A DNA stretch of 64,000 bases from Citrifermentans bremense (GTDB lineage Bacteria > Desulfobacterota > Desulfuromonadia > Geobacterales > Geobacteraceae): contig NZ_AP023213.1 of the NCBI RefSeq assembly GCF_014218275.1, positions 4,088,954 through 4,152,953 of the forward strand, given 5' to 3'. Positions within the stretch are counted from its first letter, which is position 1; the number at the start of each line of letters is the position of its first letter. The notes beneath the pieces were generated by a model. It was not told where the DNA came from and searched no databases. It was given only the letters and a program-made list of their open reading frames with translations. Below are positions 1 to 64,000 of the stretch, piece by piece. Made by a program: the position numbers and the translations under genes.

Positions 1-611
1 CCTGCGGTGGTGTCGAGGCCGTCGCCCCCGGTCGCCTCGAGGTCGAGGACGGCGATGGTGTTCTCCCCCACCTTGAAGTTGAAGACCAGATCGGCGCGTC
101 CCACCGTGTCCGCGTGGTTTTTCGGGCTGTGGCCGACGGTCCCCTGGAGCACCCCAACCATCCCGCCGCTTAGGGAGATGTTCTTGGTGAGAGCGGTGAA
201 CCTGGTGCCCAGGTCCTGGTAGCGGGACTGGAAGGTCCTGGTGCCCACCAAAAGCATCTCGGCGCGCAGCTCTTCCTTCAGGTCGGCGAGCAGCAGCAGG
301 TCTTCCCTGTCGACGGCATCGACTCCCTCCTTCACCGCTTTTTCAGCCATTTTTTCCGTCAGAAGCTGCACTGCAAGCGCCACATCCATCCTGCTGCAGT
401 CATGCTGCTTTCCCTCCAGGAACTCCGGCGGGAACAGTCCTTCAACCTTGTACTTCGCTCCGAGCCGCACGATCTCCTGGCAGGCCTTGTGCTTCAGTTC
501 CACCCTCTCGGGAACGACCAGATCAGGATGCAGGGCAAACGCTGTCCCGGAAGAAAGCAGAATGCTCCCCAACAGTAAAGTAATTGCTACGGAAATCTTC
601 TTGAAACCCAT
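1..611 (-). CDS. Porin-like outer-membrane protein, 5' part only
   Basis: The reading frame runs off the left edge of the window, so only the first 203 residues are visible. It starts MGFKKISVAITLLLG with a clear signal peptide ending near residue 27 (GTAFA). Then comes a helical stretch (about 75-120) rich in Ala, Leu and Glu, and then LGTRFTALTKNISLSGG, which resembles the linker between an SLH-like or coiled-coil segment and the beta barrel in OprB/SLH-type porins. ATG at 609-611 follows a GGGGG ribosome binding site. A Fur-box-like inverted repeat (759-773) lies about 150 bp upstream, so iron control is possible. The porin assignment is inference from the N-terminus; the barrel is outside the window. 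Confidence 0.5.
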   Translation of the reverse strand, partial: MGFKKISVAITLLLGSILLSSGTAFALHPDLVVPERVELKHKACQEIVRLGAKYKVEGLFPPEFLEGKQHDCSRMDVALAVQLLTEKMAEKAVKEGVDAVDREDLLLLADLKEELRAEMLLVGTRTFQSRYQDLGTRFTALTKNISLSGGMVGVLQGTVGHSPKNHADTVGRADLVFNFKVGENTIAVLDLEATGGDGLDTTA

Positions 612-758
612 CTGGTCCCCCTCTTAGCTAATGCGGTTACCATTTCTCATTCGGAGCGGTTGCTCTCAGCTAGACACTCTTTAACGAAATAGTTGTTCTT
701 CTTAGTCCCACAGATGTGAACCGGGGGCACGTCTCATATCGGCCAGCAGAGCTAAAAC

Positions 759-773
759 TGAAAGTTAGTTTCA
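759..773. promoter_or_regulatory. Fur-box-like inverted repeat
   Basis: Perfect half-sites TGAAA-N5-TTTCA, the core of the Fur boxes described for Geobacter. It sits between the porin-like gene (start 611) and the end of the Fur-family gene. A near copy at 1373-1387 lies upstream of the Fur-family gene itself. Confidence 0.4.
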
Positions 774-867
774 TTCATTTGAGAAAAAAAACAGTCATCC
801 CTTTAGCAGCAGATAACACCGAGGTCGAACTAAAGGTACTATCGCCGCAGATTTATTTCGGTTTTTA

Positions 868-1323
868 TCAGTGAGTGCGAGAATTGCGCCCCTGACAGTG
901 CCGGCAAAGCCCCTTGAGTTCGATCTTGAAACTCTCGACCATGAAACCGAGGCTGTGAGCACGTTTTAGCTGCTCTTTCTCAACAAGACCGTTTTCGAAC
1001 TCCGTGACGCCGCCGCAGTCGCTGCAGACAAGATAATCGCGACGTTCACCCTGCCGGGCCAACCGGTAACGGGTGATACCGTCGCCCAGGTTGATCTCCC
1101 GGACCAAGCCCGACTCGGCAAGAAGCCTCAAGGCGCGATAGACGGTGGCATGACCGATGTAGGGATGCTTCGCCCGCAGCAACAGGTAAAGCTCGTCGAC
1201 GTGGGTGTGCCGGTCCAGTTCGACCATCGCGTCGACCACCAGGTTGCGCTGCAAAGTCGTCTTCAGATTTTTTCTGGAGAGGAAATGGTTGAACTGTTCC
1301 TTCACCTGCTGCTTCATTTGCAT
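868..1323 (-). CDS. Fur-family transcriptional regulator
   Basis: A 151-residue protein of normal Fur length. The N-terminal winged helix contains GHATVYRALRLLAESGLV (about 56-73), the recognition-helix signature of Fur/PerR/Zur proteins. The C-terminal metal and dimerisation half has two CxxC pairs (CSDCGG near 100 and CRHC near 142), which in this family bind structural zinc. It may start two codons later at the second Met. A TGAAT-N5-TTTCA site lies 50 bp upstream, consistent with autoregulation. The sequence alone does not separate Fur from PerR or Zur; the Fur-type operators favour an iron or peroxide role. It is transcribed leftward toward the porin-like gene. Confidence 0.85.
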   Translation of the reverse strand: MQMKQQVKEQFNHFLSRKNLKTTLQRNLVVDAMVELDRHTHVDELYLLLRAKHPYIGHATVYRALRLLAESGLVREINLGDGITRYRLARQGERRDYLVCSDCGGVTEFENGLVEKEQLKRAHSLGFMVESFKIELKGLCRHCQGRNSRTH

Positions 1324-1372
1324 AACGCTCGCTCTTCTGGATCAGAGTGGTACTGCTGTCGCATAAAAAGAA

Positions 1373-1387
1373 TGAATGTCAGTTTCA
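1373..1387. promoter_or_regulatory. Fur-box-like inverted repeat upstream of the Fur-family gene
   Basis: TGAAT-GTCAG-TTTCA, 9 of 10 palindromic positions matching TGAAA-N5-TTTCA. It lies about 50 bp upstream of the regulator start and mirrors the site at 759-773. Confidence 0.4.
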
Positions 1388-1608
1388 CCATTTCAACAAA
1401 TCTATTCCCTGGCAGATCTCACACAACATAGCGAGCAGCCGTGGCACTTGATGTTACAGAGAACCTCTTGAATTTTTGAGAATTTCTACGATGACAAGAG
1501 AGGCTATTGGTTTTGAAAATTGAATTCGTTTATAGAGGAGGTTTTGTGAGTTGTCAACCTTTTTTATTGGCATGCAGTGCGCCCGCTTGCCAGTTTTGGA
1601 AACCGCCG

Positions 1609-2058
1609 CTACAGAAGTATGACCTTATCCGGATAAGTTGCGCAAAGGAGTTCCAGTTTTCCTCCTGGAGAGGCATGGGCTATGACTGCCTGGTCGGCAA
1701 GATCCATCATCATCCTGTTGCGCTGATAGCATTTGGATTCACAGGGGTGGGTCACGCTTTCGGCGTAGCGTGAAATCACCAGCAGGCGCCCCGCGGAGAT
1801 GTGTCTCTCCCATTCGGGATCGATCCTCCGAAGCCCCTGCGCCATGGCGACGATGATCGGCTGCGACCCCAGCAGCAGTCGACAAAGCACCTCCTTCTCC
1901 AGCGGCGAATGGTAGCCGGAGATGACGCACCTTCCCTGTTCCCGCTGCTCGTCGGCCCACCGACGCGCCTTCGCCGCGACCCCGTCGGGAACCTTCCGGG
2001 AACAAAGGAAAGCGATCTTGTGCAGCATCAAGAGCTCTTCGTTGCCTACCGAGTACAT
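1609..2058 (-). CDS. Conserved hypothetical, DprA/SLOG-like Rossmann protein
   Basis: 149 residues from the ATG at 2058, chosen because GGGGAGG lies 5 bp upstream; an in-frame ATG further up has no such site. The sequence begins with a beta strand KIAFLCSR, then alternates helices and strands, with a conserved-looking central ISGYHSPLEKEVL, a strand IIVAMAQGL, and a C-terminal IAHASPGGKLELL. The last resembles the 'hasppGG' loop of DprA/Smf and other SLOG-fold proteins that bind nucleotides or nucleic acid. The function is not known. Four cysteines (including CESKC) are scattered in the second half. It stands alone, followed by the converging 3' region of nothing recognisable. Confidence 0.55.
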   Translation of the reverse strand: MYSVGNEELLMLHKIAFLCSRKVPDGVAAKARRWADEQREQGRCVISGYHSPLEKEVLCRLLLGSQPIIVAMAQGLRRIDPEWERHISAGRLLVISRYAESVTHPCESKCYQRNRMMMDLADQAVIAHASPGGKLELLCATYPDKVILL

Positions 2059-2341
2059 GAGCCTCCCCCCTTCCACGCCCCGCGAGCAGCCCCAAGTATA
2101 GCTGTAATGCCGCGGCCTTGCTCACCGCCACCCCTCCTCATTTTTTAAACTGGCTCAGCCTTGTTCCCTAGCCTTGCAACGGATGGTAAAGAGCGGTATT
2201 CCCGGACTAGTGGTTGCGGGAGGGATATTGCGACAAACCTTTGATCGTGCCAACTTTACAGCCTCAACCGCCCCCATTGACAAGACAAAAACAATGCTTA
2301 TCTTCCCGTCAGAAAATCACTCTCGAAAGGAGGCAATCGAC

Positions 2342-2788
2342 ATGGCAACGTGGGACGTTTTCAAAGAGTTGGACAGCCTGAGAAGAGAAATCGACGAAGC
2401 ATTTCGCGGCGCAGGGTACAACCGCCCCTTCAGCCCGGTATTCCTCTCGCCGGTGGCCACCCGCCGGTTCCCGCTGGTGAACTTCAGCGAGGATGAAGGC
2501 AGCGTCTATGTCGAGGCACTGGTACCAGGCGTCGATCCAAAGGATACTGACATATCCGTCCTCAGGAACACCCTGACGATCAGCGGCGAGCGGAAACCCT
2601 TCGCGGAGGTCAAGGGAATGATCCACCGCTCCGAACTGGGCTCCGGCAAGTTTAGCCGCACGCTGGAACTGCCCGTCGACATCGATCCGAACAACATAAC
2701 CGCCTCGTGCAAGGATGGTTTGATGCAGATCAAACTGGCGAAAGCCGAGCACGCGAAACCGAAGAAAATAGACATCAAGCTCTCGTAA
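2342..2788 (+). CDS. hsp20: Small heat-shock protein, Hsp20 family
   Basis: 148 residues starting MATWDVFKELDSLRREI, typical of bacterial Hsp20 proteins. The start is fixed by AAAGGAGG nine bases upstream; the frame is open further upstream but without a ribosome binding site. The alpha-crystallin domain covers about 45-145 (FSEDEGSVYVEALVPGVD, then LTISGERK, then a C-terminal strand ending LAKAE). It acts as an ATP-independent holdase chaperone in the cytoplasm that keeps unfolding proteins soluble. A second Hsp20 gene follows 32 bp downstream, so the two form an operon and probably co-assemble. A CCCCAT motif about 65 bp upstream could be part of a sigma32-type promoter, but no good -35 is seen. 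Confidence 0.9.
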   Translation: MATWDVFKELDSLRREIDEAFRGAGYNRPFSPVFLSPVATRRFPLVNFSEDEGSVYVEALVPGVDPKDTDISVLRNTLTISGERKPFAEVKGMIHRSELGSGKFSRTLELPVDIDPNNITASCKDGLMQIKLAKAEHAKPKKIDIKLS

Positions 2789-2820
2789 GGATCAATTCCA
2801 TCAGGAAGGAGGTCTTAGAA

Positions 2821-3219
2821 ATGGCACCCAACAGCTTGACCGAAAGAAACGACGAACGCAACGTCCAGACCCGTGAGGAAACCAGGTCTAACGAAAGGTA
2901 TATCCGCCCCGCAGTCAACATCGTGGAGACCGAAGAAGGGCTCTTCCTGACCGCCGACCTCCCAGGCGTCGCCAAGGGGGACATCGACGTCAACGTGGAG
3001 AAAGGGATCCTCACCATCACGGCTCCGGCGAAATCGAATCTCACCGGGACCCCGGTCTACAGTGAGTTCCAGCTTGGGAACTACTACCGGCAGTTCACCA
3101 TTCCCGACAGCCTCGACCATGAGAAGGCCAAGGCGGACTTCGTGAACGGCATCCTGACACTGAGGATTCCCAAGGCTGAGATCGCGAAGCCGAGACGGAT
3201 CGAGGTGCAGGTCGGCTGA
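2821..3219 (+). CDS. hsp20: Small heat-shock protein, Hsp20 family (second copy)
   Basis: 132 residues. A charged, disordered N-terminus (MAPNSLTERNDERN) is followed by the alpha-crystallin domain from about residue 30: VNIVETEEGLFLTADLPGV, then GILTITAP, then the closing strand NGILTLRIPKAE. The C-terminal IPKAE-type motif is where Hsp20 chains dock in oligomers. The start has GAAGGAGG upstream. It diverges strongly from its upstream neighbour, so the pair are old paralogues rather than a recent duplication. A strong rho-independent terminator at 3277-3305 closes the two-gene operon. Confidence 0.9.
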   Translation: MAPNSLTERNDERNVQTREETRSNERYIRPAVNIVETEEGLFLTADLPGVAKGDIDVNVEKGILTITAPAKSNLTGTPVYSEFQLGNYYRQFTIPDSLDHEKAKADFVNGILTLRIPKAEIAKPRRIEVQVG

Positions 3220-3276
3220 CAACCGATCGATGCACCCAGGTGGGAGATTTCCAGCCGCTTTCCACCACGATTGAAT

Positions 3277-3305
3277 GCGAAGGGCCGCCTCGAGCGGCCC
3301 TTCGC
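3277..3305 (+). terminator. Rho-independent terminator after hsp20 pair
   Basis: Stem GCGAAGGGCCGC / GCGGCCCTTCGC around a 5-base loop, followed by TTTT and further T-rich sequence. Confidence 0.85.
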
Positions 3306-3394
3306 TTTTCCCTTCTTTTTTGATCTCGATCAAAGAAATCCCCTCGGGCATGTGGTTTACATGGTCACCATTTTTTATTTTCTAGGAGGTTTCA

Positions 3395-4618
3395 ATGCTG
3401 CAATGTCTGAAAAAATTAGCTGGAGGGATGGCGCTGGTTCTCATGCTGGCTCTGCCTGCGCTGGCTGCCGAGAGCAACTGCATCAGCTGCCATAAGAAGG
3501 TCACCCCGAATATCGTCAAGGACTTCCTTGAAGGGGAGATGGGCAAAAGCGGCAGCGTCGACTGCTTCCACTGCCATGGCAAAGAGCACCAGAGTGCCAA
3601 GGACGTGGCCAAGGTCACCATGCCCACCGAGAAGACCTGCAAGCAGTGCCACACCAAAGAGCACGACCAGTATGCGTCCGGTAAGCACGCCATGGCCTGG
3701 GTTGCCATGGACGCCATGCCGACCAACTAAATCCAGCCCCACGCCTACATCCAGGGGATGAAGGGATGCGGCGGCTGCCACAAGGTCGGTATCCGCGACG
3801 ACAAGTCCCGCGACGAGGGACGCTACGGTTCGCCCTGCAATTCCTGCCACACCCGCCACAAGTTCAGCAAGGCCGAGGCCAAGAAGCCCGAAGCATGCCG
3901 CACCTGCCACATGGGGTTCGATCATCCGCAATGGGAGATGTGGTCCAATTCCAAGCATGGCTCCATCTACGAGATGGAGGGCGACACCGGCCGCGCCCCC
4001 ACCTGCCAGACCTGCCACATGGGTGACGGCGACCACAACGTCATGACCTCCTGGGGATTCCTCGCCTTGCGCCTGCCGGAAGACGACGCCGAGTGGATGG
4101 GCTACCGGGTGACGATCCTGAAAGGGCTGGGAGTTCTCGACGCAGCCGGCAAACCGACCCCGCGCCTGGACCTGGTGAAGGCTGGCAAGGTCGCGCGTCT
4201 CACCAAGGAAGAATGGCAGGCATCCCGCGACAAGATGGTGGGCGTATGCACCAAGTGCCACAGCGCCAGCTACGCGAAGACCAGCCTCGGCAACGCCGAC
4301 AAGATGATCAAGGAAGCCGACAAGCTGATGGCCGAGGCGATCACCATAGTCGCCGACCTCTACGAGAAGGGGATCATCAAGCCGCAGAAAGGTCAGCCGG
4401 CCTACCCGGACCTGCTCACCTTCTACGACACCAGGACCCCCATCGAGCAGACCCTGTACGTGATGTTCCTGGAGCACCGCATGCGTGCCTTCCAGGGGGC
4501 GTTCCACATGAATCCCGACTACGTCACCTGGTACGGTCTGGCCGAGATGCAGAAGGACCTGGTGGAGATCAAAGCCGATGCAGCAGCGATGATCCGCGAA
4601 TCGGGTCACAAGAAATAA
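3395..4618 (+). pseudogene. Octahaem HAO-like cytochrome c gene interrupted by in-frame TAA
   Basis: Two open frames, 3395-3730 and 3758-4618, lie in the same frame and are separated only by TAA at 3728-3730 plus nine sense codons (IQPHAYIQG). Read through, the protein has a signal peptide (about 1-25) and eight CxxCH haem sites: CISCH, CFHCH, CKQCH before the stop, and CGGCH, CNSCH, CRTCH, CQTCH, CTKCH after it. The C-terminal region with FHMNPDYVTWYGLAEMQKDL is typical of hydroxylamine-oxidoreductase-like octahaem cytochromes, which act in the periplasm on hydroxylamine, nitrite or related N compounds. Eight haems is the family number. The start has TAGGAGG upstream. Without readthrough, only three haems would be made with a signal peptide, so the gene is probably inactive unless the TAA is a sequencing error. 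Confidence 0.75.
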
Positions 4619-4641
4619 CCACCAGATACTTCCCACCCAAC

Positions 4642-4675
4642 AAAAAGCGGGGCGCCAAAAGCGCCCCGCTTTTTT
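4642..4675. terminator. Bidirectional terminator
   Basis: Stem AAAGCGGGGCGC / GCGCCCCGCTTT with a 5-base loop, an A-run before and a T-run after. It serves the cytochrome on the plus strand and the zinc-finger gene on the minus strand. Confidence 0.85.
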
Positions 4676-4685
4676 ACTGGTTCCA

Positions 4686-4889
4686 TCAGCTCCCGCTCCG
4701 CCTGGCTTGCGCGCGCTCGACCAGTTCCCCCCACTCCCCCTTGGGAGAACCTTCCTTTTTCAAATGCCAGCTCTGGTGGGCCGATTGGCCGCCGTTGCCG
4801 TGGCATGCTTTGCCGCAAAGTGGGCAGGTCCAGGCGTAAGGGGAATGCCTGCGTTCCCTTTTCTTTTTAGCGTCGTCTTTGGAGAGCAT
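4686..4889 (-). CDS. Small zinc-finger protein
   Basis: 67 residues with a strong GGAGG upstream of ATG at 4889. The centre reads CPLCGKACHGNGGQSAHQSWH: a CxxC pair followed by a GG-Q-AHQSWH segment, i.e. a C2H2-like zinc finger with QSAH in the position of the plant-type QALGGH helix. The rest is charged: a Lys/Arg-rich N-terminus and a Glu/Arg-rich C-terminus. It probably binds nucleic acid or protein; no target can be inferred. The gene ends at the bidirectional terminator at 4642-4675. Confidence 0.65.
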   Translation of the reverse strand: MLSKDDAKKKRERRHSPYAWTCPLCGKACHGNGGQSAHQSWHLKKEGSPKGEWGELVERAQARRSGS

Positions 4890-4928
4890 GGTGGAACCTC
4901 CTGCCGTGCCAGATGGAATTACAAATCC

Positions 4929-5381
4929 CTAAAGGCAACCCGTGATGGCCTCATATGCAGTAGCGAGCTCGAAGGCGGAGCGTTGGTCGTACAAGCAGAA
5001 GTCTGCGACGCTCTGGATTTTTCCCTCGAAGGAGGAGTGCCAGGAACTGTCCGCGGAGACGATTACACCGGCATCCTGGTCATCGAACTGGTCCGCCGTT
5101 ATGTCTATGGTTAAATCGGCAAGTTGCAGCCATGCATGGGTCCGACCTTTTCTCTTCCCAGCCATGTAATGGGACCGTCCGCACCCGTTGACTTGAAGGT
5201 ATTTCGCCAGCAGCAGCGAAGCGTCACCGCAAGCGCCTGCGGGGAACTCCCGGAGAGTTGCCAGGCGGCTCGTCCGCGGGTTGCTCCGCAAGATCGCCTC
5301 TCTGAACCGCCGTGCCAGCTGGAACAGGAGTTCCTGGTGCGGGTCATCCCCTGGCCTCGCCAGCATCACCTCGCCCCTCAT
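4929..5381 (-). CDS. Hypothetical protein with a transglutaminase/papain-like Cys-His-Asp pattern
   Basis: 150 residues, start overlapping the comM stop codon as ATGA, so translation is probably coupled. An internal ATG five codons later is a possible alternative. The sequence has GACGDASLLLAKYL (Cys on a helix), then THAWLQL and IDITADQFDD. This spacing and order of C, H and D match the catalytic triad of transglutaminase-like or arylamine-acetyltransferase-like cysteine enzymes. No signal peptide is seen, so it would be cytoplasmic. The function is not known; its position behind comM could hint at a DNA-uptake link, but this may be just genome packing. Confidence 0.6.
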   Translation of the reverse strand: MRGEVMLARPGDDPHQELLFQLARRFREAILRSNPRTSRLATLREFPAGACGDASLLLAKYLQVNGCGRSHYMAGKRKGRTHAWLQLADLTIDITADQFDDQDAGVIVSADSSWHSSFEGKIQSVADFCLYDQRSAFELATAYEAITGCL

Positions 5382-6907
5382 CCCGTTTTCCGGTCCAGGC
5401 TCCTGTACTGGATCGCCTCGGAGATGTGGTGTTCCTTGATGGATTCGCTGCCGTCCAGATCAGCGATGCTGCGGGCGACCTTGAGGATCCTGGTGTAGCT
5501 TCGGGCCGACAGGCCAAGACGGTCGGTGACCACCTCGAGCATCCGGCTCCCAGCCGCGTCGGTCTCGCAGAACTTGCGGATCATCCTCGCCGTCATCTGG
5601 GCGTTGCAGCGCACCTTCGTCCCCTTGAAGCGCTCCTTCTGCACGTCGTGGGAGCGGGCGACGCGCGCGGCGATCTCGACCGAGCCCTCGCTCTCCCCCC
5701 GGTCCGACAGTTCGCGGTATTTCACTGCTGGAACCTCGATGTGGATGTCGATGCGATCGAGGAGTGGACCCGATATGCGTGAGCGGTAGCGCTGGATCAT
5801 TAGGGGGGTGCAGGAACAGAGGTGCACCGGGTCGGCGAGATAGCCGCAGGGACATGGGTTCATCGCGGCGACCAGCATGATGCGGCTCGGGTAGGTGACC
5901 GAGGAGAGGGCGCGGGAGATGGTTACCCTGCCGTCCTCCATCGGCTGCCGCAGCACCTCCAGCACGTGCTTCTTGAACTCGGGCAACTCGTCGAGAAAAA
6001 GGACGCCGTTGTGGGAGAGCGACACCTCGCCGGGCTTGGGGGTGTTGCTGCCGCCGATCAGCCCCACGTCGGAGATGGTGTGGTGCGGGGATCGAAAGGG
6101 CCTGCTGGAGATGAGCGCATGGTCCCGCTCCAAAAGCCCCATCACGCTGTAGACCTTGGTGGTCTCGATCGCCTCCTCGAAAAGCATGGGTGGGAGGATA
6201 GAGGGGATGCGCCGCGCCAGCATGGTCTTTCCCGATCCAGGAGGACCTATCATGAGCAGGTTGTGGCTTCCGGCTGCGGCCACTTCGAGTGCGCGCTTGG
6301 CATGCTCCTGCCCCTTCACCTCGCAAAAATCGTCGCCTGCCTCTCCCCCCTGGCCGAACAGGGCCGCAATGTCCGCGCGGTAAGGTGCTATCTCCGCCTG
6401 GCCGTTCAGAAAGCCGACGACCTGGGAGAGGTCAGTGACCCCTATCACCTCGACCCCCTCGACCACTCCCCCCTCGGCGACGTTCTCTGCCGGGATGATG
6501 ATGCCGGAAAGCCCCGCCTCGCGCGCGGCGACCGCTACGGAGAGGCAGCCACGCACCGGTTTCACACCTCCGTCCAGCGAGAGCTCTCCCAGGAGGATGT
6601 AGCGCTGAAGCTGCTCTTCCCTGATGGCGCCGGTTGCGGCCAGTATCCCTATGGAGATGGGGAGATCGAAGGAGGCCCCTTCCTTCTTCACGTCGGCGGG
6701 GGCGAGGTTTACGGTGATCTTGCGGTTGGGGAAATCGTAGCCGGAGTTCTTCAGTGCCGCCTTGACCCGGTCCTTGCTCTCCTTTACCGCGTTGTCGGGA
6801 AGCCCCACGGTGGCCAGTTGAGGCAGCCCTTGGGCGATGTCCACCTCCACGTCGATGAGGATGGCATCAATTCCGACCAGAGCGCTGGAGAGAACCTTGG
6901 CTAGCAT
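5378..6907 (-). CDS. comM: YifB/ComM-family AAA+ ATPase (Mg-chelatase-like)
   Basis: 509 residues from ATG at 6907, which has GGGGG at the right distance; an earlier ATG four codons up lacks one. The N-terminal domain (LVGIDAILIDVEVDIAQGLP) is a ribosomal-S5/Lon-like fold. The AAA+ core has Walker A GPPGSGKT (about 218), Walker B LFLDELPEF (about 300) and an arginine-rich sensor region; the C-terminus is the Mg-chelatase C domain. ComM is a hexameric helicase that promotes branch migration when transformed DNA is integrated. In other bacteria comM is a known insertion target for genomic islands, but this copy is intact; the island in this window chose recQ instead. Confidence 0.92.
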   Translation of the reverse strand: MLAKVLSSALVGIDAILIDVEVDIAQGLPQLATVGLPDNAVKESKDRVKAALKNSGYDFPNRKITVNLAPADVKKEGASFDLPISIGILAATGAIREEQLQRYILLGELSLDGGVKPVRGCLSVAVAAREAGLSGIIIPAENVAEGGVVEGVEVIGVTDLSQVVGFLNGQAEIAPYRADIAALFGQGGEAGDDFCEVKGQEHAKRALEVAAAGSHNLLMIGPPGSGKTMLARRIPSILPPMLFEEAIETTKVYSVMGLLERDHALISSRPFRSPHHTISDVGLIGGSNTPKPGEVSLSHNGVLFLDELPEFKKHVLEVLRQPMEDGRVTISRALSSVTYPSRIMLVAAMNPCPCGYLADPVHLCSCTPLMIQRYRSRISGPLLDRIDIHIEVPAVKYRELSDRGESEGSVEIAARVARSHDVQKERFKGTKVRCNAQMTARMIRKFCETDAAGSRMLEVVTDRLGLSARSYTRILKVARSIADLDGSESIKEHHISEAIQYRSLDRKTG

Positions 6908-7129
6908 GAGAACCCCCAACTGATCCAGAGTTATCTGGTAAGTTCTGAGTCTTATGGCGAGACAGCCTGTGTGTGCGTATGTGGGAGGCAGGTGCTGAGT
7001 TCCAGTAGCGGGTTGAAACGACGTCAGCCAGATTAACAGCTACCAAGGATTGGTCAAGCGGGGGAAAGCGACGAGATCAGATCATCTTTGCACAGAGTCG
7101 CGCGGCGGCATCGGTGGGGGTGTCAGGGT

Positions 7130-7156
7130 AGCTCCCCCTCCTGGCGAGGGGGAGCT
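7130..7156. terminator. Hairpin between comM and trxB
   Basis: Stem AGCTCCCCCTC / GAGGGGGAGCT with a 5-base loop, just after trxB (minus strand). No long T-run follows on the minus strand, so it may pause rather than fully terminate. Confidence 0.5.
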
Positions 7157-7171
7157 TTCGTTGAAGATGAG

Positions 7172-8194
<1,023 letters not shown>

Positions 8195-8202
8195 CTAAGT
8201 CA

Positions 8203-8231
8203 TTGACCGGAATAGGTACCTCTGCTAATAT
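8203..8231 (+). promoter_or_regulatory. Possible sigma70 promoter for the outer-membrane protein
   Basis: TTGACC, a 17-base spacer and TAATAT, placed about 35 bp before the start codon at 8267. The -10 is weak. Confidence 0.35.
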
Positions 8232-8266
8232 TCAAGCCGTTGTCATATAATGAGAAGGAGGGAAGC

Positions 8267-9004
8267 ATGAAGAAAATCGTGGTATCACTGGCACTGTCCC
8301 TGGCGTTGGTCGGGGGGGGGCAAGCAATGGCAAAAGATATCCGTTTCACCGGCGCACTTACCCAAGGGGAGTTCAAAGATTTCACCAAGGAGGCTGGCGC
8401 CGCCATCTCCTTCAAGAACACCGCACCTGCGGAACCTCTTGGAATCACCGGCTTTGAAGTGGGGCTGGAGGTCTCAGCCGTGGACATCAGCGGCAGCGAC
8501 TACATGAACAAGGCTTTCGAGGGGAACGCACCCTCCTACGCGGTGCTCCCCAAGCTGCGCGCGAGAAAAGGGCTGCCGCTGGGAATCGACGTCGGCGCCA
8601 TGTACTCCTACGTACCGGACTCCAACATGAAGCTCTGGGGTATCGAAGTCAGCAAGGCGATCCTGGAAGGTACCGCCGCAACCCCAGCCCTCGGCGTTCG
8701 CGGCACCTACAGCAAGCTCTCCGGGGTGGGCGACCTCGACCTGCAGACCGCCGGCGTAGATGCGTCGATCAGCAAGGGCTTCCTCATCCTGACCCCGTAC
8801 GCCGGAGCAGGCGGGGTATGGATCAGCAGCGAGGCGAAAGGGAACCTCAAGACCCTCTCTCCCAATCTCAAATCAGAAGACGTCTTCCAGCCGCGCGTCT
8901 TCGCCGGTGTGCAGGTCTCCCCGTTCCCGCTGTTCCACTTCACAGGCGAGGTGGAATACCAGGAGCGCCCGATCTACACCTTGAAGGCTGCCATAGGTTT
9001 CTAA
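8267..9004 (+). CDS. Outer-membrane beta-barrel protein (YfaZ/OmpW-like size)
   Basis: 245 residues from ATG at 8267 (AAGGAGG upstream). A signal peptide covers about 1-22 (SLALVGGGQAMA). The mature part is made of alternating amphipathic strands with glycine turns, and the last residue is Phe (AAIGF), the usual C-terminal signature for insertion by the Bam machinery. The length fits an 8-stranded barrel. No ligand or partner can be named. It lies 48 bp before the CDF transporter but a shared role is not evident. Confidence 0.6.
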   Translation: MKKIVVSLALSLALVGGGQAMAKDIRFTGALTQGEFKDFTKEAGAAISFKNTAPAEPLGITGFEVGLEVSAVDISGSDYMNKAFEGNAPSYAVLPKLRARKGLPLGIDVGAMYSYVPDSNMKLWGIEVSKAILEGTAATPALGVRGTYSKLSGVGDLDLQTAGVDASISKGFLILTPYAGAGGVWISSEAKGNLKTLSPNLKSEDVFQPRVFAGVQVSPFPLFHFTGEVEYQERPIYTLKAAIGF

Positions 9005-9052
9005 CAACCGTCAGTCGGGAGGGGGCTTCCCCCCCTCCCGCCGGGGAACACC

Positions 9053-10057
9053 ATGCATGCCCACGCCGACACCCATCTGGACCAGAGCATAACGGGACGC
9101 TTCAAGTACGCCATAATACTAACCGCTGTCACGCTCGTCGCCGAACTGGCGGGGGGGCTTTGGACCAACTCCCTTGCGCTTCTCTCTGATGCGGCGCACG
9201 TCTTCCTCGACCTCTTCGCGCTGCTGCTTTCCCTGGGCGCCATCAAGCTTGCCTCCTACCCGGTCAGCGACACCCGCACCTTCGGCTGGCACCGGATGGA
9301 GGTCTTCGCCTCCTTCATAAACGGCAGCACCGTCTTTCTCATCGCCGGGATCATCTGCTACGAGGCGGTTATCCGCTTCGTCCATCCCGAAGAGGTGAAG
9401 AGCCTGGAGATGCTGATCATCGCCTTCATCGGCCTGGTGATGAACCTGGTCTCGGCGGGGGCGCTCCACTCGCACTCTCACGACGACCTGAACGTGCACA
9501 GCGCGTTTCTGCACGTGATCGGCGACGCAGCCGCCTCGGTAGGAGTGATCATCGGCGGGATCATCATGTACTTCACCAACTGGTATCTTCTCGATGCGCT
9601 CATCTCCGTCGGCATCGGCTTCATCATCTTCTGGGGTTCCTGGCGCGTGATGCGCGAGGCAGTGCACATCCTTTTAGAAGGGGTTCCCCGCGGCATCGAG
9701 GTGGAGAAGGTGTCGGCCACCATCCTGGAGATAGAAGGTGTGGAAGAAGTGCATCACGTCAACATCTGGACCATCTGCTCGCACATCCTGGCGCTGTCCG
9801 GGCACGTCGTGGTTCCACCGACTTTCAAAGGCGACCATGGCGGCATCCTCAGGAGGATCGAGGAACGGCTTTTCGAGCGCTACCACATCTCCCACACCAC
9901 GCTCCAGCTGGAAACCAGCCGCTGCACCGACATAGAAGGGGCAAAGCAGTTCCGCCACCGCCCACGCGCGGCGTCCCTGGCACACGCACATGCCCATCCG
10001 CACCACCACCCCCACGGCAGCTGCCAGGGGCATCACCACCACGACCACACACATTGA
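9053..10057 (+). CDS. czcD: Cation diffusion facilitator metal exporter (ZitB/CzcD type)
   Basis: 334 residues with six predicted membrane segments between about 20 and 205. The metal site is visible as DAAHVFLDLFA in TM2 (the family HxxxD) and HVIGDAAASVGV in TM5. A cytoplasmic domain follows (GVEEVHHVNIWTICSHILALSGHVVV), then a very His-rich tail (HAHAHPHHHPHG, HHHHDHTH) that would bind Zn, Co or Ni. Like CzcD/ZitB it should exchange cytoplasmic divalent metal for protons at the inner membrane. The N-terminal HAHADTH is also metal-binding. ilvA follows 16 bp downstream and may be co-transcribed. Confidence 0.9.
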   Translation: MHAHADTHLDQSITGRFKYAIILTAVTLVAELAGGLWTNSLALLSDAAHVFLDLFALLLSLGAIKLASYPVSDTRTFGWHRMEVFASFINGSTVFLIAGIICYEAVIRFVHPEEVKSLEMLIIAFIGLVMNLVSAGALHSHSHDDLNVHSAFLHVIGDAAASVGVIIGGIIMYFTNWYLLDALISVGIGFIIFWGSWRVMREAVHILLEGVPRGIEVEKVSATILEIEGVEEVHHVNIWTICSHILALSGHVVVPPTFKGDHGGILRRIEERLFERYHISHTTLQLETSRCTDIEGAKQFRHRPRAASLAHAHAHPHHHPHGSCQGHHHHDHTH

Positions 10058-10073
10058 CCCCGGACGGTAGATA

Positions 10074-11282
10074 ATGCTTGATTACAACCTGATCGTCGAC
10101 GCAGCCCAGAGACTCAAGAAAAGGGTGCGCCGCACGGAACTGATCCATGCTCAGCATTTCAGCGAGCGGCTCGGCCTCCCCCTTTACTTCAAATGCGAGA
10201 ACCTGCAGCGCACCGGCGCCTTCAAGATACGCGGCGCACTCAACTTCATGACGGCGCAGCCGCGTCAGGCTCTGGCGGGCGGCGTCATCACCGCCTCGGC
10301 AGGAAACCACGCACAGGGAGTTGCCTTCTCCGCCGATCTCCTCGGGGTGAAGGCGGTGGTCTACATGCCGGAGAGCACACCGCCGCAGAAGGTATTCGCC
10401 ACCCGCGATTACGGCGCGGAGGTCGTTTTGGAGGGGAGGAACTTCGACGAGGCGTGTGCCGCCGCCCTGAGGCAGGCCAAGGCTACCGGAGCACTTTTCG
10501 TGCACCCATTCAACGATCCCTTGGTGATGGCGGGACAGGGAACCATCGGGCTTGAGCTGCTCGAGGATCTCCCGGATCTCGCCAACGTGCTGGTCCCGGT
10601 GGGAGGGGGAGGATTGATTGCAGGCATCGCCCGCGCCATCAAGGAGACCAACCCGCAGGTGCGGATCATCGGTGTCGAGGCCGCCGCAGCCCCTTCGATG
10701 CACCAGGCGCTGCACAAAGGGGAAGTCGTGACGGTCCCGATACGGGCTAGCCTCGCCGACGGTATCGCGGTCAAGACCGCGGGAAGCGACACCTTTCCGG
10801 TAGTAAAGGAGTACGTGGACGAGATCGTCCTGGTAGACGAGGAGGAGATCGCACTCGCCATCGTCTCTCTCATGGAACGGAACAAGCTGATGGTGGAGGC
10901 TGCCGGCGCGGTAGGGCTTGCTGCGCTTTTGAACGGCAAGGTGAAGCGGATCTCCGGGAAGACGGTGGCGCTTCTTTCGGGTGGTAACATCGACGTGAAG
11001 ACCATAGCCGTGGTCGTGGAGCGGGGTCTTTTGGCTGCGGGGCGCTACCTGAAGCTCAAGATCGAGCTGGACGACGTTCCCGGCGCGCTGGCGCGGCTCG
11101 CCACCGAGATCGCCGAGGCGCGGGCCAACATATCCATCATCACCCATGACCGCCGCTCCGAGTCGCTTCCCATAGGGAAGACCGAGGTGCTGGTCGAGTT
11201 GGAGACCAGGGGGGCTGAGCATATCCAGGATGTGATCAGGCACCTGAATAAGCAAGATTACCTGCTGGAAGTCATCAAATAA
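10074..11282 (+). CDS. ilvA: Threonine ammonia-lyase with ACT domain
   Basis: 402 residues, the short (catabolic/TdcB-like plus ACT) length. The PLP lysine is in GAFKIRGALNF (about residue 47); the phosphate-binding loop is VPVGGGGLIAGIA. The ACT regulatory domain covers about 325-402 (LKIELDDVPGALARLATEIAEARANI). It deaminates threonine to 2-oxobutyrate, the first step of isoleucine synthesis. Geobacter relatives can also make isoleucine by citramalate, so this enzyme may be secondary. A long-stem terminator follows directly at 11284-11344. Confidence 0.93.
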   Translation: MLDYNLIVDAAQRLKKRVRRTELIHAQHFSERLGLPLYFKCENLQRTGAFKIRGALNFMTAQPRQALAGGVITASAGNHAQGVAFSADLLGVKAVVYMPESTPPQKVFATRDYGAEVVLEGRNFDEACAAALRQAKATGALFVHPFNDPLVMAGQGTIGLELLEDLPDLANVLVPVGGGGLIAGIARAIKETNPQVRIIGVEAAAAPSMHQALHKGEVVTVPIRASLADGIAVKTAGSDTFPVVKEYVDEIVLVDEEEIALAIVSLMERNKLMVEAAGAVGLAALLNGKVKRISGKTVALLSGGNIDVKTIAVVVERGLLAAGRYLKLKIELDDVPGALARLATEIAEARANISIITHDRRSESLPIGKTEVLVELETRGAEHIQDVIRHLNKQDYLLEVIK

Positions 11283-11283
11283 A

Positions 11284-11344
11284 AAAACCGTTGGCCACGG
11301 AGAAGATTGTGAAAGAAGCAATATTCCCAGTGGCCAACGGTTTT
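11284..11344. terminator. Bidirectional terminator between ilvA and recQ 3' half
   Basis: A 15-bp perfect inverted repeat, AAAACCGTTGGCCAC and its complement, separated by 31 bases, with A/T runs on both outer sides. The loop is unusually long for a terminator. Confidence 0.7.
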
Positions 11345-11349
11345 AACGT

Positions 11350-12282
11350 TTAATTCTCCGCCTTCTCCAGATGGTCCCTGATCACCCGCAAGAAGGCATC
11401 GCCGTAGCGGGCCATCTTGTGCTGCCCCACCCCGGTTATCTTCAGCAACTCCCACTTGTCCTTGGGCATCTGTGCCGCCATCTCGGCGAGCGTCGCGTCG
11501 GCGAATACAACGAATGGCGGCACCTGCTGCTCGTCCGCGATCCCCTTCCTTAGCTCCCGCAGCTCCTGGAACAGCGCGCCGTCGTAAGCCGGCTTTTTGG
11601 CCGCCGATTTCTTCTCCACCACCTTCGTGTCGCGCGGCTTGGCAAGTTCCAACCGCATCTCCCCCCTCAAAAGCGGGCGCGCACCCTCGGTCAGCTTCAA
11701 GACAGAAAAGTTCGCCAGGTCCTGCTCCAGGTACCCCAGGTGAATCAACTGGCGGAAAAGGTTCCCCCAGAAATCCTGGGAATGCTGCTTCCCTATGCCG
11801 AAGGTGGAAAGCTGGTCGTGCTTCAGCTCCTGGATCCGGTGGTTCTGCGAACCGCGCAAGACGTCGATGACGTGCCCCATCCCGAAGCGCTGTCCGACGC
11901 GGTAGACGCAGGAGAGCGCCTTCTGGGCATCCTCGGTGGCGTCGAAGCGCTCCGGCGGGCTCTCGCAGATGTCGCAGTTGCCGCAGTCCTGCTCCAGTCG
12001 GTCCCCGAAATAGCCAAGGAGCACCCGACGCCGGCAGGTCTGCGCCTCGGCGAACCCGATCATGCAGTTGAGCTTATGCAGTTCGATCCGGTTTTGCTCC
12101 GCGTTGCCGCCGTTGCCGATGAGCCCACGCGCCACCGCGACGTCGCCGTAACCGAACAACAGCAGCGCGTCGGCGGGAAGCCCGTCACGGCCCGCACGGC
12201 CCGTCTCCTGGTAGTAGCTCTCTATGCTCTTCGGCATGTCGTAATGCACCACGAAGCGGACGTTGGACTTGTCTATCCCCAT
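11350..12282 (-). pseudogene. recQ: Host recQ, 3' half (island-disrupted)
   Basis: 310 residues beginning at [19 protein letters not shown], which is helicase motif V/VI in the middle of RecQ, so the ATG is an internal methionine and not a true start. It continues through [15 protein letters not shown] (motif VI), the Zn-binding RQC region (CRRRVLLGYFGD, then CGNCDIC), the winged helix, and an HRDC domain at the C-terminus (ATLAEMAAQMPKDKWELLKITGVGQHKMARYGDAF split across about 240-290). The missing 293-residue N-terminal half is at 40039-40920 on the same strand. Together they give a normal RecQ of about 600 residues. The break is exactly in front of this Met, at the left island junction. 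Confidence 0.93.
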
Positions 12283-12586
12283 GCTTTTATCGGAACGTGA
12301 GTTAAAGTCGGTTTTTTAAGCGTGCAGGGGGGGGGGCTGCCCAAGGTGGCAAGAGTGGCTGCGGTTCAAAGCAAAGCTTGGGCTGTCGGCGCAATAGATG
12401 TTGTTGCGACCACCTCAAATCACGGCAGCCCCACAGTTGGAGCTGCTCAGAATGGAACAGCGGGCGAGCTGATCCCCAAATTAAGTGAAAAGAGCTGTCG
12501 TTCTTATTCTTGCAGCTTTGTGCAGGACAATGTTAATACAGTAGACGAGGTCGGGAGTGAGGGGGCTTTTGTAAAGTTGGCTACAG

Positions 12587-12814
12587 TTATTTCTTCATTT
12601 CTGCTTCTGCTAGTTCAACAAGATGCGCAGCAGGAACTTTTAGTATTTTTGATATTTCCAAAATAGTGACTAATGATGGTTGCCTCAAGCCCCGCTCTAG
12701 TAGGGATATAAACGTTCTATCTAAGTTCGCTTCCAAGGCCAGCTTTTCCTGCGAAAGGCCACTTTTCACGCGAAGATCTCGCAATACTTTGCCAAACGCG
12801 TCTTCAGGTCTCAC
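12587..12814 (-). CDS. XRE-family controller-type regulator (restriction-modification C-protein-like)
   Basis: 75 residues, GTG start at 12814 with AGGAGGG upstream. Almost the whole protein is one helix-turn-helix domain: FGKVLRDLRVKSGLSQEKLALEANLDRTFISLLERG, then PSLVTILEISKILKV. Size and sequence match controller (C) proteins of type II restriction-modification systems. A C-box-like element (12859-12876) lies 45-62 bp upstream, as expected for autoregulation. No restriction or methyltransferase gene is nearby, so it is either an orphan or controls neighbouring island genes such as the divergent 12981 gene. Confidence 0.85.
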   Translation of the reverse strand: MRPEDAFGKVLRDLRVKSGLSQEKLALEANLDRTFISLLERGLRQPSLVTILEISKILKVPAAHLVELAEAEMKK

Positions 12815-12858
12815 GTGCCGCCCTCCTAGGCAGGCACCGTACCTATAAAACGCTAATT

Positions 12859-12876
12859 AGTCTTCGGACTATAGTC
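12859..12876. promoter_or_regulatory. C-box-like operator
   Basis: AGTC-N4-GACT-AT-AGTC, containing the perfect palindrome GACTATAGTC (12867-12876). Type II R-M controller proteins bind GACT/AGTC half-sites of this kind. It is placed between the XRE gene and the divergent 12981 gene. Confidence 0.5.
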
Positions 12877-12980
12877 TTCAAAAAATGAGGATTGCATGTT
12901 ATTGTCGCAGTGATGTGTGGATTATGTATGACATGTCAGCCAGAGCGGCATAGACTGGACATCCCATTAAGGAGCAAAAA

Positions 12981-13214
12981 ATGAAGCCTTCATGTTGTGG
13001 TGGCAGCCTTGAGCAGCAGTACTTTACAGCCGAGCAGTTATCAGCCATGATTGACCACCATCTTTCCTACTGGGTGGATCCAAGTGGGAAAAGTGATATT
13101 GAGGCTGAAACCGCAAATGTTTTGAACCGTAATTGTGTCCAAATTGCAAAGCAGCTTCTATTGTTGCTTAAGCTAGGTAGTACCCCTCTGGTCGCTGAGA
13201 CCGGTAGGGAGTAA
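12981..13214 (+). CDS. Small cysteine-containing hypothetical protein
   Basis: 77 residues with AAGGAGC upstream of the ATG. It starts MKPSCCGGSLEQQYF; the middle is helical and hydrophilic and the end contains a Leu run (KQLLLLLKLG). Not recognised. It is divergent from the XRE regulator, with the C-box between them, so the two may form a small regulated unit like a controller and its target. It is real on the basis of the ribosome binding site and amino-acid composition, but has no known domain. Confidence 0.55.
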   Translation: MKPSCCGGSLEQQYFTAEQLSAMIDHHLSYWVDPSGKSDIEAETANVLNRNCVQIAKQLLLLLKLGSTPLVAETGRE

Positions 13215-13592
13215 CGAACACTGCTCCGGTATCACCAACGCTTGGGGGAGAGTAAAAGGATTACCTGGACGTGCCTCTGTGGGGGTCCATGAAACTGGGG
13301 TGGGGCAAAGCCAACAACAAATGAAAAAAGCCAGTTTGTGGCGTCACGTCTTAAGTAGGTTACAGGCCCGACCTAGACCCTTCGACCTCGTATTGCCCCT
13401 GCAGACACGACGTCTCTCGACCACAAACCGACTCCTGCGCACCATAGCATATGACCTAAATACACTGCAAAGCAGAAATACCGACATAGCCTGCCGAAAC
13501 CCGCTCGCATATATCTGGGAGTTGGTTGGCATTCTCAGCTTAATGAACCTGCTGAGGTCAAAAATGCTGGTGCCGGCAAAACAGGACCCAAC
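13215..13592. other. Stretch without a supported gene
   Basis: A plus-strand open frame of up to 107 codons (13279-13602, possible start at 13321) overlaps the start of the next gene by ten bases. It has no good ribosome binding site and a composition unlike its neighbours (Arg/Leu-rich, no domain). I do not call it a gene. Confidence 0.4.
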
Positions 13593-14342
13593 ATGGCTAT
13601 AATCGCAACTGACATACATGGTGACCCCGCTGTCGCCAAAGCCTTCCTGGCCTTTCGGCCAGAGGAACTCCATATATGCCTTGGAGACCTTGTCGATGGC
13701 CGAGAAAGGCCTTCATCTTTCGAAAAAGAAGCAGAATGCCTCGACCTGCTTCTCCAATCTGACTCTATTCTCTTGTGGGGCAACCACGACCTTGCTTACC
13801 TTCCGGAACGTCCCTGGAAATGTTATGGAAATTTTGGGGAAAGTGCATTCCTGAAGCAGTTCGACACGGCCCGGGACCGACTCCGCGCCGCCTATTCCGT
13901 TGATGGCTGGCTTTGCACGCATGCAGGAGTCTCACCAAAGGTAGCGCGAGTTCTCGCAAAAGAAGTAGAGACCACTGACTTGGAAGCCGTTGTGGCTTGG
14001 CTAAATGCCGAGTTCATAAGAGAACTCCGGACCGGACTCCCTCAGCAAGATTCGGATGAGTTGCGATTTGGGTATGGACCGTTGTTCAAAATTCCAGTTT
14101 GTCGAGGCGGCACGGATGAATATGGTGGAATTTTCTGGTTTGATGCGTTTGGTGAACAGACCCAACCGAGTCCTGCAGTTGGTCTACAAATTTTTGGACA
14201 TACTCCAGTACCCTATCCAGAGAGAGGAACTAGCATGGACTTTGCCGGTGGTCCCGCAGCTTCTTGGATTAACCTTAACACTTTCGAAGGTTATTGGGTC
14301 TATGATACCCAAAAGGATCAACTAGTTGAACTTATATTGTGA
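13593..14342 (+). CDS. Calcineurin-like metallophosphoesterase (island copy)
   Basis: 249 residues. All metal-binding motifs of the family are present in order: ATDIHGD (D7, H9), LGDLVDGR (D32), GNHD (64-67), THAG (about 108) and FGHTP (about 205). The closest architecture is the serine/threonine protein phosphatase or Ap4A-hydrolase-like group. No signal peptide, so cytoplasmic. It lies in the AT-rich left end of the island between the small cysteine protein and a broken gene. Substrate unknown; metallophosphoesterases are found in several defence islands, so a nucleic-acid or nucleotide substrate is possible. Confidence 0.85.
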   Translation: MAIIATDIHGDPAVAKAFLAFRPEELHICLGDLVDGRERPSSFEKEAECLDLLLQSDSILLWGNHDLAYLPERPWKCYGNFGESAFLKQFDTARDRLRAAYSVDGWLCTHAGVSPKVARVLAKEVETTDLEAVVAWLNAEFIRELRTGLPQQDSDELRFGYGPLFKIPVCRGGTDEYGGIFWFDAFGEQTQPSPAVGLQIFGHTPVPYPERGTSMDFAGGPAASWINLNTFEGYWVYDTQKDQLVELIL

Positions 14343-14446
14343 CTTGTTTACGGACTACGTCTCGGCGCCAGCGTTTAACTGGTTAATTCGGAAATGCTCT
14401 GATTTCATAAGCTACTGTCTTGTGGTGTCAGTGAGGATAGTGTAGA

Positions 14447-14773
14447 TCAAGACAATCTGGCTCTTTCGACGTGAGCCATGGCCATGAGATATCCGAGCCA
14501 GTCGGGCCTGTCTGTGACATATGTGCCGTCAGGATCATCATTCCAAGTAATGTCCTCTGTTACGGGAGATTTGAGAGCAGCGGAAATGCCTGCCATCCAT
14601 GAAAGTACGGCTTGACTGACGATTGTTTTATCTGTGATTGAGTCACCTGGATCAGGATGTGACGTTATGATTTCAACTTTCGTCCCCGATTGGCGTGCCA
14701 TCTGCTGAAGAATAGTCTTCTAGTCACCCGCATGGTATCTGGTCAATGGTCCTACATAAATATCAAGTCCCAT
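14447..14773 (-). pseudogene. MGLDIYVG-family hypothetical gene with amber stop at codon 18
   Basis: From ATG at 14773 the frame reads MGLDIYVGPLTRYHAGD, then TAG (14720-14722), then continues in frame KTILQQMARQSGTKVEI and on to DRPDWLGYLMAM and a stop at 14447. The N-terminal MGLDIYVGxLTRYxxGDW signature is a widespread conserved hypothetical family, in which the interrupted position is normally Trp, so the change is TGG to TAG. The last 15 residues also drift from the family, so there may be a second lesion. If the second ATG (14701) is used, an 84-residue fragment could still be made. The function of the family is not known to me. Confidence 0.6.
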
Positions 14774-14807
14774 GTATTTTCCCTTTATGCCAACATCATA
14801 AGGCTGA

Positions 14808-14846
14808 CCGGCAAGATTTTAGGCCGGTCCAACCGTGGGTTGGAAC
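14808..14846. other. Paired hairpins downstream of the STAND gene
   Basis: GACCGGC / GCCGGTC around a 10-base loop, directly followed by CCAACC-GTG-GGTTGG. No T-run, so termination is uncertain. The CCAAC/GTTGG half-sites recall attC ends but the spacing does not fit an attC. Confidence 0.35.
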
Positions 14847-14899
14847 CCCTTCGTCCCTTACTTTTTGAAATTTGGAGTTTAGCCCTACTTCCTGCCAAC

Positions 14900-17800
14900 T
14901 CAATCAAACCGCGAACGCTCTTCATTTGTTTCCTCGTGTTCAATCCTTCGATCTAAATATTCTACTTCGTTCTCGATCCATTGTGTTACCTCAAACTCGA
15001 AACCAGCCGCGAGCCAAGTGCGGAGTTTGTCGCGTTTTCGCTTCAGATAGTCACTTGTTGGGCCGGTCCATCCTCCTGAGTGAAATGATGCACTGATTCC
15101 ACTTTGCACACCGTCGCACTCGACATACCTGTATAACAATTCTCTCGTCAGTCGCCCCCCTTTGTCCTCATCTAGTGTTCCGGGGGCTGCGTGAGCAATC
15201 AGCGAAGCCCTGGATGAAGGGTCTTCTTCTATCCATTCAATAATTTCCGATATCGGCAGATCGGCTATTGCGCCTTTTGTGCCTTCCTCATTAAATCCTG
15301 ATAGGCCTCCCTTAAGCCAACCGAATAAATCGTTACGCCATTTTGGAAGTGCTCCCTCAAAATGCGTCTTCACAATTTTCCACGCTCCGGCAGGATTTGC
15401 TTTTACGATCTCATTTGCGAGAGGCACAACATTATGATCGTAGCTCAGGCGGTAGACTGTGCCCATTTTAGCAAGCAAACAATCCAGCATAGAAAGGGCA
15501 CGACTCCGGTCCCACTTGATCAGTTTTAAGCAGACATTTTTCCAGTGGTAGCCGCGCATTACATTTCGGCTCTCCTCGTCAGGAATGGATCTAGACACGA
15601 CCCCGAACACGAAATCTGGATTGAACTGCGATGAATCGTTGAACGGGATAGACTCCAGTAGATCAATCAGCAGGGACAGCGAGTCCTGTCCTCCATGGTC
15701 GTGCAGTTGACATAGCAGACGCATAACTCTTTCAGGGGGGACCGATTCGATGGCCCTACCATATCGCAACACCTGAAATAGATATGGATCGATCCAATTC
15801 TTTTCTAATGCATCCTGACACTTAACGAACAGCCCATCATCATAAGCTGAATGGAGCGCAATAGTTGCACCAAGCCATGCTGTACTCTCTGTGTCAAAAA
15901 AGCATGCCACTGTTGCGGCATAAAAATCTGGATCGCTTAGTTGGACTACAGAAAGGTAGCCATGCAGACACACTTGGTGTTTTGTTTCCAGTGCCAACTT
16001 AATGAGTGAGAGTAGCAACTCTCGAGACCTATCGTTCTGTGCCAACTGTGCTCCGAAATGCCACAGTGCAGGCGAATTTTTCGCTGGCGACAGGAGGTGC
16101 TGAATCTGATTCAACTTCTCGGGATGCGTTGCGATGCGGCGAGCCAAAGCGTTAACCAGTGGCTTCGCACGGTTCCTGACCTTGTTGTGCCGCTCGCGAA
16201 AGTCGTCGTCCCATTCCATCCAGTCCACATCGATTACGTAGCGTTGAAACCGGCTCGCTAAGTCACGCCTTGTGTAACGACGCTCAAGGCAGCTAAGCCT
16301 CGTGGTGATTTCTGGGTGCTTGCCATCGTCTTGATACTCCCTCCAATGCCAAAAGAAGGCATTCAGCTTCTCTGGCGACATCGCAGGATCATCCACAAGT
16401 AGATTGAGGACTTGAAACGCCAACTCGGTACATGGTGGGGTTGTAATTTGCTGTTCTACGGCTTCCAGCAAGGTCTCGCAAACTTCAGTTTGCAGGGAAG
16501 GCGGCCATTTCCGGGTCTCATCAACCAGCGTCTGGAAATAGACGAACTTGGCTTGCCACCACTCTCCGTATGTCGTAGGTGTCCAGAGTTTTGCTCTCTC
16601 CCGTAGCCCTTGATACTCAGGCCCGACAATCCGGAAGCCCATGCCACGACTGTCGAGGGCCGCACGAATCGCTTTGAGCCCAAGAAGACGTTCTGCATCA
16701 CGAGGAGCATGAAGAAGCTTGAGCATTGCCGGAAGTCGGGCTTCGGGACTCGATTCGGTAGCAGCTGCCTCAGGACCAATGTGAAATAATCCAATCAAGG
16801 TGCCCGTGGAGTTGTTGGAGTAATTGGCATTCTCGTTGACAGCGAGACGCCCTAGCACTTGGATAGCCCTGACGGTAAGCGTTGGCCAAACGGCGATCTT
16901 TTCGAGCGCCCAGACTAGATTTTGCCGATTATCCTCGAAAGCTAGAAGCTCCTGATCCGTCCATCTGCCGATTGTCGCTTCCAGAAGCCGCAGCACAGCA
17001 GATGGATTGGCTTCGGCCAAAATTGAGGGAAATTGAGAACCTTTCATCGACATTAACGCTTCGCGTTTAGAAAAAATGCCTTCTGGTCTAAGGATGTCGT
17101 CAATTATGTGCGCTGTTGCCGTACCCTCTGCGAACTTGAACATGTTCATGAACCAAGCGTGTAAAGACTCCGGCATCTTGTCGAAGGTTTGAGTGAAGTC
17201 GAATCCTCGCCCATAGCGCTCCCAAAACTGCTTCCACAAGTAAATGTGTAGGGCTTTGGGCACAAAGAAGAGCGTTCTGCTCCCCTGTAGCACCCTTCGT
17301 GCACGTAGGCTTTGGACAATCTCCTGGAAAAGCGCCCATCCAATAGTTGGATCATTTTCGCGAATGAGTTCAGCTATGTACTCTGCTTCTTTCCCTACGG
17401 GGGCTTCGTACCCAAATCTGCTAAATAGTGCTAGATGTTGTGTCACACAGTCGACTTGTCTCGCGGAACCTTCATCCCGGATGCCGTAGCCATGTAGAAA
17501 TCTGGTCCAAATTGGTACTGTGGCTGGGGATTTCAGAAGGTCACCTGGATTTGCTCTTAAGTTATCTGCAACCGCCTGTGCAACCCGAGGCGAACCTTCG
17601 CAAATCGCAACCCATCGATCGATCTCACGTGAGTCGCCAACTCCGCGAACAAGTATCTTTTTTATCGTCTCATCAGGTAGGCGCGGGGCATTCAGTCTAA
17701 CAATTTCTTCGTCGTGACTTTCGTCTCTCCCATGATCAAGCGACACTATCTTCAGGCTACCGCAACGAGGTTTTAAGTGTCTCCAAATATCTGACAGATC

Positions 17801-18676
17801 AGACTCTGCAAGTTCGTCTATGACAACTATAAGCGGTTTGTCGTAACCGCATTTCAGTAACTGGCGGAAGAGCCTCGTCTGCCCAAACTGTGACCCGTGC
17901 TGTATGTAAAGCACATAGGGTGCAATATCCACGTCCTTGACAGCCTCAAGCACAATTCGTGTCTTGCCCAGACCTGGCTCACCCAGAATACGTAAATGTT
18001 TGGTTTCCTTTTGTAAGCCTGCACGTATTTGGGCAATCAATTGATCCTGCTCTGGTGATGCTTCGAAGAAGTTTGCCATATGTGCGTCACGCTGCCACTC
18101 ATCGAGTACCCAAGCTTCCTGAATTGGGTCGATTGCCAGAAGGGATGCTGTCCCTGGATAACGCTCGGCAAATTCGGCAATTTGACTTGCACCGAAAACC
18201 TCAACCAGATCTTCGTATCCTTCGACACCCACCTCGGCTAATACAAGAGTAATGTGGTGCCGCGAATCGTTACGCTGTTCCGGAGTCAGGTCATGACCAG
18301 TGCAAACAAGTGTGTAGCGTCCACGACGGCGAATGAGACGCTCTACCTCAGGGCATAGCTCTCCTTTGCTGTTGAGCAATTCGCTACGAATGGCGCTTGG
18401 CGTCCAAGGCTTGAACGTTGTTCCGGATTTAATTTGGAATCCAGTAAGTCCCTGCTGAAAAATGCAATCATTTGGAAGCACAATACCGGAGGGAATATTG
18501 ATTTCCGCATCGATACCGCCATCCGCGACCGTGAGTCGAGAAGAGATCGTCAATACAGCTGGGGGCAATTTTGCGTAACCACATTCAGATCGAAGAATGG
18601 TGCGCATGACAACCACTGCGCCCTCTGCCGTGAGCTCGGTTACTGATGTGATTGGAACATCTAGGAGATTATTCAT
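14900..18676 (-). CDS. Nuclease-STAND NTPase, Avs-like antiphage protein
   Basis: 1258 residues. The N-terminal domain (about 1-170) has GGIDAEI (D56, E58) and FQIKSG (Q81, K83), the D...QxK pattern of Mrr/Cap4-type PD-(D/E)xK nucleases. A STAND-type ATPase follows with Walker A GEPGLGKTR (232-240) and Walker B LIVVIDELAE (282-291). The remaining 850 residues are alpha-helical, with the look of a long repeat sensor domain. This order (nuclease, NTPase, helical repeats) is that of Avs proteins, which bind a phage protein, oligomerise and cut DNA. The target cannot be read from sequence. It lies next to the cassette array but has no attC of its own. Confidence 0.75.
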   Translation of the reverse strand: MNNLLDVPITSVTELTAEGAVVVMRTILRSECGYAKLPPAVLTISSRLTVADGGIDAEINIPSGIVLPNDCIFQQGLTGFQIKSGTTFKPWTPSAIRSELLNSKGELCPEVERLIRRRGRYTLVCTGHDLTPEQRNDSRHHITLVLAEVGVEGYEDLVEVFGASQIAEFAERYPGTASLLAIDPIQEAWVLDEWQRDAHMANFFEASPEQDQLIAQIRAGLQKETKHLRILGEPGLGKTRIVLEAVKDVDIAPYVLYIQHGSQFGQTRLFRQLLKCGYDKPLIVVIDELAESDLSDIWRHLKPRCGSLKIVSLDHGRDESHDEEIVRLNAPRLPDETIKKILVRGVGDSREIDRWVAICEGSPRVAQAVADNLRANPGDLLKSPATVPIWTRFLHGYGIRDEGSARQVDCVTQHLALFSRFGYEAPVGKEAEYIAELIRENDPTIGWALFQEIVQSLRARRVLQGSRTLFFVPKALHIYLWKQFWERYGRGFDFTQTFDKMPESLHAWFMNMFKFAEGTATAHIIDDILRPEGIFSKREALMSMKGSQFPSILAEANPSAVLRLLEATIGRWTDQELLAFEDNRQNLVWALEKIAVWPTLTVRAIQVLGRLAVNENANYSNNSTGTLIGLFHIGPEAAATESSPEARLPAMLKLLHAPRDAERLLGLKAIRAALDSRGMGFRIVGPEYQGLRERAKLWTPTTYGEWWQAKFVYFQTLVDETRKWPPSLQTEVCETLLEAVEQQITTPPCTELAFQVLNLLVDDPAMSPEKLNAFFWHWREYQDDGKHPEITTRLSCLERRYTRRDLASRFQRYVIDVDWMEWDDDFRERHNKVRNRAKPLVNALARRIATHPEKLNQIQHLLSPAKNSPALWHFGAQLAQNDRSRELLLSLIKLALETKHQVCLHGYLSVVQLSDPDFYAATVACFFDTESTAWLGATIALHSAYDDGLFVKCQDALEKNWIDPYLFQVLRYGRAIESVPPERVMRLLCQLHDHGGQDSLSLLIDLLESIPFNDSSQFNPDFVFGVVSRSIPDEESRNVMRGYHWKNVCLKLIKWDRSRALSMLDCLLAKMGTVYRLSYDHNVVPLANEIVKANPAGAWKIVKTHFEGALPKWRNDLFGWLKGGLSGFNEEGTKGAIADLPISEIIEWIEEDPSSRASLIAHAAPGTLDEDKGGRLTRELLYRYVECDGVQSGISASFHSGGWTGPTSDYLKRKRDKLRTWLAAGFEFEVTQWIENEVEYLDRRIEHEETNEERSRFD

Positions 18677-18739
18677 AGTCTGCCCGAAGAGAAATATAGT
18701 CCGATCCTTATTAAGGCTTTAACTTTTCTTTATCCTAAT

Positions 18740-18802
18740 GCTCAACGGCGCGCCGCCTTGACCGGCGGCGTCAGCCGTCCGCGTCCAAGGCGCTGGTTGG
18801 GC
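18740..18802 (-). other. attC: attC-like site 1 (3' of the Gabija-like pair)
   Basis: Outer core sites GCTCAAC and GTTGGGC (RYYYAAC and GTTRRRY) 63 bp apart end to end, with an inner stem CGCCTTG / CAAGGCG. It marks the left boundary of the cassette array. Confidence 0.65.
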
Positions 18803-18883
18803 GTTGCCTTTTGACGTTTTTCGTTCGGATTCTCATCTGGGAGAAAAGTTATCGTGTTATAAATGGCTGACCCCATGTTCACT

Positions 18884-20842
18884 TTAAGCGATTTCCACGA
18901 TTTCCTCCGCTGTAAACCAGTCGCTCTTGTTCCGCGCAAATTTCAGCGCTTCTGCCGGGTTCTCGGCCCATAACACCAGTGCCAGCGTTTCTCGGGCCCG
19001 GCTGCAGGTGACGTACAGCAGTCGCAGGCTTCGGTCGATGGTCGTCTCTTTGCCGGCCTGGACGTTGTCCAAATCACGTTTTCCCAGTTCGGTCGCGCCA
19101 AACAACTTGTCGTAAGAGATTTGGTTGCCGCCGGACTGGTCGTCGTCCATGACCACCATGACGTGCGTGAACTCCGACCCCTTGACCACCTGGTGCGTGG
19201 CGAGTTCGGAGTTGCCGGCCAGGTAGCGCCGGTACCGCTCCAGTTCGGCCCATGGCGCCTTGAACAACGCGCACCACCCCCTTCGCCGTCGTGCGTCGTC
19301 CGTCTCGGTTTCCTGGCGCGGAATCGGCGCAGCTGGCGGTGGGGTCTGGTCGGCAAACTGCTGCAGCAGCCGAGAGTCCACCTTGAACACCTGCGCCTTG
19401 ATGATGGGAGCGACGACCTCGGCGACGGTAGCGTCTGGTTTGACGCACGCCGAGCCAAACGCCGCGAGGGCCTCATGCATTTCCTCTGTCCGCGCGATAC
19501 GCTGATCGGCGTCAGCCGGGAGTTGATCAAGGCAGCCGGCGCGTCTGAGCACCTCTGTGGCCGCGAAGTCGTTGACGGACCCGTCCGCAGCCACGCAGGC
19601 CGCGAGCTGCGCGAGATCCTGAAGCACCAGCCGAGCGACTGAAGGCCCCGTGTTCTCACCCCTGCCCGACGGTGCCGCGGCGTTCGGGTCGATGAGCGTT
19701 ATCGCCGTGTAGACATTCAAGAAGTCGCCGCGCGCCGCAACCAGTTTGTGCTCCAGCGCGAGCGACTGATAGCCGGCAGACGTCGCCCACGCATCGCTCT
19801 GGGCCGCCTGCTGCATCTGTAATGCGACCCAGGCTTCCTTCTGACGCTTTTCTGGTGTCGAGAGGGATGTACGTCCGATGAACAAGCGCACCGTGCCCCC
19901 GGTCTTCTCGGTGCGGTGATGCTGTTCGATGCCTGAGGAGGGTTGTGTACGACCCGCCAGCTTCGCCGCCCATATCTTGTTGATGAGCTGAACAACTCGC
20001 TGCTGGCTGCGGTGGTTCATTTTCAACTCCGGCTTGGCCCAGCCGGGAGGCACGAGGCCGGGCAGGTCGGAATGCCCGTCCATGTAGATGCGCTGGCGGT
20101 GGTCCCCGAGGAGGCCGAGCGTGAGGCCGCTGCCCCTGGGCTCCGCCAGTTTCATTAGCGCGTCCAGCACCGATTTCATCGTGTCCTGGGACTCGTCGAT
20201 CAGGATGATGGGGTGGCGATCCTGCAGAATGGTTCGCAGCGTCGGCCGGTTCAACAGCAGCCAAGCCGTGGCGTCCAGCACTTGGCCGTGCTGCATGGCA
20301 CCTTCACCGTAGGTGTCCTTGTCGGGGTGGTAGATGAATGTCGGCACGCCCTTCAGGGCTTCTATCTCCGCTTCGATCTCGGCGAATTTCCTGCGGTCTG
20401 TATCACTGATGCCCCTCACCTTGGCCGCTGCCTTGGTTTTGGCCTCTTCGAGCTGCACCGCTTTGTCGGCAATGAGCGCCTCGCGGATGTCCTCGTCAAA
20501 GCCGCCGATCAGTTCCCAGCAAAACGAGTGGATGGTCGAGACGGCGACCAGGTCATTGCTGCCCAGCCGGCCGCTGATGACCGCAACGGCGTTCTTCGTA
20601 TACGTGACGACGCGGATAGACCGACCATAGAGGCGCAGGCGGTTGGCCAGCCTTCCACCGCTCGCGTGCGGCACGACGCCGGTCAGCCGGCGCAGCACTT
20701 CGACCAGCGTGCGTGTCTTGCCCGAGCCGGCTCCCGCGAACAGGAAGAAGCTCTGCGGCGGCTGCTCCGTCAGGTACCCGCAGATTTCCTCGACGACGCC
20801 AGCGTCGCGGTCGTTTCCTTCATGGACGACGGTGCCGGTCAT
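18884..20842 (-). CDS. gajB: UvrD-like helicase, GajB-like (Gabija-type) subunit
   Basis: 652 residues. Superfamily 1 helicase motifs: Walker A FAGAGSGKTRT (about 34-44), motif II LIDESQD (about 213), motif III LGLLGDHRQRIY (about 240), and motif VI LLYVTCSRARETL near the C-terminus (about 620). It overlaps the upstream OLD-family gene by four bases (ATGA), so the two are translationally coupled. OLD nuclease plus UvrD helicase is the Gabija arrangement; in Gabija, GajB senses DNA or nucleotide depletion and works with the GajA nuclease. This protein is longer than the classical GajB (about 500 residues). Its high GC content is unlike the AT-rich cassettes beside it, pointing to a separate origin. 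Confidence 0.75.
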   Translation of the reverse strand: MTGTVVHEGNDRDAGVVEEICGYLTEQPPQSFFLFAGAGSGKTRTLVEVLRRLTGVVPHASGGRLANRLRLYGRSIRVVTYTKNAVAVISGRLGSNDLVAVSTIHSFCWELIGGFDEDIREALIADKAVQLEEAKTKAAAKVRGISDTDRRKFAEIEAEIEALKGVPTFIYHPDKDTYGEGAMQHGQVLDATAWLLLNRPTLRTILQDRHPIILIDESQDTMKSVLDALMKLAEPRGSGLTLGLLGDHRQRIYMDGHSDLPGLVPPGWAKPELKMNHRSQQRVVQLINKIWAAKLAGRTQPSSGIEQHHRTEKTGGTVRLFIGRTSLSTPEKRQKEAWVALQMQQAAQSDAWATSAGYQSLALEHKLVAARGDFLNVYTAITLIDPNAAAPSGRGENTGPSVARLVLQDLAQLAACVAADGSVNDFAATEVLRRAGCLDQLPADADQRIARTEEMHEALAAFGSACVKPDATVAEVVAPIIKAQVFKVDSRLLQQFADQTPPPAAPIPRQETETDDARRRRGWCALFKAPWAELERYRRYLAGNSELATHQVVKGSEFTHVMVVMDDDQSGGNQISYDKLFGATELGKRDLDNVQAGKETTIDRSLRLLYVTCSRARETLALVLWAENPAEALKFARNKSDWFTAEEIVEIA

Positions 20843-23253
20843 GGCGTCACGCTTTCGGCGGGATCGAGTTCATCCTGCAGCCAGGTGAGGGCGTCGGCGA
20901 TGTACTTAGGGCACGTGACGTCCTCACCGGCCGCGACGCGCTCAAAGATGCCGGCCGCGAAATCGCCCTTGCTGAACGAATCGTGCATCAGCGCGTGCAG
21001 GGCCTTCAGTAGGTCCACGTGGGTGGCAGCGCCTGCCACGACCTCGGCCGCTTCGGCCAGTGCACCGGTAGGTGGGTTGACCTTCTTTTCCTTGTCTTTG
21101 TCCTTGTCCTTGTCCTTGTGTTGGCCGCCGGCCATGGCAGCCTCGGCCTCTTCAGCCAACTTGTTCAGTCCCTTGAACCAATCGATGTTGGTCAGGATAA
21201 GCGAGTCCTCGAAGGTCGTCGGCCATTGGTTGCTCGCCTCAGCGACCGGCAGTTGCCATGCGAACCGCACCTTGCAGTCCGGGGCACCGGTCCAGATGAG
21301 TTGCGCGGGCGTTGGCGCCTTGAAGTCGTCCACGTTTTGCAGTTTGGGATGCCATTCGCGCAGCGTGGCGTTGCCGCACCTGAGGCCAGCCTGGCCTGTG
21401 TTCGCCGTGGCCAGCCAGCGCATCTTGCCTTTGGGTCCGGCCTTCTTCTCGGTCGGATCGAGGTCGGTGATGACGACGGTGGGAATCCGGAGCTTCTCAA
21501 CCAGGGGCCTCAACCGGTGGGCGTGGCTGCCGCCGATGTCCAGGAAGGAGACGTAGCGGCTGTTCAATTTCTCGTACTTCAGCTCCATGAAGAGCGGCAC
21601 GAGCATGCGCTCGGCCACGCCTTCCACGAACAAGGCGGCATTGGCGAACAGCAGGTCGGTGTGCTGGACGCGGAAATAGCGTTCCGCGAATTGACGCGTC
21701 TCGTCGTCGTCGCCGAACACCTCGCCCAAGTCGACGACTTCGGTGCTCGGCGTCGGATGGGCCGCCGAGGGTGGGATCCGCCGCACGTACCGCAGCCGGT
21801 CGAAATCCTCGGCGTGCGCAAGATGGCTGGAATGCGTGCTGATCAGCAACTGGCTTTGCAGCGCGCTGGCATTCGTGTCGGTCGGGCTGATGAGCTTGTG
21901 CGCCTTGTCTGGAAAGATGCGCTGCACCTGGACGTGCAGGTGGGCCTCAGGCTCCTCGATCATGACGAGGTGGACCGGCGGCGGCGAGCCTTTCTCGGGG
22001 TTCATGCGTGCGGTCTTGAACGACACGAGCTGGTAGCTCAGCGACTGCAGGTTTTGGTAGCCCAGGCCGATCGAGAACTCCGGCAGCATGTCTTCGCCGG
22101 TCCCGCCTTTCATGCTGTACTGGACGGCGGTGCTGTGGTCGAGCAGGTCGGCGGTGTGGATGCGCGTCCTGAACCGGATTTCCTGGGGATCGTGAAGGCC
22201 GGGGTAGCCGAGCAGCTTCACCTCGGCCACCGAGGACGCCAAGGCATCGTGGATCTTCTGATCCAGGTCCTTCTGCGCATTGGCGACCGCCTGGATGAGG
22301 TCGGCGCGTTGCCCGTGCCCGGTGGCGGCGACGTTGAGGTGCTGGCGCGCGAACTTCAGAAGCTGGTTCGAGAACAGGCCGACGGGATGTGACGACGACG
22401 TGGACTTGGAGTCGGCCTCTTCCGAGCCGAGGCCCCGCTGGGCGGCAACGAAGTCGACTCGGACCAGCTTGGACAGGTGCTTGCGGTCGGCCGGCTGCGC
22501 GTCGGCTGCCAGGACTTGGGTCTGGTAGGTCTCGATCCCTTGGATGGGATTGTTGGCGGCATCGAGGCTATACGGTCTGACTTGTCCCAGCTTCCTGGGC
22601 TCGCGCAGCCAGTAGTCGAGCAGGTCGATCGGCCAGGCCAGCGACTCGCTGCTCATGCCCTTCACGGGTTGGCGCGCCAGGTTGTAGGCCCAGGCCAGCT
22701 CTTTGAGTGACGCGACATCGCTGGCCGGCTCCAGGCGCAGCCGGACGCCAACAGCGCCACCTTTCCAGACCAGCTTGGACAAGAAGGGCTGGACATAGTG
22801 GAACATCCCGGCCTCGGCGTCGAACCACAGATCAAGCGTGGGCATCGCAGCCAACAGCGTCGCTAGCTGGTCTTCCCAGTTATCGCCCTCCTTCTGCGCG
22901 GCGGTCGCCGGATCCTCCGTCAACGCCTCCCATTTGACGCCCAGCGCACGCAGCGCGGGCCACTCCGACAGGCTGATGTCGAACGCGCCGAAGGGGGAGG
23001 ATTCAGCCAGGAAGTGCCGTAGCGCGGTGAGGATGGCGGTCTTGCCGCTGTTGTTGGCGCCAACAAGAATCGTCGTCTGCCGGTCGAGGTCCAACTGGAC
23101 CTTCCCAAGACGGCGGAACTTGCACAGTTCGACGAATCGCAGCGTGATGCTTCCAGACGCGGCGGCTGCTGGTGCTTGTGCCGGTGTTGTCACTTCGTGG
23201 TGCCTCCAGAATTGAGTAGTCGCGTCTTCCGCGGGGTTAATAGAAGGGGCCAT
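20839..23253 (-). CDS. gajA: OLD-family ATPase-TOPRIM nuclease, GajA-like (Gabija-type) subunit
   Basis: 804 residues. The N-terminal ABC-type ATPase begins ITLRFVELCKFRRLGKV with Walker A VGANNSGKTAIL (64-75); Walker B is LVMIEEPEAHLHV (about 430) and is followed by STHSSHL. The TOPRIM domain has FVEGVAERML (about 542) and VITDLDPTE (about 596), supplying the acidic metal ligands. OLD proteins encoded beside a UvrD helicase are class 2, i.e. Gabija GajA. It is about 220 residues longer than classical GajA; an insertion near 715 contains a KDKDKDKDKEKK tract. The 293 bp between its start and attC site 2 hold no gene. GC-rich against its surroundings. Confidence 0.78.
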   Translation of the reverse strand: MAPSINPAEDATTQFWRHHEVTTPAQAPAAAASGSITLRFVELCKFRRLGKVQLDLDRQTTILVGANNSGKTAILTALRHFLAESSPFGAFDISLSEWPALRALGVKWEALTEDPATAAQKEGDNWEDQLATLLAAMPTLDLWFDAEAGMFHYVQPFLSKLVWKGGAVGVRLRLEPASDVASLKELAWAYNLARQPVKGMSSESLAWPIDLLDYWLREPRKLGQVRPYSLDAANNPIQGIETYQTQVLAADAQPADRKHLSKLVRVDFVAAQRGLGSEEADSKSTSSSHPVGLFSNQLLKFARQHLNVAATGHGQRADLIQAVANAQKDLDQKIHDALASSVAEVKLLGYPGLHDPQEIRFRTRIHTADLLDHSTAVQYSMKGGTGEDMLPEFSIGLGYQNLQSLSYQLVSFKTARMNPEKGSPPPVHLVMIEEPEAHLHVQVQRIFPDKAHKLISPTDTNASALQSQLLISTHSSHLAHAEDFDRLRYVRRIPPSAAHPTPSTEVVDLGEVFGDDDETRQFAERYFRVQHTDLLFANAALFVEGVAERMLVPLFMELKYEKLNSRYVSFLDIGGSHAHRLRPLVEKLRIPTVVITDLDPTEKKAGPKGKMRWLATANTGQAGLRCGNATLREWHPKLQNVDDFKAPTPAQLIWTGAPDCKVRFAWQLPVAEASNQWPTTFEDSLILTNIDWFKGLNKLAEEAEAAMAGGQHKDKDKDKDKEKKVNPPTGALAEAAEVVAGAATHVDLLKALHALMHDSFSKGDFAAGIFERVAAGEDVTCPKYIADALTWLQDELDPAESVTP

Positions 23254-23545
23254 AATGCCGACACCTTGTATCCTTGCGTACAGGATCGAGCCCCTCTCGG
23301 TGCCTCGATTGGACTGCTCGGGATGGCAGCCGTCGCAGGCGAGGATGGATCCGGGAAGGTATTAGTAAGTCGGTCGCTACGTCTCCGCAAGAGACCGATA
23401 GGGACACATACCAGCATAGGTATCCGACCAAAGGATGCCACTTTCGCGATCGCTTTTTCGAATAGCGATGGTCGCCAATGCTGTTGGCCAAGTGTGTGGA
23501 ATAGCAAAAAGAACGCACGTGGACTGTTTGGAGAGACATATAATT

Positions 23546-23606
23546 GCCCAACGGGCTGGGAGATCACCGGCGGGGCTTCAGTGCCGGTGCATCTTCCTGG
23601 TTGGAT
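23546..23606 (-). other. attC: attC-like site 2
   Basis: Outer cores GCCCAAC and GTTGGAT; inner arms GATCACCGG and CCGGTGCATC pair with extrahelical bases, as in classical attC sites. It closes the cassette of the 24444 and 24925 genes. Confidence 0.75.
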
Positions 23607-23754
23607 GCTCTCTCCGTCTGTTGCGCCTTACACTCCATTAGCAACATCTGGGACCCCAACGCATCAACCCCTTCTCCTGTTGCTAGGGATCCCCGGGGTT
23701 ATTCATTGGTTGGAAATTGCCTGTTTCCCTTCAATAAGCTGGATTCGCGAACAA

Positions 23755-24444
23755 CTACAGGTACTTCTTTCGTAGTCGAGGTTCACTGCGTCTTTTTTTG
23801 CGTTCTATGACTACCAGCAGATGTTGCTCAATAGGGATTGGCCTTTTGGGTCGTGGTATTGGAACAGCCGACGGCGCGAATTCTTCTTCAATTCCAAGGT
23901 CGAGAGATAATTGTTCGGGATACGTTTCTAAAGACTCAAGAGCAACCGCAATCTCTTGCTGAGCTTCAGGAGGCAGCTCAGCTCCCGTCGGATCGAGAAC
24001 CTGTAAAGCTTTAAGGGTGGCCTCTTCAGGTGCAATTTCACGATCTCGAACCTTAACAAACAGCCGCTCTAAGCGTGAAACCGCGCCGGCATCAACTCGT
24101 GTATGTTTCTTTGGCAGGGGGTTGCCTATTTCATTCTTGGCAGCCTCACTAACAATGGCTTCAGCAACAGCACACCCTTGACGCTTTATTATTTCTACAC
24201 CTTGGATAAAGCTGCCATATTGAGCGATCCCAACATATAGTGCAGACGCGGCCACAGCAACTTTACCAAGACCCTTGACGGAGCCTTCCTGAACAGCTAG
24301 GTAGAGGCTGTAATCATTAAACGGCAGAAACTCCTCCACCGCGGCGTCCATTTCGTCGAAGATTCTTCTTGCGTAGGCGATCAACTGATCTTCAGTGGGT
24401 GCTGGGGTATCGAAATTGAAAGACGCTCGTACGATATCTATCAT
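23755..24444 (-). CDS. Hypothetical partner of the YTGPGGG-repeat protein
   Basis: 229 residues with AAGGGACGG upstream. Not recognised. The N-terminal third is acidic and helical (TEDQLIAYARRIFDEMDAAVEEFL). A glycine/alanine-rich hydrophobic stretch GLGKVAVAASALYVGIAQYGSFIQGVEI (split about 56-83) could be a membrane-inserting helix. The C-terminal third is Pro/Glu-rich and ends in a very basic tail (ERKKRRSEPRLRKKYL). It is the second gene of a two-gene cassette: the upstream repeat protein ends 46 bp before it and no attC lies between them, so the two products probably act together. A pore-like or membrane-active role is only a guess from the hydrophobic stretch. Confidence 0.6.
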   Translation of the reverse strand: MIDIVRASFNFDTPAPTEDQLIAYARRIFDEMDAAVEEFLPFNDYSLYLAVQEGSVKGLGKVAVAASALYVGIAQYGSFIQGVEIIKRQGCAVAEAIVSEAAKNEIGNPLPKKHTRVDAGAVSRLERLFVKVRDREIAPEEATLKALQVLDPTGAELPPEAQQEIAVALESLETYPEQLSLDLGIEEEFAPSAVPIPRPKRPIPIEQHLLVVIERKKRRSEPRLRKKYL

Positions 24445-24490
24445 TTAACCGTCCCTTTCGATTTGAAGGACTGCATTCTTTTGAATGTTT

Positions 24491-24925
24491 TCAGCCTCGC
24501 CAGCCTATGCTTCGGAGAGCTTCTGCAATTAGGTTGGCTTGTTGGTTCATCCCCATTTGCCGAAGCTCCCCCACAAGAAGTGGCCACGGCGGCATAACGC
24601 CCATATAAGGTTTAGAGTCAGGGCCGGTGTACATGCCCCCACCCGGCCCACTATACAGGCCGCCACCCGGTCCAGAGTAAAGACCTCCACCAGGGCCAGT
24701 GTATAGCCCACCGCCCGGACCCGTGTAAGCCGCCCCACCTGGACCGGTGTAGAGACCTCCGCCAGGGCCTGTGTAAGCGCCTCCACCAGGCCCTGAATAC
24801 ATACCGCCACCCGGGCCGGTGTAGGCACCTCCACCTGGGCCGGTGTACATACCGCCACCAGGCCCAGTATAAGCGCCTCCGCCAGGACCTGTGTACATGT
24901 TGCGGACCCACATTTTGAGACTCAT
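24491..24925 (-). CDS. YTGPGGG octapeptide-repeat protein
   Basis: 144 residues from ATG at 24925, chosen because TAGGAGG lies just upstream; the frame is open further up only because it runs into the attC. After MSLKMWVRNM come eleven tandem copies of Y-T/S-G-P-G-G-G/A-x, where x alternates A, M or L, and one degenerate copy (YTGPDSKP). The C-terminal 40 residues (MPPWPLLVGELRQMGMNQQ and on) form an amphipathic helix. No signal peptide. The repeats occupy about 88 residues (DNA about 24630-24900). The function is unknown; regular Tyr and Gly-Pro-Gly turns suggest a solenoid or fibre-like fold. It shares a cassette with the 229-residue gene downstream. Confidence 0.75.
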   Translation of the reverse strand: MSLKMWVRNMYTGPGGGAYTGPGGGMYTGPGGGAYTGPGGGMYSGPGGGAYTGPGGGLYTGPGGAAYTGPGGGLYTGPGGGLYSGPGGGLYSGPGGGMYTGPDSKPYMGVMPPWPLLVGELRQMGMNQQANLIAEALRSIGWRG

Positions 24926-24943
24926 AATGCCTCCTATTTCTCT

Positions 24944-25000
24944 GTCCAATGCTGAGAGCACAGCGGCGGCGTTGCCGTCCGCTGGTGCGCTTTGTTGGCC
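24944..25000 (-). other. attC: attC-like site 3
   Basis: Cores GTCCAAT and GTTGGCC; inner arms GAGCACAGCGG and CCGCTGGTGCGCTT pair with bulged bases. Closely related to site 5. Confidence 0.7.
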
Positions 25001-25051
25001 CTACATTTCTAATCCGGTAGCGCTGGTAACGCATGATCGCATGGACGTCCC

Positions 25052-26269
25052 CTAACAGGCCTCCAGAGGTAGCTCTTCCGAAACCACCCTCTTCCCAATT
25101 TTTCCTCCCTTGAGGTAAGGTAGGCCATGAACAGTAAAAGTAACGCTTTGTGCATCGACAGATATTTCGGTCATCAGAATTTTCCTGTCGCCAATAGTAA
25201 GTTCATCTCCTACCACTAGTCCTGTCTGGCGAAAAAAAAGGGCCTCCGCAGTCGTCTTGTGAAATCTTATCCCTTCGCCGACCCGGCGACTAAGCACCTT
25301 TAAAAATTCACCTATTTCACCGGTTGGAGTTCCACTAAAGGGGGCCAGTTCGATATAATGAATCTCTCCAAGTGGAGGACTATTCCAGCACCACCAGCCA
25401 GTTCTGTCTTTCTTTTCCACGGATTTAGCCCAAGTGGTGTTATTTGCAATATCCTGCCAATCTGGCTCACCATTCAGAGAAGAGATGTTGGCGGTTGTTG
25501 CAGCTAAAGCTATCGCATTCTTGTCTCTCTTGTGCAAAATGTGTTCAGGTCTGTCTCGTTTTATAAACGTGAGCTTAGTGCTAATAATTTTCGTTCCAAG
25601 CGATCCGTCATCTCTGTAGCGGGGACCGTTCACCTCGATGGAGTTATCTTCATCTCTTCCTAGAACAGACCGGTATGGCAACTTTGCATTTTCGATGCGA
25701 AGCTTGCTTCGGCCGAAATTCTTGTCCACGAATGATAGGTCATCACCGAAGCTTAAGCCGAAGTACTCCTTCAGGATCCTTTCTTCAAGTTCCCGCTCTC
25801 TCGCCTTCTCTTCATCTTGACGCCTTGTCTTTAATAACCCAGACTCATCGTGTGGCAAGATGCTGAATGCACTCCTTTTTCCTGGGGTTCCGTCCTTTCT
25901 GCACTGCACACCACGAATGTGGAAATTTGAATAACATTCATCTCGTCTGTAGAAAGTTGTCTCGTGGACTAGAATTTTTCCCCCCTCAATTTCAGCTATT
26001 TCTCCAATTCTAACTCCGTATTCTATTTCGAGAAACGCGGCTGACAGAATTAGAATTCTCCTTTCAAGCACCTCATTCCAATTTCCCGTTCTCGTCAAAA
26101 GATCCTTACCTGCAGTCACTATCTCTTGATACAAGGGATGTTCGTCCTCGCGACCCTCTAGCTCTTGGATTATCTCGCTTAGGTCAACAGTCATTGCTTC
26201 AAACAGTTCAATTTCATTAGTTACCGCATCTATGGCTAGCTCGATAAAGTCCAAAGTTCCTAGTTCCAT
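25052..26269 (-). CDS. Hypothetical 405-residue cassette protein
   Basis: The start is set at ATG 26269 (AGGGAG eight bases upstream). The frame is open for 26 more codons, but these lie in attC site 4. The N-terminus is acidic and helical (MELGTLDFIELAIDAVTNEI). The middle has a charged coiled-coil-like part (RRQDEEKARERELEERIL). The C-terminal half has strands and a Trp-rich piece (RTGWWCWNSPPLGEIHYIELAPFSG is cut here as two motifs, TGWWCW and GEIHYIEL). No known motif, signal peptide or membrane segment is recognised. It makes up a whole cassette with attC site 3. Confidence 0.6.
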   Translation of the reverse strand: MELGTLDFIELAIDAVTNEIELFEAMTVDLSEIIQELEGREDEHPLYQEIVTAGKDLLTRTGNWNEVLERRILILSAAFLEIEYGVRIGEIAEIEGGKILVHETTFYRRDECYSNFHIRGVQCRKDGTPGKRSAFSILPHDESGLLKTRRQDEEKARERELEERILKEYFGLSFGDDLSFVDKNFGRSKLRIENAKLPYRSVLGRDEDNSIEVNGPRYRDDGSLGTKIISTKLTFIKRDRPEHILHKRDKNAIALAATTANISSLNGEPDWQDIANNTTWAKSVEKKDRTGWWCWNSPPLGEIHYIELAPFSGTPTGEIGEFLKVLSRRVGEGIRFHKTTAEALFFRQTGLVVGDELTIGDRKILMTEISVDAQSVTFTVHGLPYLKGGKIGKRVVSEELPLEAC

Positions 26270-26293
26270 CACGAAAACTCCCTGTTTGTCCTG

Positions 26294-26361
26294 TGCCAAC
26301 GGGGCTGCACTTGACCTGCGCGGCGAGGTATGCCGCGTCAGCGTCAAAGTGCATGTTGAGC
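26294..26361 (-). other. attC: attC-like site 4
   Basis: Right core GTTGAGC fits GTTRRRY; the left core TGCCAAC is imperfect. Inner arms TGCACTTGAC and GTCAAAGTGCA pair. It lies 28 bp after the TIR gene. Confidence 0.6.
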
Positions 26362-26388
26362 ATCTTATTGATACTCTGATCTAAATGG

Positions 26389-26802
26389 TCATCTTGTTGT
26401 GAACTTCCGCTTTATGAAGTCATCGACTTCTCCTGCATCAATACAGTGAAACCTTCGAAGTCGCTCTGGCAACTGTGGAATGTCGCAACGGAACAATATC
26501 GGAATGGTTCTCTTTTCTAAAACCCAGGCAGCACCCCACTCTGTAGTCACCCATTCACTGTTTAAGCTGCTTGGTGATACAATGACCCATAATTCCTGCG
26601 ACCCCACCAGCGATTTACGGATGTTTTCCGCGAAGTCATCACCGGCGCTTAAAGCTTTTGGAGCCATAAAAACTGTTGCACCAGCTCCTTCGAGTTTTTC
26701 ATGTACTGTTTGAGCCTGCAGATGATCCCGCTCGCTGTAGCTCAAAAATACATCATATTGGAATTTTGCAGCTTGTTTGACTCGCTTGAATTCTTCTTCC
26801 AT
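26389..26802 (-). CDS. TIR-domain protein
   Basis: 137 residues from the first ATG; nearly the whole protein is a TIR domain. It has FQYDVFLSYSERD (beta A and box 1, about 15-27), FMAPKAL (box 2 region), and SEWVTTEWG with the catalytic-type Glu88. Bacterial TIR domains of defence systems cleave NAD+. The reading frame is open for exactly 38 codons above this ATG, back to the stop of the upstream gene, with no ATG or GTG, so the N-terminus is uncertain. It shares a cassette with the 118-residue gene upstream (no attC between them). A bare TIR effector with a separate small partner suggests a two-component sensor and effector. Confidence 0.8.
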   Translation of the reverse strand: MEEEFKRVKQAAKFQYDVFLSYSERDHLQAQTVHEKLEGAGATVFMAPKALSAGDDFAENIRKSLVGSQELWVIVSPSSLNSEWVTTEWGAAWVLEKRTIPILFRCDIPQLPERLRRFHCIDAGEVDDFIKRKFTTR

Positions 26803-26916
26803 CTCGATTTTATGCCATGTTTCATATTCTCTTTTTTTCCTCTCCGAAAGTCTTAGCGTACTTTTGACATAGGATGGTTGTTCACGAATTACGTCCTTCT
26901 CCCAATCAAATAGTTC

Positions 26917-27273
26917 TCATCCAGCTGGATTGATGTGTACGAACGATTTTCTATCCTCTGGATGCTTATAATAGTAGCATTCTGATTTTACTTGTATTAT
27001 GTCCTCTCGATCTATCGCTTCTTTCAAAGTTTTGTCTTGTTGTTTGCCATACTCACTGTAGTATTCAAATTTAACCTCAGAATGGTTAAACATATCAAAC
27101 ATGAGCGCTAGGACATCCTCTTCTGAAGCAAGATTTCCTGATTCTATAGAGATAGACCTAGTCATGACTATGGAGGCAGGGGCTGGGAGTTCTATTTCAT
27201 GAACACTGCCATCAGGCATGGTGCGTGAAAATTTAATACTGGTTGCTTTGACCTCTTCGTTGTCAGTAGTCAT
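26917..27273 (-). CDS. Hypothetical protein paired with TIR gene
   Basis: 118 residues starting MTTDNEEVKATSIKF at 27273 (AGAGGG upstream); codons further up belong to attC site 5. The predicted structure is mixed: an N-terminal beta hairpin with MPDGSVHEIELPAPASI, then acidic helices and KSECYYYKHPED with several Tyr. No domain is recognised. The stop codon TGA is immediately followed, in frame, by the 38 open codons that lead into the TIR gene. As the first gene of a TIR cassette it is a candidate sensor or inhibitor of the TIR protein, by position only. Confidence 0.6.
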   Translation of the reverse strand: MTTDNEEVKATSIKFSRTMPDGSVHEIELPAPASIVMTRSISIESGNLASEEDVLALMFDMFNHSEVKFEYYSEYGKQQDKTLKEAIDREDIIQVKSECYYYKHPEDRKSFVHINPAG

Positions 27274-27293
27274 AAACCCTCTTTTCGTTTTGC

Positions 27294-27364
27294 GCTCAAC
27301 GGCTGAGAGCGCAGCGGCAGGCGCGGATTTATCGCGACGGACCGTCTGTCGCGCTTTGTTATGC
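27294..27364 (-). other. attC: attC-like site 5
   Basis: Cores GCTCAAC and GTTATGC; inner arms GAGCGCAGCGGCAG and CTGTCGCGCTTT pair imperfectly. It follows the HEPN-like gene. Confidence 0.7.
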
Positions 27365-27396
27365 GTCATTCTTAGAAGTATTATCAAGAGAGAGAC

Positions 27397-28314
27397 TCAG
27401 TTGATAGATTTGCTCGCGACATAAAACCTAGTCAAGGAGCCAATGAATGAGTTTTTTTGCTCAAGCTCTTGTCTGTGATCAATAAAATCAGTGAATATCT
27501 GAAACATCTCCGGGTACAAACCCTCTCCGTCCCGCATCGCTATACCAAGGCCGACGATATCGTCAGACTTTGTTGCATCCTTAAACCTGGACACACATTT
27601 GCTAATGGTGTTTTCCCATGTTAGGACATCGTCCTTTAGAACCTCTCTTGCTTTTGTATGTATTTTGCCAATGCTGGTGATGTAATCCCGGATCATCGGC
27701 TTAATGTCAAATTTTTCTCCAAGGGATTCAAGTTCTTGGATGACAGATCTCTTAAACTTCTTATCCTCTGCAAGTTCTTTTACCTTCAGATACGGTGTAA
27801 CACCAAAAACGATCTGCCATTTATCCTGTGCTTCCTCTTCTCGTTTAGAATTGTATGTTACTGATTGGACCGGAAACCCTCGGTGCTGGACGTAATTTCT
27901 TAGCGCCTCAAGAACTCGGTAGCTGAGGCTGATATCATATTCATGTTTTACTTGACATTGTACTTCCTTGACTTTCTGAGATCTCTCACCGTAGATGTTG
28001 TTTAAGTGATGACAATAATGGTCCAGATACATTCTACAGGCGCTCAACAAGTTAATAATTCTTCTATTAATTACGTTGACCTCATTCTGCATCCTCGGGT
28101 AATTCAAGTCATGAAATATCATGTGCTTAGTGGCAGTTGAAAGAAGTGTCATCTCATATTCAAGAAAATCTTCCATTACAACGTCAACTTTTTGCTCCAG
28201 ATAATAAGCTTCAAATAAATATTTTTTTGCATTTTTTATGGCGCAATACTCTTCCTCAGTGATATTGACAAAGGGCATTGGCCCCAACACCAATTTTGTA
28301 ATTCCGTATTCCAT
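27397..28314 (-). CDS. Hypothetical protein with HEPN-like RN-x3-H motif
   Basis: 305 residues, almost all alpha-helical. The motif LRNYVQHRG (R139, N140, H144) matches the R-polar-x3-H signature of HEPN RNases, in the usual helical context (YRVLEALRNYVQH). The N-terminal 25 residues are beta-like (VLGPMPFVNITEEEY). The start is 13 bp inside the cassette, right after attC site 6. HEPN proteins in islands are often toxins or abortive-infection RNases; here no separate antitoxin gene is in the cassette. The HEPN assignment rests on one motif and should be treated as tentative. Confidence 0.5.
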   Translation of the reverse strand: MEYGITKLVLGPMPFVNITEEEYCAIKNAKKYLFEAYYLEQKVDVVMEDFLEYEMTLLSTATKHMIFHDLNYPRMQNEVNVINRRIINLLSACRMYLDHYCHHLNNIYGERSQKVKEVQCQVKHEYDISLSYRVLEALRNYVQHRGFPVQSVTYNSKREEEAQDKWQIVFGVTPYLKVKELAEDKKFKRSVIQELESLGEKFDIKPMIRDYITSIGKIHTKAREVLKDDVLTWENTISKCVSRFKDATKSDDIVGLGIAMRDGEGLYPEMFQIFTDFIDHRQELEQKNSFIGSLTRFYVASKSIN

Positions 28315-28326
28315 TGATTATTTCTC

Positions 28327-28398
28327 GCATAACGGCTCGGGCCATGACCCGCCTGGCCAGTTTATTAGGGCGGTCGGTGCCCATGGGCCTTGTTGGTA
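28327..28398 (-). other. attC: attC-like site 6
   Basis: Core GCATAAC on one side and GTTGGTA on the other; inner arms GGGCCATGACCCGCC and GGCGGTC...CATGGGCC pair with bulges. Confidence 0.65.
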
Positions 28399-28420
28399 AT
28401 TGCTTTTCCCCGCTATTATC

Positions 28421-29164
28421 TCATGTCGGGGGCAGAAGACCCCATATCAATTCCCGGCTCTTGTCCGTCGATTCATTCGGAGAGATACTGCCGACTAGCC
28501 GGGTAAAATAGTCGGGGATGCCGGTCTCGATGGCCATACGCCGGCCGCTGACCGGATGCGTGAACGTGAGCGATCGGGCATGGAGCGCCAAGTGTGCGCG
28601 GGCATACCGGTCCGTGCCGTATTTGCTGTCTCCCACCACGGCATTGCCCCCTTCGGAAAGGTGCACCCGGATCTGGTGCTTGCGTCCGGTGAGCAAATGG
28701 ATTGCCAGCAGGCTGAGGCCACGGTTCTCCTTCATGACGACGTATTCCGTGTGGGAAAGCTTACCCCGCCCCTGGTCGGTGGTCGAATAGACCCGCATGG
28801 CGCTGTTCTCCGCCAGATAGCTGCTTATGGTGCCGCTCTTCAGTGCCAGTGTGCCGTGAACCACCGTCACGTAGTGCTTATCCGTCTCCTGCCAATGCTC
28901 CTGCAGATGGATCTTGTTCGCTTCGCTCTTGGCCAGGATCAGGATGCCGGAGGTCTCCCGGTCCAGGCGATGGACGATATAGACCCGGTTTCGGGAACGT
29001 GGATCCCCCTTGCGGACGTAATCGTTGAGGATGGAATGGACCGTGCGCGTCTTGTCCCGGCCGGTGCCGATTGTCAGGAGTCCGCACGGTTTCTCGATGA
29101 CGATGATGTCCCGGTCTTCGTACAGGACCGTAAGCCCTTGGGGGTGATGTTTAGCTGCCGACAT
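28421..29164 (-). CDS. RluA/RluD-type pseudouridine synthase in a cassette
   Basis: 247 residues from ATG 29164 (GGAGAAAG upstream). The catalytic motif HRLDRETSG is at 65-73 with D68 as nucleophile. It is preceded by IVIEKPCGLLT and followed by LLTGRKHQIRVHL, all diagnostic for the RluA family. There is no S4 domain. It isomerises uridine to pseudouridine in an RNA, in the cytoplasm; the target (rRNA, tRNA or foreign RNA) cannot be read. It sits between attC sites 6 and 7, so it moves as a cassette. It is GC-richer than its neighbours. Confidence 0.88.
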   Translation of the reverse strand: MSAAKHHPQGLTVLYEDRDIIVIEKPCGLLTIGTGRDKTRTVHSILNDYVRKGDPRSRNRVYIVHRLDRETSGILILAKSEANKIHLQEHWQETDKHYVTVVHGTLALKSGTISSYLAENSAMRVYSTTDQGRGKLSHTEYVVMKENRGLSLLAIHLLTGRKHQIRVHLSEGGNAVVGDSKYGTDRYARAHLALHARSLTFTHPVSGRRMAIETGIPDYFTRLVGSISPNESTDKSRELIWGLLPPT

Positions 29165-29368
29165 GGCGAACTTTCTCCGGGGCCAGCGGCGGATGTGGGC
29201 CATTCAGTATTCAAATCAAAAGCTCATGTCACGCAACTTCTCGAAAGACATCCGAAATCGCTTGAACAAGCTTCGGCGGTTCTGCTTTCTTAATTTATGC
29301 TGCGATTATCTCTTGATAGTCGTGCGCCAGTGTCTTTTGGTCAGATATTTTCAGTTGTATTTTTTATC

Positions 29369-29430
29369 GTCCAACGTTGGCGGGTGATCACCGGGCGACA
29401 GTTTGCTCCGGTGCATCTGCCTTGTTGAAA
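29369..29430 (-). other. attC: attC-like site 7
   Basis: Cores GTCCAAC and GTTGAAA; inner arms GGCGGGTGATCACCGG and CCGGTGCATCTGCC pair with extrahelical bases. Nearly the same inner arms as site 2. Confidence 0.75.
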
Positions 29431-29436
29431 ACTTCT

Positions 29437-30183
29437 CTAAATCTCTCGTCGATCCCGGCCATTAATTTCTTTGCTCACACTTTCGAACAACTTCTTGATC
29501 TCTGTAGATGCTGTGAATTTCAATGTATGAGTCATAGGCATAAGGTTTGGATCTGACTTTTCATGTGTTACATCTTTGCAATCTAACTCTTTAAGCAACT
29601 CCGCGATGAGACTTATTTTGTGTCCTGCGTTGGCTGTGCGAAATGCAAAGTTGTTGTCATCAAAATGATGCCCGTACCGAGCGTATGCCCCTGCCAAATA
29701 TGAAAGCTTTGCTGTTTTGTCTTGCCCCTTGAAAACATCAATTGAAATGAATGCTTCAACCATGCGAACATATGGCCCGTTTGGGTATTTATGAGGCTTG
29801 ACCATTGTGTGTGAGTTGTCGAATGAATACTGATACATGCTATTAATGTGCTGACACAGTTCTGAAGAGTGAAATGAAATGTGACCACCGTCGGATATTT
29901 CTTTCCTGATTTCGGTATGGATAGACTCCTCCGCAACGAGAAGTCTCAGATACTTTTCAAAGACCTTTGAAGCTTGAACTTCTGATGAGTAAAAGCTCTC
30001 AACACCATCAGCACCCTTCTCGATAATCCCTCTTCCTCTGTATTCATCTAGGCAACCCAAGATGAAAAATATTGGTTTAACTCCGGGCAGGGTGGGTTCT
30101 TGTAGAAGGTTATTTTCCTGGCCCCAGACAGAAGTAGCGAAGAGTAGCAAAGGGACCAAAGCCGCGATGATAAATCTTCTCAT
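29437..30183 (-). CDS. Secreted hypothetical protein, first cassette
   Basis: 248 residues with GAAAGGAC upstream of the ATG. A signal peptide is clear (RRFIIAALVPLLLFATSVWG, cleavage near 22). The mature protein is polar and mixed, with HHFDDNNFAF and many His and Lys. One possible metal-binding patch is YARYGHHFDDNN. No known domain. It is the cassette furthest from the array's left end. It is the only cassette product with an export signal, so it would act in the periplasm or outside. Confidence 0.6.
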   Translation of the reverse strand: MRRFIIAALVPLLLFATSVWGQENNLLQEPTLPGVKPIFFILGCLDEYRGRGIIEKGADGVESFYSSEVQASKVFEKYLRLLVAEESIHTEIRKEISDGGHISFHSSELCQHINSMYQYSFDNSHTMVKPHKYPNGPYVRMVEAFISIDVFKGQDKTAKLSYLAGAYARYGHHFDDNNFAFRTANAGHKISLIAELLKELDCKDVTHEKSDPNLMPMTHTLKFTASTEIKKLFESVSKEINGRDRREI

Positions 30184-30207
30184 ATTTGTCCTTTCAACTA
30201 CTTATTG

Positions 30208-30233
30208 AGCGGTTCACGCGCGCGTGAACCGCT
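30208..30233. repeat. 26-bp perfect palindrome
   Basis: AGCGGTTCACGCG followed by its exact complement, no loop, just upstream of the first cassette gene. No T-run follows. It could be an operator, a recombination site or a cruciform. Confidence 0.6.
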
Positions 30234-30521
30234 GATCGTCCTAAATCGGTTATTCTACCGGATCCTTATAAGTTCGACAAAATCCAGTTCTGTAAAGATG
30301 ACCCAAATGAAGCCATTTGGATAGATTATCGTATTGAAAAGCTTATTTATCGGGATAAATGTTCCAACTGGCTTGTTGGGCGGTTTTCTGTACAACATCC
30401 CGTGACATCATCAGCAAGCCGAATTTATAACGGTTTTAGGCCGTGGTCAATGAAAAATCGCTTATCATTATCCCGATCACTTTACGCCTCTAAAAATTGG
30501 AAACCACTTCGGGTGATGTCT

Positions 30522-30727
30522 TTACAGGACTAGATCGTATCGTCCGAATCGCGTTGATGTGCTGGGTAGGATACGGTGTGATTTCAGCATTCTAGGCGGG
30601 GCCGAGTGGGTAGGCCTTGTTGAAGTTGGTGAATGATACGGCTGATCGAGAAGGTCTCGAGGAAGATGACGCAGTTGGCGACAAGATGGTTGAGCGAGGA
30701 TAGGGTGTCAGTGAGCGCCAAAAATCC
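30522..30727 (-). pseudogene. Decayed Tn3-family transposase C-terminus
   Basis: The frame reads LTDTLSSLNHLVANCVIF, resembling the 'LNLVVNAIVLWNT' helix of Tn3 transposases. After a stop and shifts come QHIN in one frame and RFGRYDLVL plus stop in another, which together match the terminal 'HINRFGRYxL' of that family. No inverted repeats were found. Tentative. Confidence 0.4.
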
Positions 30728-30900
30728 ACACTATATTTTTGTTTGGATGATTTTGTCACCCATTGAGTTTCCACACCGAAATTCGAAGAGCCTAAAAAAG
30801 AAGGCCCACTGACGTAGACCTTCTTTTTTATTCGCTGCTTTCCCTGAGTAAGTGAACCAGGCCAGATATTGATACAAATGCTTACGGAACCTAAGAGGCC

Positions 30901-32778
30901 CTAAGAGGCAACTCCACTTTTCCGGATTTCGGCAATAAACATGGCTCCATATGCGCCGAGCTTGGATTTGCCCACGCCACTGATTTTAAGCAGCCCTTCC
31001 GAAGTTGTTGGCTTTTTTGCAGCCATCTCGACAAGAGTGACGTCTCCAAATACCACGTAAGGCGGCACTCCCGCTTCTCTTGCTATTTGGGAGCGCAGCT
31101 CGCGAAGTGATTGGAAAAGAACCTGCTCGTCAGGACTGAGCAAATCGACACTGACTTTTGCTTTCTTGATTTTGTTGGCTGCTGCCAAACGCTCCTCTTT
31201 TGTTTGCGTTATCTTTAACCGTGGCCGCGCGAGGTGAAGGCGTTCCTGTCCTAAAAGAAGAGGCTTTGATGCTGCCGTGAGCCGAAGTATCGAATATTGG
31301 CTGATATCCTGGTAGAGGTAGCCGAGGTGTATCAGCTGGTGAAGGATACTTCCCCACTCTTCTGGACTTTTGCTACGTCCTATGCCATAGGTGGAAAGTT
31401 TGTCATGGCCAAGAGCCTTGATGCGCTGAGACTGGGAACCACGAAGGACATCGATGATATGGCCTGCACCAAAACGCTGTCCAGCGCGGTAGACGCAGGA
31501 AAGAGCCTTCTGGGCATCTTCTGTTGCATCGAATCGCTGGGGCGAATCAAGGCAGACATCACAGTTGCCACAGTCCTCCTCGAGATGCTCGCCAAAATAA
31601 AGAAGAAGGATCCTGCGCCGGCAATGCAGGGCTTCTGCGAATCCAATCATGGCATTGAGTTTATGCGTCTCTATACGAACCTGTTCAGGGTTATCGCTAT
31701 TTTCAATGAGGCTGCGAGCAACAGCGACATCCCCGTACCCAAAGAGTACGAGGGAGTCCGCGGGCAAACCGTCCCTGCCTGCCCGTCCTGATTCTTGGTA
31801 GAAGCTTTCTATATTTTTGGGGAGGTCGTAGTGCACAACGAATCGAACATTTGGCTTGTCTATACCCATGCCATAGGCGACGGTACCAACCACAATCCTG
31901 ACTTCTTCGTTTATGAAGGCATCGTGCACCCTGCTGCGTTCTTTGTCTGAGAGTCCCGCATGGTAGGCCGCAGCAGCAATCCCCGCACGGGCAAGACGCT
32001 CAGCCACTTCTTCTACTCGCTTACGGCTGAGCGCATAGACTATACCGGCCTCATGCTTGGCGCGGGCTGAAATAAACGACAACAACTGGGAAAGCGGCTG
32101 CCTCTTTTCTAATACGGTATAGCGAATGTTTGGACGGTCGAAGCCTGCGACATAATGGCGCGCCTCGCCCAGACCGAGGCGGCTGATTATGTCGGACCTT
32201 GTATGAGCGTCAGCCGTAGCGGTCAGCGCAATCAGGGGGACATCAGGAAATAGTTCGCGAAGTTGGCCGAGTTGTTCGTACTCTGGTCGAAAGTCATGCC
32301 CCCACTGGCTGATGCAGTGTGCCTCGTCGATGGCAAATAAAGAGATTTCCAGATCGTTAAGACGTTGCAAGAAAGCCTCAGTCATTAAGCGCTCTGGGGC
32401 CAAGTACAGGAGATCCAGGTCGCCGCCGTGCAACGCTGCTAGAACCCGAGAGGCCTCCTTTTGGTCGAGACTGGAGTTATAAAAGGCTGCCCGCACCCCG
32501 TTGGAACGCAGAGCGTCAACCTGATCCTTCATTAGCGAGATGAGCGGGGAAACGACAATACCGACGCCAGGTCGACAGAGGGCAGGAATCTGATAGCACA
32601 ACGACTTCCCCCCCCCGGTAGGCATGATGACGAAGGCATCCTCCCCTCGAATCAACCCTTCAACGATCTCCTGCTGGTGATCTCTGAAGGTATTGAATCC
32701 AAAAATCTCCCTTAAAATTTTGTTCGGGGTCGCGCTGATGTTGTAATCCTCTTTATAAGTGAACTTGCCGAAAGCCAC
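30901..32778 (-). CDS. recQ: Full-length RecQ helicase carried by the island
   Basis: 625 residues with all parts of RecQ: Walker A MPTGGGKS (53-60), DEAH in [20 protein letters not shown], motif [14 protein letters not shown], Zn-binding [18 protein letters not shown]-type segment with CGNCDVC, winged helix, and a C-terminal HRDC domain ([24 protein letters not shown], cut at about 590-613). The start is GTG at 32778 without a good ribosome binding site, so the first 15 residues are uncertain. It is clearly divergent from the disrupted host RecQ. DNA coding for TVAYGMGID here differs at several bases from the host target coding for TVAFGMGID, so the island should not insert into its own copy. 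It likely restores RecQ function to the host. Confidence 0.93.
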
Positions 32779-32890
32779 GCCACGACCAGCAGCAGAGACC
32801 CCCTCTTTTTCAACTCTAGCAGGAGGTAGTAATCTGACACGTATACTCCAACTACCGCCAGTTTTCTCTCTCGAACACGAAAAATGGTAC

Positions 32891-34375
32891 CTAGTTTAGA
32901 TTAGCCCCTAGGTGTTTCATCAGTATCCGGAATACCCGGCCTGAATCACCATCCCTAAGCGCATCAAGCAGGCCATCCTCCTCCGCCAAAAGGTACTGCT
33001 TCACCTTTAGGCGCTCCAAGGTCCCCACTGACTCCTCCGAAAGATATTGTTTGTAGGCAGCCTGGGTGATTCCTTTGTGGCGCTCAAAATATTCCAGCCT
33101 CTCACCGGCTGTCATTTTGATGAGCTTGAGCTTCGTGAGATCAAGGTAGTGCTTGAGTGTTGTTGTTTTGAACCTGTGGCCGAGTTGCTGCGATGCATAG
33201 GAGATAATGGAATTGTCATCAATTGTGGCGGCAATCACCTTGCAGTTATGCCCTTGTTTTTCAAGCTCCCGAAACTTCCAGAGGTATAGATTAGAGACCA
33301 CTTCCATGGCAAACAGCCTCCTCAGATCGTGCGGTGTGATCTTGAGCCCAGCCTTAGTGATCGCCTTTGTTACCGCCTCTTGCATAGTTTTTGTTTTGAC
33401 CCGCTCTCCCAGAGTATCGCCTGTCGTGGCAAGGAATACGGCGTCCGGCTCCTTATAGCCACGACCGTAAAGTTTTTTTGCTCGCTTAACGAGTTCAACC
33501 CTCTCAAAATCGATATAGTCCCGGGTGTGCTTGAGAAGCATCGGATCGACATCCAGCGGCCTTCTGCGTACCCGTCCACCCTTGGTGCGGAGACCTTGCC
33601 CTTTTGGCTTAAATGGCATCGGGTAAGGTTTCTTCTCGATTATGTATTGCTCAATCTCCTCAAGCTGTGGGATCATGCTAACTTGGAGGGTTGAGGCTTC
33701 AACCCCACGAAGGCCAAGATATCTATTCCAGTCAAGATAGAGTCTGTTGCGCCTGGCTGTCACTTTACCAAAAATCTCATCCATAGCATCGTGGAGTTTT
33801 TCTACATCCTCGTCACTCGCCGCCTCTTTTGGCAGCGTGCCGTCGGAACGGAGGCGCCCCACCCACAGATCCTCGTTGTTCTTTCCTTTTTCAACTGTTA
33901 TGCGGTATTTGCCGCCATGACCAATTGTGCCCTCGGGTACCTTTTCGTTAGCCTTACACCAGAGATAGAAGCGAAATACTGTCGATAACCTTCGATTGAT
34001 TGTGTCGCTCTTGAGGGGTGTGACGCTATTGCGTTGCTGAACCGATTTCTGTTCCGCCGACACGCGGGCGCCGTTGGCCATCCTGTCCCGCCAACGCATC
34101 AAGAAATTGTCGTTCACCTCCTGCCAGTTTTGACGCTCACGGGATAAAAACTCCCAAAACATTCTGAGGTCACTTGCCAACTGCTTCATCGTGCCGGTGT
34201 CGTCGGGTCTGGACTTTCGTTTTCTCTGGACGATCAGCCAGTCAATAACAGGATAGATAGGTGCACCATATTCATCGACTAGGATACCTACGCCCGGTCT
34301 AGACAGGTCGTCAAACCAACAATTTTTATCGGTGAAGAAGAGCTTGGGAACTTCGAAAGATTTAATTTTGCCCAT
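32891..34375 (-). CDS. Tyrosine recombinase 3
   Basis: 494 residues from ATG at 34375 (GGAGGT six bases upstream); a longer frame lacks a start signal. A core-binding domain (about 60-160) precedes the catalytic domain. Catalytic residues are visible: Arg in [13 protein letters not shown] (box I), HDLRR (box II), GH in QQLGHRF and the Tyr nucleophile in LKHYLDL. So it is a complete enzyme. It lies 111 bp upstream of the island recQ and 330 bp after the small coiled-coil gene, on the same strand. It is unlike IntI in length and in lacking the IntI-specific helix. Confidence 0.88.
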
Positions 34376-34704
34376 TACTGACCTCCGAACGATCACCCTC
34401 AGCAGATGAATAGCGCCGTAGGCTTGTCTGTAACAGCGTTGAAGCCCACCGAAACGACTTGGTCTGCCTCCTCTGGTCAAAGGAAAGTAGAGGTGGGACT
34501 TGTCCACTAACTACTCAAAACGGGCTAGGCTGACTCTGTTGGACTGAAATGGCAGACTCCTACATTGCATTGACATCGACTCAGAGTCAGAACTCTCCTC
34601 TCCGTGCGGCAGCAGTGTCAGGATGTCCCTGATGCGCTGCTTCATCAGTGGGATCTCCATTTATCTTCGATTTGTCGACCAGCATACCTACGTATTTGCC
34701 CCCC

Positions 34705-35283
34705 CTACTTGACGGGGCGCAATCCCTGCACTGTCCTCACTCTATCAAGTTGTTTTTCCAGATCAGCGACTCTGCGAATTAGATTCTTGTTCATATTGCC
34801 CAAAATCTGGACATTTTCAGATATATTCATGATTTCGCTACGCAATTGTGCGTTTTCGTTAACCAACCTTTGGATTAAAACCTCTTGCGCCCTTTTTTCA
34901 ACTTTCAACTTCGTTAACTCCTGCTTGGCTGAAGGTTTGTTCTTGATGGATGCGAGAAGCTCTCTAGCACGTCCTTTGAGGGAGCTTCGCTCTGGCCTAT
35001 CCATCGCCACCGCAGAAACAGGATAAACACCGTGGATGACATGTAGCCCCCCGTCCAGTCGAACCTCTAATTCGAGGTCCTCGTCGAGCCACTTTTGAAA
35101 GTCAGTTAAGCTTTTTGGACAGTGTTTATGGCTGGAATCGCTAACCCCGCTCAGTTCATAGCATTCTGGAACGCCATCAGCACACCATTTCTCAAGGATC
35201 GCAATTTTCTCTTTTATTCGCTGAGTTGCAGCCTCGTGCCGAGCATCCCTACTCAGGCCGGCTTGATATTGGGAGTGGCTCAT
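34705..35283 (-). CDS. Small coiled-coil protein of the recombinase operon
   Basis: 192 residues from ATG 35283, which overlaps the stop of the upstream recombinase as ATGA; a GTG nine bases earlier is an alternative. The N-terminal half has a conserved-looking CADGVPECYELSGVSD-type segment. The C-terminal half (about 120-185) is a long coiled coil rich in Leu, Glu and Lys (RLVNENAQLRSEIMNI, then LIRRVADLEKQLDRV). By position and size it matches TnpC of Tn554 and the small third protein of trio-type elements, which helps orient or regulate the recombinases. That equivalence is an inference. Confidence 0.7.
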   Translation of the reverse strand: MSHSQYQAGLSRDARHEAATQRIKEKIAILEKWCADGVPECYELSGVSDSSHKHCPKSLTDFQKWLDEDLELEVRLDGGLHVIHGVYPVSAVAMDRPERSSLKGRARELLASIKNKPSAKQELTKLKVEKRAQEVLIQRLVNENAQLRSEIMNISENVQILGNMNKNLIRRVADLEKQLDRVRTVQGLRPVK

Positions 35284-37601
35284 TCTCCCCACTCCGACCC
35301 ATCTTCGAAATACGCCTTTAAGCCCTCTTCATACACTCTGGCATACTCCTGCGCATAGTCTCTCATGATATCGGAAATGCCTCCCCTCTCCAGCCTCGAT
35401 CTATAAGTAGTTGCACCTGTTTCCCACAGTGTGCGGAAGTTTTCATCGACGTATAAGTGCTCACACCCAAGGCAGCGCTTGGGCGTTGCTTTTGCCACAT
35501 CAGGCTGATCAGCCTTTACGCCGTCAGCAACGCAGTTACCTCGGAATTCCCCTGTCTGCTTGTGTTTGTATGCATAACAGAACCCCCATTTAAACGGTAT
35601 CATGTCAATATTCAGCTTCATCATCACCCGCTCTGCAATCTTATGGGCAACCCATGGAGGCTCTTCTCCGCTGAGAATCTCGGAATGCTTGATAACCTCA
35701 TGAAGCATCTCGTCAAGATGCTTCTTCATCGCCTCACCTCCGGGGCCAAGAGCTTTGCGCTTGCCCCTAAGAACCCCTGACATTAGGTCCACAACGATAT
35801 TTTTGCTATGAGCTTTAAGCATGTCGGATTCATAGATTTCTTCGATATAGCGCTTGGTCATTTCCATATTAAAATGACGTAATTGGTGGGATAAGGCCTC
35901 CATCTTACCGTGCTCACCATAGTTATAGCGGTACATGTATAAAAGTGCGAAGAAGCGCCTAAACTGGTGCGGCCTGAATATCCACTTTGACCCATCCTCG
36001 AGAAGAGGTACATTGACGAAGTCGGCGAACAGATTGATGGCCTCAACTATATCGAACCTAATTAAAGATCCGCCCCTTAAGTGCTCAACCTCGAAAAGAT
36101 TCCTGGACCCGCTTTTTTTGCGCGTTGACTCCGTCAACGCCTCAAGTACCTCAATGGCCCTCACGACAACCGGCGGAATGGGCGTTCTATCCCATTTTTG
36201 GAAAGTCTTCTCAATGTAGCTCCACATCCATGGCTCACCACGCTCATCTAGGTAGAGAGCACGAGGCACCTGGTCATTGTCTGTCTGCTCACCTCCCTTT
36301 ATCGTCAAAATCTCACCCCTCCGACGCGCTGTGAATGCGGCTATGACGATTGCGGAAGCCGCCATGAGATAGATGCTGGTTGCATGATTGATTGATAGTC
36401 CCCGCACCTCCACAGCATTTTTGCGACCAGCGGCAATTAGCGGCCACGGTGCTCCTAAATCTTCGGCACTAAAGTTTTTCGGAGCATATGCTTCTAAAAT
36501 GTCCGTCAGGGCCTTTAACCGTTGACTCCTGCACACAGCGTTTGAAACGCGTTGAGTCGCCAGCTTGCGCAAGTCAAGTAGGTCGTCTGAATAGTTGATA
36601 ACCCAACGGCAAGCCCGGTCCACGATATGGAAAGCCTGCAGGTCGGGCATAGTTTCCGTTATACCCTCACTATCCTCAATGTCGGCCACAGTAAGCGCTT
36701 CCCGGGCAACTTTTTTTGACGACATATTTTCCCCAGAGACGTAGTCGCTTGCCGGGTTGACACTGCATCTTTGCGGCAGGAGGTAACCCATATCGTGCAA
36801 GGCCTGCCATGCCTGCACATACTTCTGCAAAGAGTTTAACTTCATGGGTTCGCGCTCAGGCTCAACAACCAGCTCAAGCAGGTGTTTTTGATTATTCCGA
36901 ACAAGCTCTGAGCCGTTAAGCGCTGCAACGGCAGTCCAGAATTTAAACGTGAAGTTCTTCCCAAATTTAGTAGCCAATTCAGGGTCAACACCAATCTGGC
37001 GATGCACCTCGCTAGCATCGATTCTTTCGTACATCTTTTTGCTATCAAAGCTAGTTCTTATGAATCTGACAGGTATCTTCCGCCCTGAGCGCTGGAGCGA
37101 TTCGAGGTAATTATCGAAGCGGCTTTCTGCGTCGAGTAACCTGACAAGACCCCATGGGGCTGCTTGCATAAAGAGTCTAAAATCAAGAGTTGTAATATAG
37201 TCAACACTGTAAATGAAGTTGAGACGCATCCATGCAAAAATGCTTAGGAGTCGCCTCGTCATTGCAACCTGGTTTTCGGCGCTGGTGATGCTCCTGATAT
37301 GACCTTCCCGAAGGGCGATACAGAAGCGCTGGGCAACCTCAAGAAGTGCTTCATTATCAGGATCCGTCAGCAGGGAGACCTTCATCGTGGCAGGGTCGTA
37401 CAGCGGATACTCCCAGTTCAGACGTTTAGTGCCACCAAAACCCTCGTCGCTTATTTTCCACTCATTGGCATAGAGGGCAGCCCTATCGTTCAGCCACAAC
37501 GGAGTGTCGAGCTCATCAAGCCATGGGCGTGAGACGCACACGTCTGGACGAGCAAGAGGTGAGGAAGGAATGGCCGCGTCATTTGCTTCGCTTTCGCACA
37601 T
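35280..37601 (-). CDS. Tyrosine recombinase 2 (large)
   Basis: 773 residues, twice the usual integrase size, GGAGGAGCA upstream of ATG. The catalytic domain is in the second half: Arg in FTARRRGEILTI, HQFR in FRPHQFRRFF, and LSHQLRHFNMEMTKRYI with the final His and Tyr. After the Tyr comes a C-terminal extension with a Cys cluster (FCYAYK, GNCVAD, RCLGCEHL) that looks like a zinc site. The N-terminal 350 residues have no known domain. It follows recombinase 1 by 8 bp and overlaps the small coiled-coil gene, so these three form one operon. Confidence 0.88.
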   Translation of the reverse strand: MCESEANDAAIPSSPLARPDVCVSRPWLDELDTPLWLNDRAALYANEWKISDEGFGGTKRLNWEYPLYDPATMKVSLLTDPDNEALLEVAQRFCIALREGHIRSITSAENQVAMTRRLLSIFAWMRLNFIYSVDYITTLDFRLFMQAAPWGLVRLLDAESRFDNYLESLQRSGRKIPVRFIRTSFDSKKMYERIDASEVHRQIGVDPELATKFGKNFTFKFWTAVAALNGSELVRNNQKHLLELVVEPEREPMKLNSLQKYVQAWQALHDMGYLLPQRCSVNPASDYVSGENMSSKKVAREALTVADIEDSEGITETMPDLQAFHIVDRACRWVINYSDDLLDLRKLATQRVSNAVCRSQRLKALTDILEAYAPKNFSAEDLGAPWPLIAAGRKNAVEVRGLSINHATSIYLMAASAIVIAAFTARRRGEILTIKGGEQTDNDQVPRALYLDERGEPWMWSYIEKTFQKWDRTPIPPVVVRAIEVLEALTESTRKKSGSRNLFEVEHLRGGSLIRFDIVEAINLFADFVNVPLLEDGSKWIFRPHQFRRFFALLYMYRYNYGEHGKMEALSHQLRHFNMEMTKRYIEEIYESDMLKAHSKNIVVDLMSGVLRGKRKALGPGGEAMKKHLDEMLHEVIKHSEILSGEEPPWVAHKIAERVMMKLNIDMIPFKWGFCYAYKHKQTGEFRGNCVADGVKADQPDVAKATPKRCLGCEHLYVDENFRTLWETGATTYRSRLERGGISDIMRDYAQEYARVYEEGLKAYFEDGSEWGE

Positions 37602-37609
37602 TGCTCCTC

Positions 37610-39895
37610 CTATATCAATGGGACGAAGTCAGCGGTACCTAGTGCTTTTGCCATCTCTTCCGCCTCCCTCAAAATTTTCCTGCTGACGTTATGTGCAGAT
37701 TTCGCTTTATCAATGCCCCCTTCAACTATGGCAAGCCACCGCATCCAAACCTCTTGCCACCGCTCCTCGTTCATCCGTAACTCAATTTCGTTGTCCCTTA
37801 TCCACCTGCGCATCATGAAAGCATCCACCAAATTTTCCTTAAGTGCCGGAAATACTCGTGCAAGAGGGCACTTGGGGCAGTCGTCCACAGGGTCGCAGTC
37901 GGATCTCTTCACACTAAACTCTTTGCCTTCATCGTCTTTTCTTTGGTGATCACATATTGTCCCGAGACCTGTCCTTTTGGCGTTGGCTAGGCGGTCCTCG
38001 TATTCTGCCGTAGTGTACCCGAGTCTTCTTGCTGCATCCTCGATATCCTGAATCACTATGGCTTCGTAATGCTTCATGAACCCCCTGATACGCTCCTCCA
38101 TCTCCATCCGAGATAGAGTACGCACTACATAGCCAGTCGATGTGGCTATCGTCTTGTGGGCCAGTTGGGCCCTTGAGGTCTCGATGTCTTCTCCATTAAC
38201 AAAGGCCAACACCCTGACCGTTGGTCGAATACTGGTCGGCAAGAAACTGTATGCGCCAATGGAGGGATGGTTTTCCTTAAATTTTTTCAGAGCCTTATCA
38301 TACACAGCAACCACACCGGCGGTTACGGTCACGCTGCCCATAGGTACACCTATTATTTTTTCACGTAAGAAAAGCCTCTGTTCTACCCTCGCTTCTTCAG
38401 TTCTAACCTCATAAAGAGGGTGGCCGTTCTTGGCGAGACGACGCAGGCGCTGCGTCATCTCTTTAACCCTTTGTATGACCACAATAGAATTGGCTCTATC
38501 TTTAGAGTCGATTCGCACTCTGCTGTGAACAGGCTTGTTGTCTGCACGAGACTTAATGCCCCAGATTTCTTTGATGGTTGGCACGTCGGTGTCTCTCACG
38601 CAATCAACGGTCAGGCCGTCAACGACCTCAACATTGAGGCCCGTGTCTATGAGCAGAATGATCTGTGCCATCAATAAGGTGTACATTGACGTGCCCAGAC
38701 GCTCCTTAGGCCAACCTTCAAAGTCGTGGAAGCCATTGCCTCTGAATACATTTCTCCATATACGCAAGATAGGTTCTTCACAAATGTCTTTATCTGATCT
38801 TCTTAGTTTTGGACACAGGCCATAACGCCCATCCAGCAGAGTGAGAAGCCTTGATTTCGCAACCCTCACTGGCAGCGGTTGCCTTGTCCATCGGCCGTTG
38901 ATACGTTTGGAGGTCCCAAGAAACATCTGTCTAAACGGGTTCTGCACTGTTTTTGTGCGGATGCCGGAGGGGTCATGCTGCACAACCTCAAACCACTCCT
39001 TCATGGGCCCCAGCATGTCCACTTCGTAAGAAAGATCTGATTCAGCGAGAAGTTGCTGCCCCTCCTGATAGGCCTCCCAACCCTTAATAAAGTCCGCCTC
39101 TGCACACCTTCTTACCTCCGCCAATCGTTCAGTGTTGAGCTTTCTGATCTCCTCGATGATCTGCCCGTCAGTCATTCCGGCAATACTGAGCCCCGAACTT
39201 GCGAGAGTTCTGATGCAGGCTTTCCGCTCCTCTTCAATGATGTCGTGTTTGTTAACACTTTGCCGCAAGTAGCCGCCAACGAGTCGGTCGATCTCCCTTT
39301 CGCTGAGTTTATGGCTCGGCAAATCACCTAAAATCTTACGCCGCCTTTTGTGCAGGTGCGCGTTCCTGATGCCTTTAAGGACTGCCCTTGGGAAGACACC
39401 GCGTGCCTCGCAAATCCTCAGGAAACCGCTGATGCAATGTATGAACTCACTTCTGCTACACTTGGTCCCCCGTGAAAAAGGGTTGTCCTTGTTGCGAATT
39501 GCCGTGTTGCGGAAACTGTCGATTACCATCTGCCAACTTGCCTGGTCAGGTATGTCCCCAGAGGCAAGGCTCTGCTTAACCGACTCTGCGAATGGCTTGT
39601 CATTGCCACTAAGAAAATGGAGGAGCCAAAGTATGAACTTTTTTGTCTTGATCCCATTCGGATGCAGCAACTGCTGCGTGGGCCTTGACATCTTGCTCAG
39701 CCTCAGTGTGATGGCGTAAGCAAGACTCTCTACAGTTCTCCTGTGAAGCAACGGATGGTTAAGGTAGGAGAGGTCGTACTGAACACCATGTTTACCAATA
39801 AACGGTCGGAGGGGGTCTGAGGTATCGATTCCACCGTGGAGCGACTTCAGGGGGGGGTATTGTTTATCTTTACGCGAGGTACCACTGTCTTTCAT
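37610..39895 (-). CDS. Tyrosine recombinase 1 (large, degenerate active site)
   Basis: 761 residues from ATG 39895 (GGGGG upstream). It is related in layout to recombinase 2: an N-terminal unknown half, a recombinase-like domain and a Cys-rich tail (TICDHQRK, SDCDPVDDCPKCPL). The catalytic pattern is incomplete: box I reads TGLNVEVVDGL with Asn where Arg is expected, and box II reads PTSIRPTV with Thr/Ser in place of the His of HxxR. The last part, AHKTIATSTGYV, keeps His and Tyr. It may be a structural partner that positions DNA rather than a full enzyme. It is the first gene of the mobility operon, nearest the right island end. Confidence 0.8.
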   Translation of the reverse strand: MKDSGTSRKDKQYPPLKSLHGGIDTSDPLRPFIGKHGVQYDLSYLNHPLLHRRTVESLAYAITLRLSKMSRPTQQLLHPNGIKTKKFILWLLHFLSGNDKPFAESVKQSLASGDIPDQASWQMVIDSFRNTAIRNKDNPFSRGTKCSRSEFIHCISGFLRICEARGVFPRAVLKGIRNAHLHKRRRKILGDLPSHKLSEREIDRLVGGYLRQSVNKHDIIEEERKACIRTLASSGLSIAGMTDGQIIEEIRKLNTERLAEVRRCAEADFIKGWEAYQEGQQLLAESDLSYEVDMLGPMKEWFEVVQHDPSGIRTKTVQNPFRQMFLGTSKRINGRWTRQPLPVRVAKSRLLTLLDGRYGLCPKLRRSDKDICEEPILRIWRNVFRGNGFHDFEGWPKERLGTSMYTLLMAQIILLIDTGLNVEVVDGLTVDCVRDTDVPTIKEIWGIKSRADNKPVHSRVRIDSKDRANSIVVIQRVKEMTQRLRRLAKNGHPLYEVRTEEARVEQRLFLREKIIGVPMGSVTVTAGVVAVYDKALKKFKENHPSIGAYSFLPTSIRPTVRVLAFVNGEDIETSRAQLAHKTIATSTGYVVRTLSRMEMEERIRGFMKHYEAIVIQDIEDAARRLGYTTAEYEDRLANAKRTGLGTICDHQRKDDEGKEFSVKRSDCDPVDDCPKCPLARVFPALKENLVDAFMMRRWIRDNEIELRMNEERWQEVWMRWLAIVEGGIDKAKSAHNVSRKILREAEEMAKALGTADFVPLI

Positions 39896-40038
39896 AGATA
39901 ACCCCCATGACGCCTTTGTGCGTGGAGAACAGAATCCGCGCAACCATTAAGCGTGCGACTGCATGGGAGTCAGCTATCCATCTAATAGCCTAATATCAAG
40001 AATTCAGCAGTCAGTCAATCACGCACGTATCGCACGTG

Positions 40039-40920
40039 TTAAGCTAAACTCCTCCCGAAAGCGACCGTCGCCACCACGATCTTGATGTCGTCCTTGAGGA
40101 AGGCCTCCTGGACCCGGTGCCGCTCCTTGTCGGGGAGCCCTGCGTGATAGGCCGCCGCCTTGATCCCGGCTGCGCAAAGCTTTTTCGCCACCTCCTCCAC
40201 CCGCTTGCGCGACAGGGCGTACACTATCCCCGCCTCGTCCTTGCGGCTGGACAAAAAACCGGTGAGCTGGCTGAAGGGCTTGTTCTTGTCGACGACGCTG
40301 TAGCGGATGTTGGGGCGATCGAACCCGGCGCAGTAGCAGGTAGCCCGTTCCAGCCCGAGCCGGGAGAGGATGTCCCCCCTGGTCTGCGCATCGGCCGTCG
40401 CGGTAAGCGCGATCATCGGTATCTCGGGGAATATCTCGCGCAGGACGCCGAGCTGGGCGTATTCAGGGCGGAAGTCGTGTCCCCACTGCGAGACACAGTG
40501 CGCCTCGTCGATGGCGAACAGGGAGATGGAGAGCGGCTTGATCCTTTCCAGGAAGCCGTCGTTCAGGAGCCGCTCGGGCGCGACGTAGAGGAGCTTCAAC
40601 TCCCCCGCGTGCAGTTGCGCCAGCACCCGGCGCGCCTCCGCTTCGCCCAGCGCGGAGTTGTAGCACGCGGCGGGGATGCCGTTCTCGCGCAGGGCGTCGA
40701 CCTGGTCCTTCATCAGCGAGATGAGAGGGGAGACCACCAGGGCCGTGCCGGGAAAGCAGAGGGCCGGCACCTGGTAGCAGAGCGACTTCCCGCCGCCGGT
40801 GGGCATGAGAACGAAGGCGTCTCTGCCGGAGAGAACCGTTTCCACGATCTCCTGCTGCGGCGGACGGAACGACTTGAAGCCGAACACATCGTTGAGAATC
40901 TGTATGGGGGATGCAGGCAT
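40039..40920 (-). pseudogene. recQ: Host recQ, 5' half (island-disrupted)
   Basis: 293 residues, starting MPASPIQILNDVFGFKSFR and including Walker A MPTGGGKS (38-45), the DEVH-type [16 protein letters not shown], and motif [14 protein letters not shown]. The host frame stops at ...VATVAFG; the last residues RSLA and the TAA come from island sequence. The remaining 310 residues are at 11350-12282. The truncated product lacks motifs V and VI and the RQC and HRDC domains, so it would be inactive. A small fragment of this kind could in principle bind ATP. Confidence 0.93.
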
Positions 40921-40977
40921 GACTGGCCTTTATTCCTTGAGGGGATAACGTCGCAAGCGGGGCGTCAACGCGGTAGA

Positions 40978-41652
40978 TTATACCGCATCGGCCGTCGGCG
41001 CCAGCGTTTCCGGCCGGAGGTGGGCGAGGAAGCTTCTTGTCAGTGGCGCGCCGTTGAGCGGGTCCGAGAGCCCCGGACGCAGCAGGTCTTCATAGCTGTC
41101 CACGTCATACCAGGAGGGAAGCAGCGCACAGGAAAGCCCCGACGCCTGAGCCTGCTTCAGGCTTACCTCAAGCACCCTCTCAGTCGACCAGGGTATCTCC
41201 TCGAAGATCCTCCCATGCCCTCCCCGCACCGCGACCAGGTAATAACCACCGTCAGAGGCGGGGCCGAATACAATGTCGCTTCCCTCCTCCAGCTGGGCAA
41301 AGGCCTCCTCCAGGTAAGCAAGCGGCAGGTCGGGGGCGTCGGAGCCGATGACCACGCGGGAGTCGTATCCCAGTTCAGCCAGCTGATCGAAGGCCTGCTC
41401 CAGCCTCGTTCCCAGTCCCCCCTCATGCTGCCGGATCAGCGTGACGCCGGGAACGGCCTCAAGGAAGAAGTCCGGTTTTCCATCGTAGAAGAGGACGGTC
41501 TCGGCGTTCAAGGCCTGAACGCGTGCGATGGTGTCGAGCAGCATGCAGCGGTAGAGTTCGGCCCCCTGCCGGAGCGACAGGGGGGGAGAGAGCCGGGTCT
41601 TGACCAGACCCGGGAGTGGTGTTTTGGCGAAAATGGCGAGCGCGCGTTTCAT
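40978..41652 (-). CDS. DUF2064/TIGR04282-type glycosyltransferase-like protein
   Basis: 224 residues from ATG 41652 (the upstream site is weak). The start MKRALAIFAKTPLPGLVKTRL contains the KxPxxGxxKTRL motif of this group of GT-A-fold proteins; VVIGSDAPDLP provides the metal-binding DxP, and DGGYYL closes the active site. Members are predicted nucleotidyl- or glycosyltransferases with unknown substrate, often linked to arsenosugar or lipid chemistry. The three DnaA boxes lie in its upstream region. Confidence 0.8.
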   Translation of the reverse strand: MKRALAIFAKTPLPGLVKTRLSPPLSLRQGAELYRCMLLDTIARVQALNAETVLFYDGKPDFFLEAVPGVTLIRQHEGGLGTRLEQAFDQLAELGYDSRVVIGSDAPDLPLAYLEEAFAQLEEGSDIVFGPASDGGYYLVAVRGGHGRIFEEIPWSTERVLEVSLKQAQASGLSCALLPSWYDVDSYEDLLRPGLSDPLNGAPLTRSFLAHLRPETLAPTADAV

Positions 41653-41699
41653 TAGAGGGCTTGGCCTTAGAGGAGATAAATGAGTAGAAAAGTTTAGAG

Positions 41700-41739
41700 T
41701 TGTCCACAATTTTGGCGGTTATCAACAAAGTTATCCACA
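41700..41739 (+). promoter_or_regulatory. Cluster of three DnaA boxes
   Basis: TTGTCCACA (41700-41708), TTATCAACA (41719-41727) and the perfect TTATCCACA (41731-41739), all in the same direction within 40 bp. A hairpin (41736-41757) overlaps the last one. No dnaA or rpmH is nearby. Confidence 0.55.
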
Positions 41740-41757
41740 GTCAATCGGCTGACTGTG
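41736..41757 (-). terminator. Hairpin after folE2
   Basis: Stem CACAGTCA / TGACTGTG with a 6-base loop, 7 bp after the folE2 stop. No uniform T-run, so a weak terminator at best. Confidence 0.4.
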
Positions 41758-41763
41758 ACAACT

Positions 41764-42567
41764 TTATGACTCTTTGCTTCTCTCGATTGCGGCGTAAGCG
41801 GAGTGCTTATGGATGGACTCGAAGTTTTCGGCCTCAACGGAAAACCAAGTGACATTCTGCATACTTAACAGTCTCACCGTGGCCTCGCGAACCATGTCTT
41901 CGACAAAGCGCGGGTTCTCGTAAGCGCGCTCGGTGACGAATTTCTCGTCTTCGCGTTTTAGCAGAGAGTACACAGGGGAGGAACCGCACTCCTCGATGAT
42001 GTCGATGAGGTCTTCGATCCAGATGAATTCGCTGTAGCGGACCTGGACCGTCATGATTGAGCGCTGATTGTGGGCGCCGTAGCTGGAGAGTTCCTTGCTG
42101 CAGGGGCAAAGGGAGGTGACCGGCACCTTGATCCCCAGCACGAAATCGAAGCGGTCCGAAAGCGAGGCGCTGAAGGTGCAGGTGTACTCCATCAGGCTCT
42201 TAGCCCTCGACACCGGTGCGGTTTTCTCAACGAAGTATGGGAACTCCATCTCGAGGTGCGCGTTGGACGCCCCCAGTTTCTCCTTCATGGTGGAGAGGAT
42301 TAGTTCCAGTTTGTCGAGCGCGATCTCTTCGCGGTATTCGTTGAGGATCTCCACGAACCGGCTCATGTGGGTCCCCTTGAAGTGGTGAGGGAGGTCCACG
42401 TACATGTTGATGCGGGCGATCGTGTTCTGGAAGGACTTGTTCTTGTCCATCACCACGATGGGATAGGAGATGTCCTTTACCCCCACCTTTCCGATCGGGA
42501 TGTTCCTGGTGTCGCGGGTGAGTTGCACGTCGCTCAGGGCAGGCTTCTTCAGATATTCTTTGATCAT
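41764..42567 (-). CDS. folE2: GTP cyclohydrolase I type 2 (FolE2)
   Basis: 267 residues, the normal length. Family markers are PCSKELSSYGAHNQRS (about 145-160; Cys and His ligands of the metal) and the conserved Glu in MEFPYFVEKTAPVS. FolE2 converts GTP to dihydroneopterin triphosphate, and unlike FolE works with Mn or Fe in place of Zn. It feeds folate and the preQ0/queuosine pathway. queC lies 60 bp upstream in the same direction, so the pair likely serves queuosine synthesis. Confidence 0.95.
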   Translation of the reverse strand: MIKEYLKKPALSDVQLTRDTRNIPIGKVGVKDISYPIVVMDKNKSFQNTIARINMYVDLPHHFKGTHMSRFVEILNEYREEIALDKLELILSTMKEKLGASNAHLEMEFPYFVEKTAPVSRAKSLMEYTCTFSASLSDRFDFVLGIKVPVTSLCPCSKELSSYGAHNQRSIMTVQVRYSEFIWIEDLIDIIEECGSSPVYSLLKREDEKFVTERAYENPRFVEDMVREATVRLLSMQNVTWFSVEAENFESIHKHSAYAAIERSKES

Positions 42568-42626
42568 TTGTTATCCTCGGTTGTTACGCCCTCCCTTGGG
42601 AAGTGGGAGGGGTGAGGTCGGCGCTG

Positions 42627-43304
42627 CTAAAACTTCTGGTACCGCACCGGGTCGGTCATCCCCGCTTCGGCAAACCCCTTCAACCGCAAGCGGCAGGAAT
42701 CGCAGCGCCCGCAGGCGGCGCCATCTTCGGCCGGGTCGTAGCAGGAGTGGGTCCTGGAGTAGTCGACACCCAATGAGAGCCCCTTCTGGATGATCTCCGC
42801 CTTGGTCAGGCTGATCAGCGGGGTATGGATCTTCAACCTTCTTCCCTCGACCCCGGCCTTGGTGGCAAGGTTCGCCATGGTCTCATAGGCCGCGATGAAT
42901 TCGGGCCTGCAGTCGGGGTAGCCCGAGTAGTCGAGCGCGTTGACACCGATGAAGATGTCGAAGCAGTCGAGGGTCTCCGCCCACCCCAGCGCGAAGGAAA
43001 GAAAGATCGTGTTGCGCGCCGGGACGTAGGTCACCGGGATCTCCTCACCGACCCCTTCCTTCGGAACCTCGATATCGGAGGTGAGGGCGCTCCCCCCCAT
43101 CTTTCTCAGGTCGAACTCGACCAGCAGGTGATCCACGGCCCCCATCGGGCGCGCGTTGCGCTTCGCCACCTCCAGTTCCTGCTGGTGCCGCTGGCCGTAG
43201 CTGAAGCTGAGGGCGTAGGGTGCGAAACCCTGTTCCTTGGCTATCGCGAGACAGGTGGTCGAATCGAGACCGCCGCTGTAAAGGATTACCGCCTTTTTCT
43301 GCAT
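42627..43304 (-). CDS. queC: 7-cyano-7-deazaguanine synthase
   Basis: 225 residues. The PP-loop ATP motif is [12 protein letters not shown] (9-20), and the Zn-binding four-Cys cluster is [17 protein letters not shown] (about 190-206). QueC uses ATP and ammonia to convert 7-carboxy-7-deazaguanine to preQ0, the precursor of queuosine in tRNA. It precedes folE2, another gene of the pathway. preQ0 genes can also belong to DNA-modification islands, but here they are in the host backbone next to rpoD. Confidence 0.95.
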
Positions 43305-43395
43305 TTTTTCACCTCGTTGAAGGTTGAGGTCCCCAGTTGGCGGCTCTGCGTCCCCTGGATTGCCCCCTGCTTACCTCTTTTTGAACTTTTACAAA

Positions 43396-43430
43396 AGCAA
43401 AGGGCCGCGCCGATGATCCGGTGCGGCCCT
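43396..43430 (-). terminator. Rho-independent terminator after rpoD
   Basis: Stem AGGGCCGCACCG / CGGCGCGGCCCT (one G-T pair), loop ATCATC-like, followed on the minus strand by TTTGCTTTT. Confidence 0.85.
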
Positions 43431-43436
43431 GGATGC

Positions 43437-45191
43437 TTACTCTACGAAGCTTTTCAGCTTCTTAGCCCGGCTGGGATGGCGCAGCTTCCTGAGCGCCTTC
43501 GCCTCGATCTGCCGGATCCTTTCACGGGTAACCTCGAAGTCCTGGCCCACCTCCTCGAGGGTGTGGTCGCTCTTCTCGCCGATGCCGAAGCGCATCCGGA
43601 GCACCTTCTCCTCGCGGGGGGTGAGGGTGGAGAGGACCCGTGAGGTCTGCTCGGAAAGGTTCGCCTTGATCACCGCCTCCAGGGGGGATACCACCCCCTT
43701 GTCCTCGATGAAATCCCCAAGGTGGGAATCTTCTTCCTCGCCGATCGGGGTCTCCAGGGAGATCGGCTCCTTGGCGATTTTCAGGACCTTGCGCACCTTG
43801 TCCAGCGGCAGCGCCATGCGCTCGGCGATCTCCTCCGGGGAGGGCTCGCGGCCGATCTCCTGCACCAGCTGGCGGCTGGTACGGATCAGCTTGTTGATGG
43901 TCTCGATCATGTGCACCGGGATCCTGATGGTGCGGGCCTGGTCCGCGATGGCGCGGGTGATGGCCTGGCGGATCCACCAGGTGGCGTAGGTCGAGAACTT
44001 GTAGCCGCGCTGGTACTCGAACTTGTCGACCGCCTTCATGAGGCCAATGTTCCCTTCCTGGATCAGGTCCAGGAACTGCAGGCCGCGGTTGGTGTACTTC
44101 TTCGCGATGGAGACGACCAGGCGAAGGTTCGCCTCGACCAGTTCGCTCTTGGCCAGCTTCGCCTTGTGCTCACCCTCTTCGATGGCGAGCAGGGCGTTGG
44201 CGAGCTCGCTCGCCTTGAAGCCGGACTCCTGCTCGATCTTCTTCAACTTGGCTTCGCTGGAGCGGAAACGCTTCTCGAGCTTCTGCCCCTCTTCAAGCGT
44301 CATGTTCAGCTTCTTCGCGAAGTCCGCCTCGGAGCCGCCCTTGGCACCTTCGAAAGCAGTAAGGAACGCTTCCCTCTCGGCGCCGCTTTCCTTCTCCAGC
44401 TCGGCGATCTCCTGCATCACTGTGTCGACCTTGCAGGACAGCTCCTTAAGACGCTGGGCGATTTTCTCGATGTGACGGTCTTTCAGGCGCAGCGACTTGA
44501 GGGTCTCCGCCATCTTCACCTTGAGTTCGGAGTGCTCGACTCCCAGTGCATCGCGCTCCTTGGCGGCGACCTTCTCGGTCTCGAGAACCGTCTGGATCTC
44601 GTTCATACGCAGGTCGATTTCCTTGATCTCGTCGATGATGGTCAGCACCTTGAGGGCCTGGAGATCCTCTTCTCCCTCCTCAAGTACCTCCTCTTCGACG
44701 TCCTTGGAGATCTCGATGGCGCCGATCTGCTGCTTCCGCAGACGCTCGCCGAGGTTTACCACCTCTCTCACCGTGATCGGGGTGTTCAGTATGACGCTGG
44801 CAACGTCGCGCTCGCCGACCTCGATCCTCTTGGCGATCTCTACCTCTCCCTCGCGGGTGAGAAGCGAAACGGAACCCATCTCGCGCAGGTACATGCGGAC
44901 CGGGTCGCTGGTACGGCCGAGGGTTCCGGGCTCGAACTCGACTTCTTCCTCGCTCCCTTCGTGCTCTTCCTCTTCTTCCAGATCCATCTTGATCTTGGGG
45001 ATCTTAACCTTCTGGGCGGAGTCGACTATCTCGATGTCCATATCGCCAAACATGCTCATGACGTCGTCGATCTGGTCGGAGGAGACGATATCCGGGGGAA
45101 GCAGGTCGTTCACCTCTTCGTAGGTGAGGAACCCCTTTTCCTTGCCCAGGTCGATGAGCTGCTTAACTTCATCCATGCTTTTCTTGGCCAT
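43437..45191 (-). CDS. rpoD: RNA polymerase sigma factor RpoD (sigma70)
   Basis: 584 residues. Region 1.1 is at the N-terminus ([24 protein letters not shown]). Region 1.2 has [28 protein letters not shown] (cut at about 88-115). A large acidic non-conserved region follows, then region 2 ([19 protein letters not shown] and [13 protein letters not shown]), region 3 and region 4 ([23 protein letters not shown]), which binds -10 and -35. It is the last gene of the rpsU-yqeY-cvpA-dnaG-rpoD operon and has its own terminator. Confidence 0.97.
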
Positions 45192-45223
45192 TTACCACGC
45201 TCCACTACAGCTTTTGAATCCTA

Positions 45224-46978
45224 CTATAGTAATTTCGATTTTTTGTTACGCAACCGCTCAAGTTCAGCCAGAATCTCCAGGTACCTGGGAGAATCCGGAT
45301 CGACCGTGGCAAGCTCTCGCGCCAGGGCCTTGCCGCCCCCCTTCAGAGCATGCCGCTCCAGGGCTTGGCAGCACTGTTCGAACGCCTTGATGGCGTCCAT
45401 GTCCTCCAGGTGCGCGTCCTCCACGAAGAGCGAGAAGAGGCGGCTGCGCTCCTCGGGCGATTCTATCTGCTCCAGCACGCGGGAGAGGTCCAGCTCCCCC
45501 TGCCCCGCCTCCGCAATGATGGCCTCGGCGAGCCTGAGATGGGCGCCGTTGAAGAGCTTATCGGCTCCATGGTCCCGTACCGTTAGCACGACTTCGGGAT
45601 ACTTCGCCATCAGCGTCAGGAGCACCTCTTCGGTGGCGGCGGTGCGCGGCGCCGCTTTCGCCTGTTGGGGGCGCGGCGCGGCGGCGGGTATCCCCACCTT
45701 TTTGTGCAGCATCGCCTGGTCGATCCCGACAGCCCGGCAGATCTCCTTCTCGTAAAGCCCACGCTCGACCGGATCGGATATCTTCGCGAGTCGCGGCGAG
45801 ACCTCGTTCACGAAGGCCACCTTCCCCTCGACGCTCCGGATATCGAGGCTCTTCAGCACGCCGCGGTAAAACGACTCGAAGATGGGAAGGGACTGTTCCA
45901 GAAGGGGCGCGAACGCCGCACCTCCTTCGCGCCGGATGAAGGTGTCCGGGTCGTCCCCCGAGGGGACTTCCACCACCCGCGCCGGGAACCCCTCCTCCAG
46001 GAAGAGTTCCATGGACCGGACCGTCGCCTTGCGTCCCGCCTCGTCCCCGTCGAAGAGCATGTAGGCGCGCTCGGCGTAGCGCCGGAGCAGCTTCACGTGC
46101 GGGGGCGTCAGCGCCGTGCCGCAGGTCGCGACCACGTTGGTGTAGCCGGCCCGGTAAAGGGCCAGGTGGTCGAAGTACCCTTCGACGACGATGGCGCTTC
46201 CCTGCTCCCGCATCCCCTTCTTGGCAAGATCGACCCCGAAGAGGACCTCGCTCTTGTGGTACACCACCGACTCCGGGGAGTTGATGTATTTTGGGAGCGA
46301 GTCGTCCATAACCCGCCCGCCGAAACCGATGGCACGGCCGTGGAGGTCGGAGATGGTGAAGAGCAGCCGGTTGCGGAAGGTGTCGTAGTAGCCGTCCCTT
46401 CCCTCCCTTTTCCTCAAAAGCCCCAGCTTCTCGGCCTGCTCCAGCGGCACTCCTTTTCTCTGGAGGAACTTGGCCAGGTTGTCCCAGCCAACCGGTGCAA
46501 ATCCCATGCGGTAGGTGGCCGCTGTCTCCCGGTCCACGCCGCGCTGCTGCAGGTAGCCTCTGCCTGCTGCGCCCGCCTCGTCCGACTCCAGAACCCGGAG
46601 GTAGTACTCGCAGGCCAGTTCATTGATGTGAAAGGCCTGCTCCTGCTCGTCCATCCTGCGCTTCTCGTCGCGCGAAAGCGGCCGCTCGGGAATCTCGACC
46701 CCAACCTTCTTGGCGAGGAACTTCACCGCCTGGGGGAAACTCAGCCCTTCCATGCGCATGACGAAATCAAAAGAGTTGCCGCCTGCCCCGCAGCCGAAGC
46801 AGTGGAAGATCCCGCGCGCTGGGTTCACGTTAAACGAAGGGGTCTTCTCGCCATGGAAAGGGCAGATCCCCTGGTAGTTCGCCCCCGATTTCTTGAGGCT
46901 CATGTAATCGGAGATGACCTGGAGAATGGGAGCCCGCTCGCGTACCTCCCTGACCTTTTCATCCGGAATCATCGACAC
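45224..46978 (-). CDS. dnaG: DNA primase
   Basis: 584 residues. The N-terminal zinc finger is CPFHGEKTPSFNV...HCFGCG (about 40-65), the catalytic core has EGYFDHLALYRAG and the TOPRIM acidic triad with MLFDGDEAGRKA (about 305-316), and the C-terminal 150 residues are the helicase-binding part. It makes RNA primers at the replication fork with DnaB. It is 33 bp upstream of rpoD, in the conserved macromolecular-synthesis operon. Confidence 0.96.
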   Translation of the reverse strand: MSMIPDEKVREVRERAPILQVISDYMSLKKSGANYQGICPFHGEKTPSFNVNPARGIFHCFGCGAGGNSFDFVMRMEGLSFPQAVKFLAKKVGVEIPERPLSRDEKRRMDEQEQAFHINELACEYYLRVLESDEAGAAGRGYLQQRGVDRETAATYRMGFAPVGWDNLAKFLQRKGVPLEQAEKLGLLRKREGRDGYYDTFRNRLLFTISDLHGRAIGFGGRVMDDSLPKYINSPESVVYHKSEVLFGVDLAKKGMREQGSAIVVEGYFDHLALYRAGYTNVVATCGTALTPPHVKLLRRYAERAYMLFDGDEAGRKATVRSMELFLEEGFPARVVEVPSGDDPDTFIRREGGAAFAPLLEQSLPIFESFYRGVLKSLDIRSVEGKVAFVNEVSPRLAKISDPVERGLYEKEICRAVGIDQAMLHKKVGIPAAAPRPQQAKAAPRTAATEEVLLTLMAKYPEVVLTVRDHGADKLFNGAHLRLAEAIIAEAGQGELDLSRVLEQIESPEERSRLFSLFVEDAHLEDMDAIKAFEQCCQALERHALKGGGKALARELATVDPDSPRYLEILAELERLRNKKSKLL

Positions 46979-46990
46979 CGCTGCAGTTCC

Positions 46991-47512
46991 TTATTTCTTG
47001 TGCGCTCCCTGGGGAGGCGTTTCCCTGCGAACTGCCCCTTCCCATCCGGCGGCGATGCTCCCCCCGGTCGAGGCGAAAGCGTTAGCGGTCTTGGATCGGG
47101 AGACCCACCCCTTGAACTTGTCGGGCATGGGTTTGGTGGTCGCGAGGTAGAGGACGACGCAAAGGAGGAACCCTCCCTCCAGAAAGCCGAACACGATGCC
47201 GCCGATCCGGTTGATCCCTCCCAGGAGCATGACCTTGAAGATGACGGTGAGCAGATGACCGAGGAAATAGAAAAGGACGCCCAGCAACAGGAAGATAAGG
47301 AGAAACGACAGCGGCTGCGCCACCTGCGGGGGGAGGTTGATGAACTGCCTGATCCCGAGGCTTAGAAATGAATAGTATCTGAAAGCGGCCCAGCCGCCCG
47401 TGACAAGGCCGAGAAGGGAGCAAGCCTCCCGCACCAGTCCCTTAGAGAAACCTTTTGCCACAAAGAAGAGCAATACCACCCAGATAAGGATGTCGAGAAG
47501 GATCATGCACAC
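46991..47512 (-). CDS. cvpA: CvpA-family membrane protein
   Basis: 173 residues with four hydrophobic segments (about 3-20, 30-50, 65-90, 100-125). The sequence starts MCMILLDILIWVVLLFFVAKGFSKGLVREACSLLG (cut here: LLDILIWVVLLFFVAKG), matching the CvpA/DedE N-terminus with its KGxxxG motif. CvpA proteins are inner-membrane proteins tied to colicin V export, bile resistance or purine-linked phenotypes. It lies in the rpsU-dnaG operon, as in many deltaproteobacteria. Confidence 0.85.
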   Translation of the reverse strand: MCMILLDILIWVVLLFFVAKGFSKGLVREACSLLGLVTGGWAAFRYYSFLSLGIRQFINLPPQVAQPLSFLLIFLLLGVLFYFLGHLLTVIFKVMLLGGINRIGGIVFGFLEGGFLLCVVLYLATTKPMPDKFKGWVSRSKTANAFASTGGSIAAGWEGAVRRETPPQGAHKK

Positions 47513-47622
47513 ACCTGGTCAGCAGCCACAAAGCAAAAGAAGGGGGAATCGCTAGATTCGCCCCTACTCAAGACACCCCAAAACCCGCAATCACCCCCGG
47601 GAGTGTTTCCCGGGGGCAACAG

Positions 47623-48066
47623 TCATGCGAGCTTTTCCTTTACAACTTCGCTCACCAATTTACCGTCTGCGCGGCCGGAAACCAGGGGTTGGATGGCTTT
47701 CATCACCTTGCCCATGTCCTTTCCGCTCGTGGCGGAGGTTTCCGCTATGACTTTCTCCACAAGGGATACCAGCTCTTCCCGTGTCAGCTGCTGGGGGAGG
47801 TAACCGGTCAGGAGCCCAAGCTCCGCCTCCTCCTTATCCACTAGCTCCTGTCTGCCTGCTTCCTTAAAGAGCCTGATGGATTCCCTGCGCTGCTTGCAGA
47901 GGGTAACTATGGTTTCGGTGACTTCCGCATCGCTCAGATCGCGTCTGAGTTCGATGGCGCGGTTCTTCACCGAGGAGAGCAGCATGCGGATCGTCGAGAT
48001 GCGCAAGGCATCGCGACTCTTCATCGCTTCCTTAAGATCCGCGTTTAATCTCTCCTGCAGTTGCAT
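47623..48066 (-). CDS. yqeY: GatB/YqeY domain protein
   Basis: 147 residues. It begins MQLQERLNADLKEAMKSRDALRISTIRMLLS (cut at 31), characteristic of YqeY, and has the C-terminal GKDMGKVMKAIQPLVSGRADGKLV that is shared with the tail domain of GatB. It probably binds tRNA and is often found between rpsU and dnaG, as here. The exact function is not established. Confidence 0.92.
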   Translation of the reverse strand: MQLQERLNADLKEAMKSRDALRISTIRMLLSSVKNRAIELRRDLSDAEVTETIVTLCKQRRESIRLFKEAGRQELVDKEEAELGLLTGYLPQQLTREELVSLVEKVIAETSATSGKDMGKVMKAIQPLVSGRADGKLVSEVVKEKLA

Positions 48067-48074
48067 GAATCCCT

Positions 48075-48272
48075 CTAGTCAACCATCTTCCGCTGTTTTT
48101 TCAGAGCACGCTTGCGCGCTGCAATGGCCTTTTTCTTCTTCTTGATGCTCGGCTTCTCGTAGTGCTCTCTTTTGCGAACCTCTGAAAGGATCCCAGCTTT
48201 CTCGCACTGCTTTTTGAACTTTTTGAGCGCAAGCTCAAACGGTTCAGCTTCTTTTACCTTTACTCCCGGCAT
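48075..48272 (-). CDS. rpsU: 30S ribosomal protein bS21
   Basis: 65 residues, very basic, with [24 protein letters not shown], the bS21 core (here written as [16 protein letters not shown] plus REHYEKPS). It binds the small subunit near the anti-Shine-Dalgarno end and helps initiation. It is the first gene of the operon leading to rpoD, with the promoter about 75 bp upstream. Confidence 0.96.
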
Positions 48273-48349
48273 TCATATTCCCCCCCCTTCTCTTCTGGAT
48301 TTACTAACTTAGTGGGTACGGGCCGGCAGACATTATTCAAGGAACCAGC

Positions 48350-48377
48350 AATATATCACCAGCTCAGTTTTTGTCAA
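48350..48377 (-). promoter_or_regulatory. Sigma70 promoter of rpsU-dnaG-rpoD operon
   Basis: TTGACA, a 16-base spacer and TATATT on the minus strand, about 75 bp before the rpsU start. The region between holds no gene. Confidence 0.65.
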
Positions 48378-48404
48378 GAATTTTCTAAGATTGTTCAGAA
48401 TCTG

Positions 48405-48734
48405 TTAACCTACCCTGGATTCCTTCTCTTCGATACCCGAAATGCCGAAGCGGCGCCTCAGTTCGGCATAGACCTCTTCCGGGTCGATGTCGTAGAAGCC
48501 CAAGAGCACCAGGTTGTGGAAGATCAGGTCGGCCGTCTCGTAGACGATCTCCTCGCGCTTCCCGCCTTTCCCGGCGATGACGACCTCCGTCGCCTCCTCG
48601 CCGACCTTCTTGAGGATCTTATCAACCCCTTTGGCCATGAGGCTCGCGGTGTAGGAGGATTCGCTGGGGTTGGCCTTGCGCTCCTGGATCACGCGGTAAA
48701 CCGCGGCGATGATGTCGTCCTTGGGTTTTTCCAT
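48405..48734 (-). CDS. hisE: Phosphoribosyl-ATP diphosphatase
   Basis: 109 residues from the second ATG (AGGGAG is 8 bases from it, but only 2 from the first). The MazG-like pattern KKVGEEATEVVIAGK...EIVYETADLIFHNLVLL carries the acidic Mg ligands. It cleaves phosphoribosyl-ATP, the second step of histidine synthesis. HisI, usually fused or adjacent, is not present; it must be elsewhere. It is the last gene of the his operon. Confidence 0.93.
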   Translation of the reverse strand: MEKPKDDIIAAVYRVIQERKANPSESSYTASLMAKGVDKILKKVGEEATEVVIAGKGGKREEIVYETADLIFHNLVLLGFYDIDPEEVYAELRRRFGISGIEEKESRVG

Positions 48735-48755
48735 GGGCATTGCTCCCTGAGAAAT

Positions 48756-49514
48756 CTAGAGTCGTACCGGCACGCCACGGTCGCGGAGGTAGCTCTTCGC
48801 CTCTTCGATGGTGTACTCGCGGTAGTGGAAGATGGAGGCGGCAAGGCAGGCACTGGCGCCAGCCTGGGTGAAGCCGTCGTAGAGATGGGACAGCCCGCCG
48901 ACGCCGCCGGAGGCGATGACCGGGATGCTGACCGCGTCGACCACCGCGCGGGTGAGCGGCAGGTCGTAGCCGTCCTTGGTGCCATCGCGGTCCATGGAGG
49001 TAAGGAGGATCTCCCCCGCCCCCATGCTCTCCATCCGCTGGGCCCACTCCACAGCGTCGATCCCGGTCGGGTTCCTCCCGCCGTGGGTGTAGACCTCCCA
49101 TCCCCCGCCGGCCCTGCTGCGGGCGTCGATGGCGACCACGGTGCACTGCGAGCCGAACTTCTCGGCCGCCTCGCTCACGAACTCCGGGCGGTGCACGGCG
49201 GCCGTGTTTATGGAAACCTTGTCCGCGCCGGCGTTCAGAAGGCGCCTGATGTCCTCGACCACCCGGACCCCGCCACCCACCGTCAGCGGCATGAAGACGC
49301 GCTCGGCGGTGCGGCGCACCACGTCGATGATGATGTCGCGGTCGTCCGAGGAAGCGGTGATGTCGAGGAAGGTGAGTTCGTCGGCCCCCTGCTGGTCGTA
49401 CAGCTCGGCGATCTCCACCGGGTCCCCAGCGTCACGCAGCCCGAGGAACTGTACACCTTTGACTACCCGCCCCCCCTTCACGTCGAGGCAGGGGATGATT
49501 CTTTTGGTCAGCAT
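48756..49514 (-). CDS. hisF: Imidazole glycerol phosphate synthase cyclase subunit
   Basis: 252 residues of a TIM barrel. Catalytic Asp residues are in [14 protein letters not shown] (D11) and [13 protein letters not shown]-like [14 protein letters not shown] (D130). The start [12 protein letters not shown] is standard. It works with HisH to make IGP and AICAR from PRFAR. 16 bp lie between it and hisA. Confidence 0.97.
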
Positions 49515-49530
49515 CGTAAACCCCCTTCTC

Positions 49531-50262
49531 TCAGCGCTGTTTCTTAGTCAGCGCTATGGCCTCGGCGAGGTTGATGGCGCCGGAATAGATGGCCTTGCCG
49601 GTGATGACGCCGGTGACACCGGAAGACTCGATGGCGATCAGGTTCTCGATGTCCTGCAGCGAGGAGAGCCCGCCGGAGGCGATCACCGGGATGTTGATGG
49701 CCTCGGCCAGCGTCTTGGTCGCCTGGATGTTCGGCCCCTGCATCATCCCGTCGCGGCTGATGTCGGTATAGATGATGGCGGAGACGCCGTCACCCTCGAA
49801 TTGCCTGGCGAGCTCCGTGGCGGTGACGCCGGTCACCTCGGCCCAACCCTGCACCGCGACCATGCCGTTCTTGGCATCGATCCCGACCACGATCTTGCCC
49901 GGGAACTTGGCGCAAGCTTCCTTCACGAAAGCGGGGTTTCTCTGCGCCGCGGTCCCGATGATGACGCGCCCGATGCCCAATGAGAGGTAGGCCTCTATGG
50001 TGGCGATGTCCCTGATGCCGCCACCCAGCTGGGTCGGGATCGTCACGGATTTGACTATCGCTTCGATCGCCGAGCGGTTCTTGGGCTCCCCTGCGAAGGC
50101 GCCGTCTAGGTCCACTATGTGCAGGATCTCGCCCCCCTGGCGCTGCCATTCCGCTGCCTGCGCGCCCGGGTCGTCGTTGAATACCGTGTCCTTCTCCATC
50201 AGCCCCTGCTCCAAGCGGACGCAGCAGCCGTTTTTCAGATCAATTGCGGGAATGATGATCAT
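49531..50262 (-). CDS. hisA: HisA isomerase
   Basis: 243 residues from ATG 50262 (GGGAGAAG upstream). TIM barrel with [15 protein letters not shown] (D8) and [12 protein letters not shown] (D129), the two catalytic Asp of HisA. It isomerises ProFAR to PRFAR, the substrate of HisHF. 116 bp separate it from hisH; a plus-strand frame there is not a gene. Confidence 0.96.
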
Positions 50263-50378
50263 TGCTTCTCCCAATCCATTTCATCGCGGCGCCTTCCGGC
50301 GCCCGTATTTAATATATATGCCGTCCAAACGTCGCCTCTCCCTCTGAGGACCGGGGGAGGGGGCGGGCCGGCGACAGC

Positions 50379-51002
50379 TTATTTCATCTGCGCGAAGTTC
50401 TTCAGCATCGCGAGCCCCTTGTCCTGGGACTTTTCCGGGTGGAACTGCGCGGCGACGACGTTGTCGCGCCAGATAGCCGCGCAGAAATCGATGCCGTAAC
50501 CTGTGGTCGCGGCCACGACCGACTCGTCATCGGGCTTCACGTAGTAGGAGTGGACGAAGTAGACGTTGGTCCCGTCATCAATCCCCTGGAAAAGCGGCGA
50601 CGGACGCTTGAAGCTCAACTGGTTCCATCCCATGTGCGGGACCTTGAGCTCCTCGCCCCCCTCCTCCATCCCTTCCGGGAAGCGGAGCACCTTGCCGGGG
50701 ATGACGTTCAGCCCCTGGTGCTTGCCGAACTCCTCGCTTTCGGTGAAGAGAAGCTGCAGCCCCAGGCAGATGCCGAGAAAAGGCTTCCCCTCCTGGATCA
50801 CCTTAAGGATCGGCTCAACGAAGCCCCCCTCTTCCAGGTTCCTCATGCAGTCACGGAAAGCGCCCACACCCGGCAGGACCACCCGCTCGGCGTCGAGCAG
50901 CACCTTGGGATCCGCGGTGACGACGGCATCGAAGCCGACCTTCTCGAACCCCTTCTGCACGGAGCGCAGGTTCCCCATGCCGTAGTCAATAATCGCGATC
51001 AT
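50379..51002 (-). CDS. hisH: Imidazole glycerol phosphate synthase glutaminase subunit
   Basis: 207 residues, class I glutamine amidotransferase. The nucleophile is in [15 protein letters not shown] (Cys at about 82), the His/Glu pair in [11 protein letters not shown] (about 186-190). It supplies ammonia to HisF. 56 bp separate it from hisB. Confidence 0.96.
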
Positions 51003-51057
51003 ATGAAAAATCCTTCCGGCGCCTCGCAGTGCCGATCACTGATAAAGCTTTCTGCCT

Positions 51058-51645
51058 TTAAAGCTTCCCCTTGGTGGACATGACCCCTTCGATCCTGGAA
51101 TCCAGTTGGGTCGCCTGGTCCAGCGCACGTGCCGCCGCCTTGAAGCAGGCCTCGACGATGTGATGGACGTTGTCGCCGTACATCAGGTTCAGGTGGAGGT
51201 TCGCGCCGCAGTGGTTCACGAACCCCTGGAAGAATTCGCGCACCAACTCGACGTCGAAATCCCCGATCTTCACCTTGGGAAGTTCGACGTTGTAGACCAG
51301 GTAAGGGCGGCCGGAGAGGTCAGTGGCGACGCTCGCCAGCACTTCGTCCATCGGCACCACGGCGTTGCCGTAGCGGCGGATGCCGCACTTGTCGCCGAGG
51401 GCCTCCTTGAAGGCGGTGCCGAGCACGATGCCGATGTCCTCGACGGTATGGTGGAAGTCGATGTCGATGTCGCCGTGGGCCTCGACCTTCAGGTCGAACA
51501 GGCCGTGCCGGGCAAAAAGGTCGAGCATGTGATCCAGAAAAGGCACCGAGGTGCAGATCTGCGCCTCCCCCTTGCCGTCGATTTCGAGGGAGAGCTTGAT
51601 CTGCGTCTCCTTGGTGATCCTTTCGATAGCTGCCGATCTAGCCAT
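51058..51645 (-). CDS. hisB: Imidazoleglycerol-phosphate dehydratase
   Basis: 195 residues, the monofunctional form. Mn-binding motifs [13 protein letters not shown] and [26 protein letters not shown] are present. No N-terminal phosphatase domain, so histidinol-phosphatase is encoded elsewhere. The start has AGGAGACG upstream. Confidence 0.96.
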
Positions 51646-51683
51646 GACGTCTCCTCCTTGGAATTATCAACGCAAAGTGCAGG

Positions 51684-52973
51684 CTACTTGTTCAACCTGA
51701 GGCTCACCGACCTGCCGTGGGCGTCGAGCCCCTCCAGGCGGGAGATCCTGACGATGTCTGCTCCGACGCGCTCAAGGCCGCCGCGGGTGAAGTGGATGAT
51801 GGAGCTTTTCTTGACGAAGTCGTCCACTGAGAGCGGCGAGAAGAAGCGCGCCGTCCCGCCGGTGGGCAGGGTGTGGTTGGGTCCGGCCAGGTAGTCGCCG
51901 GCCGCTTCCGGTGTGTAGTGCCCCATGAATATGGCGCCGGCGTTGGTGATGAGCGGCAGGATCTCGAACGGGTTCTCGACGGCGAGCTCCAGGTGCTCTG
52001 GAGCGATCCGGTTGGAAAAAGCGATGGCCTCCTCCAGGTTCCCCGCCACGATGATGACGCCGAAGGATTCCCACGACTTGCGCGCGATGGCCTCGCGGGA
52101 AAGCTCTTTCAGCTGGCACTCCACCTCGGCCGCCACCTTCTCGCCGAAGCCGCGGTCGGTGGTGATCAGTACGGAAGAGGCGAGCTCATCGTGCTCCGCC
52201 TGGGAGAGGAGATCGGCCGCCACGTGGACGGGATTGCCGCTGCCGTCGTTGATTACCAGGATCTCGCTCGGACCGGCGATCATGTCGATGCCCACCTGGC
52301 CGAAGACGAGCTTCTTCGCGGTGGCGACGTAGATGTTGCCTGGGCCGGTGATCTTGTCGACCTTGGGGACGGTGGCCGTGCCGTAGGCAAGTGCCGCCAC
52401 CGCCTGGGCGCCGCCGATGCGGAAGATGCGGTCGACGCCGGAGAGCTTCGCCGCGGCAAGGACGTGCGGGTTCATCTCACCGCCCGGGGCCGGCACCACC
52501 ATGACGATCTCGCCAACACCCGCTACCTTGGCCGGAACGGCGTTCATGACCACGCTGGAGGGGTAGCAGGCCTTGCCGCCGGGGACGTAGATGCCGACCT
52601 TCGCCAGCGGTGTCACCTTCTGCCCCACCATGATGTCGCTCTCCTCGGTGGAGATCCAGCTCTGCTGCTTCTGCTTCTCGTGGAAGCGGGCCACCCGCTC
52701 CACTGCGAGCTTCAGCGCCGCGAGATCCTTCGGCTCCACCTGGGCGACGGCTCTGTCGAGCTCCTCCGGCGTCACCTCGAGCCCGGCTGCGTCGCACTCC
52801 AGCCGGTCGAAGCGCCTGGTGTATTCCAGGAGCGCTTCGTCACCGCGGCTCCTCACCTCGGAGATGATGCCGAGGACGACCTCCTCGACCTCGCGCCCGG
52901 ACTCCTCGCCACGCTCCACTATGGCGTCGAACTTAGCCTGAAAATCTGCTTCCCTAATGTCGAGGAACTGCAT
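51684..52973 (-). CDS. hisD: Histidinol dehydrogenase
   Basis: 429 residues. Recognisable are YVPGGKACYPSSVVMNAVPA (about 129-148), the NAD-binding region and zinc ligands in AGPSEILV, and the catalytic pair in RIAPEHLEL (His/Glu). It oxidises histidinol to histidine in two NAD-dependent steps. 29 bp lie between it and the small upstream gene. Confidence 0.97.
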   Translation of the reverse strand: MQFLDIREADFQAKFDAIVERGEESGREVEEVVLGIISEVRSRGDEALLEYTRRFDRLECDAAGLEVTPEELDRAVAQVEPKDLAALKLAVERVARFHEKQKQQSWISTEESDIMVGQKVTPLAKVGIYVPGGKACYPSSVVMNAVPAKVAGVGEIVMVVPAPGGEMNPHVLAAAKLSGVDRIFRIGGAQAVAALAYGTATVPKVDKITGPGNIYVATAKKLVFGQVGIDMIAGPSEILVINDGSGNPVHVAADLLSQAEHDELASSVLITTDRGFGEKVAAEVECQLKELSREAIARKSWESFGVIIVAGNLEEAIAFSNRIAPEHLELAVENPFEILPLITNAGAIFMGHYTPEAAGDYLAGPNHTLPTGGTARFFSPLSVDDFVKKSSIIHFTRGGLERVGADIVRISRLEGLDAHGRSVSLRLNK

Positions 52974-53002
52974 TTTAGACCTCGCGATTCATGGCATTGA
53001 AT

Positions 53003-53254
53003 TCAATCGTTCTTCTCTAACATCGCCCGGATCTCCGGGTCAAGCTCCTCGCTTTTCTGGGCGCGCGCAGCCAGGGAGGCGGCGGTCAGGGACTCTTCCA
53101 GCCGGCCAAGAACCGCGGCAAGCCCCTTCAACTGCTCGGTGATCTCGGTCAGGCGCCGGTCCCGCTCCGCCGGGTCCCCCTCGGCCAGTTCCGATCCCGC
53201 CTCCGTAAGCTGCCTGCGCAGATCCTGCAACGCCTCGGTCAGTTCCTTTTCCAC
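53003..53254 (-). CDS. Small coiled-coil protein within the his operon
   Basis: 83 residues, nearly all helix: heptad-like Leu spacing with Glu and Arg (LTEALQDLRRQLTEAGSEL, then RRLTEITEQLKGLAAVLGRL). No Cys, no membrane segment. It sits between hisG (11 bp) and hisD, inside a histidine operon where no such gene is usual. The function is unknown; it might be a regulator or chaperone of HisG or HisD, or an unrelated passenger. Confidence 0.6.
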   Translation of the reverse strand: MEKELTEALQDLRRQLTEAGSELAEGDPAERDRRLTEITEQLKGLAAVLGRLEESLTAASLAARAQKSEELDPEIRAMLEKND

Positions 53255-53265
53255 CCGGTACCCCG

Positions 53266-53904
53266 CTAGATGTGCTGTTCCAGCCCCTCGATGATCTTGG
53301 AGATCCTTTCGTGCTTGGTCTTCATGCTGGCGCGGTTCACGATGAGGCGGCAGGTGATCTCGGCGATGGTCTCGATCTCGGCCAGGCCGTTTTGCTTCAG
53401 GGTCTCACCGGTGGAAACGAGGTCGACGATGCGCTCGGAAAGGCCCACCAGCGGCGCCAGCTCGATGGACCCGTACAGCTTGATCAGCTCGACCTGAATC
53501 CCCTTGGCGGCGAAATACTTCTCCGTGACGTTGGGGTACTTGGTGGCAATCCTGATGTTGTTCCAGGCGGAAGGGTCGTCCTTTCTGGAGAGCTCCACCG
53601 GCTCGGCGACCATGAGGCGGCAGTAGCCGAACTTCAGGTCCAGCGGCTCGTAGAGGTCCTTCTCCGCCTCCATCAGCGTGTCCTTGCCGACAATGCCGAG
53701 ATCGGCGCAGCCGTACTCGACGTAGGTCGGGACGTCCGTGGCGCGCACGATCATGTAGCGCATCTTCTGTTCCTGGTTTTCAAAAACGAGCTTGCGGGTG
53801 TCGGAGAGGAGCTCCTCGCAGTCGATACCGATCTTCTTGAAGAGGGCTACGGAATCCTGCAGGATGCGGCCTTTGGGGATGGCGATGGTGATGAAATCGG
53901 GCAT
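53266..53904 (-). CDS. hisG: ATP phosphoribosyltransferase, short form (HisG-S)
   Basis: 212 residues, the short form that lacks the C-terminal ACT-like domain and needs HisZ. Motifs: IAIPKGRILQDSVALF, the PRPP loop ELAPLVGLSERIVDLVSTGETL (cut: IVDLVSTGETLK) near 160. It commits PRPP and ATP to histidine. HisZ is not in this window. It is the first gene of the his operon as far as the sequence shows. Confidence 0.96.
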   Translation of the reverse strand: MPDFITIAIPKGRILQDSVALFKKIGIDCEELLSDTRKLVFENQEQKMRYMIVRATDVPTYVEYGCADLGIVGKDTLMEAEKDLYEPLDLKFGYCRLMVAEPVELSRKDDPSAWNNIRIATKYPNVTEKYFAAKGIQVELIKLYGSIELAPLVGLSERIVDLVSTGETLKQNGLAEIETIAEITCRLIVNRASMKTKHERISKIIEGLEQHI

Positions 53905-53962
53905 TTAATAACTCCGTGGGAGCATGGCAAGGTGAACCTGATGGACCTTGTGGATTAATGAA

Positions 53963-53994
53963 CCCGGCGGAGACACGGGGGGCGCCCCGCCGGG
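53963..53994 (-). terminator. GC hairpin between murA and hisG
   Basis: Stem CCCGGCGG / CCGCCGGG with a 16-base loop, after the murA stop on the minus strand. Weak T content after it. Confidence 0.4.
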
Positions 53995-54006
53995 ACAATG
54001 CGTAAA

Positions 54007-55272
54007 TTAGGGGCCTTCTTCGTCCGGGACGCGGACTATGTCGGCGCCGAGACCGGCGAGCTTCTTCTCGATGCTCTCGTAGCCGCGGTCGAGATGGTAG
54101 ATCCTGGAGATCTCGCTGGTGTTGTCGGCGGCAAGCGCGGCCAGGATCAGCGACGCGGAGGCGCGCAGGTCGGTGGCCATGACCGGAGCCCCGGAGAGCT
54201 TCTTGACCCCCTTCACCGTGGCGCTGTTCCCCTCGCAGATGATGTCGGCGCCGAAGCGAAGCAGCTCGGATACGTGCATGAAGCGGTTCTCGAAGATGTT
54301 CTCCGAGATGACGCTGGCCCCCTCGGCGATGCACATGAGCGCCATGAACTGGGCCTGCATGTCGGTCGGGAAACCGGGGTAGGGCCTGGTCTTGATGTTC
54401 ACGTTGCGGATCTTCTTGGGGCCTTTGACGCGGACCATGTTGTCCTTGTTGGTGATCTCGACGCCGGCGTCCTGCAGTTTGAAGGAGAGGGCGTCCAGGT
54501 GGTCCAGGCGCATGTTCTTGATCTTGATGTCGCCGCCGGTGATGGCGGAGGCGATCATGAAGGTCCCGGCCTCGATGCGGTCCGGCATCACCGCGTGCTC
54601 GGCAGCAGTCAACTGCTCAACCCCCCTGATGCGGATGGTGTCGGTGCCGGCGCCCTCGATTTCGGCTCCCATCTTGATCAGGATCTCCGCGAGATCGACG
54701 ATCTCCGGCTCGCGCGCTGCGTTCTCCAGGATGGTCTCGCCCTGTGCCGTGGCCGCCGCCATCAGGAGCTGCTCGGTGCCGCCGACAGTGGAGATGTCGA
54801 AATTGATGCGCGCACCCTTGAGCTTCTTCGCCTTCGCCTCGACATAGCCGTGCTCCAGGGTGATCTCGGCGCCCAGCGCCGCGAGCCCCTTGAGGTGCAG
54901 GTTGATGGGACGGGCGCCGATGGCGCATCCCCCCGGAAGCGAGACGCGGGCCTGGCCAAAGCGCGCGAGAAGCGGGCCGAGCACGAGGACCGAGGCGCGC
55001 ATGGTGCGCACGAGGTCGTAGGTCGCCTCGAAGCTGTTCAGGTTCGTGGTGTCGATCTTGACCACGTTCCCCCTGCCGTCAACCGTGGCGCCCAGCTTCT
55101 CGAGTACCTTGATGGTGGTGTTGATGTCCCTCAGGAAGGGAACGTTGCTGATGGTGTGGCATCCCGGAGCCAGGATGGTGGAGATGAATATGGGGAGGGC
55201 AGCGTTCTTGGATCCGCTTACGGTCACTTCTCCGGAGAGCTTGTTGCCACCTTTGATTACCAGTTTTTCCAC
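54007..55272 (-). CDS. murA: UDP-N-acetylglucosamine 1-carboxyvinyltransferase
   Basis: 421 residues. N-terminal [21 protein letters not shown] contains the K22/N23 pair; the catalytic Cys is in [16 protein letters not shown] (C at about 116). The C-terminus has [17 protein letters not shown]. It performs the first committed step of peptidoglycan synthesis. The start is ATG with GGTAACAG upstream. It lies between prmC and hisG. Confidence 0.97.
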
Positions 55273-55341
55273 TGTTACCTCTTTTGCCTTTTTCTGTTGG
55301 TCTCCCCGTTTCCGGGTGAGATCGCCGCATCGATGGAAATG

Positions 55342-56199
55342 CTACGCGAGCCTGCCGCCTGCCACCCGCTCAATACCTGCAGGGTCGGTCTGGGTGAACC
55401 TGTCGTTGGTGAAGCCGCAGGAATTCAAAAGCTCCAGCACATCGCCCGCCTGCCCGGCCCCCACCTCGAACAAGAGCCAGCCGCCCGGGTTCAGGTGAGC
55501 CGGAGCGCCGGCCGTGATGCGCCGGTAGAAATCGAGCCCGTCGCCTCCCCCGTCGAGGGCGCCCACCGGCTCGAAATCGCGCACCTCCTGCTGAAGCGTG
55601 GCGAGATCGGTCGAGGTGATGTAGGGCGGGTTGGATACTACCATATCGAAGCGCTTCCCGGCAAACGGCTCGAACAGGGACCCGTGGAAAAACTGCACGG
55701 ACACCCCGTTTCGCTCCGCGTTCCCCCGGGCCACCTCGATAGCCTCGCCGGAAACGTCCACGGTGGAGACCTCGGCCTCGGGGAGCGCCTTGGCGACGGC
55801 AACGGCGACGCAGCCGCTCCCGGTGCCGATGTCGAGGATGCTGCGGCACGAAGCACCCCTCTTCACCGCCTCGGTCACCAGCACCTCCGTGTCGTGGCGC
55901 GGGATGAGGACTGCGGGGGTGACCCGGAATTCGAGCCCCATGAACTCCTGGCTCCCCAGGATGTACTGCAGCGGCTCGCGCCTGCCGCGACGGGCCACCA
56001 TGCCGCGGTAGAGGGCGAGCTCGGCGTCGGAAAGCGGCTTGTCGAAGTTCAGGTAGAGCCCGACCCGGTCCAGCGAGAGCGCCTCGCAAAGCATCCACTC
56101 AGCCTCCAGGCGGGGGTTCTCCACCCCTTTTTCGGCCAGGTACCCCTTGGTCCAGTTGAGAACCTTGAGGACATCCCATTTTTCGGCGTTGGCGGTCAT
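55342..56199 (-). CDS. prmC: Release factor glutamine methyltransferase
   Basis: 285 residues from ATG 56199, giving the usual length; a longer frame upstream reads through degenerate GTCCA repeats and is not likely translated. The SAM motif is LDIGTGSGCVAVAVA and the catalytic NPPY is VVSNPPYIT (about 190). It methylates the GGQ Gln of release factors. It follows prfA directly, the common pairing. Confidence 0.94.
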   Translation of the reverse strand: MTANAEKWDVLKVLNWTKGYLAEKGVENPRLEAEWMLCEALSLDRVGLYLNFDKPLSDAELALYRGMVARRGRREPLQYILGSQEFMGLEFRVTPAVLIPRHDTEVLVTEAVKRGASCRSILDIGTGSGCVAVAVAKALPEAEVSTVDVSGEAIEVARGNAERNGVSVQFFHGSLFEPFAGKRFDMVVSNPPYITSTDLATLQQEVRDFEPVGALDGGGDGLDFYRRITAGAPAHLNPGGWLLFEVGAGQAGDVLELLNSCGFTNDRFTQTDPAGIERVAGGRLA

Positions 56200-56263
56200 G
56201 GCTGCTTTATGGACCTCGTGGACTTTGTGGACCCAATGGACATGGTGGACGACCTGGAGCTGA
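56200..56263. repeat. Degenerate GTCCA-repeat tract
   Basis: On the minus strand GTCCA recurs about every 6-9 bases (read as VHHVHWVHKVHEVHK when translated), between prfA and prmC. A shorter piece of the same kind (ATGGACCTTGTGGATTAATG) occurs at 53941-53960 near hisG. Confidence 0.55.
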
Positions 56264-57343
56264 TTACATCCCCTCGCTCTGGGCCTGCAGCGCTTCCATC
56301 TGGTAGTGCTGACGCAGGGAATCGGCGATCTCGGCAATGTCGCCAGCCATGATGGCGTCGAGTCGGTACAGGGTCAGGCCGATCCTGTGGTCGGTCATCC
56401 TCCCCTGCGGGAAGTTGTAGGTCCTGATGCGCTCGCTGCGGTCCCCGCTTCCCACCTGGCTCTTGCGGTCGGCGGCAAGCTTCGCGTTCTGCTCCATGAG
56501 GATGTTGTCCAGGATCCTGGACTTCAATACCTTCATGGCCTTCGCACGGTTCTTGATCTGGCTGCGCTCTTCCTGGCAGGCAACGACGGTCCCGGTGGGG
56601 AGATGGGTGATCCTGACCGCGGAGTCGGTGGTGTTGACGTGCTGCCCGCCGGCGCCGGAGGAACGGTACACGTCGATCTTCAGGTCAGCGGGATTGATGT
56701 CGATGTCGACGTCCTCCGCCTCGGGCATCACCGCGACGGTGCAGGCGCTGGTGTGGATCCGTCCCTGCGCCTCGGTCTCGGGAACGCGCTGCACGCGGTG
56801 GGTCCCCGACTCGTACTTCAGCTTGGCGAAGACGCCGGTCCCCTCGACGAGAGCTATGACCTCCTTGAAGCCACCCTTCTCGGACTCGGAGGCGGAGATG
56901 ACCTCGACGCGCCAGCGGTTGGTCTCGGCGAAGCGGGAGTACATGCGGAACAGGTCCCCCGCAAAAAGCGCCGACTCGTCCCCGCCGGTTCCGGCGCGGA
57001 TCTCGAGCACGACGTTCTTGTCGTCGTTCGGGTCCTTGGGGAGAAGGAGCAACTTGATCTCACCTTCCAGCTCCTCGCGCCGCGCCTCAAGTGAGGAAAG
57101 CTCTGCCTGCGCCATCTCGCGCATCTCCTGGTCCGGTTCCTTCAGGAGTTCCCTGTTGTCGTCGATGTCGGAGAGGATCTTCTTGTACTCGCGGTAGGCG
57201 GCAACCAGCTCGGCGAGGCCCGAATGCTCCTTGGAGAGCTTTCTGAACTCGGTCTGGTTCGCCAGCACCTCGGGGTCAGACAGGAGCGATTCCAGCTCCC
57301 CGAAACGTCTCTCCAGCTCGGCTATCTTTTCAAACATGGACAT
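56264..57343 (-). CDS. prfA: Peptide chain release factor 1
   Basis: 359 residues. The GGQ motif is in [20 protein letters not shown] (about 233-235), and the stop-recognition PxT-type motif is in the middle ([17 protein letters not shown]). It recognises UAA and UAG. It is directly followed by prmC, its methylase. Confidence 0.97.
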
Positions 57344-57406
57344 TTTTATAAAACCTCAAAAGGCCGATCGGGCCGAAATTTTGTCTGCACTCGGCTGCGG
57401 AAGTCT

Positions 57407-58312
57407 CTACACGACCAGCCGGTCGTCCTTGTAGCCGCCGTTCAGCTCCAGCGCCACTTCCATCGACTTGATCGCCACCTCGATCTGGCTGTCGTCGGGC
57501 TCGCCAGTGGTGAGCCGCTGCAGCGCAAGTCCCGGGGAGATCATCAGCTTCACCAGCGCGTGCTCGTCGTGCTTGGCGCTCCATTTCAGGACCTCGTAGG
57601 AGAGCCCAGCGATGAGCGGAAGCAGCACGACCCTGGAACCCGCCTTCAGGTAGAAGGGCCAAAGCTTCGGTATCAGCGAGAAAACCAGGATACTCACCAG
57701 CATCACGATCAACAGGAAGCTCGTGCCGCAGCGCGGGTGCAGGCAGCTGTACTTGCGGACGTTATCGACCGTCAGCTCCTCCCCCGCCTCGAAGGTGAAG
57801 ATGCACTTGTGCTCGGCGCCGTGGTACTGGAAGACCCGCTTGATGTCCCCCATCCGGGAGATCGCGAGGATGTAGAGGAGGAACACGACCACCCGGATCA
57901 CCCCATCCACCAGGTTGAAGACGATGTTGGAGTCGCCGATGATGGGGACCAGGAGCTTGGTCAGGTAAAGCGGCATGATGAAGAACAAGAGGATGCCGAA
58001 CCCGAACGCCGCACCCATGGTCCCGGCGATGGCCCAGTTGTTGATCTCCTCCTTCTCTTCCCCCTCGGCCATGGCCTCGTTGGCAGAGAAGTTGAGCGCC
58101 TTGATGCCGATGATCAGCGAGGAGAAGAGCGCCACCGCGCCCCGGACAATCGGGAGCTTGGTGATGGGATACCTCTCCGAGAGGGGGATCACCGTCTCGC
58201 TCTTGACCGAGATGTCGCCGTCGGGCCTTCTCACTGCGATGGCCAGCGAGCGGGGAGCCCGCATCATCACCCCTTCAAGTACCGCCTGTCCGCCAATGTT
58301 TATCTTTGACAC
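57407..58312 (-). CDS. DUF1385 family membrane protein
   Basis: 301 residues. The N-terminus INIGGQAVLEGVMMRAP is the family signature (GGQAVxEGVMMRxP). The HGAEHKCIFTFEAGEELT motif with a His/Glu/Cys cluster and SCLHPRCGTSF follow. Four or so hydrophobic segments (about 60-78, 100-120, 133-150, 205-230) place it in the membrane. In other bacteria the family is near prfA/rpmE, as here, and its function is unknown; a link to rpmE/Zn is only suggested by context. Confidence 0.85.
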   Translation of the reverse strand: MSKINIGGQAVLEGVMMRAPRSLAIAVRRPDGDISVKSETVIPLSERYPITKLPIVRGAVALFSSLIIGIKALNFSANEAMAEGEEKEEINNWAIAGTMGAAFGFGILLFFIMPLYLTKLLVPIIGDSNIVFNLVDGVIRVVVFLLYILAISRMGDIKRVFQYHGAEHKCIFTFEAGEELTVDNVRKYSCLHPRCGTSFLLIVMLVSILVFSLIPKLWPFYLKAGSRVVLLPLIAGLSYEVLKWSAKHDEHALVKLMISPGLALQRLTTGEPDDSQIEVAIKSMEVALELNGGYKDDRLVV

Positions 58313-58457
58313 TGTAACCTCTTGTTTGAGAAAGGGTCTTTGGAGTCGCTGTCCCCCCTCCTGGGGGAGGAGGTAAACCCGGCGCGCGTCGCTTAGGGGA
58401 GACAGCCGCTAACTGTGTTCCCGCCCCCGGAGGGGGAGGGACAGGGAGGGGGATGTT

Positions 58458-59147
58458 TCACATCTCCCGGAAAAACTCCCTCACCTGCGCCATCTTGCCG
58501 CAGCACATGGCCCCTTCCGGGCAGGGGCCCGCGAGGCAGCCGGGGCCGGCCTTGGCGAAAACGGTAGGGGCTACAGGCCTTACAAGCCTCAGCATCTCGA
58601 CCGCCATGGCCCTGATCTCCCACTGTGCGCGCTCGCAGCAGCGTACGGCGAAGAAGTGCAAGAGCTCCCGGGCGTTCATGGTGATGATGATCTTGGTCTC
58701 GGTGGCGTTAGGCAACAGATAACGCGCGTCCTCGGCCGGAACTCCCGCCTCGACCAGGGCCCCGTAGGCCGCGTGCAGAGCCGCCACCTGCGCCTCGAAG
58801 AGCCGGGCGTGCTCGGGATTTTCAGAAATAGACGGGGGAGTGACCACAGCGAAGCGCTCCTTGTGGGAGACGTAGCGCTGGGACTGTTGGGAAAAGGAAG
58901 CGACCCGGTGTCGCACCAGCTGATGGCTGGTGACGCGCGAGATCCCGTCCACCCCGAAGGTGAACGATGCGTGCTCCAGCACCGACTGGTGCCCAAGCGA
59001 CATGATCTTGTCCAGGAATTTTTTCACGTCGGCGCCGGAAAGCTTCTCCTTGAGCGCCTCGATGTCAACCTGCGAATAGCAGAGCCTCGCAGCCAGTGCG
59101 ATGCTCCGTTCGGGCTCGGGGGTGTGTTGCAGAAGGGCAACCTTCAT
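58458..59147 (-). CDS. thyX: FAD-dependent thymidylate synthase
   Basis: 229 residues. The ThyX motif RHRxxSFSQQSQRY (RHRVASFSQQSQRYVS, about 82-97) is intact, as is EHASFTFGVDGIS with the conserved His. It makes dTMP from dUMP with methylene-tetrahydrofolate, NADPH and FAD. There are several Cys near the C-terminus (CCERA, CLAGPCPEGAMCCGK), not usual in the family. A DUF1385 gene follows and rpmE precedes it. Confidence 0.95.
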   Translation of the reverse strand: MKVALLQHTPEPERSIALAARLCYSQVDIEALKEKLSGADVKKFLDKIMSLGHQSVLEHASFTFGVDGISRVTSHQLVRHRVASFSQQSQRYVSHKERFAVVTPPSISENPEHARLFEAQVAALHAAYGALVEAGVPAEDARYLLPNATETKIIITMNARELLHFFAVRCCERAQWEIRAMAVEMLRLVRPVAPTVFAKAGPGCLAGPCPEGAMCCGKMAQVREFFREM

Positions 59148-59187
59148 GAAGATCCTTCAAAGCGTTCGAGTATGAGAAAACGAAATA

Positions 59188-59218
59188 AGGGGATTTCGCC
59201 ATTTCGACAAAATCCCCT
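59188..59218 (-). terminator. Terminator after rpmE
   Basis: AGGGGATTT / AAATCCCCT with a 13-base loop, followed on the minus strand by TTATTTCG. Confidence 0.6.
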
Positions 59219-59245
59219 CGCACGGATTCGCAAACGCGAAAGCCT

Positions 59246-59464
59246 TTAGCTTTCTTCGGTCGCCGCCGCAATGTTGTACCGCTTGCGGAAACGCTCGACG
59301 CGGCCGGCGGTGTCCATCAGCTTCTGCTTGCCGGTGTAAAACGGATGGCACTGCGAGCAGACCTCGGTGGAGATCTCAGACTTCGTGGAACGGCTCTCGA
59401 AGCTGTTGCCGCACAGGCACTTCACGGTGATTTCGTTGTATTTGGGGTGGATCCCTTCTTTCAT
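59246..59464 (-). CDS. rpmE: 50S ribosomal protein bL31
   Basis: 72 residues from ATG 59464 (GAGGAGG upstream). It starts [12 protein letters not shown], and has CLCGNSF and [14 protein letters not shown], the zinc-binding C+ form. It joins the two ribosomal subunits' central protuberance and head. It lies 98 bp after rho. Confidence 0.96.
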
Positions 59465-59562
59465 ATCTTCCTCCTCGCGGGGCACGCCCCGTTATCTCTC
59501 TTGGTGGTCAAGCTGGAAAGTAGCCATAAATAGCACCTTCCCCAGAAAGTTTCAACACTTTT

Positions 59563-60810
59563 TTACTTGCTCATGGAATCGAGGAAGTCCTGGTTGCTCT
59601 TGGTCCCCTGCAGTTTGGAGATCAGGAACTCCATGGAGTCGACCACGTTCATGGGATGCAGCACCTTCCTGAGTATCCAGATCCGGTTCAGGGACGCCTT
59701 GTCGATCAGGAGCTCTTCCTTCCTGGTGCCGGACTTGTTGATGTCGATGGCGGGGAAGGTCCTCTTCTCGACCAGCTTCCGGTCGAGGTGGAGTTCCATG
59801 TTGCCGGTACCCTTGAACTCCTCGAAGATGACCTCGTCCATCTTGGAGCCGGTGTCGACCAGCGCGGTGGCGATGATGGTGAGCGAGCCACCCTCCTCGA
59901 TGTTCCTGGCCGCGCCGAAGAAGCGCTTGGGCTTATGCAGGGCGTTGGAGTCCACGCCGCCGGAGAGGATCTTGCCGGAAGGGGGGATCACCGTGTTGTA
60001 GGCGCGGGCCAGGCGGGTGATGGAGTCGAGCAGGATGACGACGTCGCGCTTGTGCTCGACCAGACGCTTGGCCTTCTCGATGACCATCTCGGCCACCTGG
60101 ATGTGACGCGAAGCCGGCTCGTCGAAGGTGGAGGAGATCACCTCGCCCTTCACCGAGCGCTGCATGTCGGTCACCTCCTCGGGCCTTTCGTCGATCAGGA
60201 GGACGATCAGGAACACCTCGGGGTGGTTCTGCGCGATGGAGTTGGCGATGTTCTGGATCAGCATGGTCTTGCCGGTCCTGGGCGGCGCCACGATGAGCCC
60301 CCTCTGTCCCTTGCCGATCGGGGCAACCAGCTCCATGACGCGGCTCGACATGTTGTCGTGCGTGGTCTCGAGCTTCAGCTTCTCCTCCGGGTAGAGCGGA
60401 GTCAGGTTGTCGAAGAGGATCTTGTCGCGCGCAACCTCAGGGGACTCGTGGTTCACAGTCTCGACCTTCAACAGGGCGAAGTAGCGCTCCCCTTCCTTGG
60501 GAGGCCTGATCTGCCCCGCCACCGTGTCCCCGGTGTGCAGGTTGAAGCGGCGGATCTGCGACGGCGAGACGTAGATGTCGTCCGGCCCAGGCAGGTAGTT
60601 GTAGTCCGGCGCCCTCAGGAAGCCGAAACCGTCGGGAAGCGTCTCCAGGACCCCTTCGCCGAAGATCATCCCGTTCTTCTCTGTCTGGGCGTTGAGAATG
60701 GCGAAGATCAAGTCCTGCTTCCTTAGACTGGAAGCGCCCTCGATGTTGAGCCCCTTGGCAATCGCCGTAAGATCGTTGATCTTCTTTTCTTTAAGTTCCT
60801 GTAGGTTCAT
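59563..60810 (-). CDS. rho: Transcription termination factor Rho
   Basis: 415 residues. N-terminal RNA-binding region ([21 protein letters not shown]; then [22 protein letters not shown]), Walker [15 protein letters not shown] (about 177-190), Walker [17 protein letters not shown], and the arginine finger region in the C-terminus. It is an RNA-dependent ATPase hexamer that ends transcription. A strong promoter is 240 bp upstream, leaving a long untranslated leader, which fits autogenous control as known for rho. Confidence 0.97.
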
Positions 60811-61046
60811 CTGTTCTCCTGAATTGACGCAAATATAGAGCTATCGGCAAAAGCCTTAATAGGGAATGCGGGAATGTATCACCATGGGAGCATGACGCAT
60901 GCATGCGGGGGTGCTGGCGAAGAGCTATCTGTAAAGGATCTGATTGTTACCTTGGTTTAGTCTTTGAGGTGATCGGTACCGATTAGATATGAGAAATATA
61001 TGAGGTATTAAGGTATCTGCAAAGGTCTCATTGAGGATAATGTGAA
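60811..61046 (-). promoter_or_regulatory. Long rho leader region
   Basis: No gene. It contains a 12-bp palindrome ATCGGTACCGAT (60972-60983) and a GCATGCATGC stretch. As an untranslated leader it could hold a Rho-dependent attenuator. Confidence 0.4.
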
Positions 61047-61076
61047 TTTATACCCTTCAGCACATAACCTTGTCAA
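61047..61076 (-). promoter_or_regulatory. Sigma70 promoter of rho
   Basis: TTGACA, 18-base spacer and TATAAA on the minus strand, about 240 bp upstream of the rho start. Confidence 0.6.
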
Positions 61077-61096
61077 CTTTATTTTTTTCAGGATCT

Positions 61097-61128
61097 TCCA
61101 GCTGCCACAGTGGTATGGCAGCTGGAAC
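61097..61128. repeat. Hairpin downstream of the GGQ protein
   Basis: TTCCAGCTGCCA / TGGCAGCTGGAA, 12-bp arms with an 8-base loop. It is 96 bp after the minus-strand stop at 61225; no T-run on that strand. Confidence 0.5.
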
Positions 61129-61224
61129 CGCGGGGTTTTGCCGGCCCCTTAAAAATGCTGCTCGCAGCTCCTCCGGCTGGGGGGACAGTCAAAATATTGT
61201 CGCGCCCCCTGCCCGGAAAACCCT

Positions 61225-61623
61225 CTATTCCACCTCTACAGCTTCCGGCAGCGTATCGGTAGCAGAAGCCGTGCCATACTTCGCGCCGGAGCGCCTTTTC
61301 CTGCGCGCCTTCTGTCTTTTCAGCTTTTCCGCTGCCAACTCCTTCTTGGTCAGCCCCCCCCCCGCCCCTTCTATCTTCTCCAGGAGGAGACGCCGGGCGA
61401 GGAACCGGTTCAGAGACTGGCTCCGCGAATCCATGCATTTCACCTCCACCCCGGAGGGAAGATGCTTCAGGTAAACGCAGGAGGAGCTCTTGTTGACGTG
61501 CTGCCCGCCCCGTCCCGAGGCATGGACGAAACGCTCCTCGATCTGCTGCTCGCTCACCCCCAGCGCTTCCATCTTCGCCTTCAGCCAGCGGTTTTTCTCC
61601 TCGCTCACCGCGAATTCCGTCAT
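61225..61623 (-). CDS. Release-factor-like GGQ protein
   Basis: 132 residues. The GGQ domain is HASGRGGQHVNKSSSCVYLKHL (about 34-55; key GRGGQ at 37-41), followed by a Lys/Arg-rich tail (KLKRQKARRKRRSGAK). It lacks the stop-codon recognition and N-terminal domains of RF1 and RF2, as in ArfB/C12orf65-type rescue factors, which release peptides from stalled ribosomes. The loop and tail look closer to the 'peptide chain release factor-like' family than to ArfB itself. Confidence 0.85.
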   Translation of the reverse strand: MTEFAVSEEKNRWLKAKMEALGVSEQQIEERFVHASGRGGQHVNKSSSCVYLKHLPSGVEVKCMDSRSQSLNRFLARRLLLEKIEGAGGGLTKKELAAEKLKRQKARRKRRSGAKYGTASATDTLPEAVEVE

Positions 61624-61758
61624 CTCTCCCCCCTAAAAGCTGAGACATGATAGCGTCCGCGCCGCGGGAAGTCAAAGAAGGGGATCGATACCTCTCAGAC
61701 TCTGGCGCCGGAACGGCAGACTGTTATAATCATGCTCGGTTTTTACTTAGGAGGACCT

Positions 61759-62613
61759 ATGGCAGCGATCAGCAGGCGCCTTTTTCTCCTGGGGGGAGTC
61801 TCTGCATTTCCCTATCTCTACCTGGAAAGGTCGTCGGTGGCGGTGCGCAGGTACCGGGTGCCGGTCAGAAATCTCCCCGAGGCACTCGCCGGGTTCACCA
61901 TCCTGCACCTGACCGACCTGCACGACAAGGAGTTCGGGGAGGGTGGCGCCGCGCTTCTGGCACTGCTGCGCCGCCTGCGTTTTGACCTGGTTGCGCTCAC
62001 CGGGGACCTGGTGGTAGGGGAGCGCCCGAGTCTCAAGGCCGCACTGGATCTCGTAGCCGGGATACGCCGCTTTTCCAACGCCCCCCTCTATTCGGTCCCC
62101 GGCAATCACGAATACGCCCTCACCAGAGAAGGGGAGTTCAGCGAAAAGCTCGCCCGAGCCGGGGCCCGGGTGCTGACCAACAAAGCCTTGCCGTTGCAGT
62201 CGGGGAAGGACCGGTTATGGGTGGCAGGGGTGGACGACCCGGTGACCCGCAGGGCCCGCCTGGACCAGGCGCTGGCTGAGACCGACGCGAGGTCGCCGCG
62301 CATCCTGCTCTCCCACGCGCCCCACCCCTTCCCGGAGGCGGCGCAGCAGGGGGTCGACCTGATGCTCTCCGGGCACACCCACGGCGGCCAGATCCGCTTC
62401 CCGCTGATCGGCGCTGCCTACGTCCCCGACATGGGCTTTTTCCCGGCATGGGACTACGGTCTCTACAGTTCGGGAAAGACCACCCTGATCGTCAACGGGG
62501 GGCTTGGGGAAAGCTGGTTTCCCGTACGCTTCAACATAAGGCCCGAGGTGGTGCTGGCAACCCTCGTGCCGCTTCGGGAAGCGGGACCGGTGGCCAACTA
62601 CGGCGTCGCCTGA
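61759..62613 (+). CDS. Metallophosphoesterase with Tat-type N-terminus
   Basis: 284 residues from ATG 61759 (AGGAGG upstream). N-terminal SRRLFLLGG resembles a twin-arginine export motif with a hydrophobic stretch behind. Metal-binding motifs in order: HLTDLHDKE, LTGDLV, VPGNHEYA, LSHAPHP and SGHTHGGQIRFP. This is the YkuE/LpxH-like group. It should act at or outside the inner membrane, on phospholipid or nucleotide. It converges with the next gene, with 16 bp overlapping. Confidence 0.87.
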   Translation: MAAISRRLFLLGGVSAFPYLYLERSSVAVRRYRVPVRNLPEALAGFTILHLTDLHDKEFGEGGAALLALLRRLRFDLVALTGDLVVGERPSLKAALDLVAGIRRFSNAPLYSVPGNHEYALTREGEFSEKLARAGARVLTNKALPLQSGKDRLWVAGVDDPVTRRARLDQALAETDARSPRILLSHAPHPFPEAAQQGVDLMLSGHTHGGQIRFPLIGAAYVPDMGFFPAWDYGLYSSGKTTLIVNGGLGESWFPVRFNIRPEVVLATLVPLREAGPVANYGVA

Positions 62614-63314
62614 CCCCCCTGCGCCGGGAGGACCACCTGGGCCATGAGCTCGGCGATACGCCCTGCGGGCAACCTCGCGTTGTTAAAGACCAGGTGGTAC
62701 AGGGTCGGCTCCGCTATGTCCCGCCCCAAAAAGTCCTTCAGGAAGGCGTCGCGCTGCCCCTGCCGTTCCCGGACCAGGTCCTGCGCCTGGTCGTCCGGGA
62801 TCTCCATGCGGGCCGCCACCGACTTCACCTTGAAGCTCATCGGTGCCACGATCCGGAAGTGATAGCAGTTCCCCACCTCCTGGGTGACAATGGCGGCGCC
62901 CCTTCCCACGAGTATCACGTTCCCCTCCTGGGCGAGCGCCAGGATCTGCCGGGACAAGAGCCTGTAGTAATCCTTGTCGCTTTTCCAGCGCGGTGAGAAG
63001 GTGGAGAGCATGTCGTCCAGGAAGCGGTTCTTGGCCCCCAGGTTCCGCAGCACCTCCTCCGAGAGGTTGTGGTCCTTTGCCACCGCGTCCAAAAGGGCCC
63101 GATCCATCACCACCCAGGGGGCCCCGCTTCTTTGCTCCAAAAGGTGCTTGAGCTTCTCCGCCACCGGGTACCCCTCGCAGCCGAACTCGCGGGTCAAGGT
63201 CACCGTCGGCCTCTCCCTCTCCACGAAGCCATGCTCCCTCAGGTTCCTGCGGCTCACCTCGATCAGACCGCGCAGCCTCTGTTCGATGCCGGGGATCAGA
63301 ATGCTTCTGGCCAT
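62598..63314 (-). CDS. Cytidylate kinase-like family protein
   Basis: 238 residues. P-loop-type TLTREFGCEGYPVAEKL (about 38-54), a Lid-like WKSDKDYYRLL, and GNVILVGRGAAIVT. It matches the cytidylate-kinase-like (AAK-type) family rather than genuine Cmk, whose P loop is GPAGSGKST. The substrate is unknown. Common in deltaproteobacteria. Confidence 0.8.
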   Translation of the reverse strand: MARSILIPGIEQRLRGLIEVSRRNLREHGFVERERPTVTLTREFGCEGYPVAEKLKHLLEQRSGAPWVVMDRALLDAVAKDHNLSEEVLRNLGAKNRFLDDMLSTFSPRWKSDKDYYRLLSRQILALAQEGNVILVGRGAAIVTQEVGNCYHFRIVAPMSFKVKSVAARMEIPDDQAQDLVRERQGQRDAFLKDFLGRDIAEPTLYHLVFNNARLPAGRIAELMAQVVLPAQGGQATP

Positions 63315-63460
63315 GGCACCCTCCTTTCAGGTTAAATAGCTGTGACCGCAGTGTTAATTAGGCCCCTTTTCGCGCAGCAGTCAACCGGCCCCTCCGTTTT
63401 TCCAATGAAAAAGATCCGGCGACCGCTGCAAGAGTGCCTTTTTCCGTTATCATTCCCACC

Positions 63461-64000
63461 ATGCCGCTTTGGTTCCCGCTCACAATCCTATCCGCCTTCT
63501 TCCTGGCGAGCAGCGATGCGCTGACCAAGAAGGCGGTGCACGGCCACAACGAGTACCTGGTCACACTGACCCGGATCCTCCCCACCCTGCCGCTTTTCCT
63601 CATCCCGCTGCCGTTTCTTGAGATCCCGCCGCTGTCGCGGGAGTTCTGGCTCTGCGTCGTGACCGCGCTCCCCCTGGAGGCGGTGGCGATCTTCCTTTAC
63701 ACCAAGGCCTTGAAGCTCTCGCCGCTCTCGCTCACCCTGCCGCTTTTGTCGCTGACGCCGCTGTTGCTGCTGGTGGTCCCCTTCCTGCTCCTTGGCGAGC
63801 GCATCTCGGCGGCCGGAAGCGCCGGCGTCTTGCTCATCGCGCTCGGCGGCTACCTGCTCAAGGCCAGGCGCGGACAGGACGGGGTGCTGGCGCCGATAAA
63901 GGCGCTGGCGAAGGAGAAGGGGGCGCTCTGCATGCTGGGGGTGGCCACCATCTACAGCTTCACCTCCACTCTCGGCAAGCGCGCCATCGACGCTTCCTCG
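63461..64000 (+). CDS. EamA/DMT-family transporter, 5' part
   Basis: 180 residues are visible and the frame runs off the right edge. It starts MPLWFPLTILSAFFLASSDALTKKAV, cut at 20: MPLWFPLTILSAFFLASSDA. At least five hydrophobic helices alternate with short loops; LLLGERISAAGSAGVLLIALGGYLLK is typical of the end of an EamA repeat. It is an inner-membrane drug/metabolite transporter with unknown substrate. Confidence 0.8.
   Translation, partial: MPLWFPLTILSAFFLASSDALTKKAVHGHNEYLVTLTRILPTLPLFLIPLPFLEIPPLSREFWLCVVTALPLEAVAIFLYTKALKLSPLSLTLPLLSLTPLLLLVVPFLLLGERISAAGSAGVLLIALGGYLLKARRGQDGVLAPIKALAKEKGALCMLGVATIYSFTSTLGKRAIDASS

Follow-up and report, generated by a model that had tools for sequence, protein, structure and literature searches.

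The locus described here raises the question of why an island that interrupts the chromosomal recQ gene of a bacterium should itself carry a complete recQ. The analysis was based on a stretch of 64,000 nucleotides from Citrifermentans bremense (assembly GCF_014218275.1, contig NZ_AP023213.1, positions 4,088,954 to 4,152,953), referred to as the window, in whose numbering coordinates are given unless another contig or locus is named. The answer reached below, which is regarded as very probable, is that a GInt-like island inactivates recQ, that its own divergent recQ takes over, and that the matching of the copy to the target is a mobility strategy.

The chromosomal recQ of C. bremense consists of two parts separated by an island of 27,770 bp. 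The N-terminal part (40055..40920, minus strand, ending in ...TVAFG) and the C-terminal part (11350..12284, minus strand, starting with MGIDKSNV and carrying the RQC and HRDC domains) were located by tblastn and are 67% and 63% identical, respectively, to the island RecQ, which gave three strong matches in the window: itself, 40920-40024 and 12282-11377. The insertion is precise: when both flanks were aligned with two sister species, position 12284 abutted 40055 in each, with the island absent, and the island was therefore delimited as 12285..40054. Its GC content is approximately 0.43-0.53 across much of its length, against approximately 0.57-0.65 in most of the flanks, the GC-rich Gabija genes being an exception inside the island. 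The junction in the broken gene, TVAFG/MGIDK (slash, point of interruption), lies in what we take to be helicase motif V. The N part is 96-97% identical to recQ of the two sister species, with which host recQ also groups in a RecQ tree (61 rows, 57 of them from other loci, including L116, a duplicate of the Pararhizobium arenae copy described below), and in each of the 18 other genomes of the genus that were searched, the recQ frame is 601 aa or longer. By tblastn, the 4.46-Mb genome yielded a single full-length RecQ, that of the island; the remaining six matches are distant helicases with at most 30% identity. Split recQ frames in three other genomes (G180, G229, G255) were considered as island insertions and rejected, their breaks being contig ends. 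In G255 two contigs (end of L076, start of L077) are broken within recQ just past the codons targeted in the window, which could reflect ordinary fragmentation or an island-polymorphic population.

The spare recQ (30901..32778, minus strand) starts 112 bp past the third recombinase gene. A preliminary description of this DNA had proposed that a full-length, divergent RecQ lies beside the recombinases of an element that breaks recQ, and this was borne out by an open reading frame of 625 aa with 66% amino acid identity to the RecQ encoded by the split host gene. All five domains expected from Pfam are present (DEAD, Helicase_C, RecQ Zn-binding, RQC and HRDC). The protein passes the TIGR01389 recQ model (809 bits, cut-off 640.2), scores 820 bits on PRK11057, below the cut-off of 1015, and fails the NCBIfam model NF041063 (DpdF) with 203 bits against a cut-off of 550. 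Comparison with host recQ (pN 0.24, pS 0.79, the latter saturated) indicates that the copy is under purifying selection, and its domains and conserved residues are intact. In the tree the copy falls outside the genus, with weak placement and on a long branch (0.57, median 0.05), so that it is not the product of a recent duplication. Among 395 sampled genomes of the phylum, the best RecQ match to it has 70% identity; elsewhere, RecQ matches were recorded on plasmids (243), phages (26) and viral contigs (8).

Inward from the N-part border, the island encodes proteins of 777, 773, 195 and 538 aa, followed by recQ. Recombinase-like protein 1 (777 aa; 37610..39943, minus strand) adjoins the island end and has homologues at the same operon position elsewhere; it is likened to recombinases solely by this position and by conserved H/Y and R residues. 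Within the conserved motif DTGxN (here DTGLN) the first catalytic Arg has given way to N, searches of Pfam, NCBIfam and PHROG gave zero matches, and its AlphaFold model (pLDDT 34) is uninformative on the fold. Recombinase 2 (773 aa; 35280..37601, minus strand) was recognised from alignments and PHROG by its RI, HxxR, H and Y residues; R426/R427, H545, R548, H576 and Y585 are invariant in alignments A1 and A4, and a weak PHROG integrase match of 30 bits was obtained. The small protein (195 aa; 34705..35292, minus strand) occupies a GinD-like position, has homologues in G513 (39%) and G471 (27%), two of the related elements described below, and is likely a coiled coil, as predicted from its sequence. 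Recombinase 3 (538 aa; 32891..34507, minus strand) contains the Phage_integrase domain (Pfam PF00589) and has a G513 homologue with 56% identity. The order in which the canonical integrase comes last, after the small gene, is common to the window, Azospirillum L011 and G1013. In the G513 and G471 elements the small gene and the gene of recombinase 3 are separated by one for a RecD2-like helicase (L099:490-2784; L100:9922-12306, minus strand); the window operon has none at that position, and G558 has an 855-aa open reading frame there. On a Bradyrhizobium plasmid (L012:912-9813) two recombinase operons are arranged in tandem, their proteins being 53-67% identical pairwise.

As judged from the published description, this operon resembles that of the GInts, in that three tyrosine-recombinase-like proteins and a small protein are encoded at the end of the island (Bardaji et al. 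2017, PMC5385486). In the available parts of that paper, GInts are described as elements with three recombinase-like proteins, one of which is without the first Arg, and a small protein at one end; they carry variable cargo, insert site-specifically, and are excised as circles in a process requiring all four gin genes, and their borders carry imperfect direct repeats of 10-17 nt (PMC5385486). Unlike the reported order ginA-ginB-ginC-ginD (PMC5385486), the window has 1-2-small-3, its last gene being that of the canonical integrase. The reported GInts are located, according to the same parts, between genes or at gene 5′ or 3′ ends, and a ‘duplicated’ ribonucleotide reductase gene with GInts at its end is mentioned (PMC5385486). 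We infer that the window island may still be mobile.

The termini were compared with those of the pfkA island of G513. On the recombinase side (40000..40054, minus strand) TTTAGCTTAAC and GTGCGTGATTGA are common to both, and 44 of 96 aligned positions are identical, as compared with a mean of 30.6 and a maximum of 42 in 20 shuffles. At the far terminus (12285..12330, plus strand) TTTATCG and TTTTTTA.GCGTGCA are common to both; the count here, 40/98 over 90 nt, was made without shuffles of its own, and the similarity is limited to the first 42 nt or so. The window borders, read by eye only, showed no clear direct repeat. An inverted-repeat search at the element borders gave a result above shuffles for G471 only (16/16); the repeats at the borders of the window, G1275, G1134 and G558 did not exceed shuffles. 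Ten consecutive G (plus strand) are present near the far end of the island (12327-12336). The cargo includes, all on the minus strand, Gabija-like GajB (18884-20842, PADLOC 702 bits) and GajA (20839-23253, 818 bits), a PD-Lambda-4 A-like protein (14900..18676, PADLOC 110 bits), a TIR-domain protein (26389..26802, Pfam TIR_2) and, beside the defence genes, an RluA-type pseudouridine synthase (28421..29203, Pfam PF00849).

Related elements were collected by searches with recombinase 2. Single-protein searches returned its own genome only (1/58 and 1/297 genomes), so that profile searches were needed; single-protein searches with recombinases 1, 2 and 3 found no relative among viral contigs, and recombinase 1 had no plasmid match. 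Altogether 24 elements were opened, the window included: G513, G471, G614 and G558 from a profile search of 277 genomes (7 matches including the own genome; the weak profile matches G581 and G633 were left out), the four loci L014-L017 (G444-G447), G1013 from a search of 385 genomes (2 matches including G447), G243 from 257 genomes (2 matches including the own genome), G1134, G1292, G1100, G1275, G1260 and G1107 from 284 genomes (7 matches including G447), and seven plasmid elements (L010-L013 and L183-L185). Plasmid matches were opened in 4 of 17 cases from one search and 2 of 9 from another; a further search listed 63, partly overlapping the 17. Pairs of copy and target were identified by a paralogue scan within each region, followed by hand checks. 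A target gene was assigned in 11 of the 24 elements, comprising eight split genes with a full copy, two split genes for which no copy was found, and one element at a gene 3′ end; the remaining 13 are G614, G1013, G1292, G243, G446, G445, L010-L014, L184 and L185. The full divergent copy thus corresponds to the element's own split gene in eight of the 24: recQ twice, and an EF-P-like gene, thyA, yfbR, yjbQ, recJ and pfkA once each. Its place is inside or next to the recombinase operon, or what is left of it, in the window, G471, G558, G1275 and G1100, and away from the recombinase genes in P. arenae, G1134 and G513 (3/8).

The closest relative is the G513 element (recombinases 42, 49 and 56% identical, small protein 39%), which occupies positions 22443-57991 of its contig. 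There pfkA is split at GGGDCP/GLNAVIRG, and a full PFK copy, 51% identical, is located at the far end; an insertion after an intact exbD, without a copy, had been a candidate for this element and was overturned by the pair of split pfkA and full PFK. Operons and termini of the window and G513 elements are alike, yet one pairs recQ with recQ and the other pfkA with pfkA, which is, in our view, the strongest evidence for a link between copy and target. In P. arenae (G447) recQ is split at DEAHC/VSQWGHD, a motif other than that in the window, with the N part on contig 12 and the C part next to the recombinases on contig 41; the full recQ is located 13 kb from the N part, and the same 14 nt were seen by eye, inverted, near both borders. 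On the N-part side (L121-L122, G447 C12:624-642 kb; order of contigs 12 and 41 assumed) a TIR-like protein and several unknown proteins are encoded beside the full recQ. In G471 an EF-P-like gene (yeiP) is split at DGVFM/DLENYEQ by an island of about 16.2 kb, the full EF-P-like copy follows directly after recombinase 3, which is in two frames, and the C part of the target contains one N base and a frame change.

In G1275 thyA is split at DVFLGVP/FNIASYA with about 5.5 kb remaining between the parts; a full ThyA is present, and of the recombinases just a remnant was recognised. An intact copy beside seemingly decayed recombinases is what would be expected if the host now needs the copy. In G1100 the N part of yfbR ends in TGD and is followed by a full YfbR copy and then by the recombinases, the C part not being found owing to the contig end. 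In G1134 yjbQ is split at GADDM/PAHIK and a full copy is present within an island of about 19.8 kb. In G558 recJ is split at HGDYDV/DGITA, its parts lying about 108 kb apart on one contig, and a 595-aa RecJ (RecJ_OB, DHH, DHHA1) is encoded within the recombinase operon; a RecJ_OB family search gave two matches in G558 and one in each of the four other genomes searched. A 184-aa recJ frame in a sister species (G014) was considered as an island insertion and rejected: matches occur in two frames (L180, G014:C1:2817421-2819113), and the gene is probably frameshifted.

Among the other assigned elements, that of G1107 splits umuC a few codons from its 5′ end, no copy being found in the 29-kb contig, and that of the Pseudomonas aeruginosa plasmid pPUV-7 splits a PAPS-reductase-like gene for which no spare copy was found there; the second part of this gene has no Pfam match and was read as a C-terminus from sequence. 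The pPUV-7 element (L183:9743-26959) is GInt-like, and its cargo includes a TbtM efflux gene. The G1260 element lies at the 3′ end of gor, the gor end at the junction presumably being the natural C-terminus. In G1292 (L152/L153, C1:342563-348551) an intact ssb directly follows the recombinase operon and may represent either the target or a spare copy; a convincing second ssb fragment was absent from the 60 kb examined. Specificity was checked for seven of the copies (all but pfkA) against 26 region files (1.03 Mb): the only matches were the own broken target, the other recQ case, the efp gene adjacent to the G471 target, and one ordinary chromosomal yjbQ. The expectation of the preliminary description that relatives of the mobility operon would always carry and enter recQ did not hold, because yeiP (EF-P-like), thyA, yfbR, yjbQ, recJ and pfkA are also targets with the matching gene aboard, and two more genes are split without a copy having been found. 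Its more general proposal, a self-compensating insertion with a whole paralogue, gained support from the island and seven further elements. Related operons at other loci without recQ, which that description had named as a refutation, do exist, but their matched copies speak for the wider proposal.

The proposed course of events is as follows: a GInt-like element would integrate site-specifically in the recQ coding sequence at TVAFG/MGIDK, its recombinases attaching the island at a site whose codons are highly conserved; the insertion would inactivate host recQ, and the complete divergent recQ beside the recombinase operon would take over the lost function, so that the host would then depend on the island unless precise excision occurred. 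We infer that the copy is indeed expressed and that it stands in for host RecQ. As recQ is usually non-essential, rescue is not strictly required here. An explanation of the island RecQ as ordinary cargo, namely a defence or repair helicase whose likeness to the target arose by chance, would accord with the Gabija, PD-Lambda-4-like and TIR proteins in the island and with the PADLOC DpdF models that match the protein; it is considered extremely unlikely, since the protein is a RecQ equivalog, its DpdF score of 203 stays below the cut-off of 550, and chance does not provide for seven other elements with a copy of their own target, six of them from different families. In the window operon RecQ comes after recombinase 3, and the place that a RecD2-like helicase occupies in the G513 and G471 operons lacks such a gene, which would fit a role of RecQ as the mobility helicase of the operon, with host rescue as a side effect. 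This is judged very unlikely, given that the copies elsewhere include non-helicases (PFK, ThyA, EF-P-like, YfbR, YjbQ) and that G471 has the RecD2-like helicase in addition to its target copy. The pairing of other housekeeping genes with their copies in related elements favours the copy as part of a mobility strategy over random cargo.

The preliminary description had also suggested that the copy would escape insertion. The stretch of the spare copy equivalent to the target site (31855..31887, minus strand, from a codon alignment; junction equivalent next to 31869, the first base of MGIDK) differs from host recQ at 8 of 33 nt, including a change of F to Y in TVAFG, in agreement with the earlier claim that the DNA differs there. 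All seven copies tested differ at the target, by 8-14 of 33 nt in the six for which both sides are known. The divergence at the site is, however, no higher than in the remainder of the gene: the percentiles of the junction windows in the seven pairs are 0.93, 0.20, 0.69, 0.86, 0.94, 1.00 and 0.12, and the idea of a special recoding of the copy at the target found no support. Where at least 95% of 56 orthologues share a residue, the two RecQ copies have unusual residues at 5/30 positions within 12 aa of the junction and at 24/348 elsewhere (p=0.068; p=0.064 and 0.114 with other widths, pooled Fisher), an excess that is suggestive only. The altered near-invariant residues near the site are A158C, D167N and P170K, and A298G and F302Y. 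That the changed site is an adaptation against self-insertion (a recoded rescue) rather than plain divergence would be in keeping with the differences in all seven copies and the near-invariant residues changed close by; with site windows that are not unusually diverged (0.12-1.00) and p values of 0.06-0.11, it is held to be possible and somewhat doubtful. It is plausible that the copy is immune to insertion, and the changed site may be protective.

The strategy itself is already known from two published cases, an island in recA of V. cholerae and an insert in C. difficile. In the parts of the report by Rapa et al. 2014 that were available, RME is a 32,787-bp island within recA of Vibrio cholerae S24, whose own recA copy is 23% divergent and functional in recA-deficient E. 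coli; RME moved into recA on a plasmid, and its own copy is stated to spare the cell (PMC4405046). The window island shares with RME the insertion inside a conserved repair gene, a complete divergent copy and a precise empty site, the copy of RME being at one end of the island (PMC4405046). It thus shows the RME-type combination of a split target and a complete divergent copy. It differs in that the target of RME is recA and that RME has an integrase and a XerS-like recombinase with 9-bp inverted repeats and is not described, in those parts, as a three-recombinase GInt (PMC4405046). RME is presented there as a single case, and one precedent is cited, a 4.2-kb insert in the thymidylate synthase gene of C. 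difficile that contains another version of this gene (Knetsch et al. 2011, cited in PMC4405046); like the window island, this insert interrupts a housekeeping gene of which it provides a version. The words ‘paralog’ and ‘replacement’ are absent from the GInt paper (PMC5385486), and ‘paralog’ and ‘target gene’ do not occur in the available part of PMC10214605. Among open-licence full texts, in which absence is weak evidence, no paper was found that ties the strategy to GInts or to several genes. The Cleave-and-Rescue and HomeR gene drives, as described in the accessible parts of the reports, follow the same logic, an important gene being disrupted and a rescue supplied; they are engineered, nuclease-based and used in animals, whereas the window holds a natural site-specific recombinase element (PMC7951863; PMC7968924). 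The parallel is one of analogy only.

On balance, we lean towards the wider view that islands with three recombinases form a natural home-and-rescue system that is widespread. In each lineage, a recombinase specificity for a conserved coding site of a housekeeping gene would be paired with a divergent rescue gene that the element keeps, often within or close to the recombinase operon, and both would switch together. The isolated reports on recA and thymidylate synthase would then grow into a rule that can be tested across a large family of islands, namely to seek inside each element a second, divergent version of the gene it splits. Such a rule would account for the use of very conserved coding sites as landing pads and for the wholesale replacement of housekeeping genes by divergent versions, which can mislead phylogenies and calls of gene loss, as well as for host dependence on the island, and the islands would be a natural counterpart of engineered disrupt-and-rescue drives. 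If this is true, they would have universal landing sites at their disposal, and the host would be spared and at the same time made dependent on the island.
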